This document shows positions 1-64,000 of a DNA stretch of 64,000 bases, piece after piece. This stretch comes from Halomonas sp. GT (lineage in GTDB: Bacteria; Pseudomonadota; Gammaproteobacteria; Pseudomonadales; Halomonadaceae). A program made the position numbers and the translations under genes. Positions within the stretch are counted from its first letter, which is position 1. Each line of letters starts with the position of its first letter. The notes under the pieces are model-generated. The model saw only the letters and a list, made by a program, of their open reading frames with translations. It searched no databases and was not told where the DNA came from. The stretch lies in the NCBI RefSeq assembly GCF_002082565.1, contig NZ_CP020562.1, positions 930,001 to 994,000 on the forward strand, in the 5' to 3' direction.

Positions 1-282
1 AGTGAATACCACCCGGTCGAGTACTTCTCTGAGGTGTCTCCGGCGCTCTATACGTCGATTCTGACCAGCTTTCATACCGGTGGCAGTGGGCACGGTGGTC
101 ATGGCGACCATGTTAACCACGAAGCCGTCAGTGATGTTGACGATAGCCACGGCGAGTCTGGCGAGCTAGAAAGCGCAGGCGCTACCCATCATCAGGCCGC
201 GTTTGGCCACGTTACCAATCAGCATGCTAGTGAGGATCACGCGATGAGCGGCCATCCCACAAGCGTTGAAGCGGGGGGTTAA
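1..282 (+). CDS. cyoA: Cytochrome bo3 ubiquinol oxidase subunit II, C-terminal end (partial)
   Basis: The reading frame is open from base 1 and ends with TAA at 280-282, two bases before cyoB. It begins inside the conserved CyoA tail ([14 protein letters not shown]), followed by about 70 residues rich in His, Gly and acidic residues. CyoA is the membrane-anchored cupredoxin-fold subunit of the proton-pumping quinol oxidase. The identification rests mainly on position directly ahead of cyoB and the short conserved stretch. The His-rich periplasmic tail is longer than in E. coli and could bind metal, which is inference. The N-terminal part lies outside the window. Confidence 0.8.
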
Positions 283-284
283 GC

Positions 285-2312
285 ATGTTTGGAAAACTGA
301 CGTTAGAGTCGATTCCGTATCACGAACCGATCATTATGATCGTTGCCGCCATGATGGCGATTGGCGGTGCTGCGCTTATCGGCGCATTAACCTATTACCG
401 AAAGTGGGGCTGGCTGTGGAACGAGTGGTTTACCTCCGTTGACCACAAAAAGCTCGGTATTATGTATTTTGTGGTTGCCTTGGTGATGCTGCTACGCGGC
501 TTTGCCGATGCGATTATGATGCGTACCCAGTTAGCTATGGCTGCTGGTGGGGCCGCGGGTTACCTCCCTCCTGAACACTATGATCAGATCTTTACCGCCC
601 ATGGCGTGATTATGATCTTTTTCGTTGCGATGCCCATGGTCATCGGTTTGATGAATCTGGTGGTGCCGCTGCAAATTGGTGCGCGCGACGTTGCTTTTCC
701 TTTCCTGAATAACCTGAGTTTTTGGCTGTTCGCGGTGTCCGCGATTCTGGTTAATATTTCTCTGGTAGTAGGGGAATTCGCCAAAACTGGCTGGCTCGCT
801 TACGCGCCGCTTTCGGGGATAGAGTTTAGCCCTGGTGTGGGGGTCGATTATTGGATATGGGCGTTACAAATATCTGGCATAGGTACGACGCTCACCGGGA
901 TTAATTTCTTTGTTACGATCCTGAAAATGCGCACTAAAGGCATGACCATGTTCCGCATGCCTATTTTTACCTGGACATCGCTTTGTGCCAACGTCCTGAT
1001 CATTGCCTCTTTCCCGATTCTTACCGCAACTATCGCGCTGTTAACCCTAGACCGCTACTTCGGCATGCACTTCTTCACCAATGATTTTGGCGGCAATATG
1101 ATGATGTACGTCAACCTCATCTGGGCCTGGGGCCATCCGGAAGTGTACATCCTGATCCTGCCAGCTTTTGGCGTGTTCTCTGAAGTGATCGCGACCTTCG
1201 CTCGTAAGCGTCTGTTTGGTTACACCACTATGGTATGGGCCACAGTGGCGATCACACTGCTGTCGTTCATCGTTTGGTTGCACCACTTCTTCACCATGGG
1301 GGCTGGGGCCAACGTCAACGCCTTCTTCGGCATTATGACGATGATCATTGCCATTCCCACTGGGGTGAAAGTATTCAACTGGCTGTTCACTATCTTCCGC
1401 GGCAGCCTGGAGCTGACCTCGCCGGTGCTATGGACCTTAGGCTTTATTATTACTTTCACCTTAGGCGGTATGACCGGCGTGATGTTGGCGCTACCCGCGG
1501 CCAACTTTGTACTGCATAACAGTCTGTTCGTGATTGCCCACTTCCACAACGTGATTATTGGTGGCGTGGTATTCGGCATGATGGCGGGCTTAACGTACTG
1601 GTTCCCCAAAGCCTTCGGTTTCACGCTTAGCGAGAAGTGGGGTAAGCGTTCATTCTGGTGTTGGTTTATTGGCTTCTATGTCGCCTTTATGCCGCTCTAT
1701 GTGTTGAGCTTCTTTGGGGCGGTGCGCCGCATGCAGTCCTATGCCAACCCTGAATGGCAGTCGTGGATGATCCTGGCCTGGGTAGGTGCCGTTATCATCA
1801 TGATGGGCATTGCCTGCACCATTATTCAGTTCTGGGTGAGTATTCGTGATCGCAAACTGAATGCTGATGTGACTGGCGACCCATGGGATGGCCGTACATT
1901 GGAGTGGTCAACGTCATCACCAGCACCGTTCTACAACTTTGCCCGTTTGCCAGAAGTTGGTGATATCGACAGTTTCTGGTCGCAAAAACAGCGTAGCAAC
2001 GAGCAGTTGGATGAAGCGCCTTATACCGATATCCACATGCCTCGCAATACCGTGGCAGGGCCGGTTATCAGCTTGTTTGCCCTGGTACTTGGTTTTGCAC
2101 TGGTATGGCATATCTGGTGGCTAGCCGCGGTGGGCGCGCTTGGCGTAGTCATCAGCTTCTTAGCGCGTGTTTTCAACGATGATATCGACTACTACGTACC
2201 TGCCGCAGAAGTGGCGCGGATTGAGCGTGAGCACCAGCAGCGTAAAACCGCACCGCCCGCCAGTGACTCAACTGATAGTAAGCAGACAAACTATGCGGAG
2301 GCGCGAGCGTAA
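285..2312 (+). CDS. cyoB: Cytochrome bo3 ubiquinol oxidase subunit I
   Basis: Catalytic heme-copper subunit that oxidises ubiquinol, reduces O2 to water and pumps protons in the inner membrane. It has 675 residues, close to the usual 660. Visible metal and heme ligands: the TAHG motif in the second helices (low-spin heme), WGHPEVY (CuB His and the cross-linked Tyr), LHHF (two CuB His) and AHFHNV (high-spin and low-spin heme His). The extra N- and C-terminal helices typical of quinol oxidases are present. It follows cyoA by two bases and its stop overlaps the cyoC start (TAATG). Confidence 0.97.
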
Positions 2313-2923
2313 TGGCTACCGATACCCTACACCATGGCGCAACGTCTGAGCCCCATGAGCACCATGATGCCAGCGGCACCAAAGTATTCGGCTTTTGGGT
2401 CTATCTAATGAGCGATCTGGTGATCTTCGGGTCACTGTTTGCTACTTACGCCGTGCTCATGAAAGGCACGGCGGGCGGCCCGACCGCGGCAGATATTTTC
2501 GAGCTGCCTTTCGTGCTAGTCGAAACCTTCTTGCTGCTGTTTAGTAGCTTTACTTTCGGCATGGGCGTGTTAGCCATGAATGCTGAGCGCATTGGCCAGG
2601 TAAAGGCGTGGTTAGCGATAACCTTCCTGCTGGGTGCGGCATTTGTTGGCATGGAACTCTATGAGTTCCAGCACTTGATTCATCAAGGCTATGGGCCGGA
2701 TCAGAGTGCATTTCTCTCGTCATTCTTCACCCTGGTGGGTACTCACGGCCTACACGTGAGCGTTGGTTTGGTATGGATTCTCGTGATGTTGGTGCAGCTT
2801 TCTACCAAAGGGCTAACACCGATGACTCGCCCCAGGATTCTGTGCCTAAGCCTATTCTGGCACTTTCTGGATATCGTCTGGATCTGTGTTTTCTCGTTCG
2901 TTTATTTAATGGGAGTGCTGTGA
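2312..2923 (+). CDS. cyoC: Cytochrome bo3 ubiquinol oxidase subunit III
   Basis: Heme-copper oxidase subunit III family (COX3), 203 residues with five predicted membrane helices, as in E. coli CyoC. It starts one base inside the cyoB stop codon, so translation is probably coupled. Recognisable stretches are [20 protein letters not shown] near the N-terminus and [12 protein letters not shown] near the C-terminus. It supports assembly and stability of the oxidase and carries no redox centre. cyoD follows one base after its stop. Confidence 0.95.
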
Positions 2924-2924
2924 G

Positions 2925-3254
2925 ATGAGCCATTCTTCATCTAATTCAACTTCTTCCCATGGCAGCGTTAAATCGTATGTGACTGGGCTTCTGCTATCTT
3001 TAGTGCTAACCGTGATTCCATTCGCGGTCGTTATGAGCGGTGCACTAAGCATCGCCACAACGGTGGTCGTTATCGCAGTAACAGCCGTGCTGCAGATTTT
3101 GGTTCAGCTGGTCATGTTTATGCATATGAACACCAACGCCGACGAAGGGTGGAACGTAATGTCTTTCGTTTTCACGCTGACGATACTTGTCTTGGTGGTA
3201 GGGGGCTCTTTATGGATCATGCAGCATCTGCATCTCAACATGATGATCGGCTAA
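2925..3254 (+). CDS. cyoD: Cytochrome bo3 ubiquinol oxidase subunit IV
   Basis: Small COX4_pro-family subunit of 109 residues with three membrane helices. The conserved LVQLVMFMHMN stretch is present in the middle. It assists assembly of the CuB site in subunit I. It lies one base after cyoC, and its last 43 bases overlap the proposed cyoE start at 3212, so the five genes form a tight operon. Confidence 0.93.
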   Translation: MSHSSSNSTSSHGSVKSYVTGLLLSLVLTVIPFAVVMSGALSIATTVVVIAVTAVLQILVQLVMFMHMNTNADEGWNVMSFVFTLTILVLVVGGSLWIMQHLHLNMMIG

Positions 3255-4135
3255 CGGTGGTGCCTAGCCGTTGGCGTGACCTGCTCGCGCTGACAAAGCC
3301 AGGCATTATTGGCGGCAATCTCATTGCGACCTTAGGCGGCTATTTTTTAGCCGCCCACGGTACCTTTGATTGGGTCACGTTTAGTACGGTCATGTTGGGT
3401 ATTGCACTGGTCATTGCGTCTGGCTGTGCCTGTAACAACGTTATTGACCGTGATATTGATGCTTTGATGGCGCGTACGCGTCATCGCCCTTTGGCCAAAG
3501 GGCGTATCTCTATTACTCAGGCATTAGGCGTTTCGGCGCTGCTTGGGGTCGCAGGCGTGGTGTGTTTGGCGTTGGGCACCAACGGCTTAACCGTGGCACT
3601 AGCGGTGATCGGCTGGGGTGTTTACGTTGGGGTGTATAGCCTTTATATGAAGCGGCACTCTGAGTACGGCACGTTGGTAGGCAGCCTTTCTGGGGCGATG
3701 CCGCCGGTCGTTGGTTATTGTGCGGTGACGGGGCAGTTTGATAGCGGTGCTTTCATGCTACTGGTTATCTTCTGCCTTTGGCAGATGCCGCATTCGTATG
3801 CCATTGCGATTTTTCGCTATGCGGATTATCGCCGGGCATCGATTCCGGTGCTGCCGGTGGTGCATGGTATCAAACGGGCAAAACACCACATTTTGGGCTA
3901 CATCGTCGCGTTTATTCCCGCATCACTAGCCTTGGTGCTGGCGAGCAAAGCGGGCACAGGATATCTGTGCGTTGCATTAGCAATGGGCGGTTACTGGCTG
4001 TATCTAGCGCTGTGTGGTTTTCGACTGGGTGATGATGTGCGCTGGGCCAAAAAGGTGTTCGGTGTATCGATTCTGACGATTACTGCAATGAGCTTAGTGA
4101 TGGTGCTAGAAGCCATGGTGCCTATGTGGGCGTGA
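3212..4135 (+). CDS. cyoE: Protoheme IX farnesyltransferase (heme O synthase)
   Basis: UbiA-family prenyltransferase that converts heme b to heme o for the bo3 oxidase. The first substrate motif NNVIDRDIDALMARTRHRP is intact (N-x3-D-x3-D type), the opening LTKPGI is typical, and several membrane helices follow. The frame is open further upstream to 3149, but ATG 3212 is chosen because it gives the family length (307 residues) and has an AGGGGG ribosome site about seven bases upstream. GTG 3257 is a shorter alternative. Last gene of the cyo operon; a strong hairpin follows at 4266. Confidence 0.93.
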   Translation: MDHAASASQHDDRLTVVPSRWRDLLALTKPGIIGGNLIATLGGYFLAAHGTFDWVTFSTVMLGIALVIASGCACNNVIDRDIDALMARTRHRPLAKGRISITQALGVSALLGVAGVVCLALGTNGLTVALAVIGWGVYVGVYSLYMKRHSEYGTLVGSLSGAMPPVVGYCAVTGQFDSGAFMLLVIFCLWQMPHSYAIAIFRYADYRRASIPVLPVVHGIKRAKHHILGYIVAFIPASLALVLASKAGTGYLCVALAMGGYWLYLALCGFRLGDDVRWAKKVFGVSILTITAMSLVMVLEAMVPMWA

Positions 4136-4148
4136 AGCGAGCGGACTG

Positions 4149-4230
4149 AAAACCCTTGGCAGGGGCGCTGTAAACCCATCCCTGGGCGCTACTTTCGCCA
4201 TCCCTGGCGAAAGACCCCCGATACGGGTTG
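4149..4230. repeat. REP-like palindromic intergenic element
   Basis: Between cyoE and pta lie nested palindromes: a perfect 9-bp stem (CTTTCGCCA at 4192-4200, TGGCGAAAG at 4205-4213, loop TCCC), a smaller CCCATCCCTGGG just before it, and outer AACCC/GGGTT arms. The look is that of repetitive extragenic palindromes that recur in Halomonas genomes. Only one copy is seen in this window, so the repeat status is inference. Confidence 0.4.
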
Positions 4231-4265
4231 ACTCAGCCCTTTGCCTTCGATAGAGGCTTCAACCT

Positions 4266-4305
4266 AAAACGCCCCGAGCAGCTTATTCACTGTTCGGGGC
4301 GTTTT
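4266..4305. terminator. Bidirectional rho-independent terminator
   Basis: A perfect 12-bp stem (AAAACGCCCCGA at 4266-4277 and TCGGGGCGTTTT at 4294-4305) is flanked by A-rich sequence on one side and T-rich on the other. It lies between the convergent cyo operon and ackA-pta and can serve both. Confidence 0.85.
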
Positions 4306-4335
4306 TATTAGTAGATACAAAGAGTAGCTAGTGGC

Positions 4336-6519
4336 CTAGCTCTCCCGTTGGCTGGCTTGAATCGCGGTGAGTGCAATGGTGTAAACGATATCGTCGACCA
4401 GCGCGCCCCGGGAAAGATCGTTCACTGGCTTATTCAAACCCTGCAGCATCGGGCCAACGCTGACCACACGAGCGCTACGCTGTACGGCTTTGTACGTCGT
4501 GTTGCCAGTGTTCAGATCCGGGAAAACAAACACTGTAGCTTTGCCCGCGACAGGGGAGTCGGGTGCTTTCTGCTTACCAACGCTTTCAATGGCGGCCGCG
4601 TCGTACTGTAGCGGACCATCGATCGCGAGGTGTGGGGCGCGCTCTTTGGCGATGCGGGTAGCTTCGCGCACTTTATCTACATCCGCACCGGTGCCAGAGT
4701 CGCCAGTGGAGTAGCTGATCATGGCGACTCGCGGTTCAATGCCAAACGCTTCAGCGGAGCGGGCGCTTTGTAAGGCGATTTCCGCTAGGGTTTCGGCGTC
4801 GGGGTCAGGATTAACCGCACAATCGCCATACACCACCACCTGCTCAGGCAGCAGCATAAAGAAGATCGATGATACCTGATTATATTCCGGTGCCGTTTTG
4901 ATCAGCTGAAACGCTGGGCGCACCGTGTTGGCGGTGGTGTGCACGGCACCTGATACGAGACCGTCGACTTCGTCTAATTGCAGCATCATGGTGCCCAGCA
5001 CTACATTGTCCTGGAGTTGGGCTTCAGCGGTTAGCTCGTTCAGTTTGCCGCGGCGACGCTCTACCATCGGGCTGATATAGCTGGCCCGGGTGCTCTCAGG
5101 ATCAATAATCGTGAGCGAACCCGGCAGCGTCAGGCCGCGATGACGGGCAACGCTTTCGATATCTTCACGCTTACCGAGCAAGACGCAGTCGGCAATGCCA
5201 CGCCGCTGACACACAATCGCGGCTTCAATGGTGCGCGGCTCATCGCCTTCAGGCAATACAATGCGCTTCTTGGCTTGCTGGGCAAGTTTGACAAGCTGAT
5301 GGCGAAACGCTGATGGGGACAAACGGTGGATATAGCCACGGCTGAGCTTGGCTTTAAGCCACTCTAAATCCATGTGGGCAGCCACATAGCGTGCTACCTG
5401 CTCAGCTCGTTCGAAATCGTCCATGGGGATTTCGCTACTCAACTGGCTCAGGTTTTGCGCCGTGGTCAAGCTGTCGGTTTCCACTGCCAGTACTGGCAAG
5501 CCGGTTTTTAGTGCCGGGCGACACATTTCAATCATATTGTCGTTAGGCATGAAACCATTCGTGAGCAGCACACCCGCTAGCTGGGTGCCGTTCATGGTTG
5601 CTAAGGCAGATGCCAGCATTACGTCGTCACGGTCCCCAGAGGCGACAACTAAACTGCCCGGTTTGAAAATATGCAGTGCATTGGCGGCACTTCGTGCGCA
5701 CAGGCTAGTAGAAAGCACGCGGCGGCTAGCGGCTTCCCCTTCATTGAGCATCTTGGCATTCAGCGCTCGCGCGACATCTAAGGTGCGCGGTGCGCTTAAC
5801 GTATTGCTGTAAGGCACTACGCCAATCAGGTGAAAGCTGTCTGTTGCTAGCGCTGGCGAATAGCGACGCAGTTCATTGAGTATCGGCTCTTCAAGGTGGG
5901 GCTTAATCGTGCCGGGTGCTGCAGAAAGGTCGTCTTCCTGACCATAGGGCAGGTTTTTCATGCGCATTAAAATGCCGCCAAGCGTGCGGCTGGAGCTAAC
6001 GCCACCAAAGCTTCTAGCATGCATGTCCAGCTCTTCGGCAAGTCGCTGGGGCTCGTTTAAATCGCCAGTGCCGACCAAAATGATTCGCGCATTAAGCGCA
6101 TCTGCCAACTGGGCGTTGGTTTGGGTGGCGTAAGTGGTATGTTGGGTTGGAACAACGCCTTCTACTACGACCAAATCTAGTGCGCTGCCATCTCTGTAGG
6201 CTTGCTGGGTGACCTGCTCAAAGAGCTCAATGACGTTCTCCATTAGCTCATCGGTTTGATCATCACGCAATAAGCGTTCTAGCCTTGCCTGGGAAATAGG
6301 CGACGGCGGGCGCTGGTTGAGCGTGCGCGACACCAGGGCTGTTGAGCGGTCAAGCCCTGGGCCGTTTAGCTCATTTTGCATAAATGGCTTTAAAAAACCG
6401 GCTTTCAAGCCGATGGTATCCAGTGCTTGAATTAACCCAAGGCATGCGGAGGTTAGCCCCGCGCCCATGCTGGTGGGTACCAGTAAGATAGCTTGGGGTT
6501 GCTCGACAGTGTTGTTCAT
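4336..6519 (-). CDS. pta: Phosphate acetyltransferase
   Basis: Converts acetyl-CoA and phosphate to acetyl phosphate and CoA, in a pathway with AckA. At 727 residues it is the long enterobacterial form: an N-terminal AAA/BioD-like P-loop domain ([18 protein letters not shown]), a central DRTGG-type domain, and a C-terminal PTA_PTB catalytic domain beginning near [17 protein letters not shown] and ending with [16 protein letters not shown]. Its ATG overlaps the ackA stop (ATGA, 6516-6519), so it is the second gene of the operon and translation is coupled. Confidence 0.96.
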
Positions 6520-7700
6520 TTAGTCGTCTCCACACAGTGGCGGGTTTCCAAGGCGATACGACCCTCTTCATCCGTAGGAATTACCCACACTTCGGGGCCA
6601 TCGTGGTCGGCGTTGTCCAGCTTGCCTTCTTTACCCCGAGTAGTGGCTTCATTAGCCACGTCATCTAAACTGAAACGAAAGTGGGGCAGTAGCGCCAGTA
6701 CATCACGGCGAACGATCGGTGAGTTTTCGCCGATGCCGCCGGTAAAAATAACGCCATCGAGTCGAGGCAAGGCGCAAGATAGGGCGGCTAACGATTTAGC
6801 AATGCGGTAGCAGAATATCTCTAGCGCCAGTTTGGCACCTTTATGGCCAGCCAGTGCTTGGTCTTCTACTTCACGCATATCATTGGTTAGGCCGGAAAGG
6901 CCCAGCAAACCACTCTGCTTGTTGAGTACGTTATCGATCTCATCCATTGACCAGCCAAGCTGGCGGTGGAGGTGAGCGTGCAAGCCAGGGTCAACATCGC
7001 CGCTGCGGGTTCCCATCACTAAACCTTCTAACGGCGTAAGCCCCATGCTGGTATCCAGGCTTTGATTGTTCCATATGGCACTAGTAGAGCAGCCGTTCCC
7101 CAAATGGGCGGTTAACCAACCACCCGCACCGCGGCTACTTAATTTGGCAGCACGCTGACTGACATACGCATGACTAGTGCCATGAAAACCATAGCGACGG
7201 ATGCCGTGCTCTGTGTACAGCGCTTCCGGTAGGGCGTAGCGGTAGGCACGAGGCGGCAGTGTCTGGTGAAAGGCCGTATCAAACACCGCTACCTGAGGTA
7301 AGTCTGGAAAGACGTGTCGGGTGGCGGCAATACCAGCCAAGTTAGCAGGGTTATGCAGTGGCGCGAGTGCTGCGGTGGTTTTTATCGCGGCTACAACGCT
7401 ATCGTCAATCATAGCTGCCTGGGTGAAGTGTTCGCCGCCGTGAACAATGCGGTGCCCAACTGCGCCAGGTACTCGACCTTCCAGGCGCTTAAGGATAGCG
7501 CTTAGTGCTTCAGCGTGATCAGCATTGGGCAGCGCTTGGGTAAAGCTTTCCCCCGCGCTGTTCTTACCTTTTAAACGGGCTTCGCTACTCCCTAAACGCT
7601 CTGCTAGGCCAGCTAAGCGCGGTGCCTGAGGGTCAGAATCAATCAATGCATATTTGATAGAAGAAGAGCCACAGTTAATGACCAGCACCGGTGTGTTCAT
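6516..7700 (-). CDS. ackA: Acetate kinase
   Basis: Interconverts acetyl phosphate plus ADP with acetate plus ATP. 394 residues, the usual length. The ASKHA-fold signatures are visible: [13 protein letters not shown] at the N-terminus, VFDTAFH with the catalytic Asp, GFHGTSH, the LGNGCS loop and GGIGEN near the end. It is the first gene of ackA-pta. The 135 bases upstream, shared with the divergent EamA gene, must hold the promoter, though no clear -35/-10 pair was chosen. Confidence 0.97.
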
Positions 7701-7835
7701 AACAACCTTTATAAAGTAGTTAGCGTAAAAGAGGGGTAGACCTTAGTATAACATGCTGCGATGCATGATATTAGCGCGGTATTTCGTTAGCCTTCACCAT
7801 TAAATGTCGTCATCCTGCTGTTTAATCTACTTAAC

Positions 7836-8774
7836 GTGAGCCGTTTTGTTCCTATGCCTTCTACGTCGTTACCAACGCTACTGCCTCGCCACCTAGCCAT
7901 TTTTTTGATGATGTCGGTGGCTACTATGTTCGCAGCTAACCACGTTTCCGCGCGGCTTGCGTTTGATAATGGTACTGGCTTACTTCTTGCGGTATTGATG
8001 CGTTCAGGCGTGGCGTGTTTGATTTTGCTGACACTGGTCGTGGTTCAAAAAAAGCGGCTTTGGCTACCGCCCGGCACATGGCCATGGCAGCTGGCAGTAG
8101 GGCTTCTGATTGCCATCCAAAGTGTGAGCCTTTATTCAGCAGTGGCTCGTTTGCCGGTGGTCATTGCATTGTTGCTTGTTAACACCTTTCCTATTCAATT
8201 AGCGCTGTTAAGTTGGGCGCTAGGCGGTCCTCGGCCTTCGCTGCGCAGTTGCCTGATTATGGGCACGATTTTAATTGGGCTGCTAGTGGTACTCGATATA
8301 CCGAGTTGGTTCGCGGATGCCAATGCCATGGGACCTGAATGGTTGGTCGGTATAGGGTTCGGGCTAAGTGCCGCTTTTGCGTTTGCTTGTGCGCTTTGGG
8401 TCACCGAGCATCGATTAGCAAGGGTAGGCAGCACGTTACGTAGCCTGCTGACCATGCAAACGGTATTTATTGTCATGATCGTTGGCGGGTTGCTAGGGGC
8501 GGTTCCTGGGGGAATGAGCTTGCCAGATAACAGCGCAGGCTGGACAGGACTAGCCTTATTAGCTTTGCTATACGGTAGTGCTTTTTCCCTACTGTTTATT
8601 TTTGTGCCACGCCTGGACATGGCGCGCAATGCACCGGTTATGAACTTCGAGCCAGTAGCATCGTTACTGCTTGGTTATATCGTTCTAGGTCAGATGCTAA
8701 GCCCAAGCCAACTCGTAGGTGGGGCAGTGGTCGTTGGTGGCATTGTTGTGCTCAGCCTTTCTAAAGGTAGGTAA
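7836..8774 (+). CDS. EamA/DMT-family permease
   Basis: 312 residues with about ten hydrophobic helices and two EamA-type halves, typical of the drug/metabolite transporter superfamily (10-TMS group). The substrate cannot be read from sequence; members export amino acids, nucleosides or other metabolites. The start is uncertain: GTG 7836 has no obvious ribosome site, and ATG 7854 in the same frame would shorten it by six residues. It stands alone, divergent from ackA, and is followed by an outer-membrane barrel gene after 117 bases. Confidence 0.8.
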   Translation: MSRFVPMPSTSLPTLLPRHLAIFLMMSVATMFAANHVSARLAFDNGTGLLLAVLMRSGVACLILLTLVVVQKKRLWLPPGTWPWQLAVGLLIAIQSVSLYSAVARLPVVIALLLVNTFPIQLALLSWALGGPRPSLRSCLIMGTILIGLLVVLDIPSWFADANAMGPEWLVGIGFGLSAAFAFACALWVTEHRLARVGSTLRSLLTMQTVFIVMIVGGLLGAVPGGMSLPDNSAGWTGLALLALLYGSAFSLLFIFVPRLDMARNAPVMNFEPVASLLLGYIVLGQMLSPSQLVGGAVVVGGIVVLSLSKGR

Positions 8775-8891
8775 GCAGGAGAGGAAAAAGGAAACTATAT
8801 GCAAGTTGGGCCGGAAGATTGCGTTCTCCTAAAGTATAAGCCAAAATTAAAAAGTGTAAGGAAACGCTGTTTTTTAACTGAGGTTTAACTT

Positions 8892-9401
8892 ATGAAGATG
8901 ACCGTATTATCACTCACCTCTGCCGCTCTTTTAGTTGGTGCGGGTACGTTCGCGGCATCGGCTCAAGCGCAACAATCCTTCCAGTACCCACAAGGATATG
9001 TGGGCGGCGATGCCATGTTTTGGAGCCTGAACCCAGAAAGAGGCTCTTCACGCGATGACGTTGGTTTGCGTCTCCGCGGTGGGGCACAGTTCAATGACTA
9101 TTTCGCCTTAGAAGGTCATTTGGGCACGGGTGGTTCAGATCGTGGCGCCGAGCTAGATCACGTTGCAGGTGCTTATGCGAAAGGTATCGTACCCATTGCA
9201 CCGGAAGTGCGTTTGTATGGCTTAGCGGGCTTCACTGAGGTTGATATTAACAACGACCGTGAAACCGGTTTCTCCTACGGTGCCGGTGCGGAAATGGATA
9301 TCAGTTCCAATGTATCAGTAGGCGCTGACTACATGCGCTATCTGGATAAATCTGCCTATGATTTTGATGCTGCCAGTGTAGGCCTAAAGTACCGTTTTTA
9401 A
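8892..9401 (+). CDS. Small outer-membrane beta-barrel protein (OmpA-like barrel)
   Basis: 169 residues with a clear Sec signal peptide (hydrophobic core, cleavage likely after ASAQA), then alternating amphipathic strands (GLRLRGGAQFNDYFALEGHLGT, GADYMRY) and a C-terminal LKYRF that fits the BAM signal ending in Phe. Size and pattern suit an eight-stranded porin-family/OmpA-type barrel without a periplasmic domain. Function unknown. ATG 8892 has GAGG nearby. It has its own terminator at 9441. Confidence 0.75.
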   Translation: MKMTVLSLTSAALLVGAGTFAASAQAQQSFQYPQGYVGGDAMFWSLNPERGSSRDDVGLRLRGGAQFNDYFALEGHLGTGGSDRGAELDHVAGAYAKGIVPIAPEVRLYGLAGFTEVDINNDRETGFSYGAGAEMDISSNVSVGADYMRYLDKSAYDFDAASVGLKYRF

Positions 9402-9440
9402 GGCAATCGCCTAACACTTGATTAACCTGCCAGCAGAAAC

Positions 9441-9480
9441 AAAGCCCTATTGCTAACCCTAGCGATAGGGCTTTTTTTTT
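9441..9480 (+). terminator. Rho-independent terminator after the barrel gene
   Basis: AAAGCCCTATTGCT pairs with AGCGATAGGGCTTT (one G-U pair) and runs straight into a T tract of about ten. It lies 40 bases after the stop at 9401. Confidence 0.9.
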
Positions 9481-9551
9481 GCGCTAAACAAAGGGGGGCT
9501 GGCTAACGCTAGTAGGGGGCTGGTTCACATAATAAGTTAATGTATTGAGAG

Positions 9552-9571
9552 AAAGTCATTGGAGTGACTTT
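9552..9571. promoter_or_regulatory. Inverted repeat upstream of the efflux pair
   Basis: A perfect AAAGTCA-N6-TGACTTT palindrome lies about 130 bases before the HlyD-type gene, in an A+T-rich stretch (9482-9698) with no gene. Such efflux pairs are often controlled by an adjacent LysR regulator, but none is encoded here. An operator role is only inferred. Confidence 0.3.
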
Positions 9572-9698
9572 ATTGAGCGCTTGTTCATAATGAAAATATT
9601 GTTAGCGTGCTAATGATTTGTTAGACTAAAGTATTCCACCTAACAATATCTCCAAGCGGCGACATAGTCGCTTTGGTGCTCGTCAATGAGAAATTCCA

Positions 9699-10760
9699 AT
9701 GTCCCCTGATCAACAATTTACCCGCTGGGTGAAAATAGCCCTGTCAGTGTTTCTGTTGCTGTTCGTTTACTTCTTACTGGCCGACAGCTTTATGCCTATG
9801 ACGCCTGAGGCGCGAGCAATGCGCCCCGTCACCAGCATTGCTCCTGAGCTAAGCGGCCCCGTGCAAGACGTCGTGGTGGGCGATCATCAGCAGGTAACCC
9901 AGGGGGATGTGCTGTTCCGCTTAGACCCATCTCCCTTTCAAATCGCCCACTCCCAAGCCCAATTAAACCGGGAGCAAGCGGAGCAAGAAAACGCCCGATT
10001 GAATGCAGAGCTAACGGCTGCCAGGGCATCACTTTCCTCGGCACAGGCCACTCTCGATGAGCGTAGCGGTGAGCGCCGCCGTGCTGAATCGCTTCTTGGG
10101 CGACAGGGGATTTCTCGTCAGCAGTACGAACAGCAGGTCGCGGCCGAACATACCGCACAGGCGGCTGTGGCATCTGCCCAGGCACAGATTGAAAGCTTAG
10201 AGGTACAGTTGGGAGAAGAGGGCGACGATAACTTACGCCTTCGCCAAGCGAATAATGCCCTTGAAAAAGCTGAGCTGGATTTAGCCCATACGGTGGTAAA
10301 AGCGCCAGAGTCCGGTGTGATCACTAATCTTCAGCTACAGCCTGGCCATTATGTGCAGGCGGGGCAGCCTGCGGTGGCGCTGGTCGCGAGCACGGTAGAG
10401 GTCGTGGCTGATTTTCGTGAAAAGAGCCTGCGCCATGTGGCGCTTGGCGATGAAGCAAAAGTGGTATTTGATGCGTTGCCTGGACAAATTTTTGAAGGGC
10501 ATGTCAGTGCCTTTGATGCTGGCTCCCGTGCAGGCCAGCAGGCAGCGGATGGTCAACTTGTGGATATTCCTGCTTCAGATCGTTGGGTGAGAGATGCGCA
10601 ACGTGCGCGTATTCATGTGGCGTTAGATACGCCGTTGTCTGAGCTGCCCCCGAGTGGTGCGCGGGCAACGGTACAACTAGTGCCAGGCGAACATGCAATG
10701 GCTAAGCCGTTTGCGTGGTTGCAGGCGCACCTGATTAGTTGGCTGCACTATGTTTATTAA
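9699..10760 (+). CDS. HlyD-family membrane fusion protein of an AaeA-like efflux pair
   Basis: 353 residues: one N-terminal membrane helix (about 10-30), a biotinyl-lipoyl-like segment (SIAPELSGPVQDVVVGDHQQVTQGDVLFRLD), a long alpha-helical hairpin (about 85-190) and a second lipoyl/beta-barrel part (VVKAPESGVITNLQLQPGHYV). This is the periplasmic adaptor architecture of AaeA/EmrA proteins. Its end overlaps the next gene, a DUF2955 membrane protein, by 11 bases, so the two probably form one export system for aromatic acids or similar anions (inferred from the AaeAB analogy). Confidence 0.85.
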   Translation: MSPDQQFTRWVKIALSVFLLLFVYFLLADSFMPMTPEARAMRPVTSIAPELSGPVQDVVVGDHQQVTQGDVLFRLDPSPFQIAHSQAQLNREQAEQENARLNAELTAARASLSSAQATLDERSGERRRAESLLGRQGISRQQYEQQVAAEHTAQAAVASAQAQIESLEVQLGEEGDDNLRLRQANNALEKAELDLAHTVVKAPESGVITNLQLQPGHYVQAGQPAVALVASTVEVVADFREKSLRHVALGDEAKVVFDALPGQIFEGHVSAFDAGSRAGQQAADGQLVDIPASDRWVRDAQRARIHVALDTPLSELPPSGARATVQLVPGEHAMAKPFAWLQAHLISWLHYVY

Positions 10761-11832
10761 AGCGGCTATTAAAACGGTTATTAAAAAAACGCCTGTAGTC
10801 GCTGTTAATAAGCCAGCGCTCTCTCAAAACGGCCTGCGCCAGTGCCTGCGGGTAGCGGGAGGCGGTTCGCTGGGGTTTATTATTAGCCAATTGATGGGCT
10901 GGAATTATGGGGTGTTTTTTACCGTTTTCCCGATGTTCTTGTTGGGTATGGTGCCGATTTTAAATGGCAGCATCATTCGCCAGTTTTTGGTGAACGTTAG
11001 CTTGAATGCTTTGGAAGTCAGCATGGTGGTGGGGCTTCTAAAGCATATGCCGGTAGTGATGACGCTGGTCGTACTAGGTCTGTTTTTGCTGCGCTTCAAT
11101 CTAATGGCAAAAGGCCCGCTGTTTCTGTTTGGCGCGAATGGCGTGTTGACGCTAAGCATATTACTGCACTTTGCTAGCTACCCTGGTGTTGATTTAAGCG
11201 CTCTCTTGGCGAGTAATATTATGGCCAGCTTACTGGCGGTATTTATTGCCATGTTAATGCATACGCTATTTCCCGATATTGATCCCCGCCAGCCACCACC
11301 GCGCAGTGCAAAGCCCGCAGCTCAAATTCGCCATGAAACATTGATGGGTGGCATTACGGCCACACTCTCATTTGTAGTGTTCCAAGTGTTTGACCTACGC
11401 GATTCACTGTCAGCGCAAATGGCCACCATTCTGATTCTGTTTGCTTTAGGTTATTCCGGCGCTCGCGTGTCGGCAGGTAAGCGAGCAATCGGCACGCTAC
11501 TGGGCTGTAATCTGGCGTTGGCGATGCAGCTACTGCTTTACACCCAGAGCCATCATTTTTTGTTGGTGATTTTGCTCTATTGGCTTGGATTAATGCTGTT
11601 TGCTAGAGAACATATTTTGGAAGGTGGCGGCTCAGGCATTGGCTTTGGAGGGCTGACAACGTTGGGTATTCTCTTTGGTCAATCGTTAGGTCCTCAGCAA
11701 GACCTTGTTTATAGTGCGCTTTATCGGTTTTCTTCGATGAGCGTTGCGCTCGTGAGCACCTTGTTGGTAATGGCTTGTTTGCACTGTTTGCTAAATTGTT
11801 GGCAGCCAACGCGCCTACCTAAAAGTAATTGA
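10750..11832 (+). CDS. DUF2955/FUSC-like inner-membrane protein (AaeB-like efflux partner)
   Basis: 360 residues with two blocks of membrane helices (about 30-165 and 195-350) separated by a short cytoplasmic linker rich in Pro and basic residues, the duplicated layout of FUSC/DUF2955 proteins. It overlaps the HlyD-type adaptor and is presumed to be its inner-membrane pump. Substrate unknown. It is shorter than E. coli AaeB (655 residues) and lacks that protein's large cytoplasmic domains, as expected for DUF2955. Confidence 0.8.
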   Translation: MFIKAAIKTVIKKTPVVAVNKPALSQNGLRQCLRVAGGGSLGFIISQLMGWNYGVFFTVFPMFLLGMVPILNGSIIRQFLVNVSLNALEVSMVVGLLKHMPVVMTLVVLGLFLLRFNLMAKGPLFLFGANGVLTLSILLHFASYPGVDLSALLASNIMASLLAVFIAMLMHTLFPDIDPRQPPPRSAKPAAQIRHETLMGGITATLSFVVFQVFDLRDSLSAQMATILILFALGYSGARVSAGKRAIGTLLGCNLALAMQLLLYTQSHHFLLVILLYWLGLMLFAREHILEGGGSGIGFGGLTTLGILFGQSLGPQQDLVYSALYRFSSMSVALVSTLLVMACLHCLLNCWQPTRLPKSN

Positions 11833-11938
11833 GGTAACTTTTCTAACAAAGGCTACGCTAATAAAGGTGTCGCCATTCGAAGTAAGTAATCACTTAGTGA
11901 GCGACATCATTCCCACTAACGGATTAGAGGTGTTCGTC

Positions 11939-12118
11939 ATGGCAAATGGCAAAGATGATAAAGTGAAAGGTACCGCCAACAAAGCCGCCGGAAAAGCGAA
12001 GGAAACAGCGGGAAAAGTAACCGGAAGTAGTAAAACAGAAGCTAAAGGTAAAGCCCAACAAGTTAAGGGCGAACTGCAAAAAGGTAAAGGTGAGGCCAAG
12101 GAAAAGGCTAAGAAATAA
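11939..12118 (+). CDS. CsbD-like stress protein
   Basis: 59 residues, almost entirely Lys, Ala, Gly, Glu and Thr, in repeats such as VKGTANKAAGKAKETAGKVTG, the signature of CsbD/YjbJ-type general-stress proteins. Function unknown; members are abundant in stationary phase and under osmotic stress. The frame is open upstream to 11867, but ATG 11939 is chosen because AGAGG lies eight bases upstream and the family starts here. A hairpin follows at 12141. Confidence 0.85.
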   Translation: MANGKDDKVKGTANKAAGKAKETAGKVTGSSKTEAKGKAQQVKGELQKGKGEAKEKAKK

Positions 12119-12140
12119 CGCCTAGCCAGGGCATTCCAGT

Positions 12141-12169
12141 GCCAACAGGGGCTAATAGTCTCTGTTGGC
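12141..12169. terminator. Stem-loop between CsbD and the DASS gene (possible terminator)
   Basis: GCCAACAG (12141-12148) pairs perfectly with CTGTTGGC (12162-12169). It sits between two convergent genes. The T tract after it is weak (TTTC), so termination is only probable. Confidence 0.5.
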
Positions 12170-12183
12170 TTTCAGGCAGCAAC

Positions 12184-13650
12184 TCAGTAGTGGCCAAGCA
12201 GCTTCCACCACAAACCACCGACGATTACCCAAATGAGTAGGTTCACCACGCTCATAATGAAACCAGCTTTCCACCACTCTCCCAACGTCAGGTAGCCTGA
12301 GCCAAAAATGACTGGTGAGGTGCCTGTGGCGTAATGGGTTAAGGTCATCATAATCGAAGACGTGGCCGCCATAATCAGCACAAAGGGCATAGGTGGGGCG
12401 CCGAGGCTTAAGCCAACGGTAAGGAATGCTGCCATCATCGCGGTGATGTGTGCAGTCGTGCTGGCGAAAAAGTAATGGGTATAAAGAAAGGTGAGTACCA
12501 GAAGCGCAGAGGCTCCGGCCCAACCAATCCCCATCATGGTAATCCAACTCTGCATATTCGCTGAAAACCAACTAATTAGGCCTGTTTCGTTAAGTTGGCT
12601 AGCCATCATGATAAGTGCACCAAACCACAATAGCGTATCCCACGCATTTTTCTCTTTCAGCACATCCTCCCAGGTCAAAACCCCTGTTAGCAGGAGTAGC
12701 GATAAGCCAATAAACGCAGACGTGGTGGTATTAAGCGTGACCGCATCCCCCAGGAAAATCGCTGGGATGTCCGCCCAAAGCAAAAGCAGCACTAAGAAAA
12801 CGAACAGCATGATGCCTTCGTTTCGGCTTAGCTTTCCTAGTTCGGCAAGTTTGTCTCTCGCCAACTGGGTGGCATTCGGGGTTTCTTTAATTTCTGGTGG
12901 GTAAAGCAAGTACAGAATGTACGGCATCGCCAGGATGGCGACCAAGCCCGGCAGCAGCATGGCGACCGCCCAGGTTAACCAGCTCAGCTGTATTTCCGCC
13001 CCAGTGGCGGACGAGATAAGTTGAACGGTTAATGGGTTAGGAGCGGTGGCGGTGATGAACATAGCCGAGGTGATGGGGTTACTGTGGTAATTCACCAGCG
13101 CTAGATATTTGCCGATTTTGCCCGACGTGTTGTCTTCAGGGTGTGAGTCAAAGCTGTGAGCGATAGAGCGCATAATGGGGTGGATAATACCGCCACCTCG
13201 CGCTGTATTACTTGGTGTGACAGGCGCAATTGAAAGCTCGGAAAAGGCGAGGCCATAGCCAATTCCCAACGTGCGCTTGCCAAAAATCGAGATGAAGTAG
13301 TAGCCAATACGCGCACCCAGGCCAGTTTTAATCAACCCGCGAGAAATCATAATCGCAATGGCAATTAACCAGATAAGTGGGTTGGCATAACTGCTTAAGG
13401 CGACATTGATGGCCTCGCCTGGCGTATCGCCGGTCACGCCACTTGCCGCGACAATAGAAATCGCAATCACAGAGATCGCCCCAATAGGCATGGCTTTGCC
13501 GATGATAGCGACAATGGTGCCGACAAATATTGCCAGCATGAGCCAAGCGTTTGGTGTCAGCCCTTCTGGCAAAGGAATTACCAGCCAAATCAATAGAGTG
13601 GTGGCCACAGCGATTGCGGTCGACCAGGGTTTGAAAGGTAGTGTCGACAT
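12184..13650 (-). CDS. DASS-family (SLC13, CitT-like) anion:Na+ symporter or antiporter
   Basis: 488 residues with about a dozen membrane helices. The sodium/carboxylate motif of the first half is clear (PVTPSNTARGGGIIHPI), and the second half carries the matching region around FASTTAHITAMMAAFL. Closest in look to CitT/TtdT/YbhI-type carriers of di- or tricarboxylates; the exact substrate is not visible. It is a single gene; the divergent alcohol dehydrogenase starts 186 bases away, in an A+T-rich intergenic region. Confidence 0.88.
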   Translation of the reverse strand: MSTLPFKPWSTAIAVATTLLIWLVIPLPEGLTPNAWLMLAIFVGTIVAIIGKAMPIGAISVIAISIVAASGVTGDTPGEAINVALSSYANPLIWLIAIAIMISRGLIKTGLGARIGYYFISIFGKRTLGIGYGLAFSELSIAPVTPSNTARGGGIIHPIMRSIAHSFDSHPEDNTSGKIGKYLALVNYHSNPITSAMFITATAPNPLTVQLISSATGAEIQLSWLTWAVAMLLPGLVAILAMPYILYLLYPPEIKETPNATQLARDKLAELGKLSRNEGIMLFVFLVLLLLWADIPAIFLGDAVTLNTTTSAFIGLSLLLLTGVLTWEDVLKEKNAWDTLLWFGALIMMASQLNETGLISWFSANMQSWITMMGIGWAGASALLVLTFLYTHYFFASTTAHITAMMAAFLTVGLSLGAPPMPFVLIMAATSSIMMTLTHYATGTSPVIFGSGYLTLGEWWKAGFIMSVVNLLIWVIVGGLWWKLLGHY

Positions 13651-13836
13651 GATGGATACCTATAGATTAAAAACAGCCGCTAGCGGTGCACTTGTTATAA
13701 ATAAGATAGCGCGGTAAATGCTATTTAAGTCTATATATATCTAATGTATCTCTCATTGCTCCACGTCAATTGCTGTTCCTTAATCCAGTGGGTTCAATAG
13801 TGATGGGGTATCACTCACTTCAATAGGAGCCATTAC

Positions 13837-14916
13837 ATGCCTGCCATGATGAAAGCCGCTATTTTTGTTGAGCCTGGCCGCATTGAGATTAACGACAAGC
13901 CCATTCCTGAGATTGGCCCCAATGATGCGCTGATGCGGGTAACCACCACGACTATTTGCGGCACCGATGTACACATCTTAAAAGGCGAATACCCCGTTGA
14001 GCGCGGCTTAACCATCGGCCATGAGCCGGTGGGCGTGATTGAAAAGTTGGGTGCCAATGTGAAGGGCTACCAAGAGGGCCAGCGCGTCATCGCCGGAGCG
14101 ATTTGCCCGAGCTTCACCTCTTATGCCTGCCAAGATGGTTGCTCCTCGCAAGATGGCGGCCACCACAGCCACGGTTATAAACCGATGGGCGGCTGGCGCT
14201 TTGGTAACACCATCGATGGTGCCCAAGCTGAATACCTACTGGTGCCCGATGCCCAGGCTAATCTCTCTCCCGTGCCAGACGGCCTAACCGACGAACAAGT
14301 ACTGATGTGCCCCGACATCATGTCGACCGGCTTTGCTGGTGCCGAAAAGGCGGGTATCAATATTGGCGACACTGTGGTGGTGTTCGCTCAAGGCCCGATT
14401 GGGCTGTGTGCGACGGCGGGAGCACGGCTGCGCGGGGCCGGGATGATTATTGCGGTAGACGGTGTCGATGAACGTTTGGCAATGGCCAAGCAGATGGGCG
14501 CTGATGTGGCGCTGGATTTTCGTAAGGTCGATGTTGTAGAGGAAGTGCTTAAGCTTACGGGCGGGCGCGGTGTGGATGCGGCCATTGAAGCACTTGGTCT
14601 GCAGCAAACCTTTGAATCAGCTTTGCGGGTGTTAAAGCCCGGCGGCACGCTGTCTAGCCTTGGCGTTTACTCTGAAGATCTAACGATTCCGCTGGGCGCT
14701 TTCTGTGCTGGGCTGGGTGACCACAAGATCATTACGTCGCTATGTCCCGGCGGCAAAGAGCGAATGCGCAGGCTGATGAGCATCATTGCTGCAGGGAGAC
14801 TAGATCTGGGCCCCATGGTCACGCACCGCTATGCGTTGGAGAACATTGTCGATGCTTATGACCTGTTCTCCCATCAGCGCGATGGTGTGTTGAAAGTGGC
14901 CCTTGAGGTCTCGTAG
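13837..14916 (+). CDS. Zinc-dependent NAD(P) alcohol dehydrogenase (isopropanol dehydrogenase-like)
   Basis: 359-residue medium-chain dehydrogenase. Catalytic zinc ligands are in TICGTDVHILKGEYP (Cys, Asp) and TIGHEPVG (His, Glu); the nucleotide site is FAQGPIGLCATAGARLRGA. The usual four-cysteine structural zinc loop is replaced by a longer CPSFTSYACQDGCSSQDG stretch, as in the bacterial isopropanol-dehydrogenase/IPDH subgroup. Probable role: oxidation or reduction of a small secondary alcohol or ketone. ATG 13837 is preceded by AGGAG at seven bases. Confidence 0.88.
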   Translation: MPAMMKAAIFVEPGRIEINDKPIPEIGPNDALMRVTTTTICGTDVHILKGEYPVERGLTIGHEPVGVIEKLGANVKGYQEGQRVIAGAICPSFTSYACQDGCSSQDGGHHSHGYKPMGGWRFGNTIDGAQAEYLLVPDAQANLSPVPDGLTDEQVLMCPDIMSTGFAGAEKAGINIGDTVVVFAQGPIGLCATAGARLRGAGMIIAVDGVDERLAMAKQMGADVALDFRKVDVVEEVLKLTGGRGVDAAIEALGLQQTFESALRVLKPGGTLSSLGVYSEDLTIPLGAFCAGLGDHKIITSLCPGGKERMRRLMSIIAAGRLDLGPMVTHRYALENIVDAYDLFSHQRDGVLKVALEVS

Positions 14917-14972
14917 CGCTTAAGTAAGTTCAAGAGCCACCTATATGGCACATTTATCAGCCAAGCTGCCGA

Positions 14973-15034
14973 CGAAAAACTCGCTAGCGTCCACAGTGAC
15001 ACGATGACAGCTGCATCCAATGGCGAGTTTTTCG
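14973..15034. other. Long-arm inverted repeat between convergent genes
   Basis: CGAAAAACTCGC (14973-14984) and GCGAGTTTTTCG (15023-15034) are exact 12-bp complements separated by 38 bases. It could act as a bidirectional terminator for the alcohol dehydrogenase (plus) and the lipoprotein (minus). The loop is long for a classical terminator. Confidence 0.45.
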
Positions 15035-15055
15035 GATGTTAGGAATAGCCAGTGC

Positions 15056-16765
15056 TTAGTTCAATTCCAGCGAGAAGCTCATTTCAACGCCTGCATCATC
15101 CACTCTGAACCAGTACTCCATGTTCTTGTAGATATCGCTATATTGCTTGAGCAAATCAATATCAAGCTCTGCCAATTCATCGGAAGGCATTTGCGCTATA
15201 ACATCGGCCAGCGAATGGTAGAACTCACCTGTCAGATGGCCATGAACCAGTAGGTCACGCTCGGAAACAGGGGCTTGCAGTTCTTCCTGTAGTGTTTCGG
15301 AATCGCTGATGCCAACGCCTAAGGTAATGGCGCTTTCAGACATGGCCGCGTAGAGCTCTGGTGAGTCTGGTGGCAGCATCATGCTGTCGATTCTCTTGGC
15401 TTCTCCACCGGGTTCAAGTCCAAGTGCCCCTAAATCAGGTGCGAACGCGCTTGCTGTAGACAGCAGTGCAAGCGGGTTTTGCGAAGCGAGGGTCAGAAGA
15501 CCAGTGCCAGTGGGCTCGCCATCTTTCATTGTCAGGTTGTTAAGGCGTGCTCTGAAACCAGACAGGGATGGGCCAATCATCATGGCGACTGGATTGTTGA
15601 TCGCCTTATTGATCTCATTCCAGGTGCTGTTTAATTCCTGAAGCTCATCACAGCTAAACGGGTTTTGACGCACTTCCTGAGCATACTTCTGAACAGTTTG
15701 CATCAGTACCGGTAGATTCAGGCCTAGCCCAAAGCTGGCCATGCCCTCTGTGCTACCAAGGCCCGGAACCTGAGCGGTCATTGCACGAAGATCGCTGACA
15801 ATAGCCTCATCGGTTTCTAGGATGAGATTCATCTCCATACGGTCGAGGTTATACTCACGCATGCCCATTACAAGACCAGGGAAGCGGTTGGTGATGCGGT
15901 CAATATCTGCTTGGCAGGCGGAGAGATCCAGCCGCTCTGCATCAGCTGCGTCCAATAGTGCTTGAGTACCTAAGTGTGTAGGTGTACTCAGCTCACTAAG
16001 CAGACGTGATGAGTCGATTTCCCCAGCACCATAGGGCGTGAAGCCATGACGCTGTTCAATTTCCTCTAGGGCGCCGGTATCACCAATGTTGCTGTCAGGC
16101 AGGGTGCTACCCAGCACCTGTGATAGCAACTCATCACTGACATTTTCTGGCACCACCGACATCAGCAGTTGCTTATCGATAATGGCCATGATGGCTTTGA
16201 TCGGACCATCTTGTGTTAGCACCCAGTACTCTTTTCCATCTGTTGTGGCCGTACTCGGGTTGATATCTGCATTGGTGAGGATGCGCTGCAGCGTTTCGCG
16301 GAAAGCGTCTTCATCCTGCAATTCCATACGCAGAGTGGGCAATATACCCAGTCCGTATAAAGCGACCTGGGGGCTCATTTTAAAGCCCAATGCATGAATA
16401 TCATCGAGTGTTTCAACCCCGACAAACTCTTCCCCCATCGCGATCAACAGTGACATCAGCGAATGCAGCACGTCATCGTCAATTTCGTGCAGCATGTCGC
16501 GCAGTTCATCCAAGTCAGCTTCAAGGCTATCCTTTGGCTGCATGCGCTGGTAAAGAGCAAAAGCATCTTGTTCAGGCATTGATTCCCGTGTTGCCACAAA
16601 ATAGGGAGAGTCGGCGGGGATATATTTCAACAGGGAAGCTGAGAGGTTTTTTGGTGCTTCCTGCTGTGTGTCTGTTGCTGTTGGCGCGCTATCATCGCTG
16701 CAGCCACTCAGTACGCCCGTGCTGAGAAGGGCAAGAGAAACAGCCAAGGATAGTTTCGTTCTCAT
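15056..16765 (-). CDS. Large uncharacterised lipoprotein
   Basis: 569 residues with a lipoprotein signal peptide: hydrophobic core and lipobox LSGC, then an acidic Ser/Thr linker (SDDSAPTATDTQQE). Asp at +2 and +3 leaves the sorting signal ambiguous. The rest is acidic and mixed alpha/beta, with a phrase (LLKYIPADSPYFVA) seen at the start of many hypothetical DUF3352-like proteins; I do not recognise a defined function. Two Cys (AC..., FSC...) may form a disulfide. A Fur-box-like sequence lies about 60 bases upstream at 16826, which hints at iron control. Confidence 0.8.
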   Translation of the reverse strand: MRTKLSLAVSLALLSTGVLSGCSDDSAPTATDTQQEAPKNLSASLLKYIPADSPYFVATRESMPEQDAFALYQRMQPKDSLEADLDELRDMLHEIDDDVLHSLMSLLIAMGEEFVGVETLDDIHALGFKMSPQVALYGLGILPTLRMELQDEDAFRETLQRILTNADINPSTATTDGKEYWVLTQDGPIKAIMAIIDKQLLMSVVPENVSDELLSQVLGSTLPDSNIGDTGALEEIEQRHGFTPYGAGEIDSSRLLSELSTPTHLGTQALLDAADAERLDLSACQADIDRITNRFPGLVMGMREYNLDRMEMNLILETDEAIVSDLRAMTAQVPGLGSTEGMASFGLGLNLPVLMQTVQKYAQEVRQNPFSCDELQELNSTWNEINKAINNPVAMMIGPSLSGFRARLNNLTMKDGEPTGTGLLTLASQNPLALLSTASAFAPDLGALGLEPGGEAKRIDSMMLPPDSPELYAAMSESAITLGVGISDSETLQEELQAPVSERDLLVHGHLTGEFYHSLADVIAQMPSDELAELDIDLLKQYSDIYKNMEYWFRVDDAGVEMSFSLELN

Positions 16766-16825
16766 CTAGAGTCAGTCCTTTGAAAAATGTTGGCTTTAAA
16801 TTGAGCATTTGGAATAAAATTCACT

Positions 16826-16844
16826 GTGAATGATAATCATACAC
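16826..16844. promoter_or_regulatory. Fur-box-like site upstream of the lipoprotein
   Basis: The stretch contains ATGATAATCAT (16830-16840), a perfect palindrome equal to the core of the Fur consensus; by eye 14 of 19 positions match GATAATGATAATCATTATC. It lies in the promoter region of the minus-strand lipoprotein gene. Confidence 0.6.
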
Positions 16845-16874
16845 AACTTAAATTAAACTAACCTCTCCATGGGT

Positions 16875-16914
16875 AAAAAAATGGCCCTTGAGGTCGTGTA
16901 AGACCCAAGAGCCA
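16875..16914 (-). terminator. Rho-independent terminator of tenA-thiC
   Basis: Read on the minus strand, GTGGCTCTTGGGTC pairs with GACCTCAAGGGCCAT (minor mismatches), loop TTACAC, followed by seven T. It lies about 35 bases after the thiC stop. Confidence 0.85.
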
Positions 16915-16946
16915 CTCGTTATTAGCGAAACTTACAGGCTGCTATT

Positions 16947-18908
<1,962 letters not shown>

Positions 18909-18937
18909 TCAGTATTGATTGTGGTTGTTGTATTGAC

Positions 18938-19636
18938 TTAATGAGCGAGGCTCTGGCCTTCAAGATCGGCGTCTATCAGGTGCAGGCCCATCTGCCAGAA
19001 GTCGATTTCTAGACGCGTGGCATCGCGAAAGATCTTGCTCAGTTCGGCAAAGCGGGCAGGGGTAACATCAGCAAGGCGGGCGTTGAGCCATTCAAGCTCT
19101 GCCTGCATGGCGGCCTGAAACTCCTCGCTTTCGTACATCGCTATCCAGGCATCAAAGGGGTTTTTCGCGCCGCGAAGGGTAGAAGGCTGAGTGTTCAGCC
19201 AGTTGGCGATTTCGCCGTAGCCCACCAGGCAAGGGGCCAGCGCCACATGCAAATCGAGCAGGTCGCCGCGATTACCGGTGTCTAATACGTAGCGGGTATA
19301 CGCCAGGGTAGCTCTGGCTTCGGGAAGCTCCGCCAGCTCTTGCTCGGAAATCCCCCACTCCTGGCAAAAGCCAACGTGCAGGCCCAGCTCTACATCCACA
19401 ATGGCTTTTAAACCTTCATGGGCTTGGCGCAGATCAGCCAGCGTAGGGCTTTTATAGGCGGCCAACGCGTAGGCGCGGGCGAAGTGAATCAAAAACAGGT
19501 AGTCCTGCTTCAAATAGTGGCGAAAGGATGCTTCTGGTAGCGCGGCGGTACCCAACTGACGGACAAAATCGTGCTCAATATAGGCGCGCCAGTCGTCATG
19601 GCAGGCATTAGTAAGATCAGCAAAGCGGTAGCCCAT
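18938..19636 (-). CDS. tenA: Thiaminase II / aminopyrimidine aminohydrolase
   Basis: TenA/THI-4 family. It salvages HMP from degraded thiamine (formylaminopyrimidine branch). 232 residues from ATG 19636, which has GGAGG four bases upstream and gives the family N-terminus (MGYRFADLTNACHDDW). The frame is open upstream to 19723, but that would run toward the riboswitch and has no good ribosome site. Catalytic Cys is in ALAPCLVGYGEIA, with further active-site residues in YLFLIHFARAYALA and YESEEF. First gene of the riboswitch-controlled tenA-thiC unit. Confidence 0.92.
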   Translation of the reverse strand: MGYRFADLTNACHDDWRAYIEHDFVRQLGTAALPEASFRHYLKQDYLFLIHFARAYALAAYKSPTLADLRQAHEGLKAIVDVELGLHVGFCQEWGISEQELAELPEARATLAYTRYVLDTGNRGDLLDLHVALAPCLVGYGEIANWLNTQPSTLRGAKNPFDAWIAMYESEEFQAAMQAELEWLNARLADVTPARFAELSKIFRDATRLEIDFWQMGLHLIDADLEGQSLAH

Positions 19637-19730
19637 GGTGCCTCCGGTAGTAATGATCCGGAAGGTGGGCGGTTGAGATCGAGGGAATGGCGCAGAAGGT
19701 GGCGTAAAGCTAAGCCGGGCCATCGCTTGA

Positions 19731-19868
19731 TCCCTACGCCGGTACCCGCGCGCTCGTCATAGGAGCAGCGCATTAGCCGGATCAGGTTCAGCGGGACCAG
19801 CGCTTTGGCAGTATCAAGTGGATACACGCCCTGCGCCATCTCAGCCGGATTCACCGGCACCCCGTCAA
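19731..19868 (-). promoter_or_regulatory. TPP riboswitch (THI element)
   Basis: On the minus strand the conserved blocks come in order: CGGGGTGCC (complement of 19856-19864), GGCTGAGAT (19838-19846), CTGAACCTGATCCGG (19777-19791), CTAATGCG (19769-19776) and GGCGTAGGGA (19731-19740). The segment between CTAATG and GCGTAGGGA is about 30 bases longer than usual and can form an extra GCGCT/AGCGC helix. It controls tenA-thiC; the 94 bases to the tenA start form the expression platform. Confidence 0.93.
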
Positions 19869-19966
19869 GCAGTTAGTGCCAAGCAGTCTAGGAGGACGAG
19901 AGAAGAGATGCAAGGGGGGGAGTGAGTGAATAGCGGGCTTCTTAGAAATGTTAATGCACTTGGCTA

Positions 19967-20019
19967 ACCTAACGCCGCCACGCGTCTCTCGATTGCCAGA
20001 CACTCTAAAAATTACCGCA
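19967..20019 (+). other. Relic of an integron recombination site at the left edge
   Basis: ACCTAAC (19967-19973) fits the attC R'' consensus RYYYAAC, followed by GCCGCC. About 30 bases on comes CTCTAAAAATTACCGCA (20003-20019), nearly identical to CTCTAAAATTGCCGCA at 22723-22738 on the other side of the cassette array. The right half of a full attC is missing; the integrase remnant ends inside it. The stretch 19869-19966 holds nothing else recognisable. Confidence 0.4.
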
Positions 20020-20161
20020 TTTCATGGCCTGACAGGGCAGCAGGGTACCGCACGTTGTGACATCGAATGAACAAGCGAATCCAGTAACAATAAGTTTTCT
20101 CAGTACGGAGGCTATAGCGCTTGACCCGCAGAGTCGCCTTGACGCGTTCCATTAGTTTCAT
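20012..20161 (-). pseudogene. intI: Truncated integron integrase (N-terminal remnant)
   Basis: 49 codons from ATG 20161. The conserved N-terminal SAM-like phage integrase segment of IntI is recognisable: RVKATLRVKRYSLRTEKTYCYWIRLFI, then RYPAALSGHE. The protein stops after about 49 residues where IntI proteins have about 320, so the catalytic domain with the Arg/His/Tyr residues is absent. It is oriented away from the cassettes, as intI always is. The stop lies inside a sequence that is also found at the right end of the array, so the gene was probably cut by rearrangement. Confidence 0.85.
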
Positions 20162-20179
20162 AAGAGCCACCCTTGGGTA

Positions 20180-20196
20180 CTGTATTATGAATACAG
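20180..20196. promoter_or_regulatory. LexA-box-like palindrome in the intI promoter
   Basis: CTGTATTATGAATACAG is a perfect 7-bp inverted repeat with a 3-base centre, about 19 bases upstream of the intI start. Integrase promoters of several integrons are LexA-controlled. The spacing between CTGT and ACAG is nine, one more than the classical eight, so binding is uncertain. Confidence 0.5.
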
Positions 20197-20302
20197 CATT
20201 ATTGAGCAGGGCAAAACACGCAAGCACGCGAATTTTGGATAGGCTGCCAAAATTGGCTTTGCTCTCTTGGGAATCAATGGGGTAGAGTCAAATTGGGTAG
20301 CT

Positions 20303-20371
20303 GCAAAACCCCAATGAATGCGCCGTCGCGTTTATTGGGGTTTTGTAGCGAGGCGTATAATCACTGTTAGG
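20303..20371 (+). other. Candidate attI (or half attC) with a 12-bp inverted repeat
   Basis: GTTAGGT (20365-20371) matches the core site GTTRRRY and lies where the first cassette begins. Upstream, CAAAACCCCAAT (20303-20314) and ATTGGGGTTTTG (20334-20345) are exact complements with 19 bases between. Position between the divergent intI remnant and cassette 1 suggests attI; the strong hairpin could instead be the arm of an old attC. The other sequence between 20197 and 20398 holds no gene. Confidence 0.5.
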
Positions 20372-20398
20372 TGGCTAAGAATATCAGGAGGGAAACAA

Positions 20399-20848
20399 AT
20401 GCTTATCGACCCAAAGATTTTTGTGCAGCAAAACAACATTCACAAGAATAGGAAGATCAAGATTACACTGACATATTCTGATGAGCTTATCTTTTACAAA
20501 CTACTTGATCAAAATCTTGAATCTGGGAAAACCGTAGCCATCACTTTTCCAAACGAGAAATTAGAGGAAGATTCCGGTCTTCATAAGAGAATAGCGTGTT
20601 GCACCAACGGTAAAGAATTTTTTGATCAGATGGTTGATTTGGCAAAGACAGCCATTGATGCCTATAGGCATTTCGCAACAAAGAACATTTTTGGCCTTTG
20701 GGAAGTGTCTAAGAATCTAACGCAGCGAACTATTTATCAAGCTTACAAGGTCGAGTATGCATTCGACGATGAAACAGGTACATACTTCATTTTGTTGGAG
20801 CCAAATGGCGAAGGTAGTGACAGCAAGGCTTGGATGTATTTAGCTTAA
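20399..20848 (+). CDS. Integron cassette protein, unknown function
   Basis: 149 residues. The frame is open from 20318, but ATG 20399 is preceded by AGGAGGG at six bases and lies just inside the cassette boundary, so it is the start. No signal peptide or membrane helix; mixed alpha/beta, with a helical middle (EFFDQMVDLAKTAIDAYRHFA) and a likely beta-rich C-terminus (YKVEYAFDDETGTYFILLEPN). I do not recognise a family. The DNA is visibly more A+T-rich than the genes on either side, typical of captured cassettes. A second small gene follows without an attC between. Confidence 0.75.
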   Translation: MLIDPKIFVQQNNIHKNRKIKITLTYSDELIFYKLLDQNLESGKTVAITFPNEKLEEDSGLHKRIACCTNGKEFFDQMVDLAKTAIDAYRHFATKNIFGLWEVSKNLTQRTIYQAYKVEYAFDDETGTYFILLEPNGEGSDSKAWMYLA

Positions 20849-20864
20849 AGTTTGAGAGGAATGT

Positions 20865-21023
20865 ATGAAAAGCACAGTTCGAAAAATTTGTCAGTCATGC
20901 AAAATTGAAAAAAGTCTTTCTGATTTCCATCGAAACAAGACAAAAACAGACGGCCACAACGGAATCTGTAAGATTTGTCAGGCGGAAGTCGATAAACGAA
21001 ATCGTCAGAATGAGAATGCCTAA
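20865..21023 (+). CDS. 52-residue zinc-ribbon protein in the integron cassette
   Basis: ATG 20865 with GAGAGGA upstream; the TAA stop at 21021-21023 lies inside the attC R'' core, as is common for cassette genes. Two CxxC pairs (Cys9/Cys12 and Cys35/Cys38) with a KSLSDFHRNKTKTDG spacer match the short zinc-ribbon that precedes HNH or endonuclease VII-like domains in phage proteins. Here no nuclease domain follows. It could bind nucleic acid, or be the detached zinc-ribbon of such an enzyme. It shares a cassette with the 149-residue gene upstream. Confidence 0.7.
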   Translation: MKSTVRKICQSCKIEKSLSDFHRNKTKTDGHNGICKICQAEVDKRNRQNENA

Positions 21024-21105
21024 CAAGGCAAATGCACTCGGTCAGCAAAAAGTGCCGCTCCTTCGTCGCTCTGCTTTTTGCTGCCGGTGATTTGCGGCGT
21101 TAGCA
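21018..21105 (+). repeat. attC site 1 (59-base element)
   Basis: R'' GCCTAAC (21018-21024) and R' GTTAGCA (21099-21105) bracket imperfectly complementary arms: GGCAAATGCACTCGG against CCGGTGATTTGCGGC, with the extrahelical bases usual for attC, and an inner stem CAGCAAAAAG/CTTTTTGCTG. 88 bases in all. This is a complete, foldable attC. Confidence 0.9.
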
Positions 21106-21119
21106 GTTCAAGGAAACGT

Positions 21120-22025
21120 ATGAGTCAATCTGAAATGAAAGAAACATCGACATTCGTTAGGGTATTGATTTCAATATTCTGTCTGCTACTGGCAGCGATG
21201 GTGATATTTAATTATGTCTGGGTCGAACCGCAAGGCGAGTTGAATAATGGAATTGTATTTCTTCTGTTTCTGCTGCTCGTGCTTGTTCTGGCTGAGTCAT
21301 TTGATAACTTCTCTCTTGGTAAATTGATAACCATATCCCGGGAAGTCAAAAAGAAAGAAAAAGAAGTTCAAACGCTTGAGAAAAAGAATGGCGACCTTTT
21401 ATCCCAGCTAATTTCTGTCACAAGCAATAACACACAGCACCAAAGTCACACCAATGTGTATGGTGACTATCACGCGCCGCCAACTGTAACCAAAGCATCG
21501 GACGAAGAGGTAGAAGAGAGCAAAAGCTCTGAGCAGCCTCCTGCGAGAGTAGAACCTTCAACGCCTACCCGGGTTAGCTATAACTGGCGGGAAGCCGAAA
21601 AGTTATCCTTATTTAAGTATTTGGCGTCAAAAAAGATTCATCAGTCCAATGTCATAACTGAAGCTAAACTGACAACGCAATTCCATGGCATTGACCCCGT
21701 GAGTAATATTCAGCCAATTTATGATGCTTATTATAGAGATGACGACCACGAAGTTTTTATAGAGTTTAAGCCAAATAGAAGCATGCCATTCATGTATCGA
21801 GATCGCCTCTATGTAATGCTTAGTAAAATATCCCACTACAAGACGACGAAAAAGGTTAATGCTTATCTTGAATTGGTCCTGATGAACACTCCAGAAGAGG
21901 AACCTTCAAGAAATGGTGGTTTCGACAGGCTTTTGGAATACTTCGAGCCTGCCATTGCAAGTGGTCTGCTTCGAGTTAGTGAAATTGAATTCAGTGAGCA
22001 AGAGTTGGCAAGCATCAAGGAGTGA
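21120..22025 (+). CDS. Membrane-anchored coiled-coil protein with a PD-(D/E)XK-like C-terminal domain (cassette gene)
   Basis: 301 residues from ATG 21120 (AAGGA five bases upstream; the frame is open to 21078). Two membrane helices (about 11-30 and 44-60), a charged coiled coil (about 73-98), a disordered acidic/Pro-rich linker (about 101-155), then a globular domain. In it, IYDAYY with Asp202 and EVFIEFK with Glu215 and Lys217 have the D-x(n)-E-x-K arrangement of restriction-type nucleases, followed by a helix and a hydrophobic strand (NAYLELVLM). Nuclease or related nucleic-acid function is inference. It fills a whole cassette on its own and is a candidate phage-defence effector held at the membrane. 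Confidence 0.7.
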   Translation: MSQSEMKETSTFVRVLISIFCLLLAAMVIFNYVWVEPQGELNNGIVFLLFLLLVLVLAESFDNFSLGKLITISREVKKKEKEVQTLEKKNGDLLSQLISVTSNNTQHQSHTNVYGDYHAPPTVTKASDEEVEESKSSEQPPARVEPSTPTRVSYNWREAEKLSLFKYLASKKIHQSNVITEAKLTTQFHGIDPVSNIQPIYDAYYRDDDHEVFIEFKPNRSMPFMYRDRLYVMLSKISHYKTTKKVNAYLELVLMNTPEEEPSRNGGFDRLLEYFEPAIASGLLRVSEIEFSEQELASIKE

Positions 22026-22028
22026 TAC

Positions 22029-22100
22029 TGCTAACAAGCCACTGCACACGGAAATTTTACTCGCTACGCTCCCAGTTTTCCGGTGAGCAAGGCGTTATTC
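22029..22100 (+). repeat. attC site 2
   Basis: R'' TGCTAAC (22029-22035) and R' GTTATTC (22094-22100); 72 bases, with complementary inner arms around GGAAA/TTTCC and ACGG/CCGG. The R'' bases TGCTAA are the exact complement of TTAGCA, the first six bases of the same cassette at 21100-21105, as required of a genuine excisable cassette. Confidence 0.85.
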
Positions 22101-22172
22101 ATAGCGTTCGTTTTGACGTACGTACCAAAGGGCGTACAGTTGGTAAATAGTTAAACACGCAAGAGGTACGTC

Positions 22173-22415
22173 ATGACCGGCATCACAGCAACGGAGGCGC
22201 GGAGCAACCTTTATCGGTTGATTGACGAGACCGCCGAGTCCCACCAACCCATCGTCATCATGGGTAAGCGGAACAAAGCCGTCCTGGTTTCCGAGGAAGA
22301 CTGGTCCGCCATTCAGGAAACGCTTTACCTGCTCTCCGTACCGAGTATGCGGGAGTCTATTCGTGAGGGAATGGATACCTCCGTGGATGAATGCGATGGG
22401 GAGCTGGACTGGTGA
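22173..22415 (+). CDS. YefM/Phd-family antitoxin
   Basis: 80 residues. N-terminal Phd/YefM DNA-binding fold (MTGITATEARSNLYRLIDE) with the typical VIMGKRNKAVLVSEEDW strand-helix element, and an acidic C-terminal tail that would embrace the toxin. ATG 22173 follows directly on the cassette start. It overlaps the downstream YoeB-like toxin by four bases (GTGA), so the two are translationally coupled. Members repress their own promoter together with the toxin. In integrons such pairs are thought to stabilise the array. Confidence 0.92.
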   Translation: MTGITATEARSNLYRLIDETAESHQPIVIMGKRNKAVLVSEEDWSAIQETLYLLSVPSMRESIREGMDTSVDECDGELDW

Positions 22416-22675
22416 CATGGACGTTGGTTTACACCAAACAAGCCCAGAAGGACGCAAAGAAGCTGGCTTCAAGCGGCCTCAAGCCAAAAGCCCAAGAGTT
22501 GTTGGCCCTAATTGCAGAAGATCCGTACCGCAAACCGCCCCCGTTTGAGAAGCTCATAGGTGATCTTGCGGGCGCCTATTCACGCCGCATTAATATTCAG
22601 CATCGTTTGGTCTACCAAGTGCTTGAGGACGAGCGAGTGGTGAAAGTCCTCAGGCTATGGAGCCTCTACGAATAA
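22412..22675 (+). CDS. YoeB/Txe-family toxin with altered C-terminal active site
   Basis: 87 residues from GTG 22412, which overlaps the antitoxin stop and has GGGGAG about eight bases upstream. Ribosome-dependent mRNA interferase fold: FEKLIGDLAGAYSRRINIQHRLVYQV carries the conserved Glu and Arg. The family ends in an R-x-W-x-H-Y motif whose His is catalytic (His83 of E. coli YoeB); here it reads RLWSLYE, with CTC (Leu) where CAC (His) is expected. The toxin may thus be weak or inactive while still binding the antitoxin. Confidence 0.88.
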   Translation: MTWTLVYTKQAQKDAKKLASSGLKPKAQELLALIAEDPYRKPPPFEKLIGDLAGAYSRRINIQHRLVYQVLEDERVVKVLRLWSLYE

Positions 22676-22676
22676 T

Positions 22677-22738
22677 GCATAACTGGCCGCTGTTGCCGGA
22701 CAATTTTTCCACCGCCTCGCGACTCTAAAATTGCCGCA
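22677..22738 (+). other. Degenerate attC at the right end of the array
   Basis: GCATAAC (22677-22683) fits R''; it differs at one base from the complement of the cassette start TTATTC. GTTGCCGGACAATTTT and AAAATTGCCGCAAC can pair imperfectly, but no GTTRRRY core follows, so the right half is lost or decayed. The remaining bases to 22812 hold no gene. Confidence 0.45.
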
Positions 22739-22812
22739 ACGCTCTGTATTAACCCGCGAGTCTATCTTTGGGGGGCTGGTTTACCACCACCTTCGAAGGG
22801 GGGCGCGCTTGT

Positions 22813-23634
22813 TCACACCATCATTAAACCTTGTTTACGTACTGGTGGCGCGTAAGCGGCGTCTATCTGTGCCAAATCGTCTTCGTCGAGCCTGATGCTA
22901 TCTGCTCTGGCGTTCTGTTTGAGGTGGTCCAGGCTCACAGCTTTCGGGATGGCAATCACACCGGGGTGGCGCAGTGCCCAGGCAAGGGCGATTTGCGCGG
23001 GGGTGGCGCTGTGTTTGTCGGCGATGCGTTGCAGGGCGGCGCTATGCAGCAGCGCGCCGCCTTGCCCAATGGGGCAGTAAGCCATCAGCGGCATGCTGTG
23101 TTGAGCCTGCCAGGGCAGCAGGTCGTATTCAATGCCGCGTGCTTCGGGGTTATAGAGCACCTGGTTGGTGGCGCACGCTGGCGCATCTAGCTCCGCTAGG
23201 TCGTCAACGTCAAAGTTCGATACGCCCCAACGCAGAATCTTGCCTTGCTCGCGCAGCCGCTCAAACGCTTCTACGGTTTCGCTTAACGGGTACTGTCCGC
23301 GCCAGTGCAGCAGGTAGAGATCAATCGTGTCAGTGCCCAATCGGCGTAGGCTGCGCTCGCAGGCAGCTTGAACACCCTGGGTGCTGGCGTTGTGCGGGTA
23401 AACCTTGCTGACTAGATACACCTGATCGCGCCGGTCACGAATCGCTTGGCCAACAATTTCTTCAGCGCCGCCCTCGGCATACATCTCAGCGGTATCAATC
23501 AGTGTCATGCCCAGTTCCAGGCCTTCACGCAGCGCCCTGATTTCAGCTTGGCGCTGCCCGGCATCCTCGCCCATATGCCAGGTGCCCTGGCCGATACGGG
23601 GTACGCTGTCTCCGCCTAGCTCAATCGTCTGCAT
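22813..23634 (-). CDS. Aldo/keto reductase
   Basis: 273 residues, a complete AKR TIM barrel that reduces aldehydes or ketones with NAD(P)H in the cytosol. Catalytic tetrad visible: LIDTAEMY (Asp and Tyr), VYLVSKV (Lys) and LYLLHW (His). The phosphate-binding end is AIPKAVSLDHLKQNA. Closest in look to the 2,5-diketo-D-gluconate reductase/YeaE type; substrate unknown. It stands alone on the minus strand at the right edge of the integron. Confidence 0.92.
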   Translation of the reverse strand: MQTIELGGDSVPRIGQGTWHMGEDAGQRQAEIRALREGLELGMTLIDTAEMYAEGGAEEIVGQAIRDRRDQVYLVSKVYPHNASTQGVQAACERSLRRLGTDTIDLYLLHWRGQYPLSETVEAFERLREQGKILRWGVSNFDVDDLAELDAPACATNQVLYNPEARGIEYDLLPWQAQHSMPLMAYCPIGQGGALLHSAALQRIADKHSATPAQIALAWALRHPGVIAIPKAVSLDHLKQNARADSIRLDEDDLAQIDAAYAPPVRKQGLMMV

Positions 23635-23718
23635 GTCTATCTCCTGTTGTTATGCTGCTCTGACATCCCACTGCCATCGCAGTTCGTGGATCAATCTAAC
23701 AAGGTTTGAACGTGGCGA

Positions 23719-23850
23719 TTACACCAGCTCGCGTTTCTCGCGCTTGGCAACGCGTATGTCTTTGATGGTGGCAATGCCGATAACCGCGAAAATAGCCAGT
23801 GAGATCAACGGCCAGATAAGGACATATAACGCCAATATAAAAGTTTGCAT
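23719..23850 (-). CDS. Putative transporter small subunit (43 residues)
   Basis: Start ATG at 23850 with AGGAAAGC upstream, stop TAA at 23721-23719. One membrane helix (LALYVLIWPLISLAIFAVIGIATI) followed by a basic tail (KDIRVAKREKRELV). Small single-helix proteins of this look are found directly downstream of sodium:solute symporters in Halomonas and relatives and are thought to be accessory subunits. Here the SSS gene ends 72 bases upstream in the same direction, which supports that reading. Confidence 0.7.
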   Translation of the reverse strand: MQTFILALYVLIWPLISLAIFAVIGIATIKDIRVAKREKRELV

Positions 23851-23922
23851 GTGCTTTCCTGTTAGTTGGCTGGTGCGCGATAGCACACCAGCCATTGAAG
23901 TGACTCTAGCGCCACGCTGGGC

Positions 23923-25575
23923 TTACCGTTGAGCGGCAGGCTTGGCTGGGTCGTAGTTGATCACTTTCTGGTCGATCTGCGAGAAGTCGAACTTGCTCGA
24001 ACTCATCAGGCTGACTGCTACGCAAACAAGGGTGCTAACGCCGTAGGCCATTAATGAGGCTAGCAGTACCGTGTACTCACGTAGGAAGCCAATGCTGAAG
24101 TAGGCCAGTACAATGGCGCTGAGCGCGCCGACGATCACACCGACCCTACGCCCGCAGAAGCCAAATGCCATCAGGCCGAGCACCACGCCACCGCCCACGG
24201 CGGCGAGTAGCTCAAACAGCCCCGCGACCACACTGACCATAGGCACTAATTCGAAGCGTGCGATGCAGAACATCACTAGGCCTGCAATTACAGCCGAGGT
24301 AAAGGCCGTGTTGGTGACTCGATCCCAGAAACAGCTGGCGATGACCGGGAACACAATAGCCCCCCAAAGTGCGCCAACGAAGACCAGCATAATCAGAATA
24401 TCCATCGAGAAACTGGCGAGAATCACCCCGATCAGTGTTGCGACAATCATCGTCAACCTACCAATAAATAGCATTTTGGTCGGGTCAGGTTTGTTTTTAG
24501 CGATGTTCTTACCATACACATCGGCCATCACAATCGCGGACATAGCGGAAAGGTCTGAGTCAGCGGTAGAGGAGAGCGAGCCAATTACTAGAATAAAGAA
24601 CAGCCCGATAAATATCGGCGAGAGGTACATCGACACCATTTGCGGTATCAGGTTGTTCATGTCACCACCGATGGGCTCCATACCGGTCATTAGCGCCATC
24701 AAGCCAATCATGCCTAGGCCAATAACAATCGCACCGTAACCAATGGTCGCGGTAATAAAGGTCGGTTTGATATGGTCTTCACGCACAGCGAATAACCGCT
24801 GGGAGATGGTCTGGTTGCCAATCGCGTAGGCGAGCACCGCAACAAAGAAAGGTGCACCTTGATTGAGGATCGCATCCATCGAGAACAGATTTGCCTGCTC
24901 TGGGGTGAGTAGGCTCATTCCATCCGATAGTGTCTGTGGGCCGCCGAGGGCAAACATCACCGCTGGAATAATCAGAATGGCGACAGCCATCATTGCCATC
25001 AGTTGGGCAAAGTCGGTGAGTACCGACGCGCGGAAACCCGACCACAGCGTATAAGAGAGCACCCCGACCCCCGCGATCACGACGCCCGCCTGGAAAGAGA
25101 GTGGCGAGAGTACTGAGACCAGCGCACCAGACGCTGTGAAGTTAACCATCAGGCTAATGATGCTGCCCAGAATGTTGGAGGAGGCCAGGATTAGCTGACT
25201 TGAAGCGCCATGGCGGGCATGGATAAGTTCACCCAGGGTGTGTGCGTTCGGGGCCAGTTTGCGAAAACGACGGCCAAAGGGGTAGATGAACAGAATCATC
25301 AGTGCGCCCCATAGCCCGTAATGTAAAGGGCCAGAAATGCCGTAGGTATAACCCGAGGTGGCGGCACCGTAGAATGAGGCTGCCCAGATCCAGGTGGCGG
25401 TCATGCTGGCAGCGCCCAAACCAAAGCCAATCTGGTGATTGGACACCATGAAGGCGTCGGTATTTTCCTTTTTCTTTTTGATCAGCAGCGTCAGTAGGTA
25501 CGTGCCGCCGTAAAAGGCCAACAGTAAGGCGATCACCGTTAGTGTCGAGAATTGATAGAAATTTTCTTCGTTCAT
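23923..25575 (-). CDS. Sodium:solute symporter (SSS family)
   Basis: 550 residues with about 13-14 membrane helices of the LeuT-fold SSS family. Conserved parts: ASMTATWIWAASFYGAATSG, SGPLHYGLWGALMILFIYPFGRRFRKLAP (both DUR3-like), NQTISQRLFAVRED, and the sodium-site helix IGSLSSTADSDLSAMSAIVMADVYGKN. The DUR3-like features suggest a urea-, amide- or amino-acid-type substrate, which is inference. It is followed by a one-helix small partner. Confidence 0.85.
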   Translation of the reverse strand: MNEENFYQFSTLTVIALLLAFYGGTYLLTLLIKKKKENTDAFMVSNHQIGFGLGAASMTATWIWAASFYGAATSGYTYGISGPLHYGLWGALMILFIYPFGRRFRKLAPNAHTLGELIHARHGASSQLILASSNILGSIISLMVNFTASGALVSVLSPLSFQAGVVIAGVGVLSYTLWSGFRASVLTDFAQLMAMMAVAILIIPAVMFALGGPQTLSDGMSLLTPEQANLFSMDAILNQGAPFFVAVLAYAIGNQTISQRLFAVREDHIKPTFITATIGYGAIVIGLGMIGLMALMTGMEPIGGDMNNLIPQMVSMYLSPIFIGLFFILVIGSLSSTADSDLSAMSAIVMADVYGKNIAKNKPDPTKMLFIGRLTMIVATLIGVILASFSMDILIMLVFVGALWGAIVFPVIASCFWDRVTNTAFTSAVIAGLVMFCIARFELVPMVSVVAGLFELLAAVGGGVVLGLMAFGFCGRRVGVIVGALSAIVLAYFSIGFLREYTVLLASLMAYGVSTLVCVAVSLMSSSKFDFSQIDQKVINYDPAKPAAQR

Positions 25576-26047
25576 TGAATACCCATAGGCTTTGCAGCCC
25601 TAGCATCCTAAATGGCAACCACAGTTCCCTTGACGGGGTGGCCGCGACAGGACGTAAGCTAAAAACAGAACATCTTTCTAGGTATGTCTGTAGCGAGAGG
25701 TGGCAGCGGTTGGCAGCCTGGTCGTGCACGTGTCAGGCGTTGGAAACGCCTTAAATAGAGGGGCCGAATTAACGCAAACAGTGAGCTGAAATAAAGCGCA
25801 CATGGGGTCGATCCGGATGGCTACCCTACTCCCTTAAGCGCGAACAGTACAGGTTGAGGCCCGGCACACCGAGAATAAGAAAGCGTATAAGGTACGCTGT
25901 ATTCTAAAATGGCACCGTATGCTGGGCATTTCGTACATTGTGTAATGTAGCGAACAGTAATGCGCGAAGAAGAGGCCTTTAGCTTTGCATCTGGCTCTGC
26001 GCGGTTGGTAGATGACGGAGTGCCAATAACAGGATGGTAGCAGCTAG
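25576..26047. other. Noncoding stretch with several small palindromes
   Basis: No gene seen. Three inverted repeats stand out: AGGCGTT-GGA-AACGCCT (25735-25751), AGCGTA-N5-TACGCT (25882-25898, with outer GAATA/TATTC arms) and TACATT-GTGT-AATGTA (25934-25949). The first lies in the leader of the SSS gene; no known riboswitch consensus was recognised there. Confidence 0.5.
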
Positions 26048-26836
26048 TTAGCTGTCGAAGTAAACAACCATCTTGAGATGACGGTGCTCATCAACGATGA
26101 GCGTCTCATGGGTATAGGTGTGATGCTCGCCTTCTGTATCAAGGAGGCTGCTGATTCCTCGATTGTAGCCTTCCATACTTGACGCTTCCCACCAGCGCCG
26201 GAAGTCTGGCGATAACTGACAAAGCTCTTCAATGAGCGTTTGCATGACTGGGTCTTCAGGGGCGACAGCTAAGTCACAACGAAACTGCGCCAGCATATTC
26301 GATGCATCCTGTTGCCAGTCAGGGAGCCGTCGGCGCAGGTCGGGCGCAGTAAATACCATCCTTAATAGATTGCGCTCAGACGCTTTTCGGCTGCTGAAGT
26401 GAAGTAGTTCATCAGCCAGCGTATTCCAGCCAATAACATCCCAACGCAGGTTCATCACGTAACTAGGGCGAGAGAGGTCATCCATCAGCGACTGGATTCG
26501 GGGGGAAGTGCTCTGCTCTTGATACGCTTCTGCTGGCGGCGCTCGGCGGTGCGCTAACAGAAAAAGATGACAGCACTCGGCGTCATCCAGTTTTAGGGCA
26601 CGAGAGATGTTGAGCAGGAAGCGTTCGGAGACTTTAATGTCACGGCCCTGTTCAAACCACGTGTACCAGGTCAGGCCTACCCCAGCGAGCGCTGCAACCT
26701 CTTCTCGTCTTAAGCCCGGGGTACGCCTTCGCCCGCTAGTGGGAAGTCCGACGTCAGCGGGCGTTAATTTTTGACGATGCCGAAGCATGAATTCGGTGAG
26801 ATCACTCTGTGTTCGCTCAAGCCTATGATTCGCCAC
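26048..26836 (-). CDS. XRE-family regulator with MmyB-like sensor domain
   Basis: 262 residues from GTG 26836, which has AGAGGT six bases upstream; the frame is open to 26911. N-terminal helix-turn-helix (RRRTPGLRREEVAALAGVGLTWYTWFEQGRDIKVS) and a C-terminal MmyB-like ligand-binding domain (PSYVMNLRWDVIGWNTLADELLHF) of PAS-like fold. Known relatives control neighbouring dehydrogenases or efflux genes and may sense a fatty-acid-like ligand. It is divergent from the MFS exporter at 26930; the 93-base gap must contain both promoters, so it probably controls that gene. Confidence 0.88.
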   Translation of the reverse strand: MANHRLERTQSDLTEFMLRHRQKLTPADVGLPTSGRRRTPGLRREEVAALAGVGLTWYTWFEQGRDIKVSERFLLNISRALKLDDAECCHLFLLAHRRAPPAEAYQEQSTSPRIQSLMDDLSRPSYVMNLRWDVIGWNTLADELLHFSSRKASERNLLRMVFTAPDLRRRLPDWQQDASNMLAQFRCDLAVAPEDPVMQTLIEELCQLSPDFRRWWEASSMEGYNRGISSLLDTEGEHHTYTHETLIVDEHRHLKMVVYFDS

Positions 26837-26929
26837 GCCATTACCTCTAGTAATAGGATAATTAGCTATATTGTAACCCCATATAGAGTGTCTGAGAATG
26901 CTTGCTTCCATGATGAAGTCGGAGGCGAC

Positions 26930-28525
26930 ATGTCATTCAGCTGTGATGTTCAGACCACTTGTAATACGGACACAGGTTATACGGACACAGGTTATACGGA
27001 TACAGGCGGACGGCCCTGCAACAAGGCTGGCATTAAAGAGTGGGCGGGGCTTGCGGTATTGGCCCTGCCCACCATGCTACTTGGGCTCGATGTCACTATT
27101 CTCTACCTTGCGCTTCCTGCCATAGCGGTAGAGCTACAGCCGAGCAGTACTCAGGCGTTGTGGATTATGGACGCCTACGGCTTCATGATCGCCGGTTTTC
27201 TGATCACGATGGGCACGCTAGGGGATCGGGTTGGCCGACGTCGGCTACTGATGATAGGGGCCTTTGCATTTGCGGTCGCGTCAGTGTTTGCTGCTTATGC
27301 GCCTAATGCCGAGTGGCTCATTGTAGCGCGGGCAGCACTGGGTATTGCCGGAGCAACGCTGATGCCTTCTACGCTGGCCCTGATTAGCAATATGTTTTTT
27401 GATCTGCGCCAGCGCGCATTGGCGATTGGGATATGGGCTACCATGTTTGCACTGGGGATGGCCTTGGGGCCGGTAGTTGGTGGGTTGCTGTTAGCCCCCT
27501 TTTGGTGGGGAGCAGCTTTCCTAATTGCCGTGCCCATCGTCATCGTACTGTTATTAACTGCGCCATTACTGCTGCCGGAGTATCGCAACCCGCATGCAGG
27601 CCGGCTGGATATTTTAAGTGTTCTACTGCTGTTGATAGCAATTCTGCCAAGCATCTATGCCATAAAGGCGTTCTCTAAGGCCGGTGTGACGCCACTGGTA
27701 GTGATGACACTGGCGCTAGGTATTGTAGGAACACTGCTCTTTGTGCGTCGACAAAAGCAGCTTCTTGATCCTTTGCTTGATCTCAAACTGTTTGCCAGTA
27801 AAACCTTCACTGCTGCGCTGGTCATACTGTTGGTAGGGCTGGTGGGTGTGGCGGGAATGATGCTTCTCGTCACTCAATATCTTCAGCTAGTGGCGGGCTT
27901 CACGCCGCTGATTGCTGGGCTGTGGATGGGGCCGCCAGCACTGATGATGGTACTTGCCGGTATCCTTGCCCCTATCTTTGCGCGCCGTATTCGGCCTGCG
28001 TTTGTTATTGCTGTAGCACTCATGCTTTCAAGCATCGGTTGTGGTTTTCTGGCTCAAGTCGACCCGCTCTCTGTTCAGGTGCTCCAGGTCGTTATGGGGT
28101 TTTCACTGGTGTATTTGGGATTGGGCACTATCGCCGCGCTGGGCACCGACCTGGTGGTAGGGGCGGCTCCTGCGGAAAAAGCCGGGTCCGCGTCGTCGAT
28201 GTCTGAGATGGTTCAGGAGTTGGGCGTGGCACTGGGCGTAGCACTTCTCGGTAGCATGGCTACTCTGTTGTATCGCGTGCAGGTTGCCAGTGCGATTCCT
28301 GATGAGGTGCCTGACGATGTCTCCCGTGCCCTTGGAGAAAGTTTGTGGTCCGCAACGTCCGTTGCTGAACGACTTCCCGACGGGATACTTGAACAAGCAC
28401 AGTCTGCGTTTACACAAGGAATGAACGCTGCGGCCACCGTCAGTGGGATCACTATTTTGGCGCTGGCGTTGTTGTCGGTTGCTAGCCTCCGGCATGTACA
28501 GGCAGTTGGCGATAATGAGCATTAA
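26930..28525 (+). CDS. DHA2-family (14-helix) MFS drug exporter
   Basis: 531 residues from ATG 26930, preceded by GGAGG at four bases; the frame is open to 26771 but the upstream part has no support. Fourteen helices, with MFS motif A (GTLGDRVGRRRLLMIG), motif D1 in helix 1 (GLDVTILYLALPAIA) and motif C (GMALGPVVGGLL) of drug:H+ antiporters such as SmvA/QacA. The first 30 residues are odd: three near-identical DTGYT units encoded by a 15-base tandem repeat. Divergent from an XRE regulator that is its likely repressor. Confidence 0.9.
   Translation: MSFSCDVQTTCNTDTGYTDTGYTDTGGRPCNKAGIKEWAGLAVLALPTMLLGLDVTILYLALPAIAVELQPSSTQALWIMDAYGFMIAGFLITMGTLGDRVGRRRLLMIGAFAFAVASVFAAYAPNAEWLIVARAALGIAGATLMPSTLALISNMFFDLRQRALAIGIWATMFALGMALGPVVGGLLLAPFWWGAAFLIAVPIVIVLLLTAPLLLPEYRNPHAGRLDILSVLLLLIAILPSIYAIKAFSKAGVTPLVVMTLALGIVGTLLFVRRQKQLLDPLLDLKLFASKTFTAALVILLVGLVGVAGMMLLVTQYLQLVAGFTPLIAGLWMGPPALMMVLAGILAPIFARRIRPAFVIAVALMLSSIGCGFLAQVDPLSVQVLQVVMGFSLVYLGLGTIAALGTDLVVGAAPAEKAGSASSMSEMVQELGVALGVALLGSMATLLYRVQVASAIPDEVPDDVSRALGESLWSATSVAERLPDGILEQAQSAFTQGMNAAATVSGITILALALLSVASLRHVQAVGDNEH
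26966..27007 (+). repeat. 15-bp tandem repeat within the exporter N-terminus
   Basis: ACGGACACAGGTTAT occurs twice exactly (26966-26980, 26981-26995) and a third, partial copy with one change follows (26996-27007). Each unit adds five codons in frame (TDTGY), so copy number can change without a frameshift. Confidence 0.85.
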
Positions 28526-28528
28526 ATT

Positions 28529-28564
28529 TTGACATGCAACTGTTTGGTTGCATAATGTCATTAT
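28529..28564 (+). promoter_or_regulatory. Promoter and operator of the arsR-type gene
   Basis: TTGACA (28529-28534) and CATAAT (28551-28556) are spaced 16 bases. The spacer carries ATGCAAC-N6-GTTGCAT (28534-28553), a perfect 7-bp inverted repeat, and ATAATG-T-CATTAT (28552-28564) overlaps the -10. The start codon at 28563 lies where transcription should begin, so the mRNA may be leaderless. Confidence 0.6.
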
Positions 28565-28892
28565 GACAACTAATCTCAATCTTGTTTTCAAGGCGCTTGC
28601 TGATCCCTCGCGGCGCCAGCTTCTGGATAGCCTGTTTGAAAATAATGGGCAGGCCCTCAATGAGCTATGCGAACGACTCTCCATGAGTCGTCAGGGAGTT
28701 ACTAGACACTTGGCGCTGCTGGAAGAAGCGGGGCTGGTGGTTACGGCGTGGCGGGGGAGAGAAAAGTTGCACTACCTCAATGCCGAGCCAATTCAGCAGA
28801 TCCACCAACGCTGGGTCAGTAAGTTCACTCACCAGCGGATTGCGGCGGTGGACAGTCTCAAACAGAAGCTTGAGGACCATCACAATGAGTAA
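28563..28892 (+). CDS. ArsR-family transcriptional repressor
   Basis: 109 residues, winged helix-turn-helix: FKALADPSRRQLLDSL, ELCERLSMSRQGVTRHLALLEEAGLV and the wing WRGREKLHYLN. There are no Cys metal ligands in the recognition helix, so it belongs to the non-metal group that usually accompanies SRPBCC (AHSA1) genes. Two such genes follow in the same operon, the first overlapping by eight bases. ATG 28563 lies only a few bases after a -10 box. An inverted repeat in the promoter spacer suggests autoregulation. Confidence 0.9.
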   Translation: MTTNLNLVFKALADPSRRQLLDSLFENNGQALNELCERLSMSRQGVTRHLALLEEAGLVVTAWRGREKLHYLNAEPIQQIHQRWVSKFTHQRIAAVDSLKQKLEDHHNE

Positions 28893-29376
28893 GCCCGATT
28901 TTGCCTACGTTGTTTACATTAACACGACGCCCGAGCAACTGTGGAAAGCGTTGACGGAAGGGGAGTTTACCCGCCAATACTGGGGTGGGCGGCAGATTAC
29001 GTCGGCGTGGACGGCGGGAGCCACGGTTAAACACGTCAAGGCCGATGGGTCATTGGATTGGCACGGAGAGGTGCTGGAGTCAGACCCGCCGTACCGTTTG
29101 TCCTATACTTTCATTCCTGAAAACGATGACGAGATGCCAGGATACGAGGGCGAAAAAGTTGATCTGACGAGACCTGAAGAACCGTCTCGGGTCACGTTTG
29201 AGATTGCCGAGTATATGGGCCAAGTACGCCTAACGCTGATTCACGATCAATTCGAGGAGAACAGCAAAGTACTACAAGGCATCAGCGTCGGCTGGCCAGT
29301 CATTCTTTCCAGCCTCAAAAGCTGGCTGGAAGGCAGTAGCCCTCTGCTAAGGAGTGATACTGATGGCGCGCATTGA
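28885..29376 (+). CDS. SRPBCC (AHSA1-like) domain protein 1
   Basis: 163 residues from ATG 28885, overlapping the arsR-type gene by eight bases. START-like hydrophobic-cavity fold: FAYVVYINTTPEQLWKALTEGEFTRQYWGG at the N-terminus, YRLSYTF and VTFEIAEYMGQVRLTLIHDQF, ending with the long C-terminal helix around GWPVILSSLKSWLEG. Such proteins bind small lipophilic ligands; the true ligand is unknown. Paired with a regulator and a second SRPBCC gene. Confidence 0.88.
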   Translation: MSKPDFAYVVYINTTPEQLWKALTEGEFTRQYWGGRQITSAWTAGATVKHVKADGSLDWHGEVLESDPPYRLSYTFIPENDDEMPGYEGEKVDLTRPEEPSRVTFEIAEYMGQVRLTLIHDQFEENSKVLQGISVGWPVILSSLKSWLEGSSPLLRSDTDGAH

Positions 29377-29791
29377 ACATATTCAATACGTAAATGCCCC
29401 TCTTTCATGTGTTTACGAAGTGTTGACCACGGCTCGTGGCCTGGCCGAGGTGTGGACCCAGGATTTAACATTCACTGCCCAACTTGATGCGGTCAATGAA
29501 TTCCGATTTGGGGATGAGCACCCGACAAAGATGACGATCGTGGAGCTGGTGCCCAATAATAAGATGACTTGGCAATGTATCGATTCAGACCCGGAGTGGA
29601 TTGGGACCAGCGTCAGTTTCGAGCTAGAACAACGAGGAGACAAAACGGCCGTCACTCTCAAGCATACCGATTGGCGTGAAGTGACCGAGTTCTACCGTTT
29701 CTGCAACTATAACTGGGCGATATTCCTGCTGAGCCTTAAGCAATACTGTGAAGAAGGAGCCGGTATTCATTACCAGGCTCGGACGTTTTAA
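29363..29791 (+). CDS. SRPBCC (AHSA1-like) domain protein 2
   Basis: 142 residues from ATG 29363 (AAGGAG nine bases upstream), overlapping the preceding SRPBCC gene by 14 bases. Same fold: IEHIQYVNAPLSCVYEVLTTARGLAEVWTQDL, then WIGTSVSFELEQRGDKTAVTLKHTDW and a C-terminal helix (NWAIFLLSLKQYCEEG). It diverges clearly from the first copy. The three-gene arsR-SRPBCC-SRPBCC operon ends here. Confidence 0.86.
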   Translation: MARIEHIQYVNAPLSCVYEVLTTARGLAEVWTQDLTFTAQLDAVNEFRFGDEHPTKMTIVELVPNNKMTWQCIDSDPEWIGTSVSFELEQRGDKTAVTLKHTDWREVTEFYRFCNYNWAIFLLSLKQYCEEGAGIHYQARTF

Positions 29792-29817
29792 AAGCTGGAC
29801 GTGCTCTTTAACGGTAC

Positions 29818-30564
29818 CTAGCTGATCCATCGTTTGTGTTGCCTATGCAGCCACCACACATCGAAGCCAAATGAGTAGATGAGTGTGACTAATGCACTCA
29901 GTGCAAGCAGGCTGGCAGCGAGAGGAGAAGTGAGTGGCGTTAACGCCAGCAGCAATGCAACGACCTGCCACACGCACACTGCTTTACGGCGGAAGCTGTC
30001 AAAAAGCGGTGCTTTTAACCACGGAAAAGGCCAGCTGGCGGCGATGAACACATAACGCATGCCGCCAATGAGTAGTACCCAAGCGCCTAAATGTTCGCTC
30101 TGCAATAAGCCTATACAAAGTATCAGGATTAATACCGCATCCAGTTCCATATCAAAGCGCGCCCCGAACGGGGTATGAGTCTTTGTGCGTCTGGCAATCC
30201 AGCCATCCACACCGTCCAGTAACAGCGCGATAACAGCGACCGCTAGCCACAGCCAAATCGCGTTGGTAAAAGCATTCGCTGCCAGCGCTCCTGCCACGAT
30301 GGCGACGAGTACGCCACGCCCAAGCGTTACCCGGTTTGCCCAACCGAGCGGGCCATGGGGCCAAAAACTTACCACCAGCGCGCCGATCACGACGTAGAAG
30401 CCAGCTGCCAACCACCAATTTGCAGCGCTGGCGACTAATCCCGGCAGCATCGCGCCCAAGCCTACGAGCAATAAGCTAGCCAGCGCTATCTCGGCCAAGG
30501 TGTAAACCCGCTTGGGTAAAGAGACGCTGGAGGTGTTGGAGAAAGAGGACATGCTTACTCGCAA
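29818..30564 (-). CDS. CDP-alcohol phosphatidyltransferase family protein
   Basis: 248 residues, about seven membrane helices. The complete catalytic signature DGx2ARx8Gx3Dx3D is present (DGWIARR...GARFDMELD). The family transfers a phosphatidyl (or CDP-linked) group to a small alcohol such as glycerol phosphate, inositol or serine; which acceptor is used here cannot be read. The C-terminal half has an extra FPWLKAPLFDSFRRKAVC stretch. It is divergent from the dehydrogenase at 30765 across 200 bases and probably belongs with the following cluster (genomic context, inference). Confidence 0.88.
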   Translation of the reverse strand: MRVSMSSFSNTSSVSLPKRVYTLAEIALASLLLVGLGAMLPGLVASAANWWLAAGFYVVIGALVVSFWPHGPLGWANRVTLGRGVLVAIVAGALAANAFTNAIWLWLAVAVIALLLDGVDGWIARRTKTHTPFGARFDMELDAVLILILCIGLLQSEHLGAWVLLIGGMRYVFIAASWPFPWLKAPLFDSFRRKAVCVWQVVALLLALTPLTSPLAASLLALSALVTLIYSFGFDVWWLHRQHKRWIS

Positions 30565-30764
30565 AGCGGCTTACTGGCCCGCGGTTGAATTAAAGTGTGC
30601 AAATTATTTCCTATGTACCATTCTTGTATAAGAAGGTATGGTTGTCCATGATGTGGATACATTTGTTTTAAATCATCTTCACGCTTACATGGGTTAAGCA
30701 ACCGCTTCGCTTTCTAGGCTACGCTGTATGGATGGATGAAGCGCTTAAACCATAAGGAAATGTC

Positions 30765-31754
30765 ATGTTGCCGCCTGATACCGCTACGGCTTTTTGGGTG
30801 ACTCACCCTACGCATGGTGAGCTTAAGCAAGAGCCACTAGCGTCACCCGACGATAATGAGGTACGGGTTCGTGCCCTTTATAGCGGCGTGAGCCGAGGCA
30901 CTGAATCGCTCGTGTTCAACGCGCGAGTGCCGAAAAGTGAATATTCGCGTATGCGTGCACCCTTTCAAGCGGGTGAATTTCCTACTCCTGTGAAATATGG
31001 CTACTGCAACATCGGCTATGTAGAGCAGGGGCCAGATCATTTATTTGATAAAACCGTCTTTTGCCTTTTTCCGCACCAGGACTACTACGTCGTGCCTGTC
31101 GACGCTGTTTTGCCGCTTCCCGACGACGTACCCGCTTACCGTGCCGTGCTAACCGCCAATATGGAAACTGCCATTAACGGTGTGTGGGATGCTAATCCGA
31201 TGCTAGGCGAGCGCGTGTGTGTGGTGGGTGCTGGCGTCGTCGGTGCGCTGGTGGCGTATCTGTGTGCACAAATTCCGGGTGTAGAAGTACATCTGATCGA
31301 CATTAACCCTGAGCGAGAAACGCTGGCAGCGCATTTGGGTATTCCCTTCTGTACACCAGAACAGGCACCCACCGACCAAGATTGCGTGATTCATGCTAGT
31401 GGCCAGCCGGATGGCCTTAGGCTGGCTATGGGCTTGTTGGGCAATGAAGGCCGCGTGATTGAAATGAGCTGGTTTGGCGAAGGCGACGTGTCGCTGCCGC
31501 TCGGTGGCGCTTTTCACTCCCAGCGTTTAACGCTTAGCGCCAGCCAGGTCGGGCAACTGCCTGCCAAGTTGCAGCCGCGCTGGAATTATCGCCGCCGTTT
31601 AGCGCTCGCTTTACGCTTACTCACTGACCAGCGGTTAGATGCATTGATCAGCGGTGAGAGCGATTTTGCCGATTTTCCAACGTTGGCGCCTGCTCTGTTT
31701 GGGCCAAGTAGCACAGCGCTGTGCCATCGAATTCGTTATCCATTGCCCGCTTAA
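30765..31754 (+). CDS. Zinc-less medium-chain dehydrogenase (MDR family)
   Basis: 329 residues. GroES-like N-terminal half and Rossmann domain with CVVGAGVVGALVAYLCAQ. The usual catalytic Cys (GxCGTD) is replaced in YSGVSRGTESLVF, a sequence typical of the BchC-like/TDH-like subgroup, and the GHE motif is absent, so it probably works without catalytic zinc. ATG 30765 has AAGGAAA upstream. First plus-strand gene of the 29.8-38.0 kb cluster; the PTPS-like gene follows after 77 bases. Substrate unknown. Confidence 0.85.
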   Translation: MLPPDTATAFWVTHPTHGELKQEPLASPDDNEVRVRALYSGVSRGTESLVFNARVPKSEYSRMRAPFQAGEFPTPVKYGYCNIGYVEQGPDHLFDKTVFCLFPHQDYYVVPVDAVLPLPDDVPAYRAVLTANMETAINGVWDANPMLGERVCVVGAGVVGALVAYLCAQIPGVEVHLIDINPERETLAAHLGIPFCTPEQAPTDQDCVIHASGQPDGLRLAMGLLGNEGRVIEMSWFGEGDVSLPLGGAFHSQRLTLSASQVGQLPAKLQPRWNYRRRLALALRLLTDQRLDALISGESDFADFPTLAPALFGPSSTALCHRIRYPLPA

Positions 31755-31831
31755 TTAATGCAACTGAATTAAGTGCGAATTAGTTAGAACGACCTGGCTA
31801 AAAAGGTCTAGTTAATACGACAGGAGTGTCT

Positions 31832-32230
31832 ATGTACCGTTTATGCGTTCGTGACCATTTTATGATTGCCCACAGTTTTAATGGGGAAATATTCGGCCCT
31901 GCCCAACGCACCCACGGCGCCACCTATGTAGTAGACGTAGTATTTCAGCGCCCTGAACTTGACCAGGATGGTCTAGTGATTGATATCGGTTTGGCTAGTG
32001 AGACGGTTAAAGAAGTGCTGGCGGATTACAACTATCGCAACCTTGATGAGGTGAGCGAATTTAGCGGTAAAAACACCACCACGGAATTTATGGCCAAGGT
32101 GATTTTTGACCAGCTGGCGGCTGCCATCAAAGCAGGAAAAATGGGTACCACCGCTCAGGGGCTGACGCACATGGAGATCAAGCTGCATGAATCTCATGTG
32201 GCGTGGGCAAGCTATGAAGGGGCGCTATGA
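31832..32230 (+). CDS. 6-pyruvoyl-tetrahydropterin synthase (QueD) paralog with lost catalytic residues
   Basis: 132 residues from ATG 31832 (AGGAG five bases upstream). T-fold protein: RDHFMIAHSF carries the first zinc His (His14), but the HGH pair of PTPS/QueD is HGA here (His28, Ala30), the catalytic Cys before it is missing (GPAQRTHGA), and the LDH catalytic pair reads ADY. The C-terminal substrate-binding Glu is kept (LHESHVAWASY). It cannot be an ordinary QueD or PTPS. Its stop overlaps the next gene (ATGA). Confidence 0.85.
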   Translation: MYRLCVRDHFMIAHSFNGEIFGPAQRTHGATYVVDVVFQRPELDQDGLVIDIGLASETVKEVLADYNYRNLDEVSEFSGKNTTTEFMAKVIFDQLAAAIKAGKMGTTAQGLTHMEIKLHESHVAWASYEGAL

Positions 32231-34209
32231 GTCAGCCATTCACCTTGATAGTGGCTGGCGATCCAGACCAGCGTACCGGTGGGTATATTTATGATGCCCA
32301 TATTGTCGCTGCACTGCGCGAGCGTGGGCTGGTTATCAATGTGGTGGGGGTGTCTGGGCGTTTTCCTGATGCCGATGATGAGGCCGCCCAGTCGCTCGCC
32401 GATTCGCTTTCCGCGTTGCAGAATCATGCGCGGGTCATTATCGACGGCCTGGCCATGGGGGCGCTGCCAAAGGTAGTGGCTGTACACGCTGAGCGCCTGG
32501 ATATCACAGCGCTGCTGCATCATCCGTTGGGCGATGAGCAGGGCTTGAATGAGATGGAACAGCAGCGTTTTCACCGTAGTGAATTACGTGGGCTGGCGCA
32601 CGTGAATAGAGTGATTGTGACCAGCCGTTTTACTGAGCGTCGCGTAAGGGCATTGGCGGAACATTACGCGCTGCCATTTAGTGCCTCTATCACTGTGGTG
32701 GAGCCTGGGGTTGAACGTGCTCCAATCAGCCCCGCGGCAAAACCTAGCGAACCTATCCGCCTGCTATGCGTGGCAACGCTTACCCCGCGTAAAGGGCAGG
32801 ATATTTTAGTTCAAGCCTTGGCGGATGTTGAGCGTGGACACTGGCGATGCGACTGCTTTGGCGGTGCGCGTGATGCTGTGTTCACGGATCGCGTTCAAAC
32901 GCTGATCGACAACCATCAGCTTGGCGATGGGGTAACGCTTCACGGCGAATGTGATGCCGCAACCCTGGAAGCCGCTTATCAGAACGCTCATGCACTGGTG
33001 TTGCCTTCTTGGTATGAAGGTTACGGCATGGTGGTGACTGAAGCGCTAGCCCATGGCTTGCCCGTTATCACCACCACCGGCGGTGCGCTGCGGGATACCT
33101 TGCCCAAAGGGGCTGGCATAAGCGTAGCGCCGGGGGATGCTCAGGCGCTGTCGAGTGCGCTGGCGGCTTTCTGCCATGATGAGACACTACGCACTGAACT
33201 ACGTGCAGGTGCCGCCGCTGCACGTGCCCGCTTGGGTGACTGGCAGGCTGCAGGAAAGGCGTTTGCCGAGGCGCTGCAGCACTCTTCGACATTGTCGGCG
33301 GGAAGCCAATTTGCAGCGGATTGGTTATCGCTGCGTGAAACCGTCGACGCCCGTTCGCGCAGCCAAGCGTTGGTGGATGCGTTAGCGAGATGGTTATCAG
33401 AAAATCAGCGGAGAACCGAGCTATCTAAGACAGAAGAGCCCGCGCCGCGAGTAGAGGCTTCCTCGCCAGTGATACTGGCGGATTTAGGCTGTGGACGAGG
33501 AAGTAATAGCCAGTTTCTTGCGCCTCGCTTGCAAGATGCCCAGCGCTGGATGCTGATTGACCATGATTCTGCCTTACTTAATGAAGCCTACTCGCGAACC
33601 GGGAAATTGAACACGGGTAAGGGTGAACCGCTCCAGGTGGAAACCCACTGTGTTTCTCTTAAACAGCTTGACCACCCAGCACTTACGCACTGCGACGTAG
33701 TGACGGCATCTGCGCTGATCGATTTAGTATCTCAAGAGTGGATTGATGCCTTGGCTGCACAGTGTGCTAAACATCGGCAAGCGCTTCTTATCACTCTAAG
33801 CATTACTGGCGAATGGTACTTTACCAATGCCCAGCAGCAACCTCTGAACGACCTTGACGATCGCTGGATCAGTGAGCTGTTCAACGCGCACCAGCGTTGG
33901 GATAAGGGCTTAGGCGAAGCATTAGGCGGCGATGCTCACAGCGCGTTAGTTAAAGCGATGGCTGACCACGGTTATCGTGTTATTGAGGCTGAAACACCAT
34001 GGCGCTTAGCGGCGGGCAAGCCAGCGCAGTACCCCTTAATGTGCTCGTTAGTTGAAGGGTGGGCGAGCGCTGCTACCGAACAGGCTCCAGAGGCGGCGTC
34101 ACGTATTGCTCAGTGGCGTGATGAGCGCCTAGGTAAAGTAGCCAAAGGCGAGATTGGTATTTGGGTGGGCCACCGCGACTTGCTGGCGCTGCCAGCGGAC
34201 GAGGGCTAA
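32227..34209 (+). CDS. Glycosyltransferase family 4 and SAM-methyltransferase fusion protein
   Basis: 660 residues. Residues about 1-345 form a GT-B glycosyltransferase: sugar-nucleotide site ATLTPRKGQDILVQAL and the E-x7-E motif in SWYEGYGMVVTEALAHGLPVITT. After a linker (about 350-410) comes a class I methyltransferase with motif I VILADLGCGRGSN and an acidic MLIDHD strand end. Both domains look intact. It starts inside the PTPS-like stop and is followed after four bases by a membrane protein gene, so it is part of the cluster operon. It probably glycosylates and methylates the product of the cluster; the acceptor is unknown. Confidence 0.88.
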   Translation: MSQPFTLIVAGDPDQRTGGYIYDAHIVAALRERGLVINVVGVSGRFPDADDEAAQSLADSLSALQNHARVIIDGLAMGALPKVVAVHAERLDITALLHHPLGDEQGLNEMEQQRFHRSELRGLAHVNRVIVTSRFTERRVRALAEHYALPFSASITVVEPGVERAPISPAAKPSEPIRLLCVATLTPRKGQDILVQALADVERGHWRCDCFGGARDAVFTDRVQTLIDNHQLGDGVTLHGECDAATLEAAYQNAHALVLPSWYEGYGMVVTEALAHGLPVITTTGGALRDTLPKGAGISVAPGDAQALSSALAAFCHDETLRTELRAGAAAARARLGDWQAAGKAFAEALQHSSTLSAGSQFAADWLSLRETVDARSRSQALVDALARWLSENQRRTELSKTEEPAPRVEASSPVILADLGCGRGSNSQFLAPRLQDAQRWMLIDHDSALLNEAYSRTGKLNTGKGEPLQVETHCVSLKQLDHPALTHCDVVTASALIDLVSQEWIDALAAQCAKHRQALLITLSITGEWYFTNAQQQPLNDLDDRWISELFNAHQRWDKGLGEALGGDAHSALVKAMADHGYRVIEAETPWRLAAGKPAQYPLMCSLVEGWASAATEQAPEAASRIAQWRDERLGKVAKGEIGIWVGHRDLLALPADEG

Positions 34210-34213
34210 CCCC

Positions 34214-36109
34214 ATGAGACGCTGGCGCTGGCTGAGAACCCCGTGGGTGCAAAAAGGGTTAGTGAGCTTAGGGCTGCTGGCCGCTGTTGCCCTGTGGGTA
34301 GAGCCAGACGCGGTGATGGCTGAAGTGCAGCGCTTTGCGCCGGGTTGGATGGCTCTGGCGCTGTTGATCAGTGTGCTGCAAGTGATGCTGAGCGCGTGGC
34401 GCTGGCAGTTGACGGCAGGCTTAATCGACGTGCCGTTGCGCTACCGTTATGCACTGCGGGAATACTACTTAGCGTTATTGGTTAACCAACTCCTACCAGG
34501 CGGCGTGTTGGGTGATGCAGGTCGTGCCCATCGCCATGCCCGTCAGTCTTCTTCAAAGGGTAGTGCTTGGCGTGCGGTGGTGATTGAGCGTGCTTCTGGG
34601 CAATTGGCGATTGCACTTTACACACTAATCGCCTTGTTCACGTCACCACTCTGGCTAACAGCACTGGGTTTCAGTGGCTTGATGGTAGTGGCGGGCGTAG
34701 CGGTTATCGTGATAGTGGCAGGTGTGACGCTGATGGTCTGGTTGCGGCGCTCGGCGGTAACGCTACCCGCTTGGTGTGCTGCATTAGGGCAGGATATGCG
34801 CCGCGGGCTATTGCAGCGTGACGTATGGCCACGGCAACTGATCTCTTCTCTTTCTATCGTGCTTAGCTATGGCCTGGTAATGGTCTGTGCGGCTCGGGCA
34901 ATCGGCATTGAACTGGCGACATTAGATATTTTGGCGTTGGCTCCAGTGTTACTGCTTGCCATGCTGGTACCCCTTTCGATTGCCGGGTGGGGGTTACGGG
35001 AAGGCGCCGCCGCAGGCATTTGGATGTTTGTTGGCTTGCCTTCGGCGCAAGGTGTGGCGATATCACTGGCTTATGGTGTGTTAGTGCTGATGGGTAGTCT
35101 GCCAGGCATTTGGGCAGCGCTGGCTTCACGAACACGCGCTACGCCGTCCAGTTCTCCGCCATGCAGTTCTCCGTCAGGCAGTGCGCCCGCTCAGCACTAC
35201 GTCGAAGAGCGTGTCGTCCCCGCACCGGAAAGAGCGCATCGTCGGGCGCAGGGCGCTCTCAAGGGTATCGATGGGCGTCATCTGCAGCCCAGGTCGGCCG
35301 GAACCGATAAGCAGCGGCGCGACCAGCAAATGCAGGCGGTCAACCGCGTTCGCTTCAATGAACTGCGAAACAGTAACGCCGCCGCCTTCTACCAATATCC
35401 GCTTAAGGCCACGATCTGCCAGCCAGGTAATAACGTCGGCGGGGCGGAACTGACCATTGGTGTCCAGCGGCAGCACGCAGTGTTCGGCGGTCGTTGGCGC
35501 CACCGTTGCCTCTGGCCCGGTGAGATGCAGCGTGGGTGCGGTAGACGTGGTGAACAGCGCCAAATCAGCCGGCACGCGGCCACGTGGGTCAATCACCACT
35601 CGGGTAGGGTGCTTGCCCGTTACGTGGCGTACTGTGAGCTGGGGATTATCAGCGCTCGCCGTACCCGCGCCAATCACTACGGCATCTGCCAGCGCCCGCA
35701 GACGGTGCAGATGCACCAAACTTTCAACGCCATTGATGTAGTGGGAGTGACCGCTTTCCGTAGCGATGCGCCCATCCAGGCTCTGCCCCAGTTGCGCAAC
35801 CACCCAGCTCGAATGACGCACCAGTGGCAGCAAACACGTCAACAGCTCCTGCGCGGCGCTTGTAACAGTGATAGAAGAGTGCCAGCCGCCATGGGTATCA
35901 AGCGTCATTGTGGCGTCACTTCTGATGCCCTGTTGAACGTCCAGCAACCATGCCCACGCTTGGTCGATATCGATCATCTTTTCATTGGTACTAGGCATGG
36001 TATCTCCCTTCAGAAAACAGCAACTCATCATGCGGGGCCATGTTGCCCGACGCAAGCAAACGTTGTCCGCCCCAACAGGCAACTTGGAGGCCTACATGTA
36101 TCACATTGA
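34214..36109 (+). CDS. UPF0104/LPG-synthase-type membrane protein with a stop-less C-terminal extension
   Basis: From ATG 34214 the first about 310 residues form the UPF0104 (YbhN/AglD-like) membrane domain with some eight helices, with NQLLPGGVLGDAGRAHR and PLSIAGWGLREGAAAGIW as its conserved blocks. The family usually ends here, at about 35140. This frame has no stop until 36109, so the formal protein has 631 residues and its last 310 are the reverse complement of the RibD-like gene. That part is probably meaningless. All three plus frames lack a near stop, so a lost stop codon or a frameshift at the 15-bp repeat (35149-35178) is likely. Confidence 0.7.
   Translation: MRRWRWLRTPWVQKGLVSLGLLAAVALWVEPDAVMAEVQRFAPGWMALALLISVLQVMLSAWRWQLTAGLIDVPLRYRYALREYYLALLVNQLLPGGVLGDAGRAHRHARQSSSKGSAWRAVVIERASGQLAIALYTLIALFTSPLWLTALGFSGLMVVAGVAVIVIVAGVTLMVWLRRSAVTLPAWCAALGQDMRRGLLQRDVWPRQLISSLSIVLSYGLVMVCAARAIGIELATLDILALAPVLLLAMLVPLSIAGWGLREGAAAGIWMFVGLPSAQGVAISLAYGVLVLMGSLPGIWAALASRTRATPSSSPPCSSPSGSAPAQHYVEERVVPAPERAHRRAQGALKGIDGRHLQPRSAGTDKQRRDQQMQAVNRVRFNELRNSNAAAFYQYPLKATICQPGNNVGGAELTIGVQRQHAVFGGRWRHRCLWPGEMQRGCGRRGEQRQISRHAATWVNHHSGRVLARYVAYCELGIISARRTRANHYGICQRPQTVQMHQTFNAIDVVGVTAFRSDAPIQALPQLRNHPARMTHQWQQTRQQLLRGACNSDRRVPAAMGIKRHCGVTSDALLNVQQPCPRLVDIDHLFIGTRHGISLQKTATHHAGPCCPTQANVVRPNRQLGGLHVSH
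35149..35178. repeat. 15-bp tandem duplication at the flippase/RibD convergence
   Basis: CAGTTCTCCGCCATG (35149-35163) is followed by CAGTTCTCCGTCAGG (35164-35178), two near-identical units, with a third start CAGT. The unit covers the stop codon of the minus-strand RibD-like gene at 35174-35176. Confidence 0.7.
35174..35998 (-). CDS. RibD C-terminal reductase-domain protein without deaminase
   Basis: 274 residues from ATG 35998 (GGGAG six bases upstream); upstream in-frame codons are rejected. The pyrimidine reductase (DHFR-like) fold of RibD begins at about residue 65 (WVVAQLGQSLDGRIATESGHSHYINGVES) and includes DAVVIGAGTASADNPQLTVR, DPRGRVP and RILVEGGGVTVSQFIE. The cytidine-deaminase half of ordinary RibD, with its HAE and PCxxxGRTPPC zinc motifs, is missing. 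It would reduce a ribosylaminopyrimidine phosphate to the ribityl form. Divergent from the RibA gene. Confidence 0.87.
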   Translation of the reverse strand: MPSTNEKMIDIDQAWAWLLDVQQGIRSDATMTLDTHGGWHSSITVTSAAQELLTCLLPLVRHSSWVVAQLGQSLDGRIATESGHSHYINGVESLVHLHRLRALADAVVIGAGTASADNPQLTVRHVTGKHPTRVVIDPRGRVPADLALFTTSTAPTLHLTGPEATVAPTTAEHCVLPLDTNGQFRPADVITWLADRGLKRILVEGGGVTVSQFIEANAVDRLHLLVAPLLIGSGRPGLQMTPIDTLESALRPTMRSFRCGDDTLFDVVLSGRTA

Positions 36110-37199
36110 ACGCGCTATTTTCGATATTCGCCGTGGATTGCCCGTGGTGATTAATACCGGAGAGCAACGCCTGTTGGTACAGGCACTTGAAGGCAGTGTG
36201 TCGGTCGATTCACTGGCGAAGCTCTCCGGCTCTCGGCCAGCGCTGGTATTGACGCGTCATCGTTTGGAGGCAATGGGCATGTCGCTCAAGGCGGATGCGG
36301 CTTGCTTACCGCTCACCGAACAAATCAGTGAGCGTGACTTGCACCACCTTGCTGTATCCAATGAAGCGTCGAAGGCCCATTCACTGTTAAGCGGCCTGAA
36401 GCCTGCTGGCGTGGGAGAGAGAGGCGCTGTGGCACTGATGCGTCGCGCGCTGTTGATACCGGCGGCGCTGTGCGCTGAGGTCAGTGCGGCATCCGTCGAG
36501 CCTATTGCTCAGCAGCTAGCAAAAGGCGAGCTGTTAGAAGTTAATGCCCAGGATGCAGAGAAGTGTTTAGCCGGTGCGCCGGGGATGCTAAAGCGTGTCA
36601 GTGAAGCGCGTATTCCTCTTGAAGATGCGCCTGAGAGTCGCTTCGTGCTGTTTCGCGAACCTGATGGCCTGCGAGAGCATGTGGCCGTGGTGATTGGCGA
36701 TCTGGATACCATTCCTGGGGCGGTTCCTTTGCGCATGCACTCGGCTTGCCTCACCGGTGACCTATTCGGCAGCCTGCGCTGTGACTGTGGCGAACAGTTG
36801 CGTAATGCAGTGGCCGATATTCAAGCGATGGGTGGCGGCGTGCTGCTTTATTTGGCACAAGAAGGGCGGGGGATTGGTCTCGCCAATAAACTGCGCGCTT
36901 ACACTTTGCAAGATGGCGGTTTAGACACCGTCGATGCCGACCAAGTGTTAGGGTTTGGCGACGACGAGCGCCAATACGCTGTTGCGGTGGATATGCTCAA
37001 TGCGCTAGAGATCGATAAAGTTCAGCTGTTGACCAACAACCCATTAAAAATGGCAGCACTGCGTGAAGGGGGGATTGAGGTCGTCTCACGTCAGGCGCTT
37101 TACGGCAGTGTAACGGATCATAATCACCGCTACCTAAGCGCCAAAGCTAACCGAGCAGGGCATTTCTTAGACGAAGTGCTTGAAGGTCGTGGGCGTTAA
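36096..37199 (+). CDS. ribA: GTP cyclohydrolase II with degenerate RibB domain
   Basis: 367 residues from ATG 36096 (GGAGG five bases upstream). The C-terminal half is a complete GCH II: zinc ligands Cys218, Cys229 and Cys231 in HSACLTGDLFGSLRCDCGEQL, LAQEGRGIGLANKLRAY and TNNPLKMAALREGGIEVVSR. It converts GTP to 2,5-diamino-6-ribosylamino-pyrimidinone phosphate, formate and PPi. Residues 1-180 resemble DHBP synthase (ERAIFDIRRGLPVVI, LVLTRHRLEAMGM) but lack its DDExRENEGD motif, so this domain is inactive. A copy inside a special cluster suggests a paralog of the housekeeping enzyme. Its end overlaps the creatininase gene by four bases. Confidence 0.9.
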   Translation: MYHIERAIFDIRRGLPVVINTGEQRLLVQALEGSVSVDSLAKLSGSRPALVLTRHRLEAMGMSLKADAACLPLTEQISERDLHHLAVSNEASKAHSLLSGLKPAGVGERGAVALMRRALLIPAALCAEVSAASVEPIAQQLAKGELLEVNAQDAEKCLAGAPGMLKRVSEARIPLEDAPESRFVLFREPDGLREHVAVVIGDLDTIPGAVPLRMHSACLTGDLFGSLRCDCGEQLRNAVADIQAMGGGVLLYLAQEGRGIGLANKLRAYTLQDGGLDTVDADQVLGFGDDERQYAVAVDMLNALEIDKVQLLTNNPLKMAALREGGIEVVSRQALYGSVTDHNHRYLSAKANRAGHFLDEVLEGRGR

Positions 37200-37984
37200 T
37201 CTGAGGTTTTACGCGTGATAAGCGGTGGCAGGTGGGCGGTTTCGGCCACCACCTGCGCTAATTGAGTGGCGTAGTGCCTTACTAACCGTTCACCTAATGC
37301 TTCATGAGCATCCGTTGCATCACCGGCAACGCCGAACGTACTCAGGTCCTCGGCAAGCCAGGCAAACGCGGCGCTACCTTCTGGGCTGACCAGTGCGCCA
37401 CCTTTAGGTATTGCCGGTGGTGTGGGCTGGTAGCTGTCGAGCTGCACAAATTCAGGTGCTAAATGCAGCATGATGGCGGTTTCCAGCAGCCCGCCATGCA
37501 ACCCGTAGCGCAGCTCATCGGCATTGATAGCACCTTCCAGTGGCGGAAGGCGTGTATAAGTGGCTTTCACTACGCGCATTGCAAATTGCTTGCGTAGTGT
37601 CAGCGCGGCAAGGTCCATCACGGCTTTATTGCCGCCGTGGCTATTAATCAACACCAGCTTTTTTATACCTGCCTGGGCAATGCTTTCGCCGTAAGCCTCT
37701 AATGTCGCGATGGCGAGTGGAGCGGGTAGGCTAAGCGTTCCAGCAAAGCTGGCGTGTTCGTCGCTCGCACCGACGGCAATTGCTGGCAGACACAGCACGT
37801 CGAGTGCTGGGTCAATCATGTCTAACATGGCGGCTTGTAACCCTTCACCAATGATCAGGTCGGTACCTAATGGAAGATGCGTACCGTGCTGCTCAATGGC
37901 TCCCAGGGTGATCACTGCAACTGGATCACTTGCGGCAATCTTGGCGAGTTGGGGGGCGGTGAGGGTTTGCCAGTGATAAATCAT
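37196..37984 (-). CDS. Creatininase-family amidohydrolase
   Basis: 262 residues. Metal-binding residues of the family are kept: GAIEQHGTHLPLGTD (Glu, His, Asp), INSHGGN and HGGLLETA. Family members include creatininase, MftE and ArfB, the last one a deformylase of the formamidopyrimidine made by archaeal GTP cyclohydrolase III. Next to RibA and a RibD reductase a role on a GTP-derived pyrimidine is the natural guess (inference). It lies 37 bases downstream of the FkbM gene in the same direction and could be read from the opgG promoter. Confidence 0.88.
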   Translation of the reverse strand: MIYHWQTLTAPQLAKIAASDPVAVITLGAIEQHGTHLPLGTDLIIGEGLQAAMLDMIDPALDVLCLPAIAVGASDEHASFAGTLSLPAPLAIATLEAYGESIAQAGIKKLVLINSHGGNKAVMDLAALTLRKQFAMRVVKATYTRLPPLEGAINADELRYGLHGGLLETAIMLHLAPEFVQLDSYQPTPPAIPKGGALVSPEGSAAFAWLAEDLSTFGVAGDATDAHEALGERLVRHYATQLAQVVAETAHLPPLITRKTSD

Positions 37985-38021
37985 GTAAGTTCTCTTGTTT
38001 TGAAGCCCGTGTTTTAAAGAC

Positions 38022-38804
38022 TTATGCGGATGCGTTTAACAGCGGATGGTCGGTGCGGCAGGCGTAGAGATCCCCAGAGGCTAAGCCGTCGACGCCATCA
38101 TTGAGCCACTGGGTAATGGTTTCAGGGGATTGCCAGGTTGACCAGCGGAAGTGGCGCTGCTCACCGGCAATTGCATTGAAACGGTAGTCGCCAAGACGTG
38201 ACAGCTGTTTAACGCAGGCATGGCTGACCTCTAACACGCCCGCAACAAACTCTACCGAAAGCGCTGCTACCGGGAGGTTAAGCCCCATCAGTACCTCTGC
38301 TTCAAACCCTTCAACATCAATTTTTATAAAGCTTGGTTCGCCGTAAGTGGCGATAAGCTGATCCAGTGTAGTGACTTCCACTCTTAGCTGCTGTTCCCAC
38401 TGCACGCGCTGAAAGCCAGGGTTTCGTTCGCCCACCTGATGTCGCCATTCGGTCGCTAGGGTAGAGAGGGTCGGGTTGCTAACGCTAATAGCAATATCCG
38501 CATGGCCGGGCTGCGGCCCAGCGGCCAGTGGTAAGAGTGTAATGTTCGGTCGATTGAGTATCCGTTTAAACCATTTGGCCAGTGCTGGCTGTGGTTCTAA
38601 TGCCACTACCTTAGCACCTAGCGCGTGGAAGGCGGCACTGCGGTCACCTAAGTGAGCGCCAATATCAAAAGCGATATCGCCCGGCTGAATAAACGGACGA
38701 TATAACTGCTTTAGTCCCCTTTGCCTTCCTGGCCGCCAGTAAATAAACAGTGAACGCGCCATACCGCTGGCACTGCGGAGCCGATCAAAAAAAGCAGAAG
38801 GCAT
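38022..38804 (-). CDS. FkbM-family SAM methyltransferase
   Basis: 260 residues. Motif I FDIGAHLGDRSAAF, acidic strand end VVALEPQP, and the FkbM hallmark FIKIDVEGFEAEVLMGL. These enzymes O-methylate sugars and other hydroxyl groups. The ATG overlaps the opgH stop (TAATG), with AAGGAG upstream, so it is translated with opgH. That suggests methylation of periplasmic glucans or of a sugar precursor, which is not a described part of the classical OPG pathway (inference). Confidence 0.88.
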   Translation of the reverse strand: MPSAFFDRLRSASGMARSLFIYWRPGRQRGLKQLYRPFIQPGDIAFDIGAHLGDRSAAFHALGAKVVALEPQPALAKWFKRILNRPNITLLPLAAGPQPGHADIAISVSNPTLSTLATEWRHQVGERNPGFQRVQWEQQLRVEVTTLDQLIATYGEPSFIKIDVEGFEAEVLMGLNLPVAALSVEFVAGVLEVSHACVKQLSRLGDYRFNAIAGEQRHFRWSTWQSPETITQWLNDGVDGLASGDLYACRTDHPLLNASA

Positions 38805-40783
38805 TAGTAAGGCTCCTTAACGGATGGTGCATGTTCAGTTGCTGTTTGAGCGTGATAGCGAAACGATTGGCAGGGCATATCGCCTGGCTGTTCTTGGGGA
38901 AGCGCTAGAGAAAGTGTTAGCGACGGGTGAGATAAGGTGGCACTGGATTGATGACTGCGGCTTTCTAACGCGGCAAAGTCCTCCAAAAGAGGTGGTTGTT
39001 GTGCTGAACTCGGCGTTTGCAGTAAGCCGAACTTGCGGCTAATGACGCTTCCCCAGGTGGCACTGCTGGAATATTTCACCAACGGCGCGGCTCCAATCAG
39101 CCCCAGCCATGCGGGAGTTAGCCAACCAAACGCAGAGGGTGAAAAAAGCATCATTGTACCTGCCCAAGCGATACCACACAGCGTCATCCACCCAGTGTGG
39201 TGCCATGTCTCTCGCCAGCTTAGCGAACGCTCTCCCCGGTGTTGGGTTTGCCAGTCAATGGCCCGGCCAATCAATACGTTGATGATAAATAAGCTATGCC
39301 ACGCCATCATTAGTGGTGCAATCAAAGCAGCAAACAGAATTTCTAATAACGTGCTGGTGACAAGCTTGAGTCGCCCGCCATACGCATGGGGACATTGCCA
39401 GAACGTCAATAATAGACCCAGCAGCTTGGGCGCAATCAACATACACAGCGTTACGCTTAACAGCCCCAAAGAGAGGGCTTCAGGCAACGGTGGGTTTGAC
39501 GTAGTCTCAATGGCTTGATACCCCACCATGAGGCTGGTGCAGAGTAGAAGCCCAAGCCAAACAAGCGAAGAAAGGTAGGCAAACGCGCCGAATAAAAAGT
39601 GGAGTCGACTAATCGGGTGAAACCCTGCACCGGTGAGTAAGCGTAAGTGCTGCAGATTGCCCTGAAGCCAGCGCCGGTCACGCTTGGCAAAGTCGAGCAT
39701 GTTGCTCGGCATGGCTTCAAAGCTGTTGTGTGACGCGCTAGCGTAAGGGTTATGACGCGATACGGCGGTGGTCGCAGAAGTGTCCAGTAACACCTGCCAG
39801 CCGCCCCGTTTCAGGAGAGCCGCTTCGACGAAATCGTGGCTTAATAGTTCCCCTCCCAGCGGTGGCTTACCTGAAAGGATAGGTAACCCTGCATGGGCCA
39901 TAAAGGCGCGTGTGCGAATAATTGCATTGTGGCCCCAGTAATTCGCCGCATCGCCCTGCCAGAAGCTTTGGCCCGCTGCCAACATCGGGCTGTAAAGTGC
40001 TGAGGCTAGCTGGGTAAAACGGCCAAATAGGGTACGTTGGCCAACGGGAATAGGTACCGTTTGAATAAGGCCTACGCTGGGTTGGCGCTGCATCCGATGC
40101 ACTAAATGCAGTAGCGTAGCGCCACTCATTAGGCTGTCGGCATCTAGCACCACCAAGTAGTCATAGCGGCGGCCCCAGCGGCGACAAAACTCTGCAATAT
40201 TGCCTGCTTTTCGGCCGTCATTATTAGGGCGTCGCCGATAATGAACGGCTATCTGTCCGGCAAGGCGCTGTTGCAAGGCAGCCACATGGGCCGCTTCGAT
40301 GTCTGCCATGGCCGACTCTTGGGTATCGCTCAACACGAACACTTCAAAGTATTTGTTGATAGCACTGGGTGTTCCTGCACCATACGCTTCTGCTTGCTGG
40401 AGAAGTGAACGACACGTTGCTTCTAGCCCCGCAATGGTAGGGATAGGAGGTTCTGCATAAATAGGCATTACGAGTGCGGTGCGGCTGACTAGCAGGCTGG
40501 CATTGGGGTTCACAATGGCTTGGCGACGTAAGCTGAGTGGATCGCGACGTAGCGCACAAAGCACAAAGCCACACAGTGCTCCCCAGAAAGCCAGCGCTAT
40601 CCAAGTAAACGTTAATGCAAATAGGATCAACATGGTGAGCTGCCAACCAATGGCAAGGTTGGCAACGACTTTCGCCATTGCGATACAGCCACCGATGCTT
40701 GTGGCTAACACCGTGAAAGCAAGGAAGGCTCGGCGACCGTTAAGCCAGGGCATCGAAGGCCGCAACGCGTGGAGATCAGGCAT
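38804..40783 (-). CDS. opgH: Glucans biosynthesis glucosyltransferase (OpgH/MdoH)
   Basis: Inner-membrane GT2 enzyme that makes the beta-1,2-linked glucan backbone from UDP-glucose. Motifs: YLVVLDADSLMSG (DxD), GHNAIIRTRAF, LLSHDFVEAALL (ED-like) and RDRRWLQGN (QxxRW type). Membrane helices lie on both sides. 659 residues from ATG 40783, which overlaps the opgG stop by eight bases; an upstream ATG at 40831 is possible but lies within opgG. Shorter than E. coli OpgH (847), mainly at the N- and C-termini. Confidence 0.92.
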   Translation of the reverse strand: MPDLHALRPSMPWLNGRRAFLAFTVLATSIGGCIAMAKVVANLAIGWQLTMLILFALTFTWIALAFWGALCGFVLCALRRDPLSLRRQAIVNPNASLLVSRTALVMPIYAEPPIPTIAGLEATCRSLLQQAEAYGAGTPSAINKYFEVFVLSDTQESAMADIEAAHVAALQQRLAGQIAVHYRRRPNNDGRKAGNIAEFCRRWGRRYDYLVVLDADSLMSGATLLHLVHRMQRQPSVGLIQTVPIPVGQRTLFGRFTQLASALYSPMLAAGQSFWQGDAANYWGHNAIIRTRAFMAHAGLPILSGKPPLGGELLSHDFVEAALLKRGGWQVLLDTSATTAVSRHNPYASASHNSFEAMPSNMLDFAKRDRRWLQGNLQHLRLLTGAGFHPISRLHFLFGAFAYLSSLVWLGLLLCTSLMVGYQAIETTSNPPLPEALSLGLLSVTLCMLIAPKLLGLLLTFWQCPHAYGGRLKLVTSTLLEILFAALIAPLMMAWHSLFIINVLIGRAIDWQTQHRGERSLSWRETWHHTGWMTLCGIAWAGTMMLFSPSAFGWLTPAWLGLIGAAPLVKYSSSATWGSVISRKFGLLQTPSSAQQPPLLEDFAALESRSHQSSATLSHPSLTLSLALPQEQPGDMPCQSFRYHAQTATEHAPSVKEPY

Positions 40784-42305
40784 CGGGGTACCACACGTAA
40801 TTCCAGGTTTCAGTAATGGGCACTCCTTCAACCATCAGCCGTAGCCGGATATCTCTGGGCTCGCTACCGGGGGGTAATCGGAAAGTAGCCCGTTGTCCGT
40901 TATTGGGTAGTGTTTTGACTTGAGGTAGTAATGCCTCGCTATTTTGCACGCTAATGTCCAGCTCGATTGGCTCGTTTGATGTCAGGTCATCCAGTTTGCC
41001 GCCCTGGAAATCGACGATGAATTGCCGCTGATCAGCAGAGGGGGAGTCGGCCTCGCCTGGAACCGCTGCGCTTCCATGGCGTGTGCGCACAACCTTGCCC
41101 AGTGAATTAGCCTCGGGCTGTTCATTGAGCGTAAACGTTCGATAGTGAAGGTGGCGTGATTCGCCAGCAGTGAGCGCCTCCTCGGCCACCCAATAAGCCA
41201 CTATATTGTCGTGAGTTTCATCTGGCGTGGGGATCTCGACTAGCTCCACATGCCCTGGCCCCCAGTCAGTAAGTGGCTCTACCCACTGGCTGGGGCGGCG
41301 GTGGTAGTGTGCTTCAAGGTCCAGGTAGCGAACAAAATCTCGCTCCCGTTGCATTAAACCAAACCCAGAAGGAGCATTGTCCACAAACGCTGATACGCGA
41401 ACTGATGAGGGATTTTGCAACGGCCGCCAAATCCACTCGTCGGCCCCCGTGTGTATTAGCAAACCATCAGAATCATGCACTTGAGGACGAAAGTCGTCAG
41501 GTCGTTCGGTGCTGGCTTCCCCAAAGGTGAACATGCTGGTGAGCGGTGCAACCCCTAGCTTTTCTATATCAGAACGTGCAAACAGCGTTGCTTCTACATC
41601 TGCCTCGGTGCTCTCGCCCGGCGTTAACGTAATGCGGTAAGCGCCGCTTAGCGACGGACTATCCAGGAGTGCGAGAAGTGTAATGCTGTCAGAGTTTTCA
41701 TCAGGCTTATAAAGCCAGAATTCGCGAAATTCAGGGAACTCTTCACCACTGGCTAATGCGGTATCAATAGCAAGCGCGCGGGTAGAAAGGCCGTAGGCTT
41801 GGTCGCGTCCTACTAGACGGAAGTAGCTTGCGCCAAGAAAAACAGCAAATTCATCGGCATAATCATCATTATTGATAGGATAGTGAAGCCTAAAGCCTGC
41901 ATGACCGCTTCCTGTTAAATCATGCTCTAACAGGCGGTTGGCATCACCATCGTACTGAAAGTTATCTGCCGAGAAAGAGAGTGGTTCAACGTCACCGCTG
42001 TCGATCACATTAATAGTGACGGGTGTTTGAAATATAAATCCGCTATGAAATAGCTGCATACTGAAAGGGCTTTCATCGCGCCAGTAGGCTCGCTCGGGAT
42101 TGAAACGGATTTGTCGATATAGGTCGTAATCTAACGACTTCAAAGCGCTGGGAAGCGTCTCATTTGGGGGGTGATAAGGCGCATCGGCCAAGGTCTGGGC
42201 ACGCTCAATAACGTGGTCAAAAACATCATCATCGTTAGCAACCGCAGAAAAGGCGATCAGGCAGTTGAATGACAACATCCATTTTGCTGCAGTACGAACA
42301 CTCAT
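40776..42305 (-). CDS. opgG: Periplasmic glucan biosynthesis protein OpgG
   Basis: 509 residues with a signal peptide (cleavage probably after FSAVA). MdoG domain: FDHVIERAQTLADAPYHPP, YDLYRQIRFNPERAYWRD, FQLFHSGFIFQ-like segment, and the C-terminal immunoglobulin-like part ending WNYVWYPDA. It organises branching and release of the glucan made by OpgH. First gene of the minus-strand unit opgG-opgH-fkbM, and perhaps the creatininase gene. A palindrome lies in the divergent promoter region at 42378. Confidence 0.93.
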   Translation of the reverse strand: MSVRTAAKWMLSFNCLIAFSAVANDDDVFDHVIERAQTLADAPYHPPNETLPSALKSLDYDLYRQIRFNPERAYWRDESPFSMQLFHSGFIFQTPVTINVIDSGDVEPLSFSADNFQYDGDANRLLEHDLTGSGHAGFRLHYPINNDDYADEFAVFLGASYFRLVGRDQAYGLSTRALAIDTALASGEEFPEFREFWLYKPDENSDSITLLALLDSPSLSGAYRITLTPGESTEADVEATLFARSDIEKLGVAPLTSMFTFGEASTERPDDFRPQVHDSDGLLIHTGADEWIWRPLQNPSSVRVSAFVDNAPSGFGLMQRERDFVRYLDLEAHYHRRPSQWVEPLTDWGPGHVELVEIPTPDETHDNIVAYWVAEEALTAGESRHLHYRTFTLNEQPEANSLGKVVRTRHGSAAVPGEADSPSADQRQFIVDFQGGKLDDLTSNEPIELDISVQNSEALLPQVKTLPNNGQRATFRLPPGSEPRDIRLRLMVEGVPITETWNYVWYPDA

Positions 42306-42377
42306 GGGCGAGTTCCTTTCGATTGCATGCCAACGTGGTAACCATAAAATCAGTATATGAAATATTTCAACAAAAGT

Positions 42378-42401
42378 TATACCATTGAGTCTATTGGTAT
42401 A
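42378..42401. promoter_or_regulatory. Operator-like palindrome between opgG and the sulfatase-fold gene
   Basis: TATACCA (42378-42384) and TGGTATA (42395-42401) are exact complements ten bases apart, in the A+T-rich 176-base divergent region. It could be bound by a regulator of both units. Confidence 0.4.
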
Positions 42402-42464
42402 TGATTTTTATGGTCGTGTGCAAGCTTTAAACTCCATTAAGCGTGTAATGTTTAGGTGATTGCT

Positions 42465-42482
42465 ATGCTGTTGAAGCGCTGA
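42465..42482 (+). CDS. Possible five-codon leader ORF (MLLKR)
   Basis: ATG 42465 with AGGTGA about seven bases upstream, five codons, and a TGA whose last base is the first base of the next ATG (42482). The downstream start has no ribosome site of its own, so reinitiation after this mini-ORF would explain its translation. Confidence 0.35.
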   Translation: MLLKR

Positions 42483-44095
42483 TGCTCCGTCTTCTACTCA
42501 CATGTATAACGCTCAACTTTCTACTGGTATTGCCGCTTTGGTGGCGTTTCGGTGAGATTGGCTCTCCTCTAATTGCTTGGGAAGCATGGCTTATAGCCCC
42601 CATAATGCTGCTTATTCGTCCTGGTAGCTTACGTGGCTGGTTGGCTATTTTGTTGGTATGTTGGCTTGCTTTGGTATCGGCAGCCAACCTAGGTGATGCC
42701 GCGACACACACCGCGTTTGGGCGATCACTTAACCTCTATCTAGACGTGCCCTTGGTGCGCTCCATCTACCATTTGCTAGTAGGTAATGTAGGTCAACTGG
42801 CAGCAACTTTCCTGATGTTGTTGGGCACTGTGGCCCTGCTAGGTAGCTTATGGGTGATGCTGCGTTTGCTGCTGCCTGCTCAACCTTTATCGGTGTGGAG
42901 TGCTCCAGGTGCTTTAGCCATCTTCGTCATGATCACGACAGCAGGTTTTGCGATTTCCGAGGCTAACGGCAAGCGATTAGTCGCTAAAACAACGCTGCCT
43001 GCTGTTAACACCACGCGTTTCCAGTGGGAGCAGGTGGTGGCGACCCATCGGGCGAGAGTAGCGTTTACCGAACAGTTGCAGAATACACCGTTGGAGCCCA
43101 GACCATTGCCTGGTTTGTTAGGGCGCAACGTCTTATTAACTTTTATTGAATCTTATGGTGTGTCGGCCATTAATGATTCTCGCTACAGCAGTGTCGTACT
43201 TCCTACGCTAGATGACATACAGCGACGTTTGGGACAGCGCGATCTACACGCTGTTTCGGGGTTGCTAGAAGCGCCTATTCGAGGGGGGCAGTCTTGGCTT
43301 GCCCATGCCACGGCACTAAGCGGGCGCTGGATTGATAACCAGCTATGGTATCGGCTGATGCTGGAGAGCGATCATTCAACGCTTATTAGTGATTTTAGTA
43401 GCACTGGGCAGCGGACGCTCAGTGTCATGCCTGCCATTACATTGGCTTGGCCAGAAGGGTTGGCCTACGGATTTGATGAGATTGCAGCAGCGAAAGATTT
43501 ACCCTATGTAGGCCCACCGCTGAACTGGGTCACGATGCCCGATCAGTTCACTCTGGATTACACCCAGCGACATTTATTAGGTGAGGCGCCGGTATTCGCG
43601 CAACTCGCACTTATCTCTAGCCACGCGCCATGGACACCCATTCTGCCCGTTTTCGAAGACTGGTCGATGATAGGCGATGGGCGTGTTTTCGCCCCCTGGG
43701 AGGAGGCCGGCGATCCGCCAGAAGTGCTTTGGCAGGATATTGAGCGTATCCGCGACCATTACGCGTGGTCAATAGACTACGCTGTGAAGGTCACAGGACG
43801 CTGGGCTGAGCGAGTAGTTGATGACAAGACTCTATTGATTGTACTTGGAGACCATCAGGCGGCACCGCTGATTACTGGCGACAACGCCAGTGCAGCAGTG
43901 CCAGTCCATGTGATTAGCGGTGACCCCCGACTCTTAGAACCTTTTAAGGCACGTGGTTTTATTGATGGCATGCTGCCGTCACTGGAAAGCCCAGAGGAGG
44001 CCGCGAAAATGAGCCAGCTGCGTCATTGGTTACAGCAAGACTTTGGCACGCCAGCATTAACCTCTTCTTTGTCAACGACAGGGGAGACACCATGA
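42482..44095 (+). CDS. LTA-synthase/OpgB-like membrane sulfatase-fold transferase
   Basis: 537 residues: four to five N-terminal membrane helices (about 1-165), then an extracytoplasmic alkaline-phosphatase-superfamily domain. Recognisable: NVLLTFIESYGVS (metal-binding Glu), IRGGQSWLAHATALSG (probable Ser or Thr nucleophile) and LLIVLGDHQ (Asp/His metal site). Relatives transfer phosphoglycerol or phosphoethanolamine. Next to opgGH it may decorate periplasmic glucans, as OpgB does in E. coli, although it is not a close OpgB. It overlaps the next gene by four bases (ATGA). Its start lacks a clear ribosome site. Confidence 0.82.
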   Translation: MLRLLLTCITLNFLLVLPLWWRFGEIGSPLIAWEAWLIAPIMLLIRPGSLRGWLAILLVCWLALVSAANLGDAATHTAFGRSLNLYLDVPLVRSIYHLLVGNVGQLAATFLMLLGTVALLGSLWVMLRLLLPAQPLSVWSAPGALAIFVMITTAGFAISEANGKRLVAKTTLPAVNTTRFQWEQVVATHRARVAFTEQLQNTPLEPRPLPGLLGRNVLLTFIESYGVSAINDSRYSSVVLPTLDDIQRRLGQRDLHAVSGLLEAPIRGGQSWLAHATALSGRWIDNQLWYRLMLESDHSTLISDFSSTGQRTLSVMPAITLAWPEGLAYGFDEIAAAKDLPYVGPPLNWVTMPDQFTLDYTQRHLLGEAPVFAQLALISSHAPWTPILPVFEDWSMIGDGRVFAPWEEAGDPPEVLWQDIERIRDHYAWSIDYAVKVTGRWAERVVDDKTLLIVLGDHQAAPLITGDNASAAVPVHVISGDPRLLEPFKARGFIDGMLPSLESPEEAAKMSQLRHWLQQDFGTPALTSSLSTTGETP

Positions 44096-45501
44096 TCCAG
44101 CCCGTCATCCTTAGCGGTGGTAGTGGTACGCGGCTTTGGCCACTCTCTCGTGAGCAGATGCCAAAGCAGTTCTTACGCTTAACGTCTTGTCAAAGCCTAC
44201 TGCAGCAAACGCTTGCGCGTTTGGCAGGATTAGATGCCCAGCCGCCGATGTTGATGGGACACCATGCTCATCGGTTCTTAATGGCGGAGCAGTTACGGGA
44301 GAGCGGTCTACAAGGAACGTTGGTGTTAGAGCCAGAAGGGCGTAACACGGCACCGGCAATTGCCTGCGCTGCGCTATTAGCACGTCAAGCGGGCGAGGAT
44401 CCATTGCTACTTGTACTTCCAGCAGACCACGTTATCGGCAATGTAGCAGCGTTTACTCACAGTGTCGCTTGCGCAGAACCGCTTGCTGCCCAAGGGTATC
44501 TCGTTACGTTTGGCGTGGTCCCTAGCTATCCAGAAACAGGCTATGGCTATATTGCCTGCGGCCGCCCTTTAGGCGGTGGTCACGAGATAGCTTCATTTAT
44601 CGAGAAACCTAGCGCAGAGCGTGCCCAGCATCTTTTAGACGCAGGCAAGACCCTGTGGAATAGCGGTATGTTTTTACTGCAAGCATCCACTTACCTGTCT
44701 CAGCTCGAACGTTTGCAGCCAGCCATGCTGGTAGCTTGCCAACAGGCTGTTGACGACGCTCATCGTGACTTGGACTTTTTACGTTTAGGTGAAGCTGCAT
44801 TTTGCTCATCTCCGGCAGAGTCAATCGACTACGCCGTCATGGAGCATTGTGACCACGCAGCGGTGGTTCCGTTGGATGCCCAATGGAGCGATATTGGTAG
44901 CTTTGATGCGTTATGGGCAGCGCAAGCGCCCGACAAAGCTGGCAATGTGATTAACGGTGACGGGATCCTGACCAACACGCAACGCTCGCTTGTTATTGCT
45001 AAGCACCGACTGGTGGCAACGCTCGGTGTTGAAGATCTGATCGTGGTGGAAACATCCGACAGCGTGCTCGTTGCCCACCGCGATCAGGCTCAGCAGGTTA
45101 AACAGCTGGTGGCATCACTCACTCAAATGGGTCGACGTGAACCCCATGCTGCGCCGTTAGTTCATCGACCTTGGGGAAGCTTCCAGGCCATGGATAGTGG
45201 CGAGCGCTACCAAGTGAAGCACATCACGGTGAAACCTGGAGGGCGGCTTTCGCTGCAGCGTCATCACCACCGTGCTGAACACTGGGTCGTCGTGAGTGGT
45301 ACCGCCCAAGTCACTGTCGACGAGCGGACCTTCCTTGTCAGTGAGAACCAGTCCACCTATATCCCTATTGGTGCGCTACACCGGCTGGAGAACCCTGGAA
45401 AAATTCCGTTGGAGTTGATCGAAGTCCAGTCGGGCAGCTATTTAGGAGAAGATGATATCGAGCGATTAGATGATGTATATGCTCGGCACAGTGATGAATA
45501 G
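44092..45501 (+). CDS. manC: Mannose-1-phosphate guanylyltransferase / mannose-6-phosphate isomerase
   Basis: 469 residues, bifunctional type II enzyme that provides GDP-mannose. Nucleotidyltransferase half: LSGGSGTRLWPLSREQMPKQFL, LPADHVI, FIEKPSAERA and WNSGMFL. Cupin isomerase half: RPWGSFQAMDSGERYQVKHI and LQRHHHRAEHWVVVSGTA. ATG 44092 (GGGGAG upstream) overlaps the stop of the sulfatase-fold gene. Pairing with opg genes and an LTA-like enzyme suggests a mannose-containing surface or periplasmic glycan (inference). Confidence 0.93.
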   Translation: MIQPVILSGGSGTRLWPLSREQMPKQFLRLTSCQSLLQQTLARLAGLDAQPPMLMGHHAHRFLMAEQLRESGLQGTLVLEPEGRNTAPAIACAALLARQAGEDPLLLVLPADHVIGNVAAFTHSVACAEPLAAQGYLVTFGVVPSYPETGYGYIACGRPLGGGHEIASFIEKPSAERAQHLLDAGKTLWNSGMFLLQASTYLSQLERLQPAMLVACQQAVDDAHRDLDFLRLGEAAFCSSPAESIDYAVMEHCDHAAVVPLDAQWSDIGSFDALWAAQAPDKAGNVINGDGILTNTQRSLVIAKHRLVATLGVEDLIVVETSDSVLVAHRDQAQQVKQLVASLTQMGRREPHAAPLVHRPWGSFQAMDSGERYQVKHITVKPGGRLSLQRHHHRAEHWVVVSGTAQVTVDERTFLVSENQSTYIPIGALHRLENPGKIPLELIEVQSGSYLGEDDIERLDDVYARHSDE

Positions 45502-45515
45502 GGGGTGGATACTTA

Positions 45516-45866
45516 TTACCAGAGCCAGCTGTTAGGACGAGCCGGGGGCTCTCCCTGGCGCACTGCGACCCAGCCAATAATACAGCGCGCACCAAGCCAC
45601 ACGATTAATAGTGGCCATAGCAATGTGCCTACTAACATCAAACTAAGGGTAAAGGTGACGAAAAAGTAGAGGCAGCCTATCCAAAAAGTACGGATCAAGT
45701 AACGGTAGTGAGCTTGCAACCACGGCGCTGCCTCTTTGCGATACACGTAAGCGACTATAACGCCAATCAATAGCGTAACATTGGCCGTTACTAGACCTGC
45801 TAAGTAGAGCGCGTAAATGATCTGGGGTGGGCGCGTTTCCTCTTTGGGACTATAACGCTGGGTCAT
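45516..45866 (-). CDS. Small DUF4870-like membrane protein A
   Basis: 116 residues, about three membrane helices: QIIYALYLAGLVTANVTLLIGVIVAYVYRKEAAPWLQAHYRYLIRTFWIG and a further pair. Clear paralog of the protein at 46821-47213 (shared YALYLA, VIVAYVYR, HYRYxIRTFWIG, and the ending NSWL/DSWF). Function unknown. It follows the LpxL-like gene by 18 bases and closes a three-gene minus-strand operon. Confidence 0.8.
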   Translation of the reverse strand: MTQRYSPKEETRPPQIIYALYLAGLVTANVTLLIGVIVAYVYRKEAAPWLQAHYRYLIRTFWIGCLYFFVTFTLSLMLVGTLLWPLLIVWLGARCIIGWVAVRQGEPPARPNSWLW

Positions 45867-45884
45867 AAATTACCTCGTTACCCG

Positions 45885-46817
45885 TTAGTAAATCCGAAAT
45901 TCTTTGGCGTTTGCCAGCCCTTGTTGTTGCTCTATGACTTTGCGATAGCGTTTGTATTCCCACTGATACTGCGTTGGATCAAGTGCAATTGATGCTTCTA
46001 CGCTGGCATTAACACCAGTGGCTGAGACCACATCATCGGCGCTGTAAACCTGCTCATCGGCGTCAAGGAAATGAATTTCAAACCCCTTGCCGGGCACCCG
46101 TAAGGCAACGCCGGTGACTACCCTTGCCTGAGTGCGGGCGACCAGTTTCGGTAGCAGTGTTGCCGTGTAGGCATCTCGCCCATAAAAGGGGGCGAATACA
46201 CCGCTGCCCCAGTTCGGTTCTTGGTCCGGTAAGATGCCAATGGCTTCGCTGCGCTTAAGTGCTTTGAGAAGGGCAGCAACGCCCCTGGCGTTGGTGGGTA
46301 CCAAGCTGGCTCCCATGCGCTCACGGCCATGGCGAATAATAGGCTCAAGGTCGGCAATTTTGGGTGGCTCGTACATGGCGGTGAAAGGGAAGTGACTGGA
46401 GAGCCAAAAATTAAGCACTTCCCAGTTACCAAAGTGCGGAGCAAGTACGATGACGCCGCGGCCATTGGCTCGGGCGCTGTCTAGTTTATCTCGGCCATGA
46501 ACCGATAAAATGCTGGCCTCTACTTTTTCGGGAGCAGCCATCCAGGCATGGCCAAGTTCCAGCATCGTTGCTGCCGAGTGGCGCAGGCTTTGTATGGCAA
46601 GCGCTTTGCGCTGGCGGGCAGTGGCTTCTGGGTTGACCACTTCCAAATTGATTTCCGTCACCTGGCGCTCTCGTTTGCTAAAGCGATAGACCAGCGGACC
46701 TAGCAGCACGGCAATACGCCATAACGCGCCAAGTGGCCAACGCGCCAGTAGCTTCCAAAGGGCTGTAATGGCACGTGCTTGGAGGCGTGATTTTTTAGAA
46801 GGTGACTGTTCTGTCAT
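45885..46817 (-). CDS. LpxL/HtrB-family acyltransferase
   Basis: 310 residues of the lysophospholipid/lipid A acyltransferase family: catalytic APHFGNWEVL (H-x4-E type), then GVAALLKALKRSEAIGILPDQEPNWGSGVFAPFYG. One N-terminal amphipathic/membrane helix. It adds a secondary acyl chain to lipid A or a similar acceptor at the inner membrane. It lies between two paralogous small membrane proteins, with gaps of three and 18 bases. Which Lpx role it has cannot be told from sequence. Confidence 0.88.
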   Translation of the reverse strand: MTEQSPSKKSRLQARAITALWKLLARWPLGALWRIAVLLGPLVYRFSKRERQVTEINLEVVNPEATARQRKALAIQSLRHSAATMLELGHAWMAAPEKVEASILSVHGRDKLDSARANGRGVIVLAPHFGNWEVLNFWLSSHFPFTAMYEPPKIADLEPIIRHGRERMGASLVPTNARGVAALLKALKRSEAIGILPDQEPNWGSGVFAPFYGRDAYTATLLPKLVARTQARVVTGVALRVPGKGFEIHFLDADEQVYSADDVVSATGVNASVEASIALDPTQYQWEYKRYRKVIEQQQGLANAKEFRIY

Positions 46818-46820
46818 AAG

Positions 46821-47213
46821 CTACAGGAACCAGCTATCAACGTTGGTTGGCGCACGCTTCTCCTGCAGACCCTTAAAGCCTTTCACACAGCGAACAATAA
46901 ACCATATAGCCAACGCCAATAGCATGGGGATGCCAATCAGAATAAACGTTAGCAACGTGGCAATGCTGCCGTAGAGCAGCCCAATCCAAAACGTACGGAT
47001 CTGGTAACGGTAGTGTTCATCTAACCATTTAGGGCCTTTACCACGATAGACATAGGCGATAACGATGCCGACCAGAGAGGTAAATCCTACCAAAAAGCTT
47101 GCCAAATAAAGTGCGTAAATCACCATTGCCATGGTGGTGTCTGGCTGTTCTGAGGGCGTATTTTCGCTAATTACTTCACCTTCTAAAGGTGCTTTGTTGG
47201 CATCGTCGCGCAT
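46821..47213 (-). CDS. Small DUF4870-like membrane protein B
   Basis: 130 residues: an acidic cytoplasmic N-terminus (about 1-28) and three helices with AMVIYALYLASFLVGFTSLVGIVIAYVYRGK and HYRYQIRTFWIGLLYG. Paralog of the protein at 45516-45866. First gene of the three-gene operon with the LpxL-like enzyme, three bases ahead of it. Function unknown; such proteins occur near envelope genes in many gammaproteobacteria. Confidence 0.82.
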   Translation of the reverse strand: MRDDANKAPLEGEVISENTPSEQPDTTMAMVIYALYLASFLVGFTSLVGIVIAYVYRGKGPKWLDEHYRYQIRTFWIGLLYGSIATLLTFILIGIPMLLALAIWFIVRCVKGFKGLQEKRAPTNVDSWFL

Positions 47214-47300
47214 AACCGATCCTTTTTGCTATTCGCCATGAGGCATCCCTGAAGACGCCGCTTAAGCGCGCTATGATAGCGCGGCTGGCGCGGCTTATCA

Positions 47301-47684
47301 TTAGCGGGCAGCAGGTCGGCAAATTTCTAGCAAATTACCGTCCGGGTCGCGTAAGTAAATCGACTCAATTGGACCATTAGCGCCTTGGCGGGCAACCGGA
47401 CCAAGCTCTACGTCAATAGCGAGTGCATCCAAGTGCTGTTTGAACTCATCCAGCGGCAATTGGCAGCGCAGGCATAAATCCAGGCTGCCTGGGGTAGGGG
47501 TGGCAGAAACAGGCGCAATGTCGGTATCGGTTTGATGCAGACGCAGTGCCGTGTCGCCGAGCATAAGATCAACCCGCTGCGCGTCTCGGTAGCGCACGTC
47601 TAACCCAAGCACTCGGGAGTAAAAATCCACGGCGCGACCCATATCAGTCACCGTAACAACAAGATGGTCCAAACCTGAGAGCAT
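47301..47684 (-). CDS. VOC-superfamily (glyoxalase-like) protein
   Basis: 127 residues from ATG 47684, which has AAGGAAAG upstream; the frame is open to 47750. One vicinal-oxygen-chelate domain: LDHLVVTVTDMGRAVDFYSRVLGLDV and SIYLRDPDGNLLEI with the C-terminal Glu ligand. Closest to VirK-like/bleomycin-resistance or fosfomycin-resistance-type VOC proteins of unknown substrate. Single gene, divergent from the methyltransferase at 47725. Confidence 0.88.
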   Translation of the reverse strand: MLSGLDHLVVTVTDMGRAVDFYSRVLGLDVRYRDAQRVDLMLGDTALRLHQTDTDIAPVSATPTPGSLDLCLRCQLPLDEFKQHLDALAIDVELGPVARQGANGPIESIYLRDPDGNLLEICRPAAR

Positions 47685-47724
47685 GCCACTTTCCTTAAAA
47701 ACAAACGTAAAACATGAGAATACG

Positions 47725-48363
47725 ATGATGCGACGCTGCCCGCTATGCAATACGCCTCACTCGACGCTATATCACCAAGACCGTCGCCGCGATTACTACC
47801 AGTGTGCCACGTGTGCCTTGGTGTTTGTGCCTGCCGAGCAGCATTTAGATGCATGTCAAGAAAAAGCAGAGTACGACCAGCACCAGAATTCGCCGCATGA
47901 TACGGGATATCGGCATTTTTTGGGGCGTTTATTTGCACCGCTAGTGGCTAAGCTGCCACAAGATGCCCATGGGCTAGACTTTGGCTGTGGCCCAGGGCCT
48001 ACGCTGTCGGTGATGTTTGAAGAGGCGGGGTTCGTGATGACGGTTTACGATTTTTTTTATGCCCCAGACGTTGAAGTACTCAACCATCAGTACGACTTTA
48101 TTACTGCCACCGAGGTGTTAGAGCATCTTGCGATGCCAGGCAAAGAGCTTAGTCAATTGGTCGAGAAATTAGTCCCAGGGGGCTATCTTGGGGTAATGAC
48201 AAAGCGTGTCAGTACCCCAGAGGCGTTTGCCCGCTGGCACTATATAAACGACCCGACGCATGTGTGCTTTTTCAGCGAAGCGACGTTTCGCTGGTGGGCA
48301 GATAAACAGGGTTTAATAGTGGAATTTCCTGGCAATGACACAGCAATATTTAAAAAACACTAA
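47725..48363 (+). CDS. Zinc-ribbon class I SAM methyltransferase
   Basis: 212 residues from ATG 47725 (the frame is open to 47683, inside the divergent VOC gene). N-terminal zinc-ribbon CPLC and CATC with YHQDRRRDYYQCATCALVFV, then a methyltransferase domain with GLDFGCGPGPTLSVMFEEAG, ATEVLEHLAMP and GGYLGVMTKRV. Same look as the short methyltransferases that methylate sugars or small metabolites; the substrate is unknown. Confidence 0.86.
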   Translation: MMRRCPLCNTPHSTLYHQDRRRDYYQCATCALVFVPAEQHLDACQEKAEYDQHQNSPHDTGYRHFLGRLFAPLVAKLPQDAHGLDFGCGPGPTLSVMFEEAGFVMTVYDFFYAPDVEVLNHQYDFITATEVLEHLAMPGKELSQLVEKLVPGGYLGVMTKRVSTPEAFARWHYINDPTHVCFFSEATFRWWADKQGLIVEFPGNDTAIFKKH

Positions 48364-48514
48364 TTTACATACCCCAGCTATGAAAAAGCATTGACTTTGT
48401 GACATTCAAGGCAATAATTGCGCGCCCGTTTTCTGCCTGCTTGATGTGATAGGCGTGCTTGAGATAGGCGAGCTAACGGCTAACTGCTCTTTATTCAGGC
48501 AAGGTGAGGTATAC

Positions 48515-49885
48515 ATGTCGCGGCAACTGCTAGCCATGGCGCTAGCGCCCTTATTAGGGCTGTTTATTCTTGGGATTGGCAATGGCTTTCTCGCCACGCT
48601 GATCACGGTACGGCTGGACGCTGCGGGCGAGTCGGCAACGGTGATTGGCATTGTCTCCTCGGCTTACTTTATTGGCTTAGCGCTAGGTGCATTGGTTAAT
48701 GACCGTTTGCTACTGCGTATAGGCCACATTCGCGCTTATGGCAGCTTTGCCTCGCTGGTTGCTGTCACGGTGTTACTGCAAGGGCTGTTTTTTGACCCTT
48801 GGGCGTGGTTTGTGCTGCGTTTAATTGGCGGCTGGGCCACGGTGGGCGTTTACTTAGTGATTGAGAGTTGGTTGCTGACATCAGGCGATCAAAAAGTACG
48901 TGGCCGATTGCTAGCGATGTATATGATCTCGCTGTATGCCGCGGGTGTACTTGGTCAGTTGCTATTGGGTGTCACCAGTGCCATGGGGGTGACAGCTCCC
49001 TTTATGGTGATTGGCCTATTGGCATCGTTATCGGTGTTGCCCATGGCAATGATTCCGCGGGTGTCGCCTATTATGGAACACGCTGAGCCGCTACCGCCAC
49101 ATCGCTTGATTACGATGACGCCAACAGGGGTAATGGGGAGTTTAGGTTCTGGCATGGTGGTGGCTGCCGCCTACACCCTGTTGCCATTGTATTTGCAGCG
49201 CATTGGTATGAGCGTCAACCAGGTGGGGCAAATGATGGCCGTCGTGATTCTTGGTGCCATGTTGCTTCAGTACCCGATTGGACGCTGGTCTGACCGTCAC
49301 GACCGACAAATCGTATTGATCGCCATCAGCGCCTTCTGTGTGGTGATTTCCGCGGCCATGATATGGCTTCCGATGTCGACCCCCTTGCTGGCGGCGCTGC
49401 TGTTTTTACTGGGTGGCGGTGTATTTGCGCTTTACCCGGTGGCGGTTAGCCATGCCGCCGACCGTGCTCCTGCGGGAGCGCTGGTACGCATGAGCCAGGG
49501 CCTGCTATTGATCAACTCTATTGGGGCTACTATCAGCCCGCTAATGATATCCCCGGTAATGACCGCCATGGGCGATGCCGGGCTGTTCTGGGCGTTTGGC
49601 TCGCTGAGCCTGTTTTTTGTTTTATTTTTCAGCTGGCGACGCAGTGTTCGGCCTGCGCCAGTTCCTGTTGCTCCCTTTACACCGACAACGCCGATGACAG
49701 CAGCAGGTGCCGAGCTAGTGGTTACTGAGGAACTGATGCAAGGTGCGCTCGAGCACGAGCATCTGGAAGACCTCTCTGATGTTATACCTGACGTTGATGC
49801 TGTTGAACCCATCGTTGGGCCCCCCTCAGAAGATCAAACGCATATTGTTTATTACGATGATGTGGAAACTGAGGTGCGTCGATAA
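48515..49885 (+). CDS. MFS transporter, YcaD-like
   Basis: 456 residues from ATG 48515 (AGGTGAGG upstream). Twelve helices; typical YcaD/UMF-group opening LAPLLGLFILGIGNGFLATLITVRL and GGWATVGVYLVIESWLL. A cytoplasmic tail of about 55 residues is acidic and Pro-rich, longer than usual. Substrate unknown. The 162 bases to the acyl-CoA dehydrogenase contain no terminator that I could see. Confidence 0.85.
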   Translation: MSRQLLAMALAPLLGLFILGIGNGFLATLITVRLDAAGESATVIGIVSSAYFIGLALGALVNDRLLLRIGHIRAYGSFASLVAVTVLLQGLFFDPWAWFVLRLIGGWATVGVYLVIESWLLTSGDQKVRGRLLAMYMISLYAAGVLGQLLLGVTSAMGVTAPFMVIGLLASLSVLPMAMIPRVSPIMEHAEPLPPHRLITMTPTGVMGSLGSGMVVAAAYTLLPLYLQRIGMSVNQVGQMMAVVILGAMLLQYPIGRWSDRHDRQIVLIAISAFCVVISAAMIWLPMSTPLLAALLFLLGGGVFALYPVAVSHAADRAPAGALVRMSQGLLLINSIGATISPLMISPVMTAMGDAGLFWAFGSLSLFFVLFFSWRRSVRPAPVPVAPFTPTTPMTAAGAELVVTEELMQGALEHEHLEDLSDVIPDVDAVEPIVGPPSEDQTHIVYYDDVETEVRR

Positions 49886-50047
49886 CGAGAACTGGGTGAA
49901 ACTGAGACAAAAATGCAGATAGAGGACTGATGTTAATTCAGCAGGTGAGACCTTGGGCTAATGGTGTGATGAAAGTAGTGAAACTACTATTCATGATAGT
50001 GTTTTTGCTAATTGCTATTTATCACCGATTTTCTCTGAGGTTTCGCC

Positions 50048-51838
50048 ATGAATTATTATGCTGCGCCGGTACGCGATTTGCGTTTTGTACTCGAAGAGTT
50101 ACTTGCGCACCGCTCGCTGGGACTGCCAGGCTTCGAAGAAGCCACGCCCGACTTAGTTGAGGCGGTGCTGGAAGAGGCAGCAAAGCTTGCAGGCGATGTG
50201 TGGGGGCCGCTAAATAGTGTCGGTGACCGACAAGGTGCTAAGCGCCACACCGATGGCAGTGTCACCACCTCAGAGGGTTTCGCAGCGGCCTATCAGGCGT
50301 ATGTAGAAGGCGGCTGGAACGGCATTGGTGTTTCTGAAGCGTTAGGCGGACAAAACCTACCTGAGGTAGTCGCCAGTGCCGTTCAAGAAATGCTTCACGG
50401 TGCCAATATGGCCCTGGGCCTTTGCCCCATGCTGACGGCAGGCGCAATCGAAGCGCTGGCGCATCATGGCAGTGAAACGCTAAAAACGACTTATCTCCCC
50501 AAGCTCGTTGAAGGTACCTGGACAGGTACCATGAACCTGACAGAGCCTCAGGCAGGCTCCGACCTTTCTAAAGTACGTACCAAAGCCATCCCCGAAGGCG
50601 ACCATTACCGCATTAGCGGCCAAAAAATCTATATCACCTGGGGCGAACACGACGCCGCTGAAAATATCATTCACCTCGTGCTAGCGCGAAAACCCGATGC
50701 GCCGGAAGGTAACAAGGGCATTTCGCTGTTCCTAGTGCCGAAGTTCCTGGTTAACGCAGACGGCTCGTTGGGCGAGCGCAATGACGTCACCTGCGCCTCT
50801 ATCGAACATAAGCTGGGCATTCATGGTTCGCCTACCTGCACCTTAAGCTTTGGTGAAAACGACGGCGCTATCGGCTATCTAGTGGGTGAAGAGGGACGTG
50901 GCCTTAACCACATGTTCACCATGATGAATGAAGCTCGCCACAAAGTAGGTATTCAAGGTATTGGGGTGGCTGAGCGTGCTTGCCAGCATGCGTTTGCTTA
51001 CGCCTTGGATCGCACTCAGGGGCGAGCACCTAAATCTCGCGGTGGTAACGAATGTACGATCAGCGACCACTTAGATGTGCGCCGGATGCTGCTCTCAATG
51101 CGCGGCCGCACCGATGCCCTTCGTGCTCTGGCGCTTTACTGCGCTGGCCAACTTGACCTTGCCCGACACAGTGAAAGTGACACCGAGCGCCAAACTGCCC
51201 AAGCATGCGCCGATGTACTGATTCCTATCGTCAAAAGCTTTTCTACCGACCAAGCCGTGGATATCGCCTCAATGGGTATTCAGGTACATGGCGGTATGGG
51301 CTATGTGGAAGAAACAGGAGCCGCTCAGCTACTTAGAGATGCACGAATCGCGCCTATTTATGAGGGTACGAATGGCATTCAGGCCCTCGATTTGGCGGGA
51401 CGTAAGTTACAGCGTGATGGTGGTGCTGCGTTATCTGCGCTAATTGATGAGGTGCAAAAAACCGCTGAGACAATGCGTTCTGAGCCTAGCCTTGCGCGTA
51501 TGGGCAGTGCGCTAGCGGTCGGTGCCGACGATCTTCGTACTGCTATGCAGCTTGTGCTTGAACAAGGCAGTGACCCTGAGACTGGCCCGGATGCTGTGCA
51601 GGCCTATGCAACGCCGTTGCTGAATCTAGCTGGCCATGTGCTATGCGCTTGGCAAATGGGTAACGCTGCCCTTCACGCGACCAGTGCGCTGCAACAAGGC
51701 AGCAATGAGCCGTTTTATCGCGCCAAGTTATCCAGCGCCAACTTTGTTATCACGCAATGGCTGCCTGTTGGTCGCGCGCAACGCGCGGTTATCGAAGCGG
51801 GTATGCAGTGTTTGAGTGATTTTGAATTAACCCCATAA
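50048..51838 (+). CDS. Acyl-CoA dehydrogenase (large, DmdC/FadE-like)
   Basis: 596 residues, the long ACAD type with an N-terminal extra segment (YYAAPVRDLRFVLEELL) and a C-terminal helical domain. FAD-binding MNLTEPQAGSDLSKVRT and YITWGEHD, and the catalytic Glu in APIYEGTNGIQALDLAGRK. It makes the 2,3-double bond of an acyl-CoA. The family includes DmdC, which acts on 3-methylmercaptopropionyl-CoA, but ordinary fatty acyl-CoA enzymes have the same signature. Start ATG 50048 has CTGAGG upstream. First gene of the acyl-CoA set. Confidence 0.92.
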   Translation: MNYYAAPVRDLRFVLEELLAHRSLGLPGFEEATPDLVEAVLEEAAKLAGDVWGPLNSVGDRQGAKRHTDGSVTTSEGFAAAYQAYVEGGWNGIGVSEALGGQNLPEVVASAVQEMLHGANMALGLCPMLTAGAIEALAHHGSETLKTTYLPKLVEGTWTGTMNLTEPQAGSDLSKVRTKAIPEGDHYRISGQKIYITWGEHDAAENIIHLVLARKPDAPEGNKGISLFLVPKFLVNADGSLGERNDVTCASIEHKLGIHGSPTCTLSFGENDGAIGYLVGEEGRGLNHMFTMMNEARHKVGIQGIGVAERACQHAFAYALDRTQGRAPKSRGGNECTISDHLDVRRMLLSMRGRTDALRALALYCAGQLDLARHSESDTERQTAQACADVLIPIVKSFSTDQAVDIASMGIQVHGGMGYVEETGAAQLLRDARIAPIYEGTNGIQALDLAGRKLQRDGGAALSALIDEVQKTAETMRSEPSLARMGSALAVGADDLRTAMQLVLEQGSDPETGPDAVQAYATPLLNLAGHVLCAWQMGNAALHATSALQQGSNEPFYRAKLSSANFVITQWLPVGRAQRAVIEAGMQCLSDFELTP

Positions 51839-51873
51839 AACACTGTAACGCCAAGTGCTTTAACCACTCATTT

Positions 51874-51896
51874 CCGCCGGCCTATTGGGTCGGCGG
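51874..51896 (+). terminator. Stem-loop after the acyl-CoA dehydrogenase gene
   Basis: CCGCCGGCC (51874-51882) can pair with GGGTCGGCGG (51887-51896). There is no T tract, so attenuation or mRNA end protection is as likely as termination. Confidence 0.35.
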
Positions 51897-51914
51897 CTTA
51901 CGTTAATACGCAGT

Positions 51915-51928
51915 GAAACGATCGTTTT
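51915..51928. promoter_or_regulatory. PsrA/TetR-like operator upstream of the permease gene
   Basis: GAAACGATCGTTTT contains the perfect 12-bp palindrome AAACGATCGTTT (51916-51927) and fits the PsrA box pattern GAAAC-N4-GTTT except at the last base. A related AAAACGTATCGTT follows at 51929-51941. PsrA controls beta-oxidation genes in Pseudomonas. Confidence 0.45.
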
Positions 51929-52036
51929 AAAACGTATCGTTGTGCTTAACCGCGTCAGTACGCTTGTGCGTATCGTCACGCTAACTCTTTTTTCTGGTTC
52001 ACAACAACATTAATGACTCAAACCAAGGAGCATTTC

Positions 52037-53410
52037 ATGCAACTTAAGCACCGCCAGCACGGCGAAGAGCAGCCATACTGGCCCCTGGGGCCGTTTAAAG
52101 TGCGACTACCTTTTGTCCATTATCGCTGGGAAATGGCGGAGATGATTCAAGGGCTCATCATGTTTGTGGTTAGCCTGGCGATGATTCCGCTTTTAGAGCA
52201 GTACCTTGGCTTACCTTATGATGTTGCCTTGGCTTATGTGGTGGTGTGCGGCGTCGGCTTTATGCTTCCTGCCTTGCTAGGCGTGCCAATGGTGCCTGGT
52301 TGGATAACGCCCGCAGTGCCGGTGGTGTTGGCCTTCCTAGGAGATTTTGAGCCAGGCCCAGAGGCTATTCAGGCGTTGTTTGCACTTCAATTCTTGGTCT
52401 TTCTGATTTTCTTAATTTTAGGGGTAACCGGGCTGGGTCGTAAGCTGGTTCACTTGGTTCCTAACTCCCTTCAGGCAGGCATTATTATTGGTGCAGGCAT
52501 CGCGGCTATTACGGGTGAAATACAGCAGGGCGGGCGCTTAGCTGAGACCCCGGTATCATTAATCGCTGGTATGTTAATTGCCATATTTATGCTTTTTTCG
52601 GTGGCCTTTAAGCGCTGGGTAGAAGAACACGCGATCATGCGTAAAATTGCCAACTACGGCATGGTGCCAGGCATGATTATTGCGATCCTGGTGGCTTGGG
52701 CGATTGGTGAGTACCCACGTCCTACTATTGAGTGGGGGATTACCCAGCCGAACTTCATCGAGATGTGGAACTACCTACCTTTTACAGTCGGCTTTCCTGG
52801 CGTTGATGTCTTTATGCTGGCCATACCCACTGCGGTGATCGCCTACGTCATCGCGTTCGGCGATATTGTCGTCGGGCGGACGTTGATGTCTCGTGTTGAC
52901 CATATTCGTACCGATGAAAAAATCGACTACAGCACGGATCGTATCCACCACGTCACCGCTATTCGCAATGGTATGCATGCTTTTTTTGCTCCCTATCCTG
53001 GCTTGGCGGGCCCGATCTGGACTGCTGTAACGGCCACCATGGCTGAGCGTTATAAGAATGGCCGACATGCAATGGAATCGATTTATAGCGGCGGTGGCAC
53101 GTTCTGGATTACCGGCTTTATTGCGCTGTTTACCCTGCCATTGGTCAGCATGTTTCAGCCGGTGCTGCCCATTGCGCTCTCGCTTACTCTGCTGCTGACT
53201 GGCTATATTTGCTTAATGGTGGGTATTGAACAGACTAAAACCACTGCTGAGCGTGGCGTTGCAGGCACGATGGCCGTAGTGCTGGCGGTATATGGTGCAG
53301 GGTGGGGGTTAGCCGCCGGGGTCGTACTGTACGTGTTAGTGCAAAAAACAAATATGCTCGGGCGTGAGCCTTCGTCTAGCCAAGACGCGGAAGAGCAAGA
53401 TCAGCGCTAA
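52037..53410 (+). CDS. SLC23/NCS2-like permease
   Basis: 457 residues from ATG 52037 (AAGGAG seven bases upstream). Twelve or more helices; GWITPAVPVVLAFLG and VPNSLQAGIIIGAGIAAITGEI resemble the substrate region of the solute-carrier-23 (xanthine/uracil permease-like) group. The carrier lies between an acyl-CoA dehydrogenase and a CoA ligase, so it may import an organic acid rather than a nucleobase (inference from context). The gene follows an operator-like palindrome at 51915. Confidence 0.75.
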   Translation: MQLKHRQHGEEQPYWPLGPFKVRLPFVHYRWEMAEMIQGLIMFVVSLAMIPLLEQYLGLPYDVALAYVVVCGVGFMLPALLGVPMVPGWITPAVPVVLAFLGDFEPGPEAIQALFALQFLVFLIFLILGVTGLGRKLVHLVPNSLQAGIIIGAGIAAITGEIQQGGRLAETPVSLIAGMLIAIFMLFSVAFKRWVEEHAIMRKIANYGMVPGMIIAILVAWAIGEYPRPTIEWGITQPNFIEMWNYLPFTVGFPGVDVFMLAIPTAVIAYVIAFGDIVVGRTLMSRVDHIRTDEKIDYSTDRIHHVTAIRNGMHAFFAPYPGLAGPIWTAVTATMAERYKNGRHAMESIYSGGGTFWITGFIALFTLPLVSMFQPVLPIALSLTLLLTGYICLMVGIEQTKTTAERGVAGTMAVVLAVYGAGWGLAAGVVLYVLVQKTNMLGREPSSSQDAEEQDQR

Positions 53411-53456
53411 CGATAAAGATGATCAACACCAAAACGATCAACATAAAAGGTGATTT

Positions 53457-55088
53457 ATGAACGCATCCATTTTTGAGCAGGGCATGCCGCCCACCGTTGC
53501 TAACCATGTACCGCTCTCTCCGTTGACGTTTATTGAGCGTTCGGCGGCGGTGTATCCTGATTACCCTGCGGTGGTGCATGGCACAACACGCCGCACCTGG
53601 GCAGAAACATGGACTCGCTGTCGGCAATTGGCGTCAGCGCTTGAAAAGCGCGGTCTTCAGCCCGGCCAAACGGTAGCGGCGATGCTGCCTAATATTCCGG
53701 CGATGTTTGAAGCCCATTTTGGGGTGCCTCTGGCAGGCTGTGTGCTCAATACCTTGAATATTCGCCTGGATGCCGAAGCCATCAGCTACATGCTGGCCCA
53801 TGGTGAAGCGAAAGCTGTTCTTGTTGATCCTGAGTTTGCACAGGTCATCAACGAAGCCGTTGCCTTATTAGACAATAAACCGCTGATTATTGACGTTTTC
53901 GATCTGGAGTTTTTAGGCGAAACTCAAGGTATTGGTGAGGTTGAGTACGAAGCATTGCTCGCCGAAGGTGATGCTGACTATGCCTACAAGCTGCCTGAAA
54001 ATGAGTGGCAAGCGATTTCGCTGAACTATACCTCGGGCACCACGGGTAAGCCCAAAGGGGTGGTTTACCATCACCGTGGCGCCTACTTAAACGCGGTCAG
54101 CAATATCTTAGAGTGGGCCATGCCGCATCATCCGGTCTATCTCTGGACCTTGCCGATGTTCCACTGTAACGGCTGGTGTTTCCCCTGGACAATTGCCGCT
54201 AACGCCGGTGTTAGCGTGTGCCTACGCAAAGTTGATCCAAAGCGGATTAATGACCTGATTGTGGATGAGAAGGTCACGCATTTCAGCGGTGCGCCGATTG
54301 TACTGAACGGCCTTGTGAACTTGCCAGCTGATCAGAAGCGGGAATTTGATCATCCCGTGAAAGTGACCACAGCAGGTGCCGCGCCGCCTGCATCAGTCAT
54401 TGCTGGCGTTGAGAAACTCGGCATTGAAGTGACCCATGTGTACGGGTTAACAGAGGTATATGGCCCGGTGACGGTGTGCGCTTGGCGTGAAGCATGGAAT
54501 GAGTTGCCGCTGGAGTCCCGTGCCAAGATTAAGGCGCGTCAAGGAGTGCGTTACCACATGCTTGAAGCGCTTTGTGTCGCCGACCCGTTGACCCTTGAGC
54601 CCGTCGCGAAAGATGGTCAGACCATTGGTGAAATTTTGATGCGCGGCAACAACGTAATGAAGGGCTATCTGAAGAATGCCGAAGCCACTGAGAAAGCCCT
54701 GGAAGGAGGGTGGTATCACACCGGCGATCTCGCGGTTTGGCATGCGGATGGCTACATCGAAATTAAAGACCGCTCTAAAGACATCATCATTTCTGGCGGT
54801 GAGAATATCTCCACTATTGAAGTAGAAGATGCCATTTATAGCCACCCTGCAGTAGAAGAAGCCGCCGTTGTGGCCAAGCCTGATGAAAAGTGGGGCGAGA
54901 CTCCATGCGCGTTTGTTAAATTAAAAATCGGTTATGGTGAAATTACTGAAGCCGACATTATTGCTCATTGCCGAGAGCATTTAGCGAGCTTCAAAGTACC
55001 GAAGACAATCATTTTTAGCGAATTGCCAAAAACGTCTACGGGCAAAATTCAAAAATTTGTTTTGCGCGAAGAAGCGAAACAGCACTGA
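53457..55088 (+). CDS. Acyl-CoA synthetase (AMP-forming, DmdB-like)
   Basis: 543 residues of the ANL superfamily. P-loop-like LNYTSGTTGKPKGVVY, adenylate site HVYGLTEVYGP, hinge YHTGDLAVWHADGYIEIKDRSKDIIISGGENIS, and the C-terminal catalytic Lys in KTSTGKIQKF. It activates a carboxylic acid to its CoA ester with ATP. Closest to the medium/short-chain acyl and methylmercaptopropionate ligases (DmdB). It follows the permease by 46 bases and precedes the 3-hydroxyacyl-CoA dehydrogenase by 18. Confidence 0.92.
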   Translation: MNASIFEQGMPPTVANHVPLSPLTFIERSAAVYPDYPAVVHGTTRRTWAETWTRCRQLASALEKRGLQPGQTVAAMLPNIPAMFEAHFGVPLAGCVLNTLNIRLDAEAISYMLAHGEAKAVLVDPEFAQVINEAVALLDNKPLIIDVFDLEFLGETQGIGEVEYEALLAEGDADYAYKLPENEWQAISLNYTSGTTGKPKGVVYHHRGAYLNAVSNILEWAMPHHPVYLWTLPMFHCNGWCFPWTIAANAGVSVCLRKVDPKRINDLIVDEKVTHFSGAPIVLNGLVNLPADQKREFDHPVKVTTAGAAPPASVIAGVEKLGIEVTHVYGLTEVYGPVTVCAWREAWNELPLESRAKIKARQGVRYHMLEALCVADPLTLEPVAKDGQTIGEILMRGNNVMKGYLKNAEATEKALEGGWYHTGDLAVWHADGYIEIKDRSKDIIISGGENISTIEVEDAIYSHPAVEEAAVVAKPDEKWGETPCAFVKLKIGYGEITEADIIAHCREHLASFKVPKTIIFSELPKTSTGKIQKFVLREEAKQH

Positions 55089-55106
55089 TTCAGGGGATAA
55101 ATAACG

Positions 55107-55955
55107 ATGAGTGAACAACCAATCGGTGTAGTGGGAGCAGGCACCATGGGGCAGGGGATCGCTCAGGTCGTCGCTGCCAGTGGTTTTACGGTTCGTCTCT
55201 TTGATGTCGCCGATGAGCAGCTTACCCGCGCCCAAGGCAATATTGATAAAGGCTTTGGCAAGCTGGTCGCAAAAGAAAAAATGAGCGAGCCGGCTAAGCA
55301 AGAAGCACTGGCGCGGCTTTCCACGACCACTGATCTCGAAGCGTTGAGTGACTGCGGTATTATTATTGAAGCCGCACCAGAACAACCCGCGCTGAAAGAG
55401 AAGCTGTTTCGTGATCTGAGTCATTTAAGTAGCGATGCTATTCTTGCCTCTAACACCTCGTCGCTCTCGCTAACGCGGTTGGCTGCCGTGTGCGAACGTC
55501 CTGAGCGGGTAGTGGGCATGCACTTTTTTAACCCAGTGCCGGTGCTCAAATTAGTGGAAGTGATTCGTGCTGAGCAGACTTCTGATACCACCGTTGAGCG
55601 CATAGAAGCGTTGGCAAAAGCGCTGGGTAAAACAGCGGTACCGATTGGTGATTCACCGGGCTTTGCGGTTAATCGCTTGTTGGTGCCAATGATTAATGAA
55701 GCCGCCTTTATTGTTCAAGAAGGAACCGCAACGCCAGAGGCCATTGACGAAGCGATGAAGCTTGGCGCTGCCCATCCAATGGGGCCGTTGGCGCTGGCGG
55801 ATCTGATTGGTCTTGATGTTTGTCTGGCGATCATGAATGTGTTGCAAGAAGGGTTTGGCGATCCTAAATATCGCCCCTGCCCGCTGCTAAAGCGCATGGT
55901 GGATGCGGGGTATCTGGGACGTAAGAGCGGTCGCGGCTTTCATATATACGAGTGA
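55107..55955 (+). CDS. 3-hydroxybutyryl-CoA dehydrogenase
   Basis: 282 residues. Rossmann motif GVVGAGTMGQGIAQVVA, catalytic His in RVVGMHFFNPVPVLKLVEVI and catalytic Glu-containing NTSSLS/ASNTSS region; the C-terminal half contains DSPGFAVNRLLVPMINEA. Oxidises 3-hydroxyacyl-CoA with NAD+ in beta-oxidation or acetoacetyl-CoA metabolism (PaaH/Hbd type). Fourth gene of the acyl-CoA set; a hairpin and 121 bases separate it from the enoyl-CoA hydratase. Confidence 0.93.
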   Translation: MSEQPIGVVGAGTMGQGIAQVVAASGFTVRLFDVADEQLTRAQGNIDKGFGKLVAKEKMSEPAKQEALARLSTTTDLEALSDCGIIIEAAPEQPALKEKLFRDLSHLSSDAILASNTSSLSLTRLAAVCERPERVVGMHFFNPVPVLKLVEVIRAEQTSDTTVERIEALAKALGKTAVPIGDSPGFAVNRLLVPMINEAAFIVQEGTATPEAIDEAMKLGAAHPMGPLALADLIGLDVCLAIMNVLQEGFGDPKYRPCPLLKRMVDAGYLGRKSGRGFHIYE

Positions 55956-56004
55956 GAACGCGTAAGCGCATCAGGTCAGTCAAGCGCGACAAAAGAAGTG
56001 ATTG

Positions 56005-56037
56005 CCTACCAACCAAGCGTTCGCTAGGGTTGGTAGG
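56005..56037 (+). terminator. Stem-loop between the 3-hydroxyacyl-CoA dehydrogenase and hydratase genes
   Basis: CCTACCAACC (56005-56014) and GGTTGGTAGG (56028-56037) are exact 10-bp complements with a 13-base loop. Only a short T-rich stretch follows, so termination would be partial. Confidence 0.55.
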
Positions 56038-56076
56038 TGTTCACTTTAAATGCGTAATAACAATTAAGGAGCCTGT

Positions 56077-56850
56077 ATGAGCGATGCAGTGATTGAAAAA
56101 GTTGATAACGACGGTGTGGTACGTCTGACGATTAATCGCCCTAAGGCGTTGAATGCACTGAACAGTGATGTGCTGAGTGCCTTAGAAGCTCATCTTGTAG
56201 AGCTTGAAACGCATCCACGTTTACGCGCTGTCATCATTACCGGTGCTGGTGAAAAGTCGTTTGTTGCCGGTGCTGATATCACCGAAATGCGCGATAAAAC
56301 GCCAGAAGAAGCGCGTGCTTTTGCTACCCAGGCACTGCGTACTATTAAGCGCTTAGAAACATTGCCCGTGCCGGTGGTCGCGCTAGTGAACGGGTTTTGC
56401 CTTGGCGGCGGCTGCGAATTGGCGTTGGCCTGCGACTGGGCAGTAGCTAGCGACAACGCTGTCTTCGGCCAGCCTGAAGTGTTGCTAGGTGTGATTCCCG
56501 GTTTTGGCGGCACCCAGCGGTTGCCGCGTCGTGTTGGGCCTGCCATGGCGATTGATCTAGTAACCACTGGCCGAAAAATCGATGCTCAAGAAGCGCTGCG
56601 CATTGGGCTAGTCAACCGTGTCATGCCCCAGGCTGAGCTTGAAAGCTATGTAGAAGAGCTCACCAAGCAGCTTAAAGGCAACGGCCCTCTATCAGTGCGT
56701 GGCGCGAAGCAAGCCGTTCACGATGGGTTAGATCAAGACCTTGATAGCGCCTTGGCGCTGGAAACCAGCCTGTTTGCATTCTGTTTTGCTGGCGAAGAGC
56801 AGAAAGAGGGCATGAGTGCTTTCGTTGAAAAGCGCAAACCCAACTTCTAA
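56077..56850 (+). CDS. Enoyl-CoA hydratase
   Basis: 257-residue crotonase-fold enzyme. Oxyanion-hole motifs AGADITEM and NGFCLGGGCELALACDW; the two catalytic Glu are in GGGCELALA and FGQPEVLLGVIPGFGGTQRL. Adds water to 2-enoyl-CoA. AAGGAG precedes ATG 56077. Together with the upstream genes it completes one turn of acyl-CoA breakdown except for the thiolase, which is not here. Confidence 0.94.
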   Translation: MSDAVIEKVDNDGVVRLTINRPKALNALNSDVLSALEAHLVELETHPRLRAVIITGAGEKSFVAGADITEMRDKTPEEARAFATQALRTIKRLETLPVPVVALVNGFCLGGGCELALACDWAVASDNAVFGQPEVLLGVIPGFGGTQRLPRRVGPAMAIDLVTTGRKIDAQEALRIGLVNRVMPQAELESYVEELTKQLKGNGPLSVRGAKQAVHDGLDQDLDSALALETSLFAFCFAGEEQKEGMSAFVEKRKPNF

Positions 56851-56879
56851 TCTGTGCTTAACTAAGTTTTGCTCATTTA

Positions 56880-56909
56880 AGGGGTGGCGGCTACGTCACC
56901 CCTCTTTTG
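56880..56909 (+). terminator. Rho-independent terminator of the acyl-CoA gene set
   Basis: AGGGGTG (56880-56886) pairs with CACCCCT (56897-56903), followed by CTTTTG. It lies 30 bases after the hydratase stop. Confidence 0.7.
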
Positions 56910-56958
56910 TGCTCGATAGTTGGCTTCAGCTGTTGTCGGTATTCACAAGGAGCGCTGC

Positions 56959-57654
56959 ATGTTTGATCTGTATATTGCCAACAAGAATTACTCGTCTTGG
57001 TCGCTGCGCCCTTGGGTGCTAATGAAGGCGCTGAATATCCCCTTCAATGAACATGTTATGCCATTTGAAGGTGGAGTGGGGGACAGTCATGCCACCTTTA
57101 CGCGTTTCTCACCTTCTGGCTTGGTGCCATGTTTGGTGGATTCGGATGATGAGGTGACGGTATGGGACTCGTTGGCTATTGTTGAGTATCTTGCTGAAAC
57201 GTACCCAGGTGTGTGGCCGGAAGACAAAGCAGCACGCGCCTGGGCACGTTGTGCCAGCGCTGAAATGCACAGCGGGTTTGGTGCACTGCGCGCTGAGTGT
57301 CCAATGAACTGCGGCGTGCGTGTTGGGCTTAAAGAGCTTTCAGCAGGGCTAAGCAACAATTTGGCACGGCTTGATACGCTATGGCAGGAAGGCCTTGAAC
57401 GCTTTGGTGGCCCCTTTCTGGCAGGGGGGCAGTTATCAGCTGTGGATGCGTTTTACGCCCCCGTCGCATTTCGGGTACAGACGTTTAACTTGCCGCTGAG
57501 CGATGCATCATTGGCTTATGGTCAGCGTCTACTTGCACTTCCGGCGATGGAGGAGTGGTACCAAGCAGCATTGGCAGAAACTTGGCGTGAGCCAATGCAC
57601 GAGCAGGACACGTTTAAAAACGGCCTTTTATTAAACGATTACCGCGCGGTTTAG
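56959..57654 (+). CDS. Glutathione S-transferase
   Basis: 231 residues from ATG 56959 (AAGGAG nine bases upstream; the frame is open to 56920). N-terminal thioredoxin-fold domain with LYIANKNYSSWSLRPWVLMKAL (Ser-type active site) and the DSLAIVEYLAE glutathione-binding turn; helical C-terminal domain. The NYSSWSLRPW opening is typical of the maleylacetoacetate isomerase-like/YfcF-like group. Substrate unknown. Single gene. Confidence 0.9.
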   Translation: MFDLYIANKNYSSWSLRPWVLMKALNIPFNEHVMPFEGGVGDSHATFTRFSPSGLVPCLVDSDDEVTVWDSLAIVEYLAETYPGVWPEDKAARAWARCASAEMHSGFGALRAECPMNCGVRVGLKELSAGLSNNLARLDTLWQEGLERFGGPFLAGGQLSAVDAFYAPVAFRVQTFNLPLSDASLAYGQRLLALPAMEEWYQAALAETWREPMHEQDTFKNGLLLNDYRAV

Positions 57655-57719
57655 CGTACTGTCGCCCTGTATTTTGATAAATCCGCTACACTGGCGAAAA
57701 TTTTAGATGGATATTTCCA

Positions 57720-58259
57720 ATGGCGTTGAGTGCTACCCCTTACAAAGTTGATGTCAACCTGACGGACCTTGATCGCAATGTCTATGAGACGCTGCGTTTT
57801 ACGGTGGCTCGGCACCCTTCTGAAACCGAAGACCGGATGTGCGCACGCTTGATCGCCTACTTATTGTGGTATAGCGAAGCGCTCGCTTTTGGTCGCGGTC
57901 TTTCCGATGTTGACGAGCCTGCCTTGTGGGAAAAAAGCTTGGATGGTCGCGTGCTGCATTGGATAGAAGTAGGGTTGCCGGATGCAGAACGTCTTACTTG
58001 GTGTTCACGCCGTGCTGAGAGGGTGTCACTATTAGCTTATGGGCGAGTAGATCTTTGGGAAAATAAAGTGCTACCGGCGGTGGCGTCGCTCAAGAATGTA
58101 CATGTAGCGGGGCTACCGCAAGAGGCACTTACGACCATCGCAGCGGATTTGCCGCGGTCCATTAACTGGGCAGTCATGATCAGCGACGGCTCGCTGTTTA
58201 TTACCGATGAAAATGGCCAGCATGAAGTAACACCTCAGTGGCTTCTCCGAGATCGCTAG
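57720..58259 (+). CDS. yaeQ: YaeQ family protein
   Basis: 179 residues. YaeQ opening MALSATPYKVDVNLTDLDRNVYETLRFTVARHPSETEDRMCARLIAYLLWYSE is almost textbook, and the structure of the family is a PD-(D/E)XK nuclease-like fold (EPALWEKSLDGRVLHWIEVG). Biochemical role not settled; E. coli YaeQ was linked to haemolysin/transcription elongation effects. Single gene with its own terminator at 58279. Confidence 0.93.
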   Translation: MALSATPYKVDVNLTDLDRNVYETLRFTVARHPSETEDRMCARLIAYLLWYSEALAFGRGLSDVDEPALWEKSLDGRVLHWIEVGLPDAERLTWCSRRAERVSLLAYGRVDLWENKVLPAVASLKNVHVAGLPQEALTTIAADLPRSINWAVMISDGSLFITDENGQHEVTPQWLLRDR

Positions 58260-58278
58260 AGGAGGAAAGCTAGCTAGT

Positions 58279-58306
58279 CGCCATGCAAGGTATGGCGTCG
58301 TTTTTT
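58279..58306 (+). terminator. Rho-independent terminator after yaeQ
   Basis: CGCCAT (58279-58284) and ATGGCG (58292-58297) with a 7-base loop, followed by TCG and a run of six T. Confidence 0.7.
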
Positions 58307-58452
58307 CATGACAGGATGTCGTGATAGGCATTGAGTTAGCGAGGTAGATAGCAAGAAGTACGCTTGCTATCTATTCGTGCTATTACATACAATCATTCAT
58401 GTTTGTTAATGATTGTTCACTCTTGCTTTCCCCGATACTCAAGGATTGAGCC

Positions 58453-59442
58453 ATGAATAATACCTCTGCTCTATGCAGGAAGGTGCTGCCGCTTATTTTA
58501 CCGTTAAGCCTGATGCCCACATTGGCCGTGGCTAGCGACAGCGCCCTGTCGGTAAAGCTTGAAAATGATGGTTTTGCTAGTAGCGATGACGGCCACTTTA
58601 CCAGTGGTTTCGAGCTTAACTGGACCTTCACACCGCAAGAAAAAAGTTGGGTACAACACCTTGCGACAGCGCTGCCCGATAGCCTTATTGGCAAAGCGGA
58701 TAGAGCGTCTTATCGTTTGATTCACCAGATTTATACGCCGAACAATATCGAGCGCCGCGCGTTGATAGAGGATGATCGCCCCTATGCAGGTCTTGTTTAC
58801 GGCGGACTGTCGCTCTATGAAGACGTGGCGATGGGGCAATGGACGCAAGCTACCGATTTACATCTTGATATTGGGCTCGTAGGACCGTCCTCACTTGCGG
58901 ACAGTATTCAGCGCGAAGTACACCGTGTGACCGATAGCGACCGCCCACGAGGCTGGAGAAATCAGCTGGGCGATGAGGCGCTGGTGAATGTAACCGTTCG
59001 TCGCCAGTGGTGGAATGACATACCGCTAGCCGGTAAACAGTTCTCCCACGGCCCCAGTGTGGGCGCAGCGTTAGGCAACTTGTATACCTATGCAAGTGCT
59101 GGCTATAGCGTACGCTGGGGGGACGATGCCGAAGGCATTCCTACGCTGACACCCAACCCGGGTAGCCGTCATCTAATGAGTGGCCATCGTGGTTGGCAGT
59201 GGTATTTGTTTGCGAATGTAGAAGGCTATTACATGGCGCAGAACCTAACGCTGGATGGTAATACGTTCAGAGATAGCCACTCTGTTGACCGTGAAGAATG
59301 GGTAGCAGAAGCCTCTGCAGGGCTTGCCATGGCCTGGGAGGACTGGCAAGTAACGTATGCCGCTGTTCAGCGTACCCGCGAGTTTGATGGACAAGATGAG
59401 CAGGACAAATTCGGTTCAATTACGCTAACGAAACGCTTTTAG
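58453..59442 (+). CDS. LpxR-like lipid A deacylase (DUF2219 outer-membrane protein)
   Basis: 329 residues with a signal peptide (cleavage near AVASDSA) and a beta-barrel ending in LTKRF. LpxR family: SVKLENDGF with the Asn-Asp active-site pair, DDRPYAGLVYGGL, and FSHGPSVGAALGNLYTYASAGYSVRWG. LpxR enzymes remove the 3'-acyloxyacyl chain of lipid A at the outer membrane, dependent on Ca2+. The catalytic His cannot be assigned with certainty by eye. ATG 58453 follows a TGAG and an AAGGA site. Confidence 0.85.
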   Translation: MNNTSALCRKVLPLILPLSLMPTLAVASDSALSVKLENDGFASSDDGHFTSGFELNWTFTPQEKSWVQHLATALPDSLIGKADRASYRLIHQIYTPNNIERRALIEDDRPYAGLVYGGLSLYEDVAMGQWTQATDLHLDIGLVGPSSLADSIQREVHRVTDSDRPRGWRNQLGDEALVNVTVRRQWWNDIPLAGKQFSHGPSVGAALGNLYTYASAGYSVRWGDDAEGIPTLTPNPGSRHLMSGHRGWQWYLFANVEGYYMAQNLTLDGNTFRDSHSVDREEWVAEASAGLAMAWEDWQVTYAAVQRTREFDGQDEQDKFGSITLTKRF

Positions 59443-59468
59443 TAAAACAATAAGCGGAAGGGGGCGGT

Positions 59469-59789
59469 ATGGCCAACAAGTACCCACATACGCCGGATGG
59501 CCGCTATTTTGTGGCTAAAAATCGGCTATGGCGCTGTACCGACCCACGCTTGAGCGATGATGAAAAACGTACCCACATAAAGGCGCTGATGAAAGCCCGC
59601 CGAGCGGTGCGCACTGCTCAGCAACAAAACGATGAAATAGCGCTACGCCAAGCACGCGAGGCGGTGCAGTCTGCCAAGGAACTGCTGGGGGAGCGCGGCC
59701 CGGTATGGTGGCAGGACGGTGCCCCCGATGAAGGTGGTCTTGCCCCTCACAATAGCTCTTATGCAGAGTGGTGGGCGTCGCACTCCTAA
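59469..59789 (+). CDS. Conserved hypothetical protein (basic, 106 residues)
   Basis: 106 residues without signal or membrane segment: KYPHTPDGRYFVAKNRLWRCTDPRLSDDEKRTHIKALMKARRAVRTA then a long charged helix and a C-terminal RGPVWWQDGAPDEGG motif. This conserved protein is seen in many proteobacteria; no function is known to me. GGAAGGGGG precedes ATG 59469, 26 bases after the lpxR-like stop, so the two could share a transcript. Confidence 0.75.
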   Translation: MANKYPHTPDGRYFVAKNRLWRCTDPRLSDDEKRTHIKALMKARRAVRTAQQQNDEIALRQAREAVQSAKELLGERGPVWWQDGAPDEGGLAPHNSSYAEWWASHS

Positions 59790-59863
59790 GTGGTGGTTGC
59801 TACCCTGAATGCAAGGAGGCGTCAGCTATTCCTCCATTAATATCTATTTAGGAGGAGATTCAT

Positions 59864-60385
59864 ATGGATATAGTCTTTTATAACGGTTGGGAAAGTTTGC
59901 TGCGCACGTTAATCGTTGGGGTACTTGCTTATGGTGTGCTGGTCGCGTTTTTGCGTATTTCAGGAAATCGTACGCTGTCTAAAATGAATGCCTTTGACTT
60001 AATTGTGACCGTTGCACTGGGGTCTACGTTAGCCACCGTGCTGCTTTCAAAAGACGTTGCTTTAACAGAAGGAGCGCTAGCATTAGCATTGCTGATTTCA
60101 CTTCAGTTTGTGATTACATGGCTTAGCGTACGCGTTAGTTGGGTAAAGCGGTTGGTGACGGGCGAACCATTGATGCTGTTGTATCAGGGGGAGTTTTTAA
60201 CGTCCTCGCTGCGCCAGGCTCGGGTTACCAAAGACGAAGTGCGCTCTGCTGTTCGCAGCAGTGGCCTTGCAAGCCTAGAAGCAGCGCAAGCAGTAGTACT
60301 TGAAACAGACGGCTCGCTTAGTGTTGTTAAGCGGGAAGATGAAGGTACAGGTTCAAGCCTGAATGGCGTTCGTGGATCTCGCTAA
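59864..60385 (+). CDS. DUF421/YetF-like membrane protein
   Basis: 173 residues: three helices (about 8-110) with RISGNRTLSKMNAFDLIVTVALGSTLATVLLS, the DUF421 signature, followed by a soluble domain (LMLLYQGEFLTSSLRQARVTKDEVRSAVRSSGL). Two glycine/serine-rich ends. Related to YetF/YdfR of Bacillus; function unknown. ATG 59864 has AGGAGGAG upstream. Confidence 0.9.
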   Translation: MDIVFYNGWESLLRTLIVGVLAYGVLVAFLRISGNRTLSKMNAFDLIVTVALGSTLATVLLSKDVALTEGALALALLISLQFVITWLSVRVSWVKRLVTGEPLMLLYQGEFLTSSLRQARVTKDEVRSAVRSSGLASLEAAQAVVLETDGSLSVVKREDEGTGSSLNGVRGSR

Positions 60386-60494
60386 ACTATTAAAAATCAT
60401 AAAATTTATAGCCATGACGGTAATTTTCCATTCACGATGACACAAGTGGATGGTAATCTGCGCCACTTTGTTTCTTAACATTTAAGGGCGCACC

Positions 60495-60812
60495 GTGAAT
60501 ATTAAAGCGAATCTCTCTATTCTAGATATTATTGGCCACTTATTGATTTGGGTGGTGCTAACGATTATTACCTTCGGGATTGCATTGTTTTTCTTCCCCT
60601 ATTCGTTTTCACGCTTTGTGATTAATCGTACTTCAGTCGTGGATATTGCAACTGGTGCAGAGCGTAAGATGGTGTGTGATATTAATATTTTTAGCAATAT
60701 TGGTCATATTATTTTGTGGATGATTATCTCAATTTTAACGTTTGGTCTTGGGTATGTTTTTTACTTCTATCGTGTTTGGAATTACGCACTGAATAACTCT
60801 CGTATTCAGTAA
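60495..60812 (+). CDS. Small membrane protein with two repeated halves
   Basis: 105 residues. Two similar helical blocks: DIIGHLLIWVVLTIITFGIALFFFPYSFSRFVINRT and NIGHIILWMIISILTFGLGYVFYFYRVWNYALNNS. The inner halves share IGHxxLWxxxxxxTFG, so it is an internal duplication. It resembles short DUF6693-like or YjgN-like proteins, not settled. GTG 60495 has AAGGGCG upstream. Confidence 0.65.
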   Translation: MNIKANLSILDIIGHLLIWVVLTIITFGIALFFFPYSFSRFVINRTSVVDIATGAERKMVCDINIFSNIGHIILWMIISILTFGLGYVFYFYRVWNYALNNSRIQ

Positions 60813-60857
60813 GTAGCAGGTGTTTTGGCTTCTTGTTGATAGCTTTTGTTTTATTTC

Positions 60858-60887
60858 CCTCTCCTGCAGGGCTGCCTGCAGGAGAGG
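60858..60887 (+). other. Perfect 13-bp stem-loop before the siderophore receptor
   Basis: CCTCTCCTGCAGG (60858-60870), loop GCTG, CCTGCAGGAGAGG (60875-60887). It has no T run, so its role as a terminator of the upstream gene is uncertain. It lies 147 bases before the receptor start. Confidence 0.5.
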
Positions 60888-60986
60888 TTCCCTTCCACGT
60901 CTATTTCTAGCACCACTATTGCCTATGGCACGTCACCTTATGGGTGCATTGACATCGTTTGGTTAGGTCTCTATATTTTCGCGAAT

Positions 60987-61005
60987 AAAAATTACTATCA
61001 TTAAC
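60987..61005. promoter_or_regulatory. Fur-box-like site upstream of the siderophore receptor
   Basis: AAAAATTACTATCATTAAC matches the Fur consensus at 13 of 19 positions by eye. It lies about 30 bases before the receptor start, which fits iron repression. Confidence 0.55.
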
Positions 61006-61034
61006 TTTAACATTCGCTCTGGGATCCTATTCAA

Positions 61035-63146
61035 ATGACCTTTACACCTACTTTTCGATTGCGTCGGCTAAGCATTGCTGTAGCGCTGGCGTCGACGGCA
61101 GCTATTCCTGGCGTTCAAGCGCAAGACGGTGCACCAAATGACAGCGTCGACCTCGGCACGGTAGAAGTGACTGCTGAAGTTGCAGGGCGCTTTGGATATA
61201 GTGATGCTGAGCGAGATCCCCTCGTTGGCAAACTCGATGTGCCGCTGGCAGAGCAGCCATTCTCAATGTCAGTAATCGACCAAGAGTTTATACAAGACAG
61301 CGGTGCTAAAAATATTCAGGATACGTTGCTCTACACCCCCGGTGTTTACGCCGGTAACTTTGGGTTTGATACCCGTGGTGATAGTGCCAAAGTGCGTGGG
61401 CTAGACGCCGGGCGCTACTTGGATGGCTTGCGCCAGTTGTATGGCTCTTACAATACGACGAGAACCAATGTTTATGCGCTGGAAAGCGTTGAAGTACTGC
61501 GTGGACCGTCGTCGATGCTTTATGGCCAAGCCGATCTAGGTGGCATTATTAACGGCGTTTCTAAGCTTCCTCAGGAAGAGCGAAGTGGGGAAGTTTGGGC
61601 GCAGTACGGCTCTTTCGATCGCAAACAGTTGGCATTTGATTTCACCGGTGCTGCGGATGAAGAGGGCACGTTTTTATATCGGATTGTTGGTTTGACTCGC
61701 GATAGTGATACCCAGGTAGATCATGTAGCCGATGACGGTTATTTAATTGCCCCTTCGTTTACTTGGCGTCCCAGTGACGATACCAGCATCACACTACTGC
61801 TCAATCGTCAGGAAGATAAAAGCCAGGTTTCTGCCCAGTTCTTGCCTCAGGTAGGCACATTAGAGCCGGGTTCCAAGGGCTTTATTGGCTCTGAGCGCTT
61901 TGTTGGTGAGCCGGGCTGGGATCGTTATGACAGCGAAAAAACTGAAACGACGCTGTTTGTTGATCACCAGCTGAATGAGAACTGGGCTTTTTCAGCCACC
62001 GCGCGCTATACCGATTCCCGCACCGAGACCCGAGAGCACTGGGTGGATATCCCTAGTGTTCCTGATGTTAATGGCGATGTGGACCGTACGATCTTTACGG
62101 CAGACGCAGAAACACGCATTTTGAATATGGATGCGCGTATGCAAGGGAAGTTTGAACTGGGCAGCACCCAGCATACGCTGATAGCCGGTATTGATCGTCA
62201 GGATGCCCGCTGGTCTCAAGACAACTACAGCTCGGTGACCAGCGGTGGGGGGCGCTTTAATGTTTACAACCCCCAATATGGAAATCTACAGCTAGATTCG
62301 CTCAACCCAACAGACCGCCCCGATAATGAAATTGAGCAGGTCGGGGTGTATCTTGCCGATCATATTGAAGTCGGGCCTGTCGTCGTATCCGCAGGCGTGC
62401 GCCGAGACTGGGCTGAAAACCGTACCTTGGCGCTGTCAGGTCCCGATACGGTAAGCGATGAAGGTGAAACAACCGGGCGATTGGGATTGATGTATCGTTT
62501 TGATAATGGCTTTTCGCCTTATGTAAGCTACGCGGAAGCATTTTCGATGAACCTGGGTAGCGACGGCACGGCGAACCCCAGCCCGTTGAAGCCCACCACC
62601 GGCGACCAAGAGGAGATTGGCTTTAAGTACGTCTCGCCAGATCAGTCGTTGGCGATTAGCGCGGCTTACTTTGATATTACCCAGCATAACCGCATCAGCG
62701 ACGGTGCAACGCCGGGCGGTGTAGAGCAAGTGGGTGCTGTGGTGGATGGCTGGGAGCTGCAGATCAATAAACGCTGGCAGCAATTCGAGACGCAGCTGGC
62801 GTATACCAACATAAACGCGATCAACGATAGCACGGGTGCCCGGTTACCTTTTGTTGCTGAAGAGCAAGCGTCCTGGTGGAACCGTCTCTATGTCGGTAGC
62901 AACTGGCGTATCGGTGCTGGGGTGCGTTATGTGGGGGATAATGTTGGATCTGGAGGTGCTCCCGTTGTGCCTTCTAATACGCTTTATGACGCCATGGTGG
63001 GTTATACGATGGGGGAGTGGGACTTCTCGGTTGATGTGAAAAATGCCACAGATGAAGAGACTATCTCTTGGTGCCGCTATGAAGGTGGTGATTGTGGATA
63101 TGGCGACCGCCGCAGTATCGTGGGTAATGTTCGATACCAGTTCTAA
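61035..63146 (+). CDS. TonB-dependent siderophore receptor
   Basis: 703 residues with a signal peptide (cleavage near VQAQDG), a TonB-box-like segment (DLGTVEVTAE), a plug domain (FSMSVIDQEFIQDSGAKNIQDTLLYTPGVYAGNFGFDTRGDSAKVRGL and ESVEVLRGPSSMLYGQADLGGIINGVSK) and a 22-stranded barrel ending NVRYQF. The N-terminal signalling domain of FpvA-type receptors is absent. Ferric-siderophore uptake across the outer membrane; siderophore unknown. A Fur-like box precedes it. No transport operon follows. Confidence 0.93.
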   Translation: MTFTPTFRLRRLSIAVALASTAAIPGVQAQDGAPNDSVDLGTVEVTAEVAGRFGYSDAERDPLVGKLDVPLAEQPFSMSVIDQEFIQDSGAKNIQDTLLYTPGVYAGNFGFDTRGDSAKVRGLDAGRYLDGLRQLYGSYNTTRTNVYALESVEVLRGPSSMLYGQADLGGIINGVSKLPQEERSGEVWAQYGSFDRKQLAFDFTGAADEEGTFLYRIVGLTRDSDTQVDHVADDGYLIAPSFTWRPSDDTSITLLLNRQEDKSQVSAQFLPQVGTLEPGSKGFIGSERFVGEPGWDRYDSEKTETTLFVDHQLNENWAFSATARYTDSRTETREHWVDIPSVPDVNGDVDRTIFTADAETRILNMDARMQGKFELGSTQHTLIAGIDRQDARWSQDNYSSVTSGGGRFNVYNPQYGNLQLDSLNPTDRPDNEIEQVGVYLADHIEVGPVVVSAGVRRDWAENRTLALSGPDTVSDEGETTGRLGLMYRFDNGFSPYVSYAEAFSMNLGSDGTANPSPLKPTTGDQEEIGFKYVSPDQSLAISAAYFDITQHNRISDGATPGGVEQVGAVVDGWELQINKRWQQFETQLAYTNINAINDSTGARLPFVAEEQASWWNRLYVGSNWRIGAGVRYVGDNVGSGGAPVVPSNTLYDAMVGYTMGEWDFSVDVKNATDEETISWCRYEGGDCGYGDRRSIVGNVRYQF

Positions 63147-63174
63147 GTAGCGTTATTACTACTGCACCTGTCTT

Positions 63175-63205
63175 AACACCGGGCCTGAAAAATAGGCCCG
63201 ATGTT
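63175..63205 (+). terminator. Stem-loop after the receptor gene
   Basis: AACACCGGGCCT pairs with AGGCCCGATGTT (one mismatch), loop GAAAAAT; no clear T tract. Likely mRNA end or weak terminator. Confidence 0.5.
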
Positions 63206-63268
63206 ATCAATGGTGCTTAGCCTGGGAGTTTAGTATATAGGGTTAGTGTGAAAGGTTAATTTAGGCGG

Positions 63269-63499
63269 TTAGTGTGGGTGCTTAATAAGTACCTTAACCA
63301 ATCGCCGTACAATAGGCGACACTAGATTAATGACCGGTAGAGCAACCGCAAAAGCAAATAGCCATGCCTTCAACCAAACAAAGACAATGCCATCTATAAA
63401 GCCGACATTGTAGAGCGTAATCACCAGCGACATAATGCATGACATAAACAGTGCCATTAAGAAAGAAAATATCAGCTGGGCGTATTTTGGATCAAACAT
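63269..63499 (-). CDS. DUF2798 membrane protein
   Basis: 76 residues from ATG 63499 (AGAGGC six bases upstream; a TTG at 63514 is less likely). Two helices with AQLIFSFLMALFMSCIMSLVITLYNVG and FVWLKAWLFAFAVALPVINLVSPIVRRLV, which is the DUF2798 signature. Function unknown. Single gene. Confidence 0.88.
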   Translation of the reverse strand: MFDPKYAQLIFSFLMALFMSCIMSLVITLYNVGFIDGIVFVWLKAWLFAFAVALPVINLVSPIVRRLVKVLIKHPH

Positions 63500-63634
63500 G
63501 ACTGCCTCTGTCAAACATGCTATGAATTACAAATTAAAAATCGATAGCTAAATCAGGGTCGATAATGCAGTAAAGAGCGATAATGAAACACAGTAAATCG
63601 CCATCCTTAGCGATCGTTAGCCAATCCGGCCGCC

Positions 63635-64000
63635 TTAACGTTTATCTTCTGTCTTGTGAATAAAGTCACTGGCATCGTGGCGTTCGTGGAGCTGTTCGTT
63701 AGGCTCACCCCAGGTGCGGTTAACTATTCGTCCACGTTGAACGGCAGGGCGTGCGTCAATCTCCTCAGTCCAGCGTAAAACGTTCTGATAGGTGTGGGCT
63801 TCTAAAAACTCAGCTGCTTCATACACGCGGTTTTTTACCAGTGCGCCGTACCACGGGTGAATCGCCATATCCGCGATGGTGTACTCATCGCCCGCCATAA
63901 AGCGGTTATCCGCTAAGTGGCGATCCAGTACATCCAACTGACGTTTCACTTCCATGGTATAGCGATCAATCGGGTACTGGTATTTTTCTGGTGCGTAAGC
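63635..64000 (-). CDS. YghU-like glutathione S-transferase, C-terminal part (partial)
   Basis: The frame is open to the window end; N-terminal part missing. The sequence APEKYQYPIDRYTMEVKRQLDVLDRHLADNRFMAGDEYTIADMAIHPWYGALVKN is characteristic of YghU/nu-class glutathione-dependent disulfide-bond oxidoreductases, the C-terminal helical domain. The thioredoxin-like half with the active-site Thr lies beyond base 64000. The end of the protein is unusually charged (HERHDASDFIHKTEDKR). Confidence 0.9.
   Translation of the reverse strand, partial: AYAPEKYQYPIDRYTMEVKRQLDVLDRHLADNRFMAGDEYTIADMAIHPWYGALVKNRVYEAAEFLEAHTYQNVLRWTEEIDARPAVQRGRIVNRTWGEPNEQLHERHDASDFIHKTEDKR

Follow-up and report, generated by a model that had tools for sequence, protein, structure and literature searches.

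One protein of the PTPS-IV type is SCO6650 of Streptomyces coelicolor. This protein reportedly binds no zinc and lacks PTPS activity, and SCO6655 of the same organism is, we take it, a GTP cyclohydrolase II; we know of no product assigned to the SCO6650/SCO6655 system. The PTPS-IV profile aligns with SCO6650 (PDB 3d7j) from end to end (E 1.1e-58). Part of the PTPS-IV neighbourhood was already noted in 2017, when the AGeNNT study described a family of 561 sequences bearing FGPAQ, the signature of the subfamily, and named as its neighbours the GTP cyclohydrolase II domain PF00925 and RibD_C (PF01872) (PMC5445326). The section of that paper devoted to the family labels PF00925 as FolE2, puts forward no pathway, and leaves unnamed the dehydrogenase, glycosyltransferase, methyltransferase, phosphatidyltransferase, YceI, MdoH and LtaS-like partners described below (PMC5445326). 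Our literature searches, which covered open-licence papers, found no published function for the cluster.

Here, we describe such a cluster in a 64,000-nucleotide stretch of the Halomonas sp. GT chromosome (hereafter, the window). An earlier note had proposed eight clustered genes with defined domains, all of which were recovered with Pfam. The cluster in the window is larger than these eight genes and extends to 44095 to include an FkbM protein, MdoH, MdoG and a membrane enzyme with an LtaS/EptA-like fold; this extension is new here. The genes are as follows.

29818..30564, minus strand: CDP-alcohol phosphatidyltransferase (Pfam PF01066, 58.6 bits)
30765..31754, plus strand: dehydrogenase of the polyol/alcohol dehydrogenase fold (ADH_zinc_N 21.2, below the cut-off of 31.8)
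31832..32230, plus strand: FGPAQ-type protein (PTPS-IV) that lacks the PTPS catalytic residues (Pfam PTPS, 91.9 bits)
32227..34209, plus strand: GT4 glycosyltransferase-methyltransferase fusion (Glycos_transf_1, 101.5 bits; Methyltransf_25, 29.8 bits)
34214..35200, plus strand: UPF0104/LPG_synthase_TM flippase-like membrane protein (PF03706, 134.4 bits); end approximate, from ORF lengths in relatives
35174..35998, minus strand: RibD_C reductase without a deaminase domain (PF01872, 135.8 bits)
36096..37199, plus strand: GTP cyclohydrolase II (RibA; PF00925, GTP_cyclohydro2, 185.2 bits), with an N-terminal region lacking a Pfam match
37196..37984, minus strand: creatininase-family hydrolase (PF02633, 203.4 bits)
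38022..38804, minus strand: FkbM-type methyltransferase (PF05050, 64 bits)
38804..40783, minus strand: MdoH-type membrane glucosyltransferase of a cluster-linked clade
40776..42305, minus strand: MdoG, periplasmic glucan synthesis (PF04349, 616 bits)
42482..44095, plus strand: membrane protein carrying an LtaS/EptA-like domain of the alkaline-phosphatase superfamily

Improved starts were assigned to the PTPS-IV gene (31832), the RibD_C gene (35998, minus strand) and ribA (36096), each preceded by a purine-rich stretch. The UPF0104 reading frame is free of stops until 36109 and therefore runs antisense across ribD. On the minus strand, mdoG, mdoH, fkbM and the creatininase gene follow one another with gaps of -8, -1 and +37 bases; because this run ends with the creatininase gene, a right edge at 37984 splits an apparent operon. 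Promoter-like and terminator-like sites in the cluster were no more frequent than expected by chance. Rfam models identified a single TPP riboswitch, far from the cluster.

Judged from sequence, the cluster very probably encodes a dedicated pathway from GTP that is distinct from riboflavin synthesis. Our preferred, still tentative reading is that 29818-44095 constitutes one co-inherited pathway, in which GTP would be converted to a glycosylated, methylated head group that is flipped across the membrane and perhaps placed onto a periplasmic glycan. Co-conservation, looked for as the earlier note had proposed, extends far outside Halomonas, with gene order kept across phyla. The PTPS-like orthologue is sharply delimited (17 of 369 class genomes at E <= 2.8e-30, the next best match at 7.2e-12), at least 8000 proteins match it at E <= 1e-20, and its neighbours are found again in other phyla. 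The gene set occurs in gammaproteobacterial genomes of about 1 Mb, Halomonas, Variovorax, Acidobacteria, Gemmatimonadota and Actinoplanes, the locus in the last of these placing the cluster in an actinobacterium. A search for viral copies yielded 33 pattern matches, none of which was confirmed.

We compiled counts over 57 non-Halomonadaceae loci found via the PTPS-like gene (L098 and L110 were left out as near-identical to L135 and L037), over 37 loci labelled Halomonadaceae-like by hand from titles and kinship, including a MAG named Rhodovulum (L058), and over a phylum sample in which 15 of 28 matches were taken in, G519 and 12 genomes of the Halomonadaceae order (f1, f183) being left out. 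Among the 57 loci, the dehydrogenase and the glycosyltransferase are each present in 55, the methyltransferase in 54 and the RibD reductase in 49. In most loci other than those of Vreelandella-type Halomonas and Marinobacter, glycosyltransferase and methyltransferase are encoded by separate genes. Nine cluster genes lie together in one locus (L143). In the Gemmatimonadales locus L111, mdoG, mdoH and the dehydrogenase and PTPS genes are read in the same direction, mdoH and the dehydrogenase gene overlapping by 4 bases. Protein distances correlate with those of PTPS-IV for all 11 partners (rho 0.28-0.70, with none of 300 shuffles as high), in a comparison whose shuffles keep shared ancestry and which has no unlinked control gene.

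The strongest competitor of this reading holds that the product is a soluble pterin or pyrimidine glycoside, such as a sunscreen, signal or cofactor, with the lipid and glucan genes as neighbours serving transport or regulation and no lipid being formed. We consider it unlikely. In its favour, the dehydrogenase, PTPS-IV, glycosyltransferase, methyltransferase and RibD_C are the constant part of the loci, the envelope genes are variable, and the phosphatidyltransferase is missing from 12 of the 15 phylum-sample genomes. Against it, the phosphatidyltransferase is present in 41 of the 57 loci and in all 37 Halomonadaceae-like ones. Moreover, where the cluster is split in two (G380), the second piece keeps this gene side by side with those for RibD_C, FkbM, YceI and MdoH. 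The enzyme itself belongs to the CDP-alcohol phosphatidyltransferases: at least 95% of 78 relatives conserve D117, D120, G121, A124, R125, G134, D138 and D142, and these eight positions presumably make up the family motif DxxDGxxAR(x8)GxxxDxxxD. Also at odds with a soluble product is the recurrence beside the phosphatidyltransferase of YceI, a lipid-binding family in whose structures isoprenoids and ubiquinone-8 are described (PMC9113575).

YceI bears as well on another alternative, which we rate as rather improbable: that the pathway yields a redox or antioxidant compound linked to a lipid, in which a lipid anchor bears a reduced pterin or aminopyrimidine and YceI serves as carrier, as with quinones. 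In other loci the YceI lipocalin follows the phosphatidyltransferase, 3' and on the same strand in 21 of 80 rows, or else a special MdoH paralogue takes the place of the phosphatidyltransferase. YceI is found in 27 of the 57 loci, and the cluster copy is the sole YceI of four class genomes, which together with the ligands seen in YceI structures favours such a molecule. However, YceI occurs in none of the 15 phylum-sample loci and is missing from 2 of 17 class genomes, and a redox lipid gives no account of the LtaS/EptA-like enzyme, MdoG or MdoH.

The preferred envelope conjugate draws on these latter proteins. The 42482..44095 protein sequence itself matches no Pfam or NCBIfam model; its organization is of the LtaS/OpgB/EptA type, a membrane domain followed by an alkaline-phosphatase-superfamily domain with nucleophile and metal ligands, and E223, S271, H381, D457 and H458 are kept. 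It may be a head-group transferase rather than a hydrolase. The family is present in 18 of the 57 loci, and FkbM lies beside the cluster in 12 of them and in 5 of the 15 phylum-sample loci. We rejected chance as the source of such neighbours: among the recurrent non-core families of 97 loci, YceI (20) and LtaS-like proteins (16) rank at the top, the next reaching 10. MdoG and MdoH stand together at 38804-42305, the pair that marks osmoregulated periplasmic glucan synthesis, and this MdoG is the only match in the Halomonas sp. GT genome. Cluster-linked MdoH copies group into separate clades in a tree from which 10 Halomonas rows were dropped (46 to 36). By sequence search, neither MdoH nor the LtaS-like protein has a relative among solved structures. 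MdoG lies near the cluster in 6 of the 57 and none of the 15 phylum-sample loci and is absent from 3 of 8 alphaproteobacterial-type genomes with an adjacent MdoH. Glucan decoration as a general role was discarded, being untenable in 10 of 17 class genomes, which are without MdoG. The earlier suggestion of lipid attachment or membrane transport has nonetheless gained ground through YceI, the LtaS/EptA-like enzyme, MdoG/MdoH and FkbM, and a lipid or glycan conjugate is a plausible product, if something short of probable.

The PTPS-like protein of the window carries the FGPAQ signature, G22 and A24 being kept in 112 of 112 rows, P23 in 111 and Q25 in 106, and so belongs to the PTPS-IV subfamily of COG0720. 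It lacks the canonical PTPS/QueD motif (a catalytic Cys and three Zn-ligand His, CxxxHGH): the Cys position is Ala in all 112 rows and that of the third His is Ala in 111 and Thr in 1. This T-fold protein retains a conserved glutamate and scores 48.4 bits with the QueD model, whose cut-off is 89.25. Relatives are listed under names such as 6-carboxytetrahydropterin synthase, which the lost residues make doubtful. The dehydrogenase resembles polyol dehydrogenases and has Ser43 at what we take to be the place of the usual zinc-ligand Cys. RibA is a GTP cyclohydrolase II with PF00925 above cut-off; C255, C266, C268, Y306, D327 and R329 (numbering from 35985) are conserved across at least 95% of 47 relatives, the three cysteines presumably being the zinc ligands and D327/R329 the catalytic Asp/Arg pair. 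Y306 is, we assume, the tyrosine that goes with full deformylation, so a RibA halting at a formylated pyrimidine for the creatininase to deformylate is not relied on here. The proposal of an ArfB-type deformylase fared unevenly: E31, H33, D42, H116 and E168 of the creatininase, metal-site residues typical of the fold, are shared by at least 95% of 47 relatives, and in L111 its fusion to RibD_C unites both steps, but the ArfB model gives 24.3 bits against a cut-off of 180.

Riboflavin genes do exist elsewhere in the genome, as two other RibA-domain genes and a full, deaminase-bearing RibD beside RibBA and RibH at 2.73 Mb; Pfam found no riboflavin deaminase, RibH or RibE among the cluster genes. 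The earlier note had named two findings that would overturn its idea, a lack of co-conservation in relatives and the absence of other riboflavin genes; we looked for both, and neither applies. Ordinary riboflavin, queuosine or F420 supply through paralogous enzymes amid chance neighbours is accordingly very improbable, for although RibA, RibD_C and PTPS domains belong to such pathways and one review assigns PTPS-IV to F420, as unpublished, the genome has its own Rib genes and another PTPS-family gene at 1.75 Mb, the PTPS catalytic residues are lost, CofG exceeds its cut-off in none of 32 genomes (G551 has a partial match, 2.7e-48), and gene order persists across phyla.

Co-conservation, active-site residues and separate riboflavin genes lend good support to a dedicated pathway from GTP and so, in part, to the earlier idea of a specialised metabolite, whose glycosylation and methylation are predicted from enzyme class. 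The product is probably a glycosylated 2-amino-4-oxo pyrimidine or pterin. We infer the individual steps and their sequence, as well as the lipid and the acceptor, as follows. RibA would convert GTP to 2,5-diamino-6-ribosylamino-4-pyrimidinone 5'-phosphate, and the RibD-type reductase would reduce the ribosyl arm to a ribityl chain, the 2-amino-4-oxo edge being retained because this reductase has no deaminase domain. The polyol-dehydrogenase-like protein might then oxidize one ribityl hydroxyl, and PTPS-IV could bind the 2-amino-4-oxo ring and close or rearrange it, perhaps yielding a pterin. The GT4 domain would add a sugar, the fused methyltransferase a methyl group and FkbM another. The phosphatidyltransferase would make the polyol a phospholipid head group, the UPF0104 protein would turn the lipid to the periplasmic side, YceI might act as carrier in other genomes, and the LtaS/EptA-like enzyme would perhaps pass the phospho-head-group to a glycan, which in some lineages could be the MdoG/MdoH glucan. 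In a more explicit version, which we offer as speculation and think unlikely to hold in full, the product belongs to a hitherto undescribed class of bacterial envelope conjugates. RibD_C would reduce C1' of the ribosyl arm and the dehydrogenase would oxidize C2', so that redox chemistry bypasses the Amadori step of GTP cyclohydrolase I, and ring closure by PTPS-IV would give a dihydropterin bearing a polyol-phosphate tail. After glycosylation and methylation, this compound would form the head group of a phospholipid, which would be flipped; the LtaS-like enzyme would then transfer the group to a periplasmic glycan, the MdoH paralogue providing another route where the phosphatidyltransferase is missing. 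If true, a group derived from GTP on a lipid or glycan would be unfamiliar among envelope molecules, and many genes that now carry wrong names would gain a function once the pathway is solved.

The cluster shares features with several known systems. With the riboflavin pathway it shares RibA and the RibD reductase domain, to which it adds PTPS-IV, the dehydrogenase, the glycosyltransferase and lipid-type enzymes. BrbF, likewise annotated as creatininase family, acts on a GTP-derived pyrimidine (PMC9478397), whereas the window creatininase, in contrast to BrbF/ArfB, has an ordinary-type RibA as its neighbour. In E. coli, phospholipid head groups are moved onto periplasmic glucans by the OpgG, OpgH, OpgB and OpgE system (PMC3818809). 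Although that system has no counterpart of the cluster's GTP-derived genes, the window resembles it in combining MdoG, MdoH and a membrane enzyme whose fold is that of phospho-head-group transferases.

The eight genes that the earlier note had grouped as a pathway from GTP to a glycosylated pyrimidine or pterin were all found. Gene calling followed simple ORF rules, by which starts come out too long; corrected starts are 31832 (PTPS-like), 35998 (RibD_C) and 36096 (RibA). The mdoG-mdoH-fkbM-creatininase genes form one minus-strand run with intergenic distances of -8, -1 and +37 bases. The next gene, at 42482, is divergent and encodes a membrane protein; 29818-44095 is therefore treated as one system.

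19714-19874, minus strand: TPP riboswitch
28548-29791, directly left of the cluster: by the look of the sequence, a short ORF for a putative DNA-binding regulator and two small ORFs for putative ArsR and SRPBCC proteins
29818-37984: the eight genes (phosphatidyltransferase, dehydrogenase, PTPS-like, glycosyltransferase-methyltransferase fusion, UPF0104, RibD_C, RibA, creatininase)
34214-36109: UPF0104 ORF, stop-free up to 36109, antisense through ribD
35985-36600: RibA N-terminus, about 200 residues without a Pfam match
42482-44095, plus strand: LtaS-like membrane protein

The UPF0104 ORF spans 574-726 aa in most Halomonas/Vreelandella loci in which it is intact, whereas Kushneria, Salinicola and Chromohalobacter have versions of 323-376 aa.

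The PTPS-like protein carries the FGPAQ signature, which a passage of the AGeNNT paper assigns to PTPS-IV while also noting part of the cluster neighbourhood (PMC5445326). Aligned to one PTPS of known structure, it has Ala for the catalytic Cys and for the third Zn-ligand His, and Asn-Tyr for the Asp-His pair. Across 112 rows (the window and 111 loci, two duplicates included), the Cys position is always Ala, the His position is Ala in 111 and Thr in one, and H14, H28 and E120 are invariant. Among solved structures the nearest is SCO6650 (S. coelicolor), which reportedly lacks zinc and PTPS activity and has a pterin-binding type of site; nearby SCO6655 is a GTP cyclohydrolase II yielding the deformylated pyrimidine.

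In the class sample, 142 of 369 genomes match the PTPS-like query at E <= 1e-3 and only 17 at E <= 2.8e-30 (next best, 7.2e-12); a threshold of E <= 1e-15 picks out 28 of the 398 phylum-sample genomes (27 with E of at most 2e-47), and the 15 retrieved all belong to other classes. Both samples are draws out of larger groups. A protein search gave at least 8000 relatives at E <= 1e-20 (120 listed), and a scan of named genomes at least 581 confirmed stretches, the best 80 of which come from Halomonas and relatives, Marinobacter, Variovorax and other Burkholderiales, alphaproteobacteria, Acidobacteria, Gemmatimonadota and Actinoplanes, with numerous MAGs, whose contigs may be misbinned. As the pathway proposal implied, cluster genes co-occur with the PTPS-like gene in other genomes (dehydrogenase, 55 of 57 loci).

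Neighbours of the PTPS-like gene among 111 mapped loci, two near-identical ones removed before counting: 57 non-Halomonadaceae loci (first two sets, within ~10 kb); 37 Halomonadaceae-like loci; 15 phylum-sample loci. Counts are lower bounds, because some contigs stop within the cluster.
Dehydrogenase: 55; 37; 15
Glycosyltransferase: 55; 37; 14
Methyltransferase: 54; 36; 13
RibD_C: 49; 33; 12
Phosphatidyltransferase: 41; 37; 1
YceI: 27; 7; 0
UPF0104: 25; 34; 1
Creatininase: 19; 29; 1
RibA: 18; 29; 7
LtaS-like: 18; 6; 2
FkbM: 12; 19; 5
MdoH: 7; 13; 8
MdoG: 6; 17; 0

The glycosyltransferase is missing from two loci (L045, L117) because the contig ends inside the cluster. The protein-distance correlation test between PTPS-IV and its partners is one without an unlinked control gene. 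Three gammaproteobacterial genomes of ~1.0-1.1 Mb (L046, L048, L049) retain the cluster together with their sole YceI, and Tara records are among the relatives of their PTPS-like protein.

These are not the only riboflavin genes of the genome, a finding on which the earlier note would have given way: further RibA-domain, RibD, RibBA and RibH genes lie outside the cluster. The single 4.16 Mb contig holds three RibA-domain and two RibD_C genes, and a run at 2.73 Mb comprises RibD with a deaminase domain, RibBA, RibH, nusB, a ThiL-like gene and pgpA. Metal- and active-site residues are kept in at least 95% of the cluster relatives of three proteins: RibA, the creatininase-family hydrolase and the CDP-alcohol phosphatidyltransferase. 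PRK08815 (NCBIfam) matches RibA residues 38-396 at 336.9 bits, below its cut-off of 464; we think that the N-terminal region is a dead RibB domain. In a Gemmatimonadales MAG (L111:7706-9517), a single 603-residue ORF holds RibD_C and creatininase domains.

With functions of all cluster genes inferred from sequences and predicted structures, a GTP-derived unit would be built, sugared and methylated, then passed to lipid and glucan enzymes. By sequence, the dehydrogenase comes closest, among solved structures, to iditol 2-dehydrogenase and a ketose reductase; its predicted fold (pLDDT 92.9) is closest to polyol dehydrogenases, with general alcohol dehydrogenases just ~2 Z units below. The natural reading is that it oxidises the ribityl chain left by RibD_C. 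Reduction at C1' followed by oxidation at C2' would, we infer, leave a skeleton ready for pterin closure, the same one that GTP cyclohydrolase I reaches via an Amadori shift.

Alternatively, the product could be a lipid-linked redox or antioxidant molecule carried by YceI, a reading fed by the isoprenoids and ubiquinone-8 that part of one paper describes in YceI proteins (PMC9113575). The role in F420 synthesis given to PTPS-IV in a passage of a review citing unpublished work (PMC5041015) is countered by the CofG family, over cut-off in none of 32 PTPS-IV genomes (one partial match, G551). For the glycosylated GTP-derived unit, an MdoG-type glucan is ruled out as general acceptor, because MdoG is missing from 10 of the 17 PTPS-IV-bearing class genomes.

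The open-licence papers searched yielded no function for the cluster. In the sections of the literature consulted, the closest known case of a creatininase-family protein acting on such pyrimidines is BrbF (PMC9478397), and the nearest model for how the lipid and glucan steps could work is E. coli, whose periplasmic glucans are decorated with head groups taken from phospholipids (PMC3818809).
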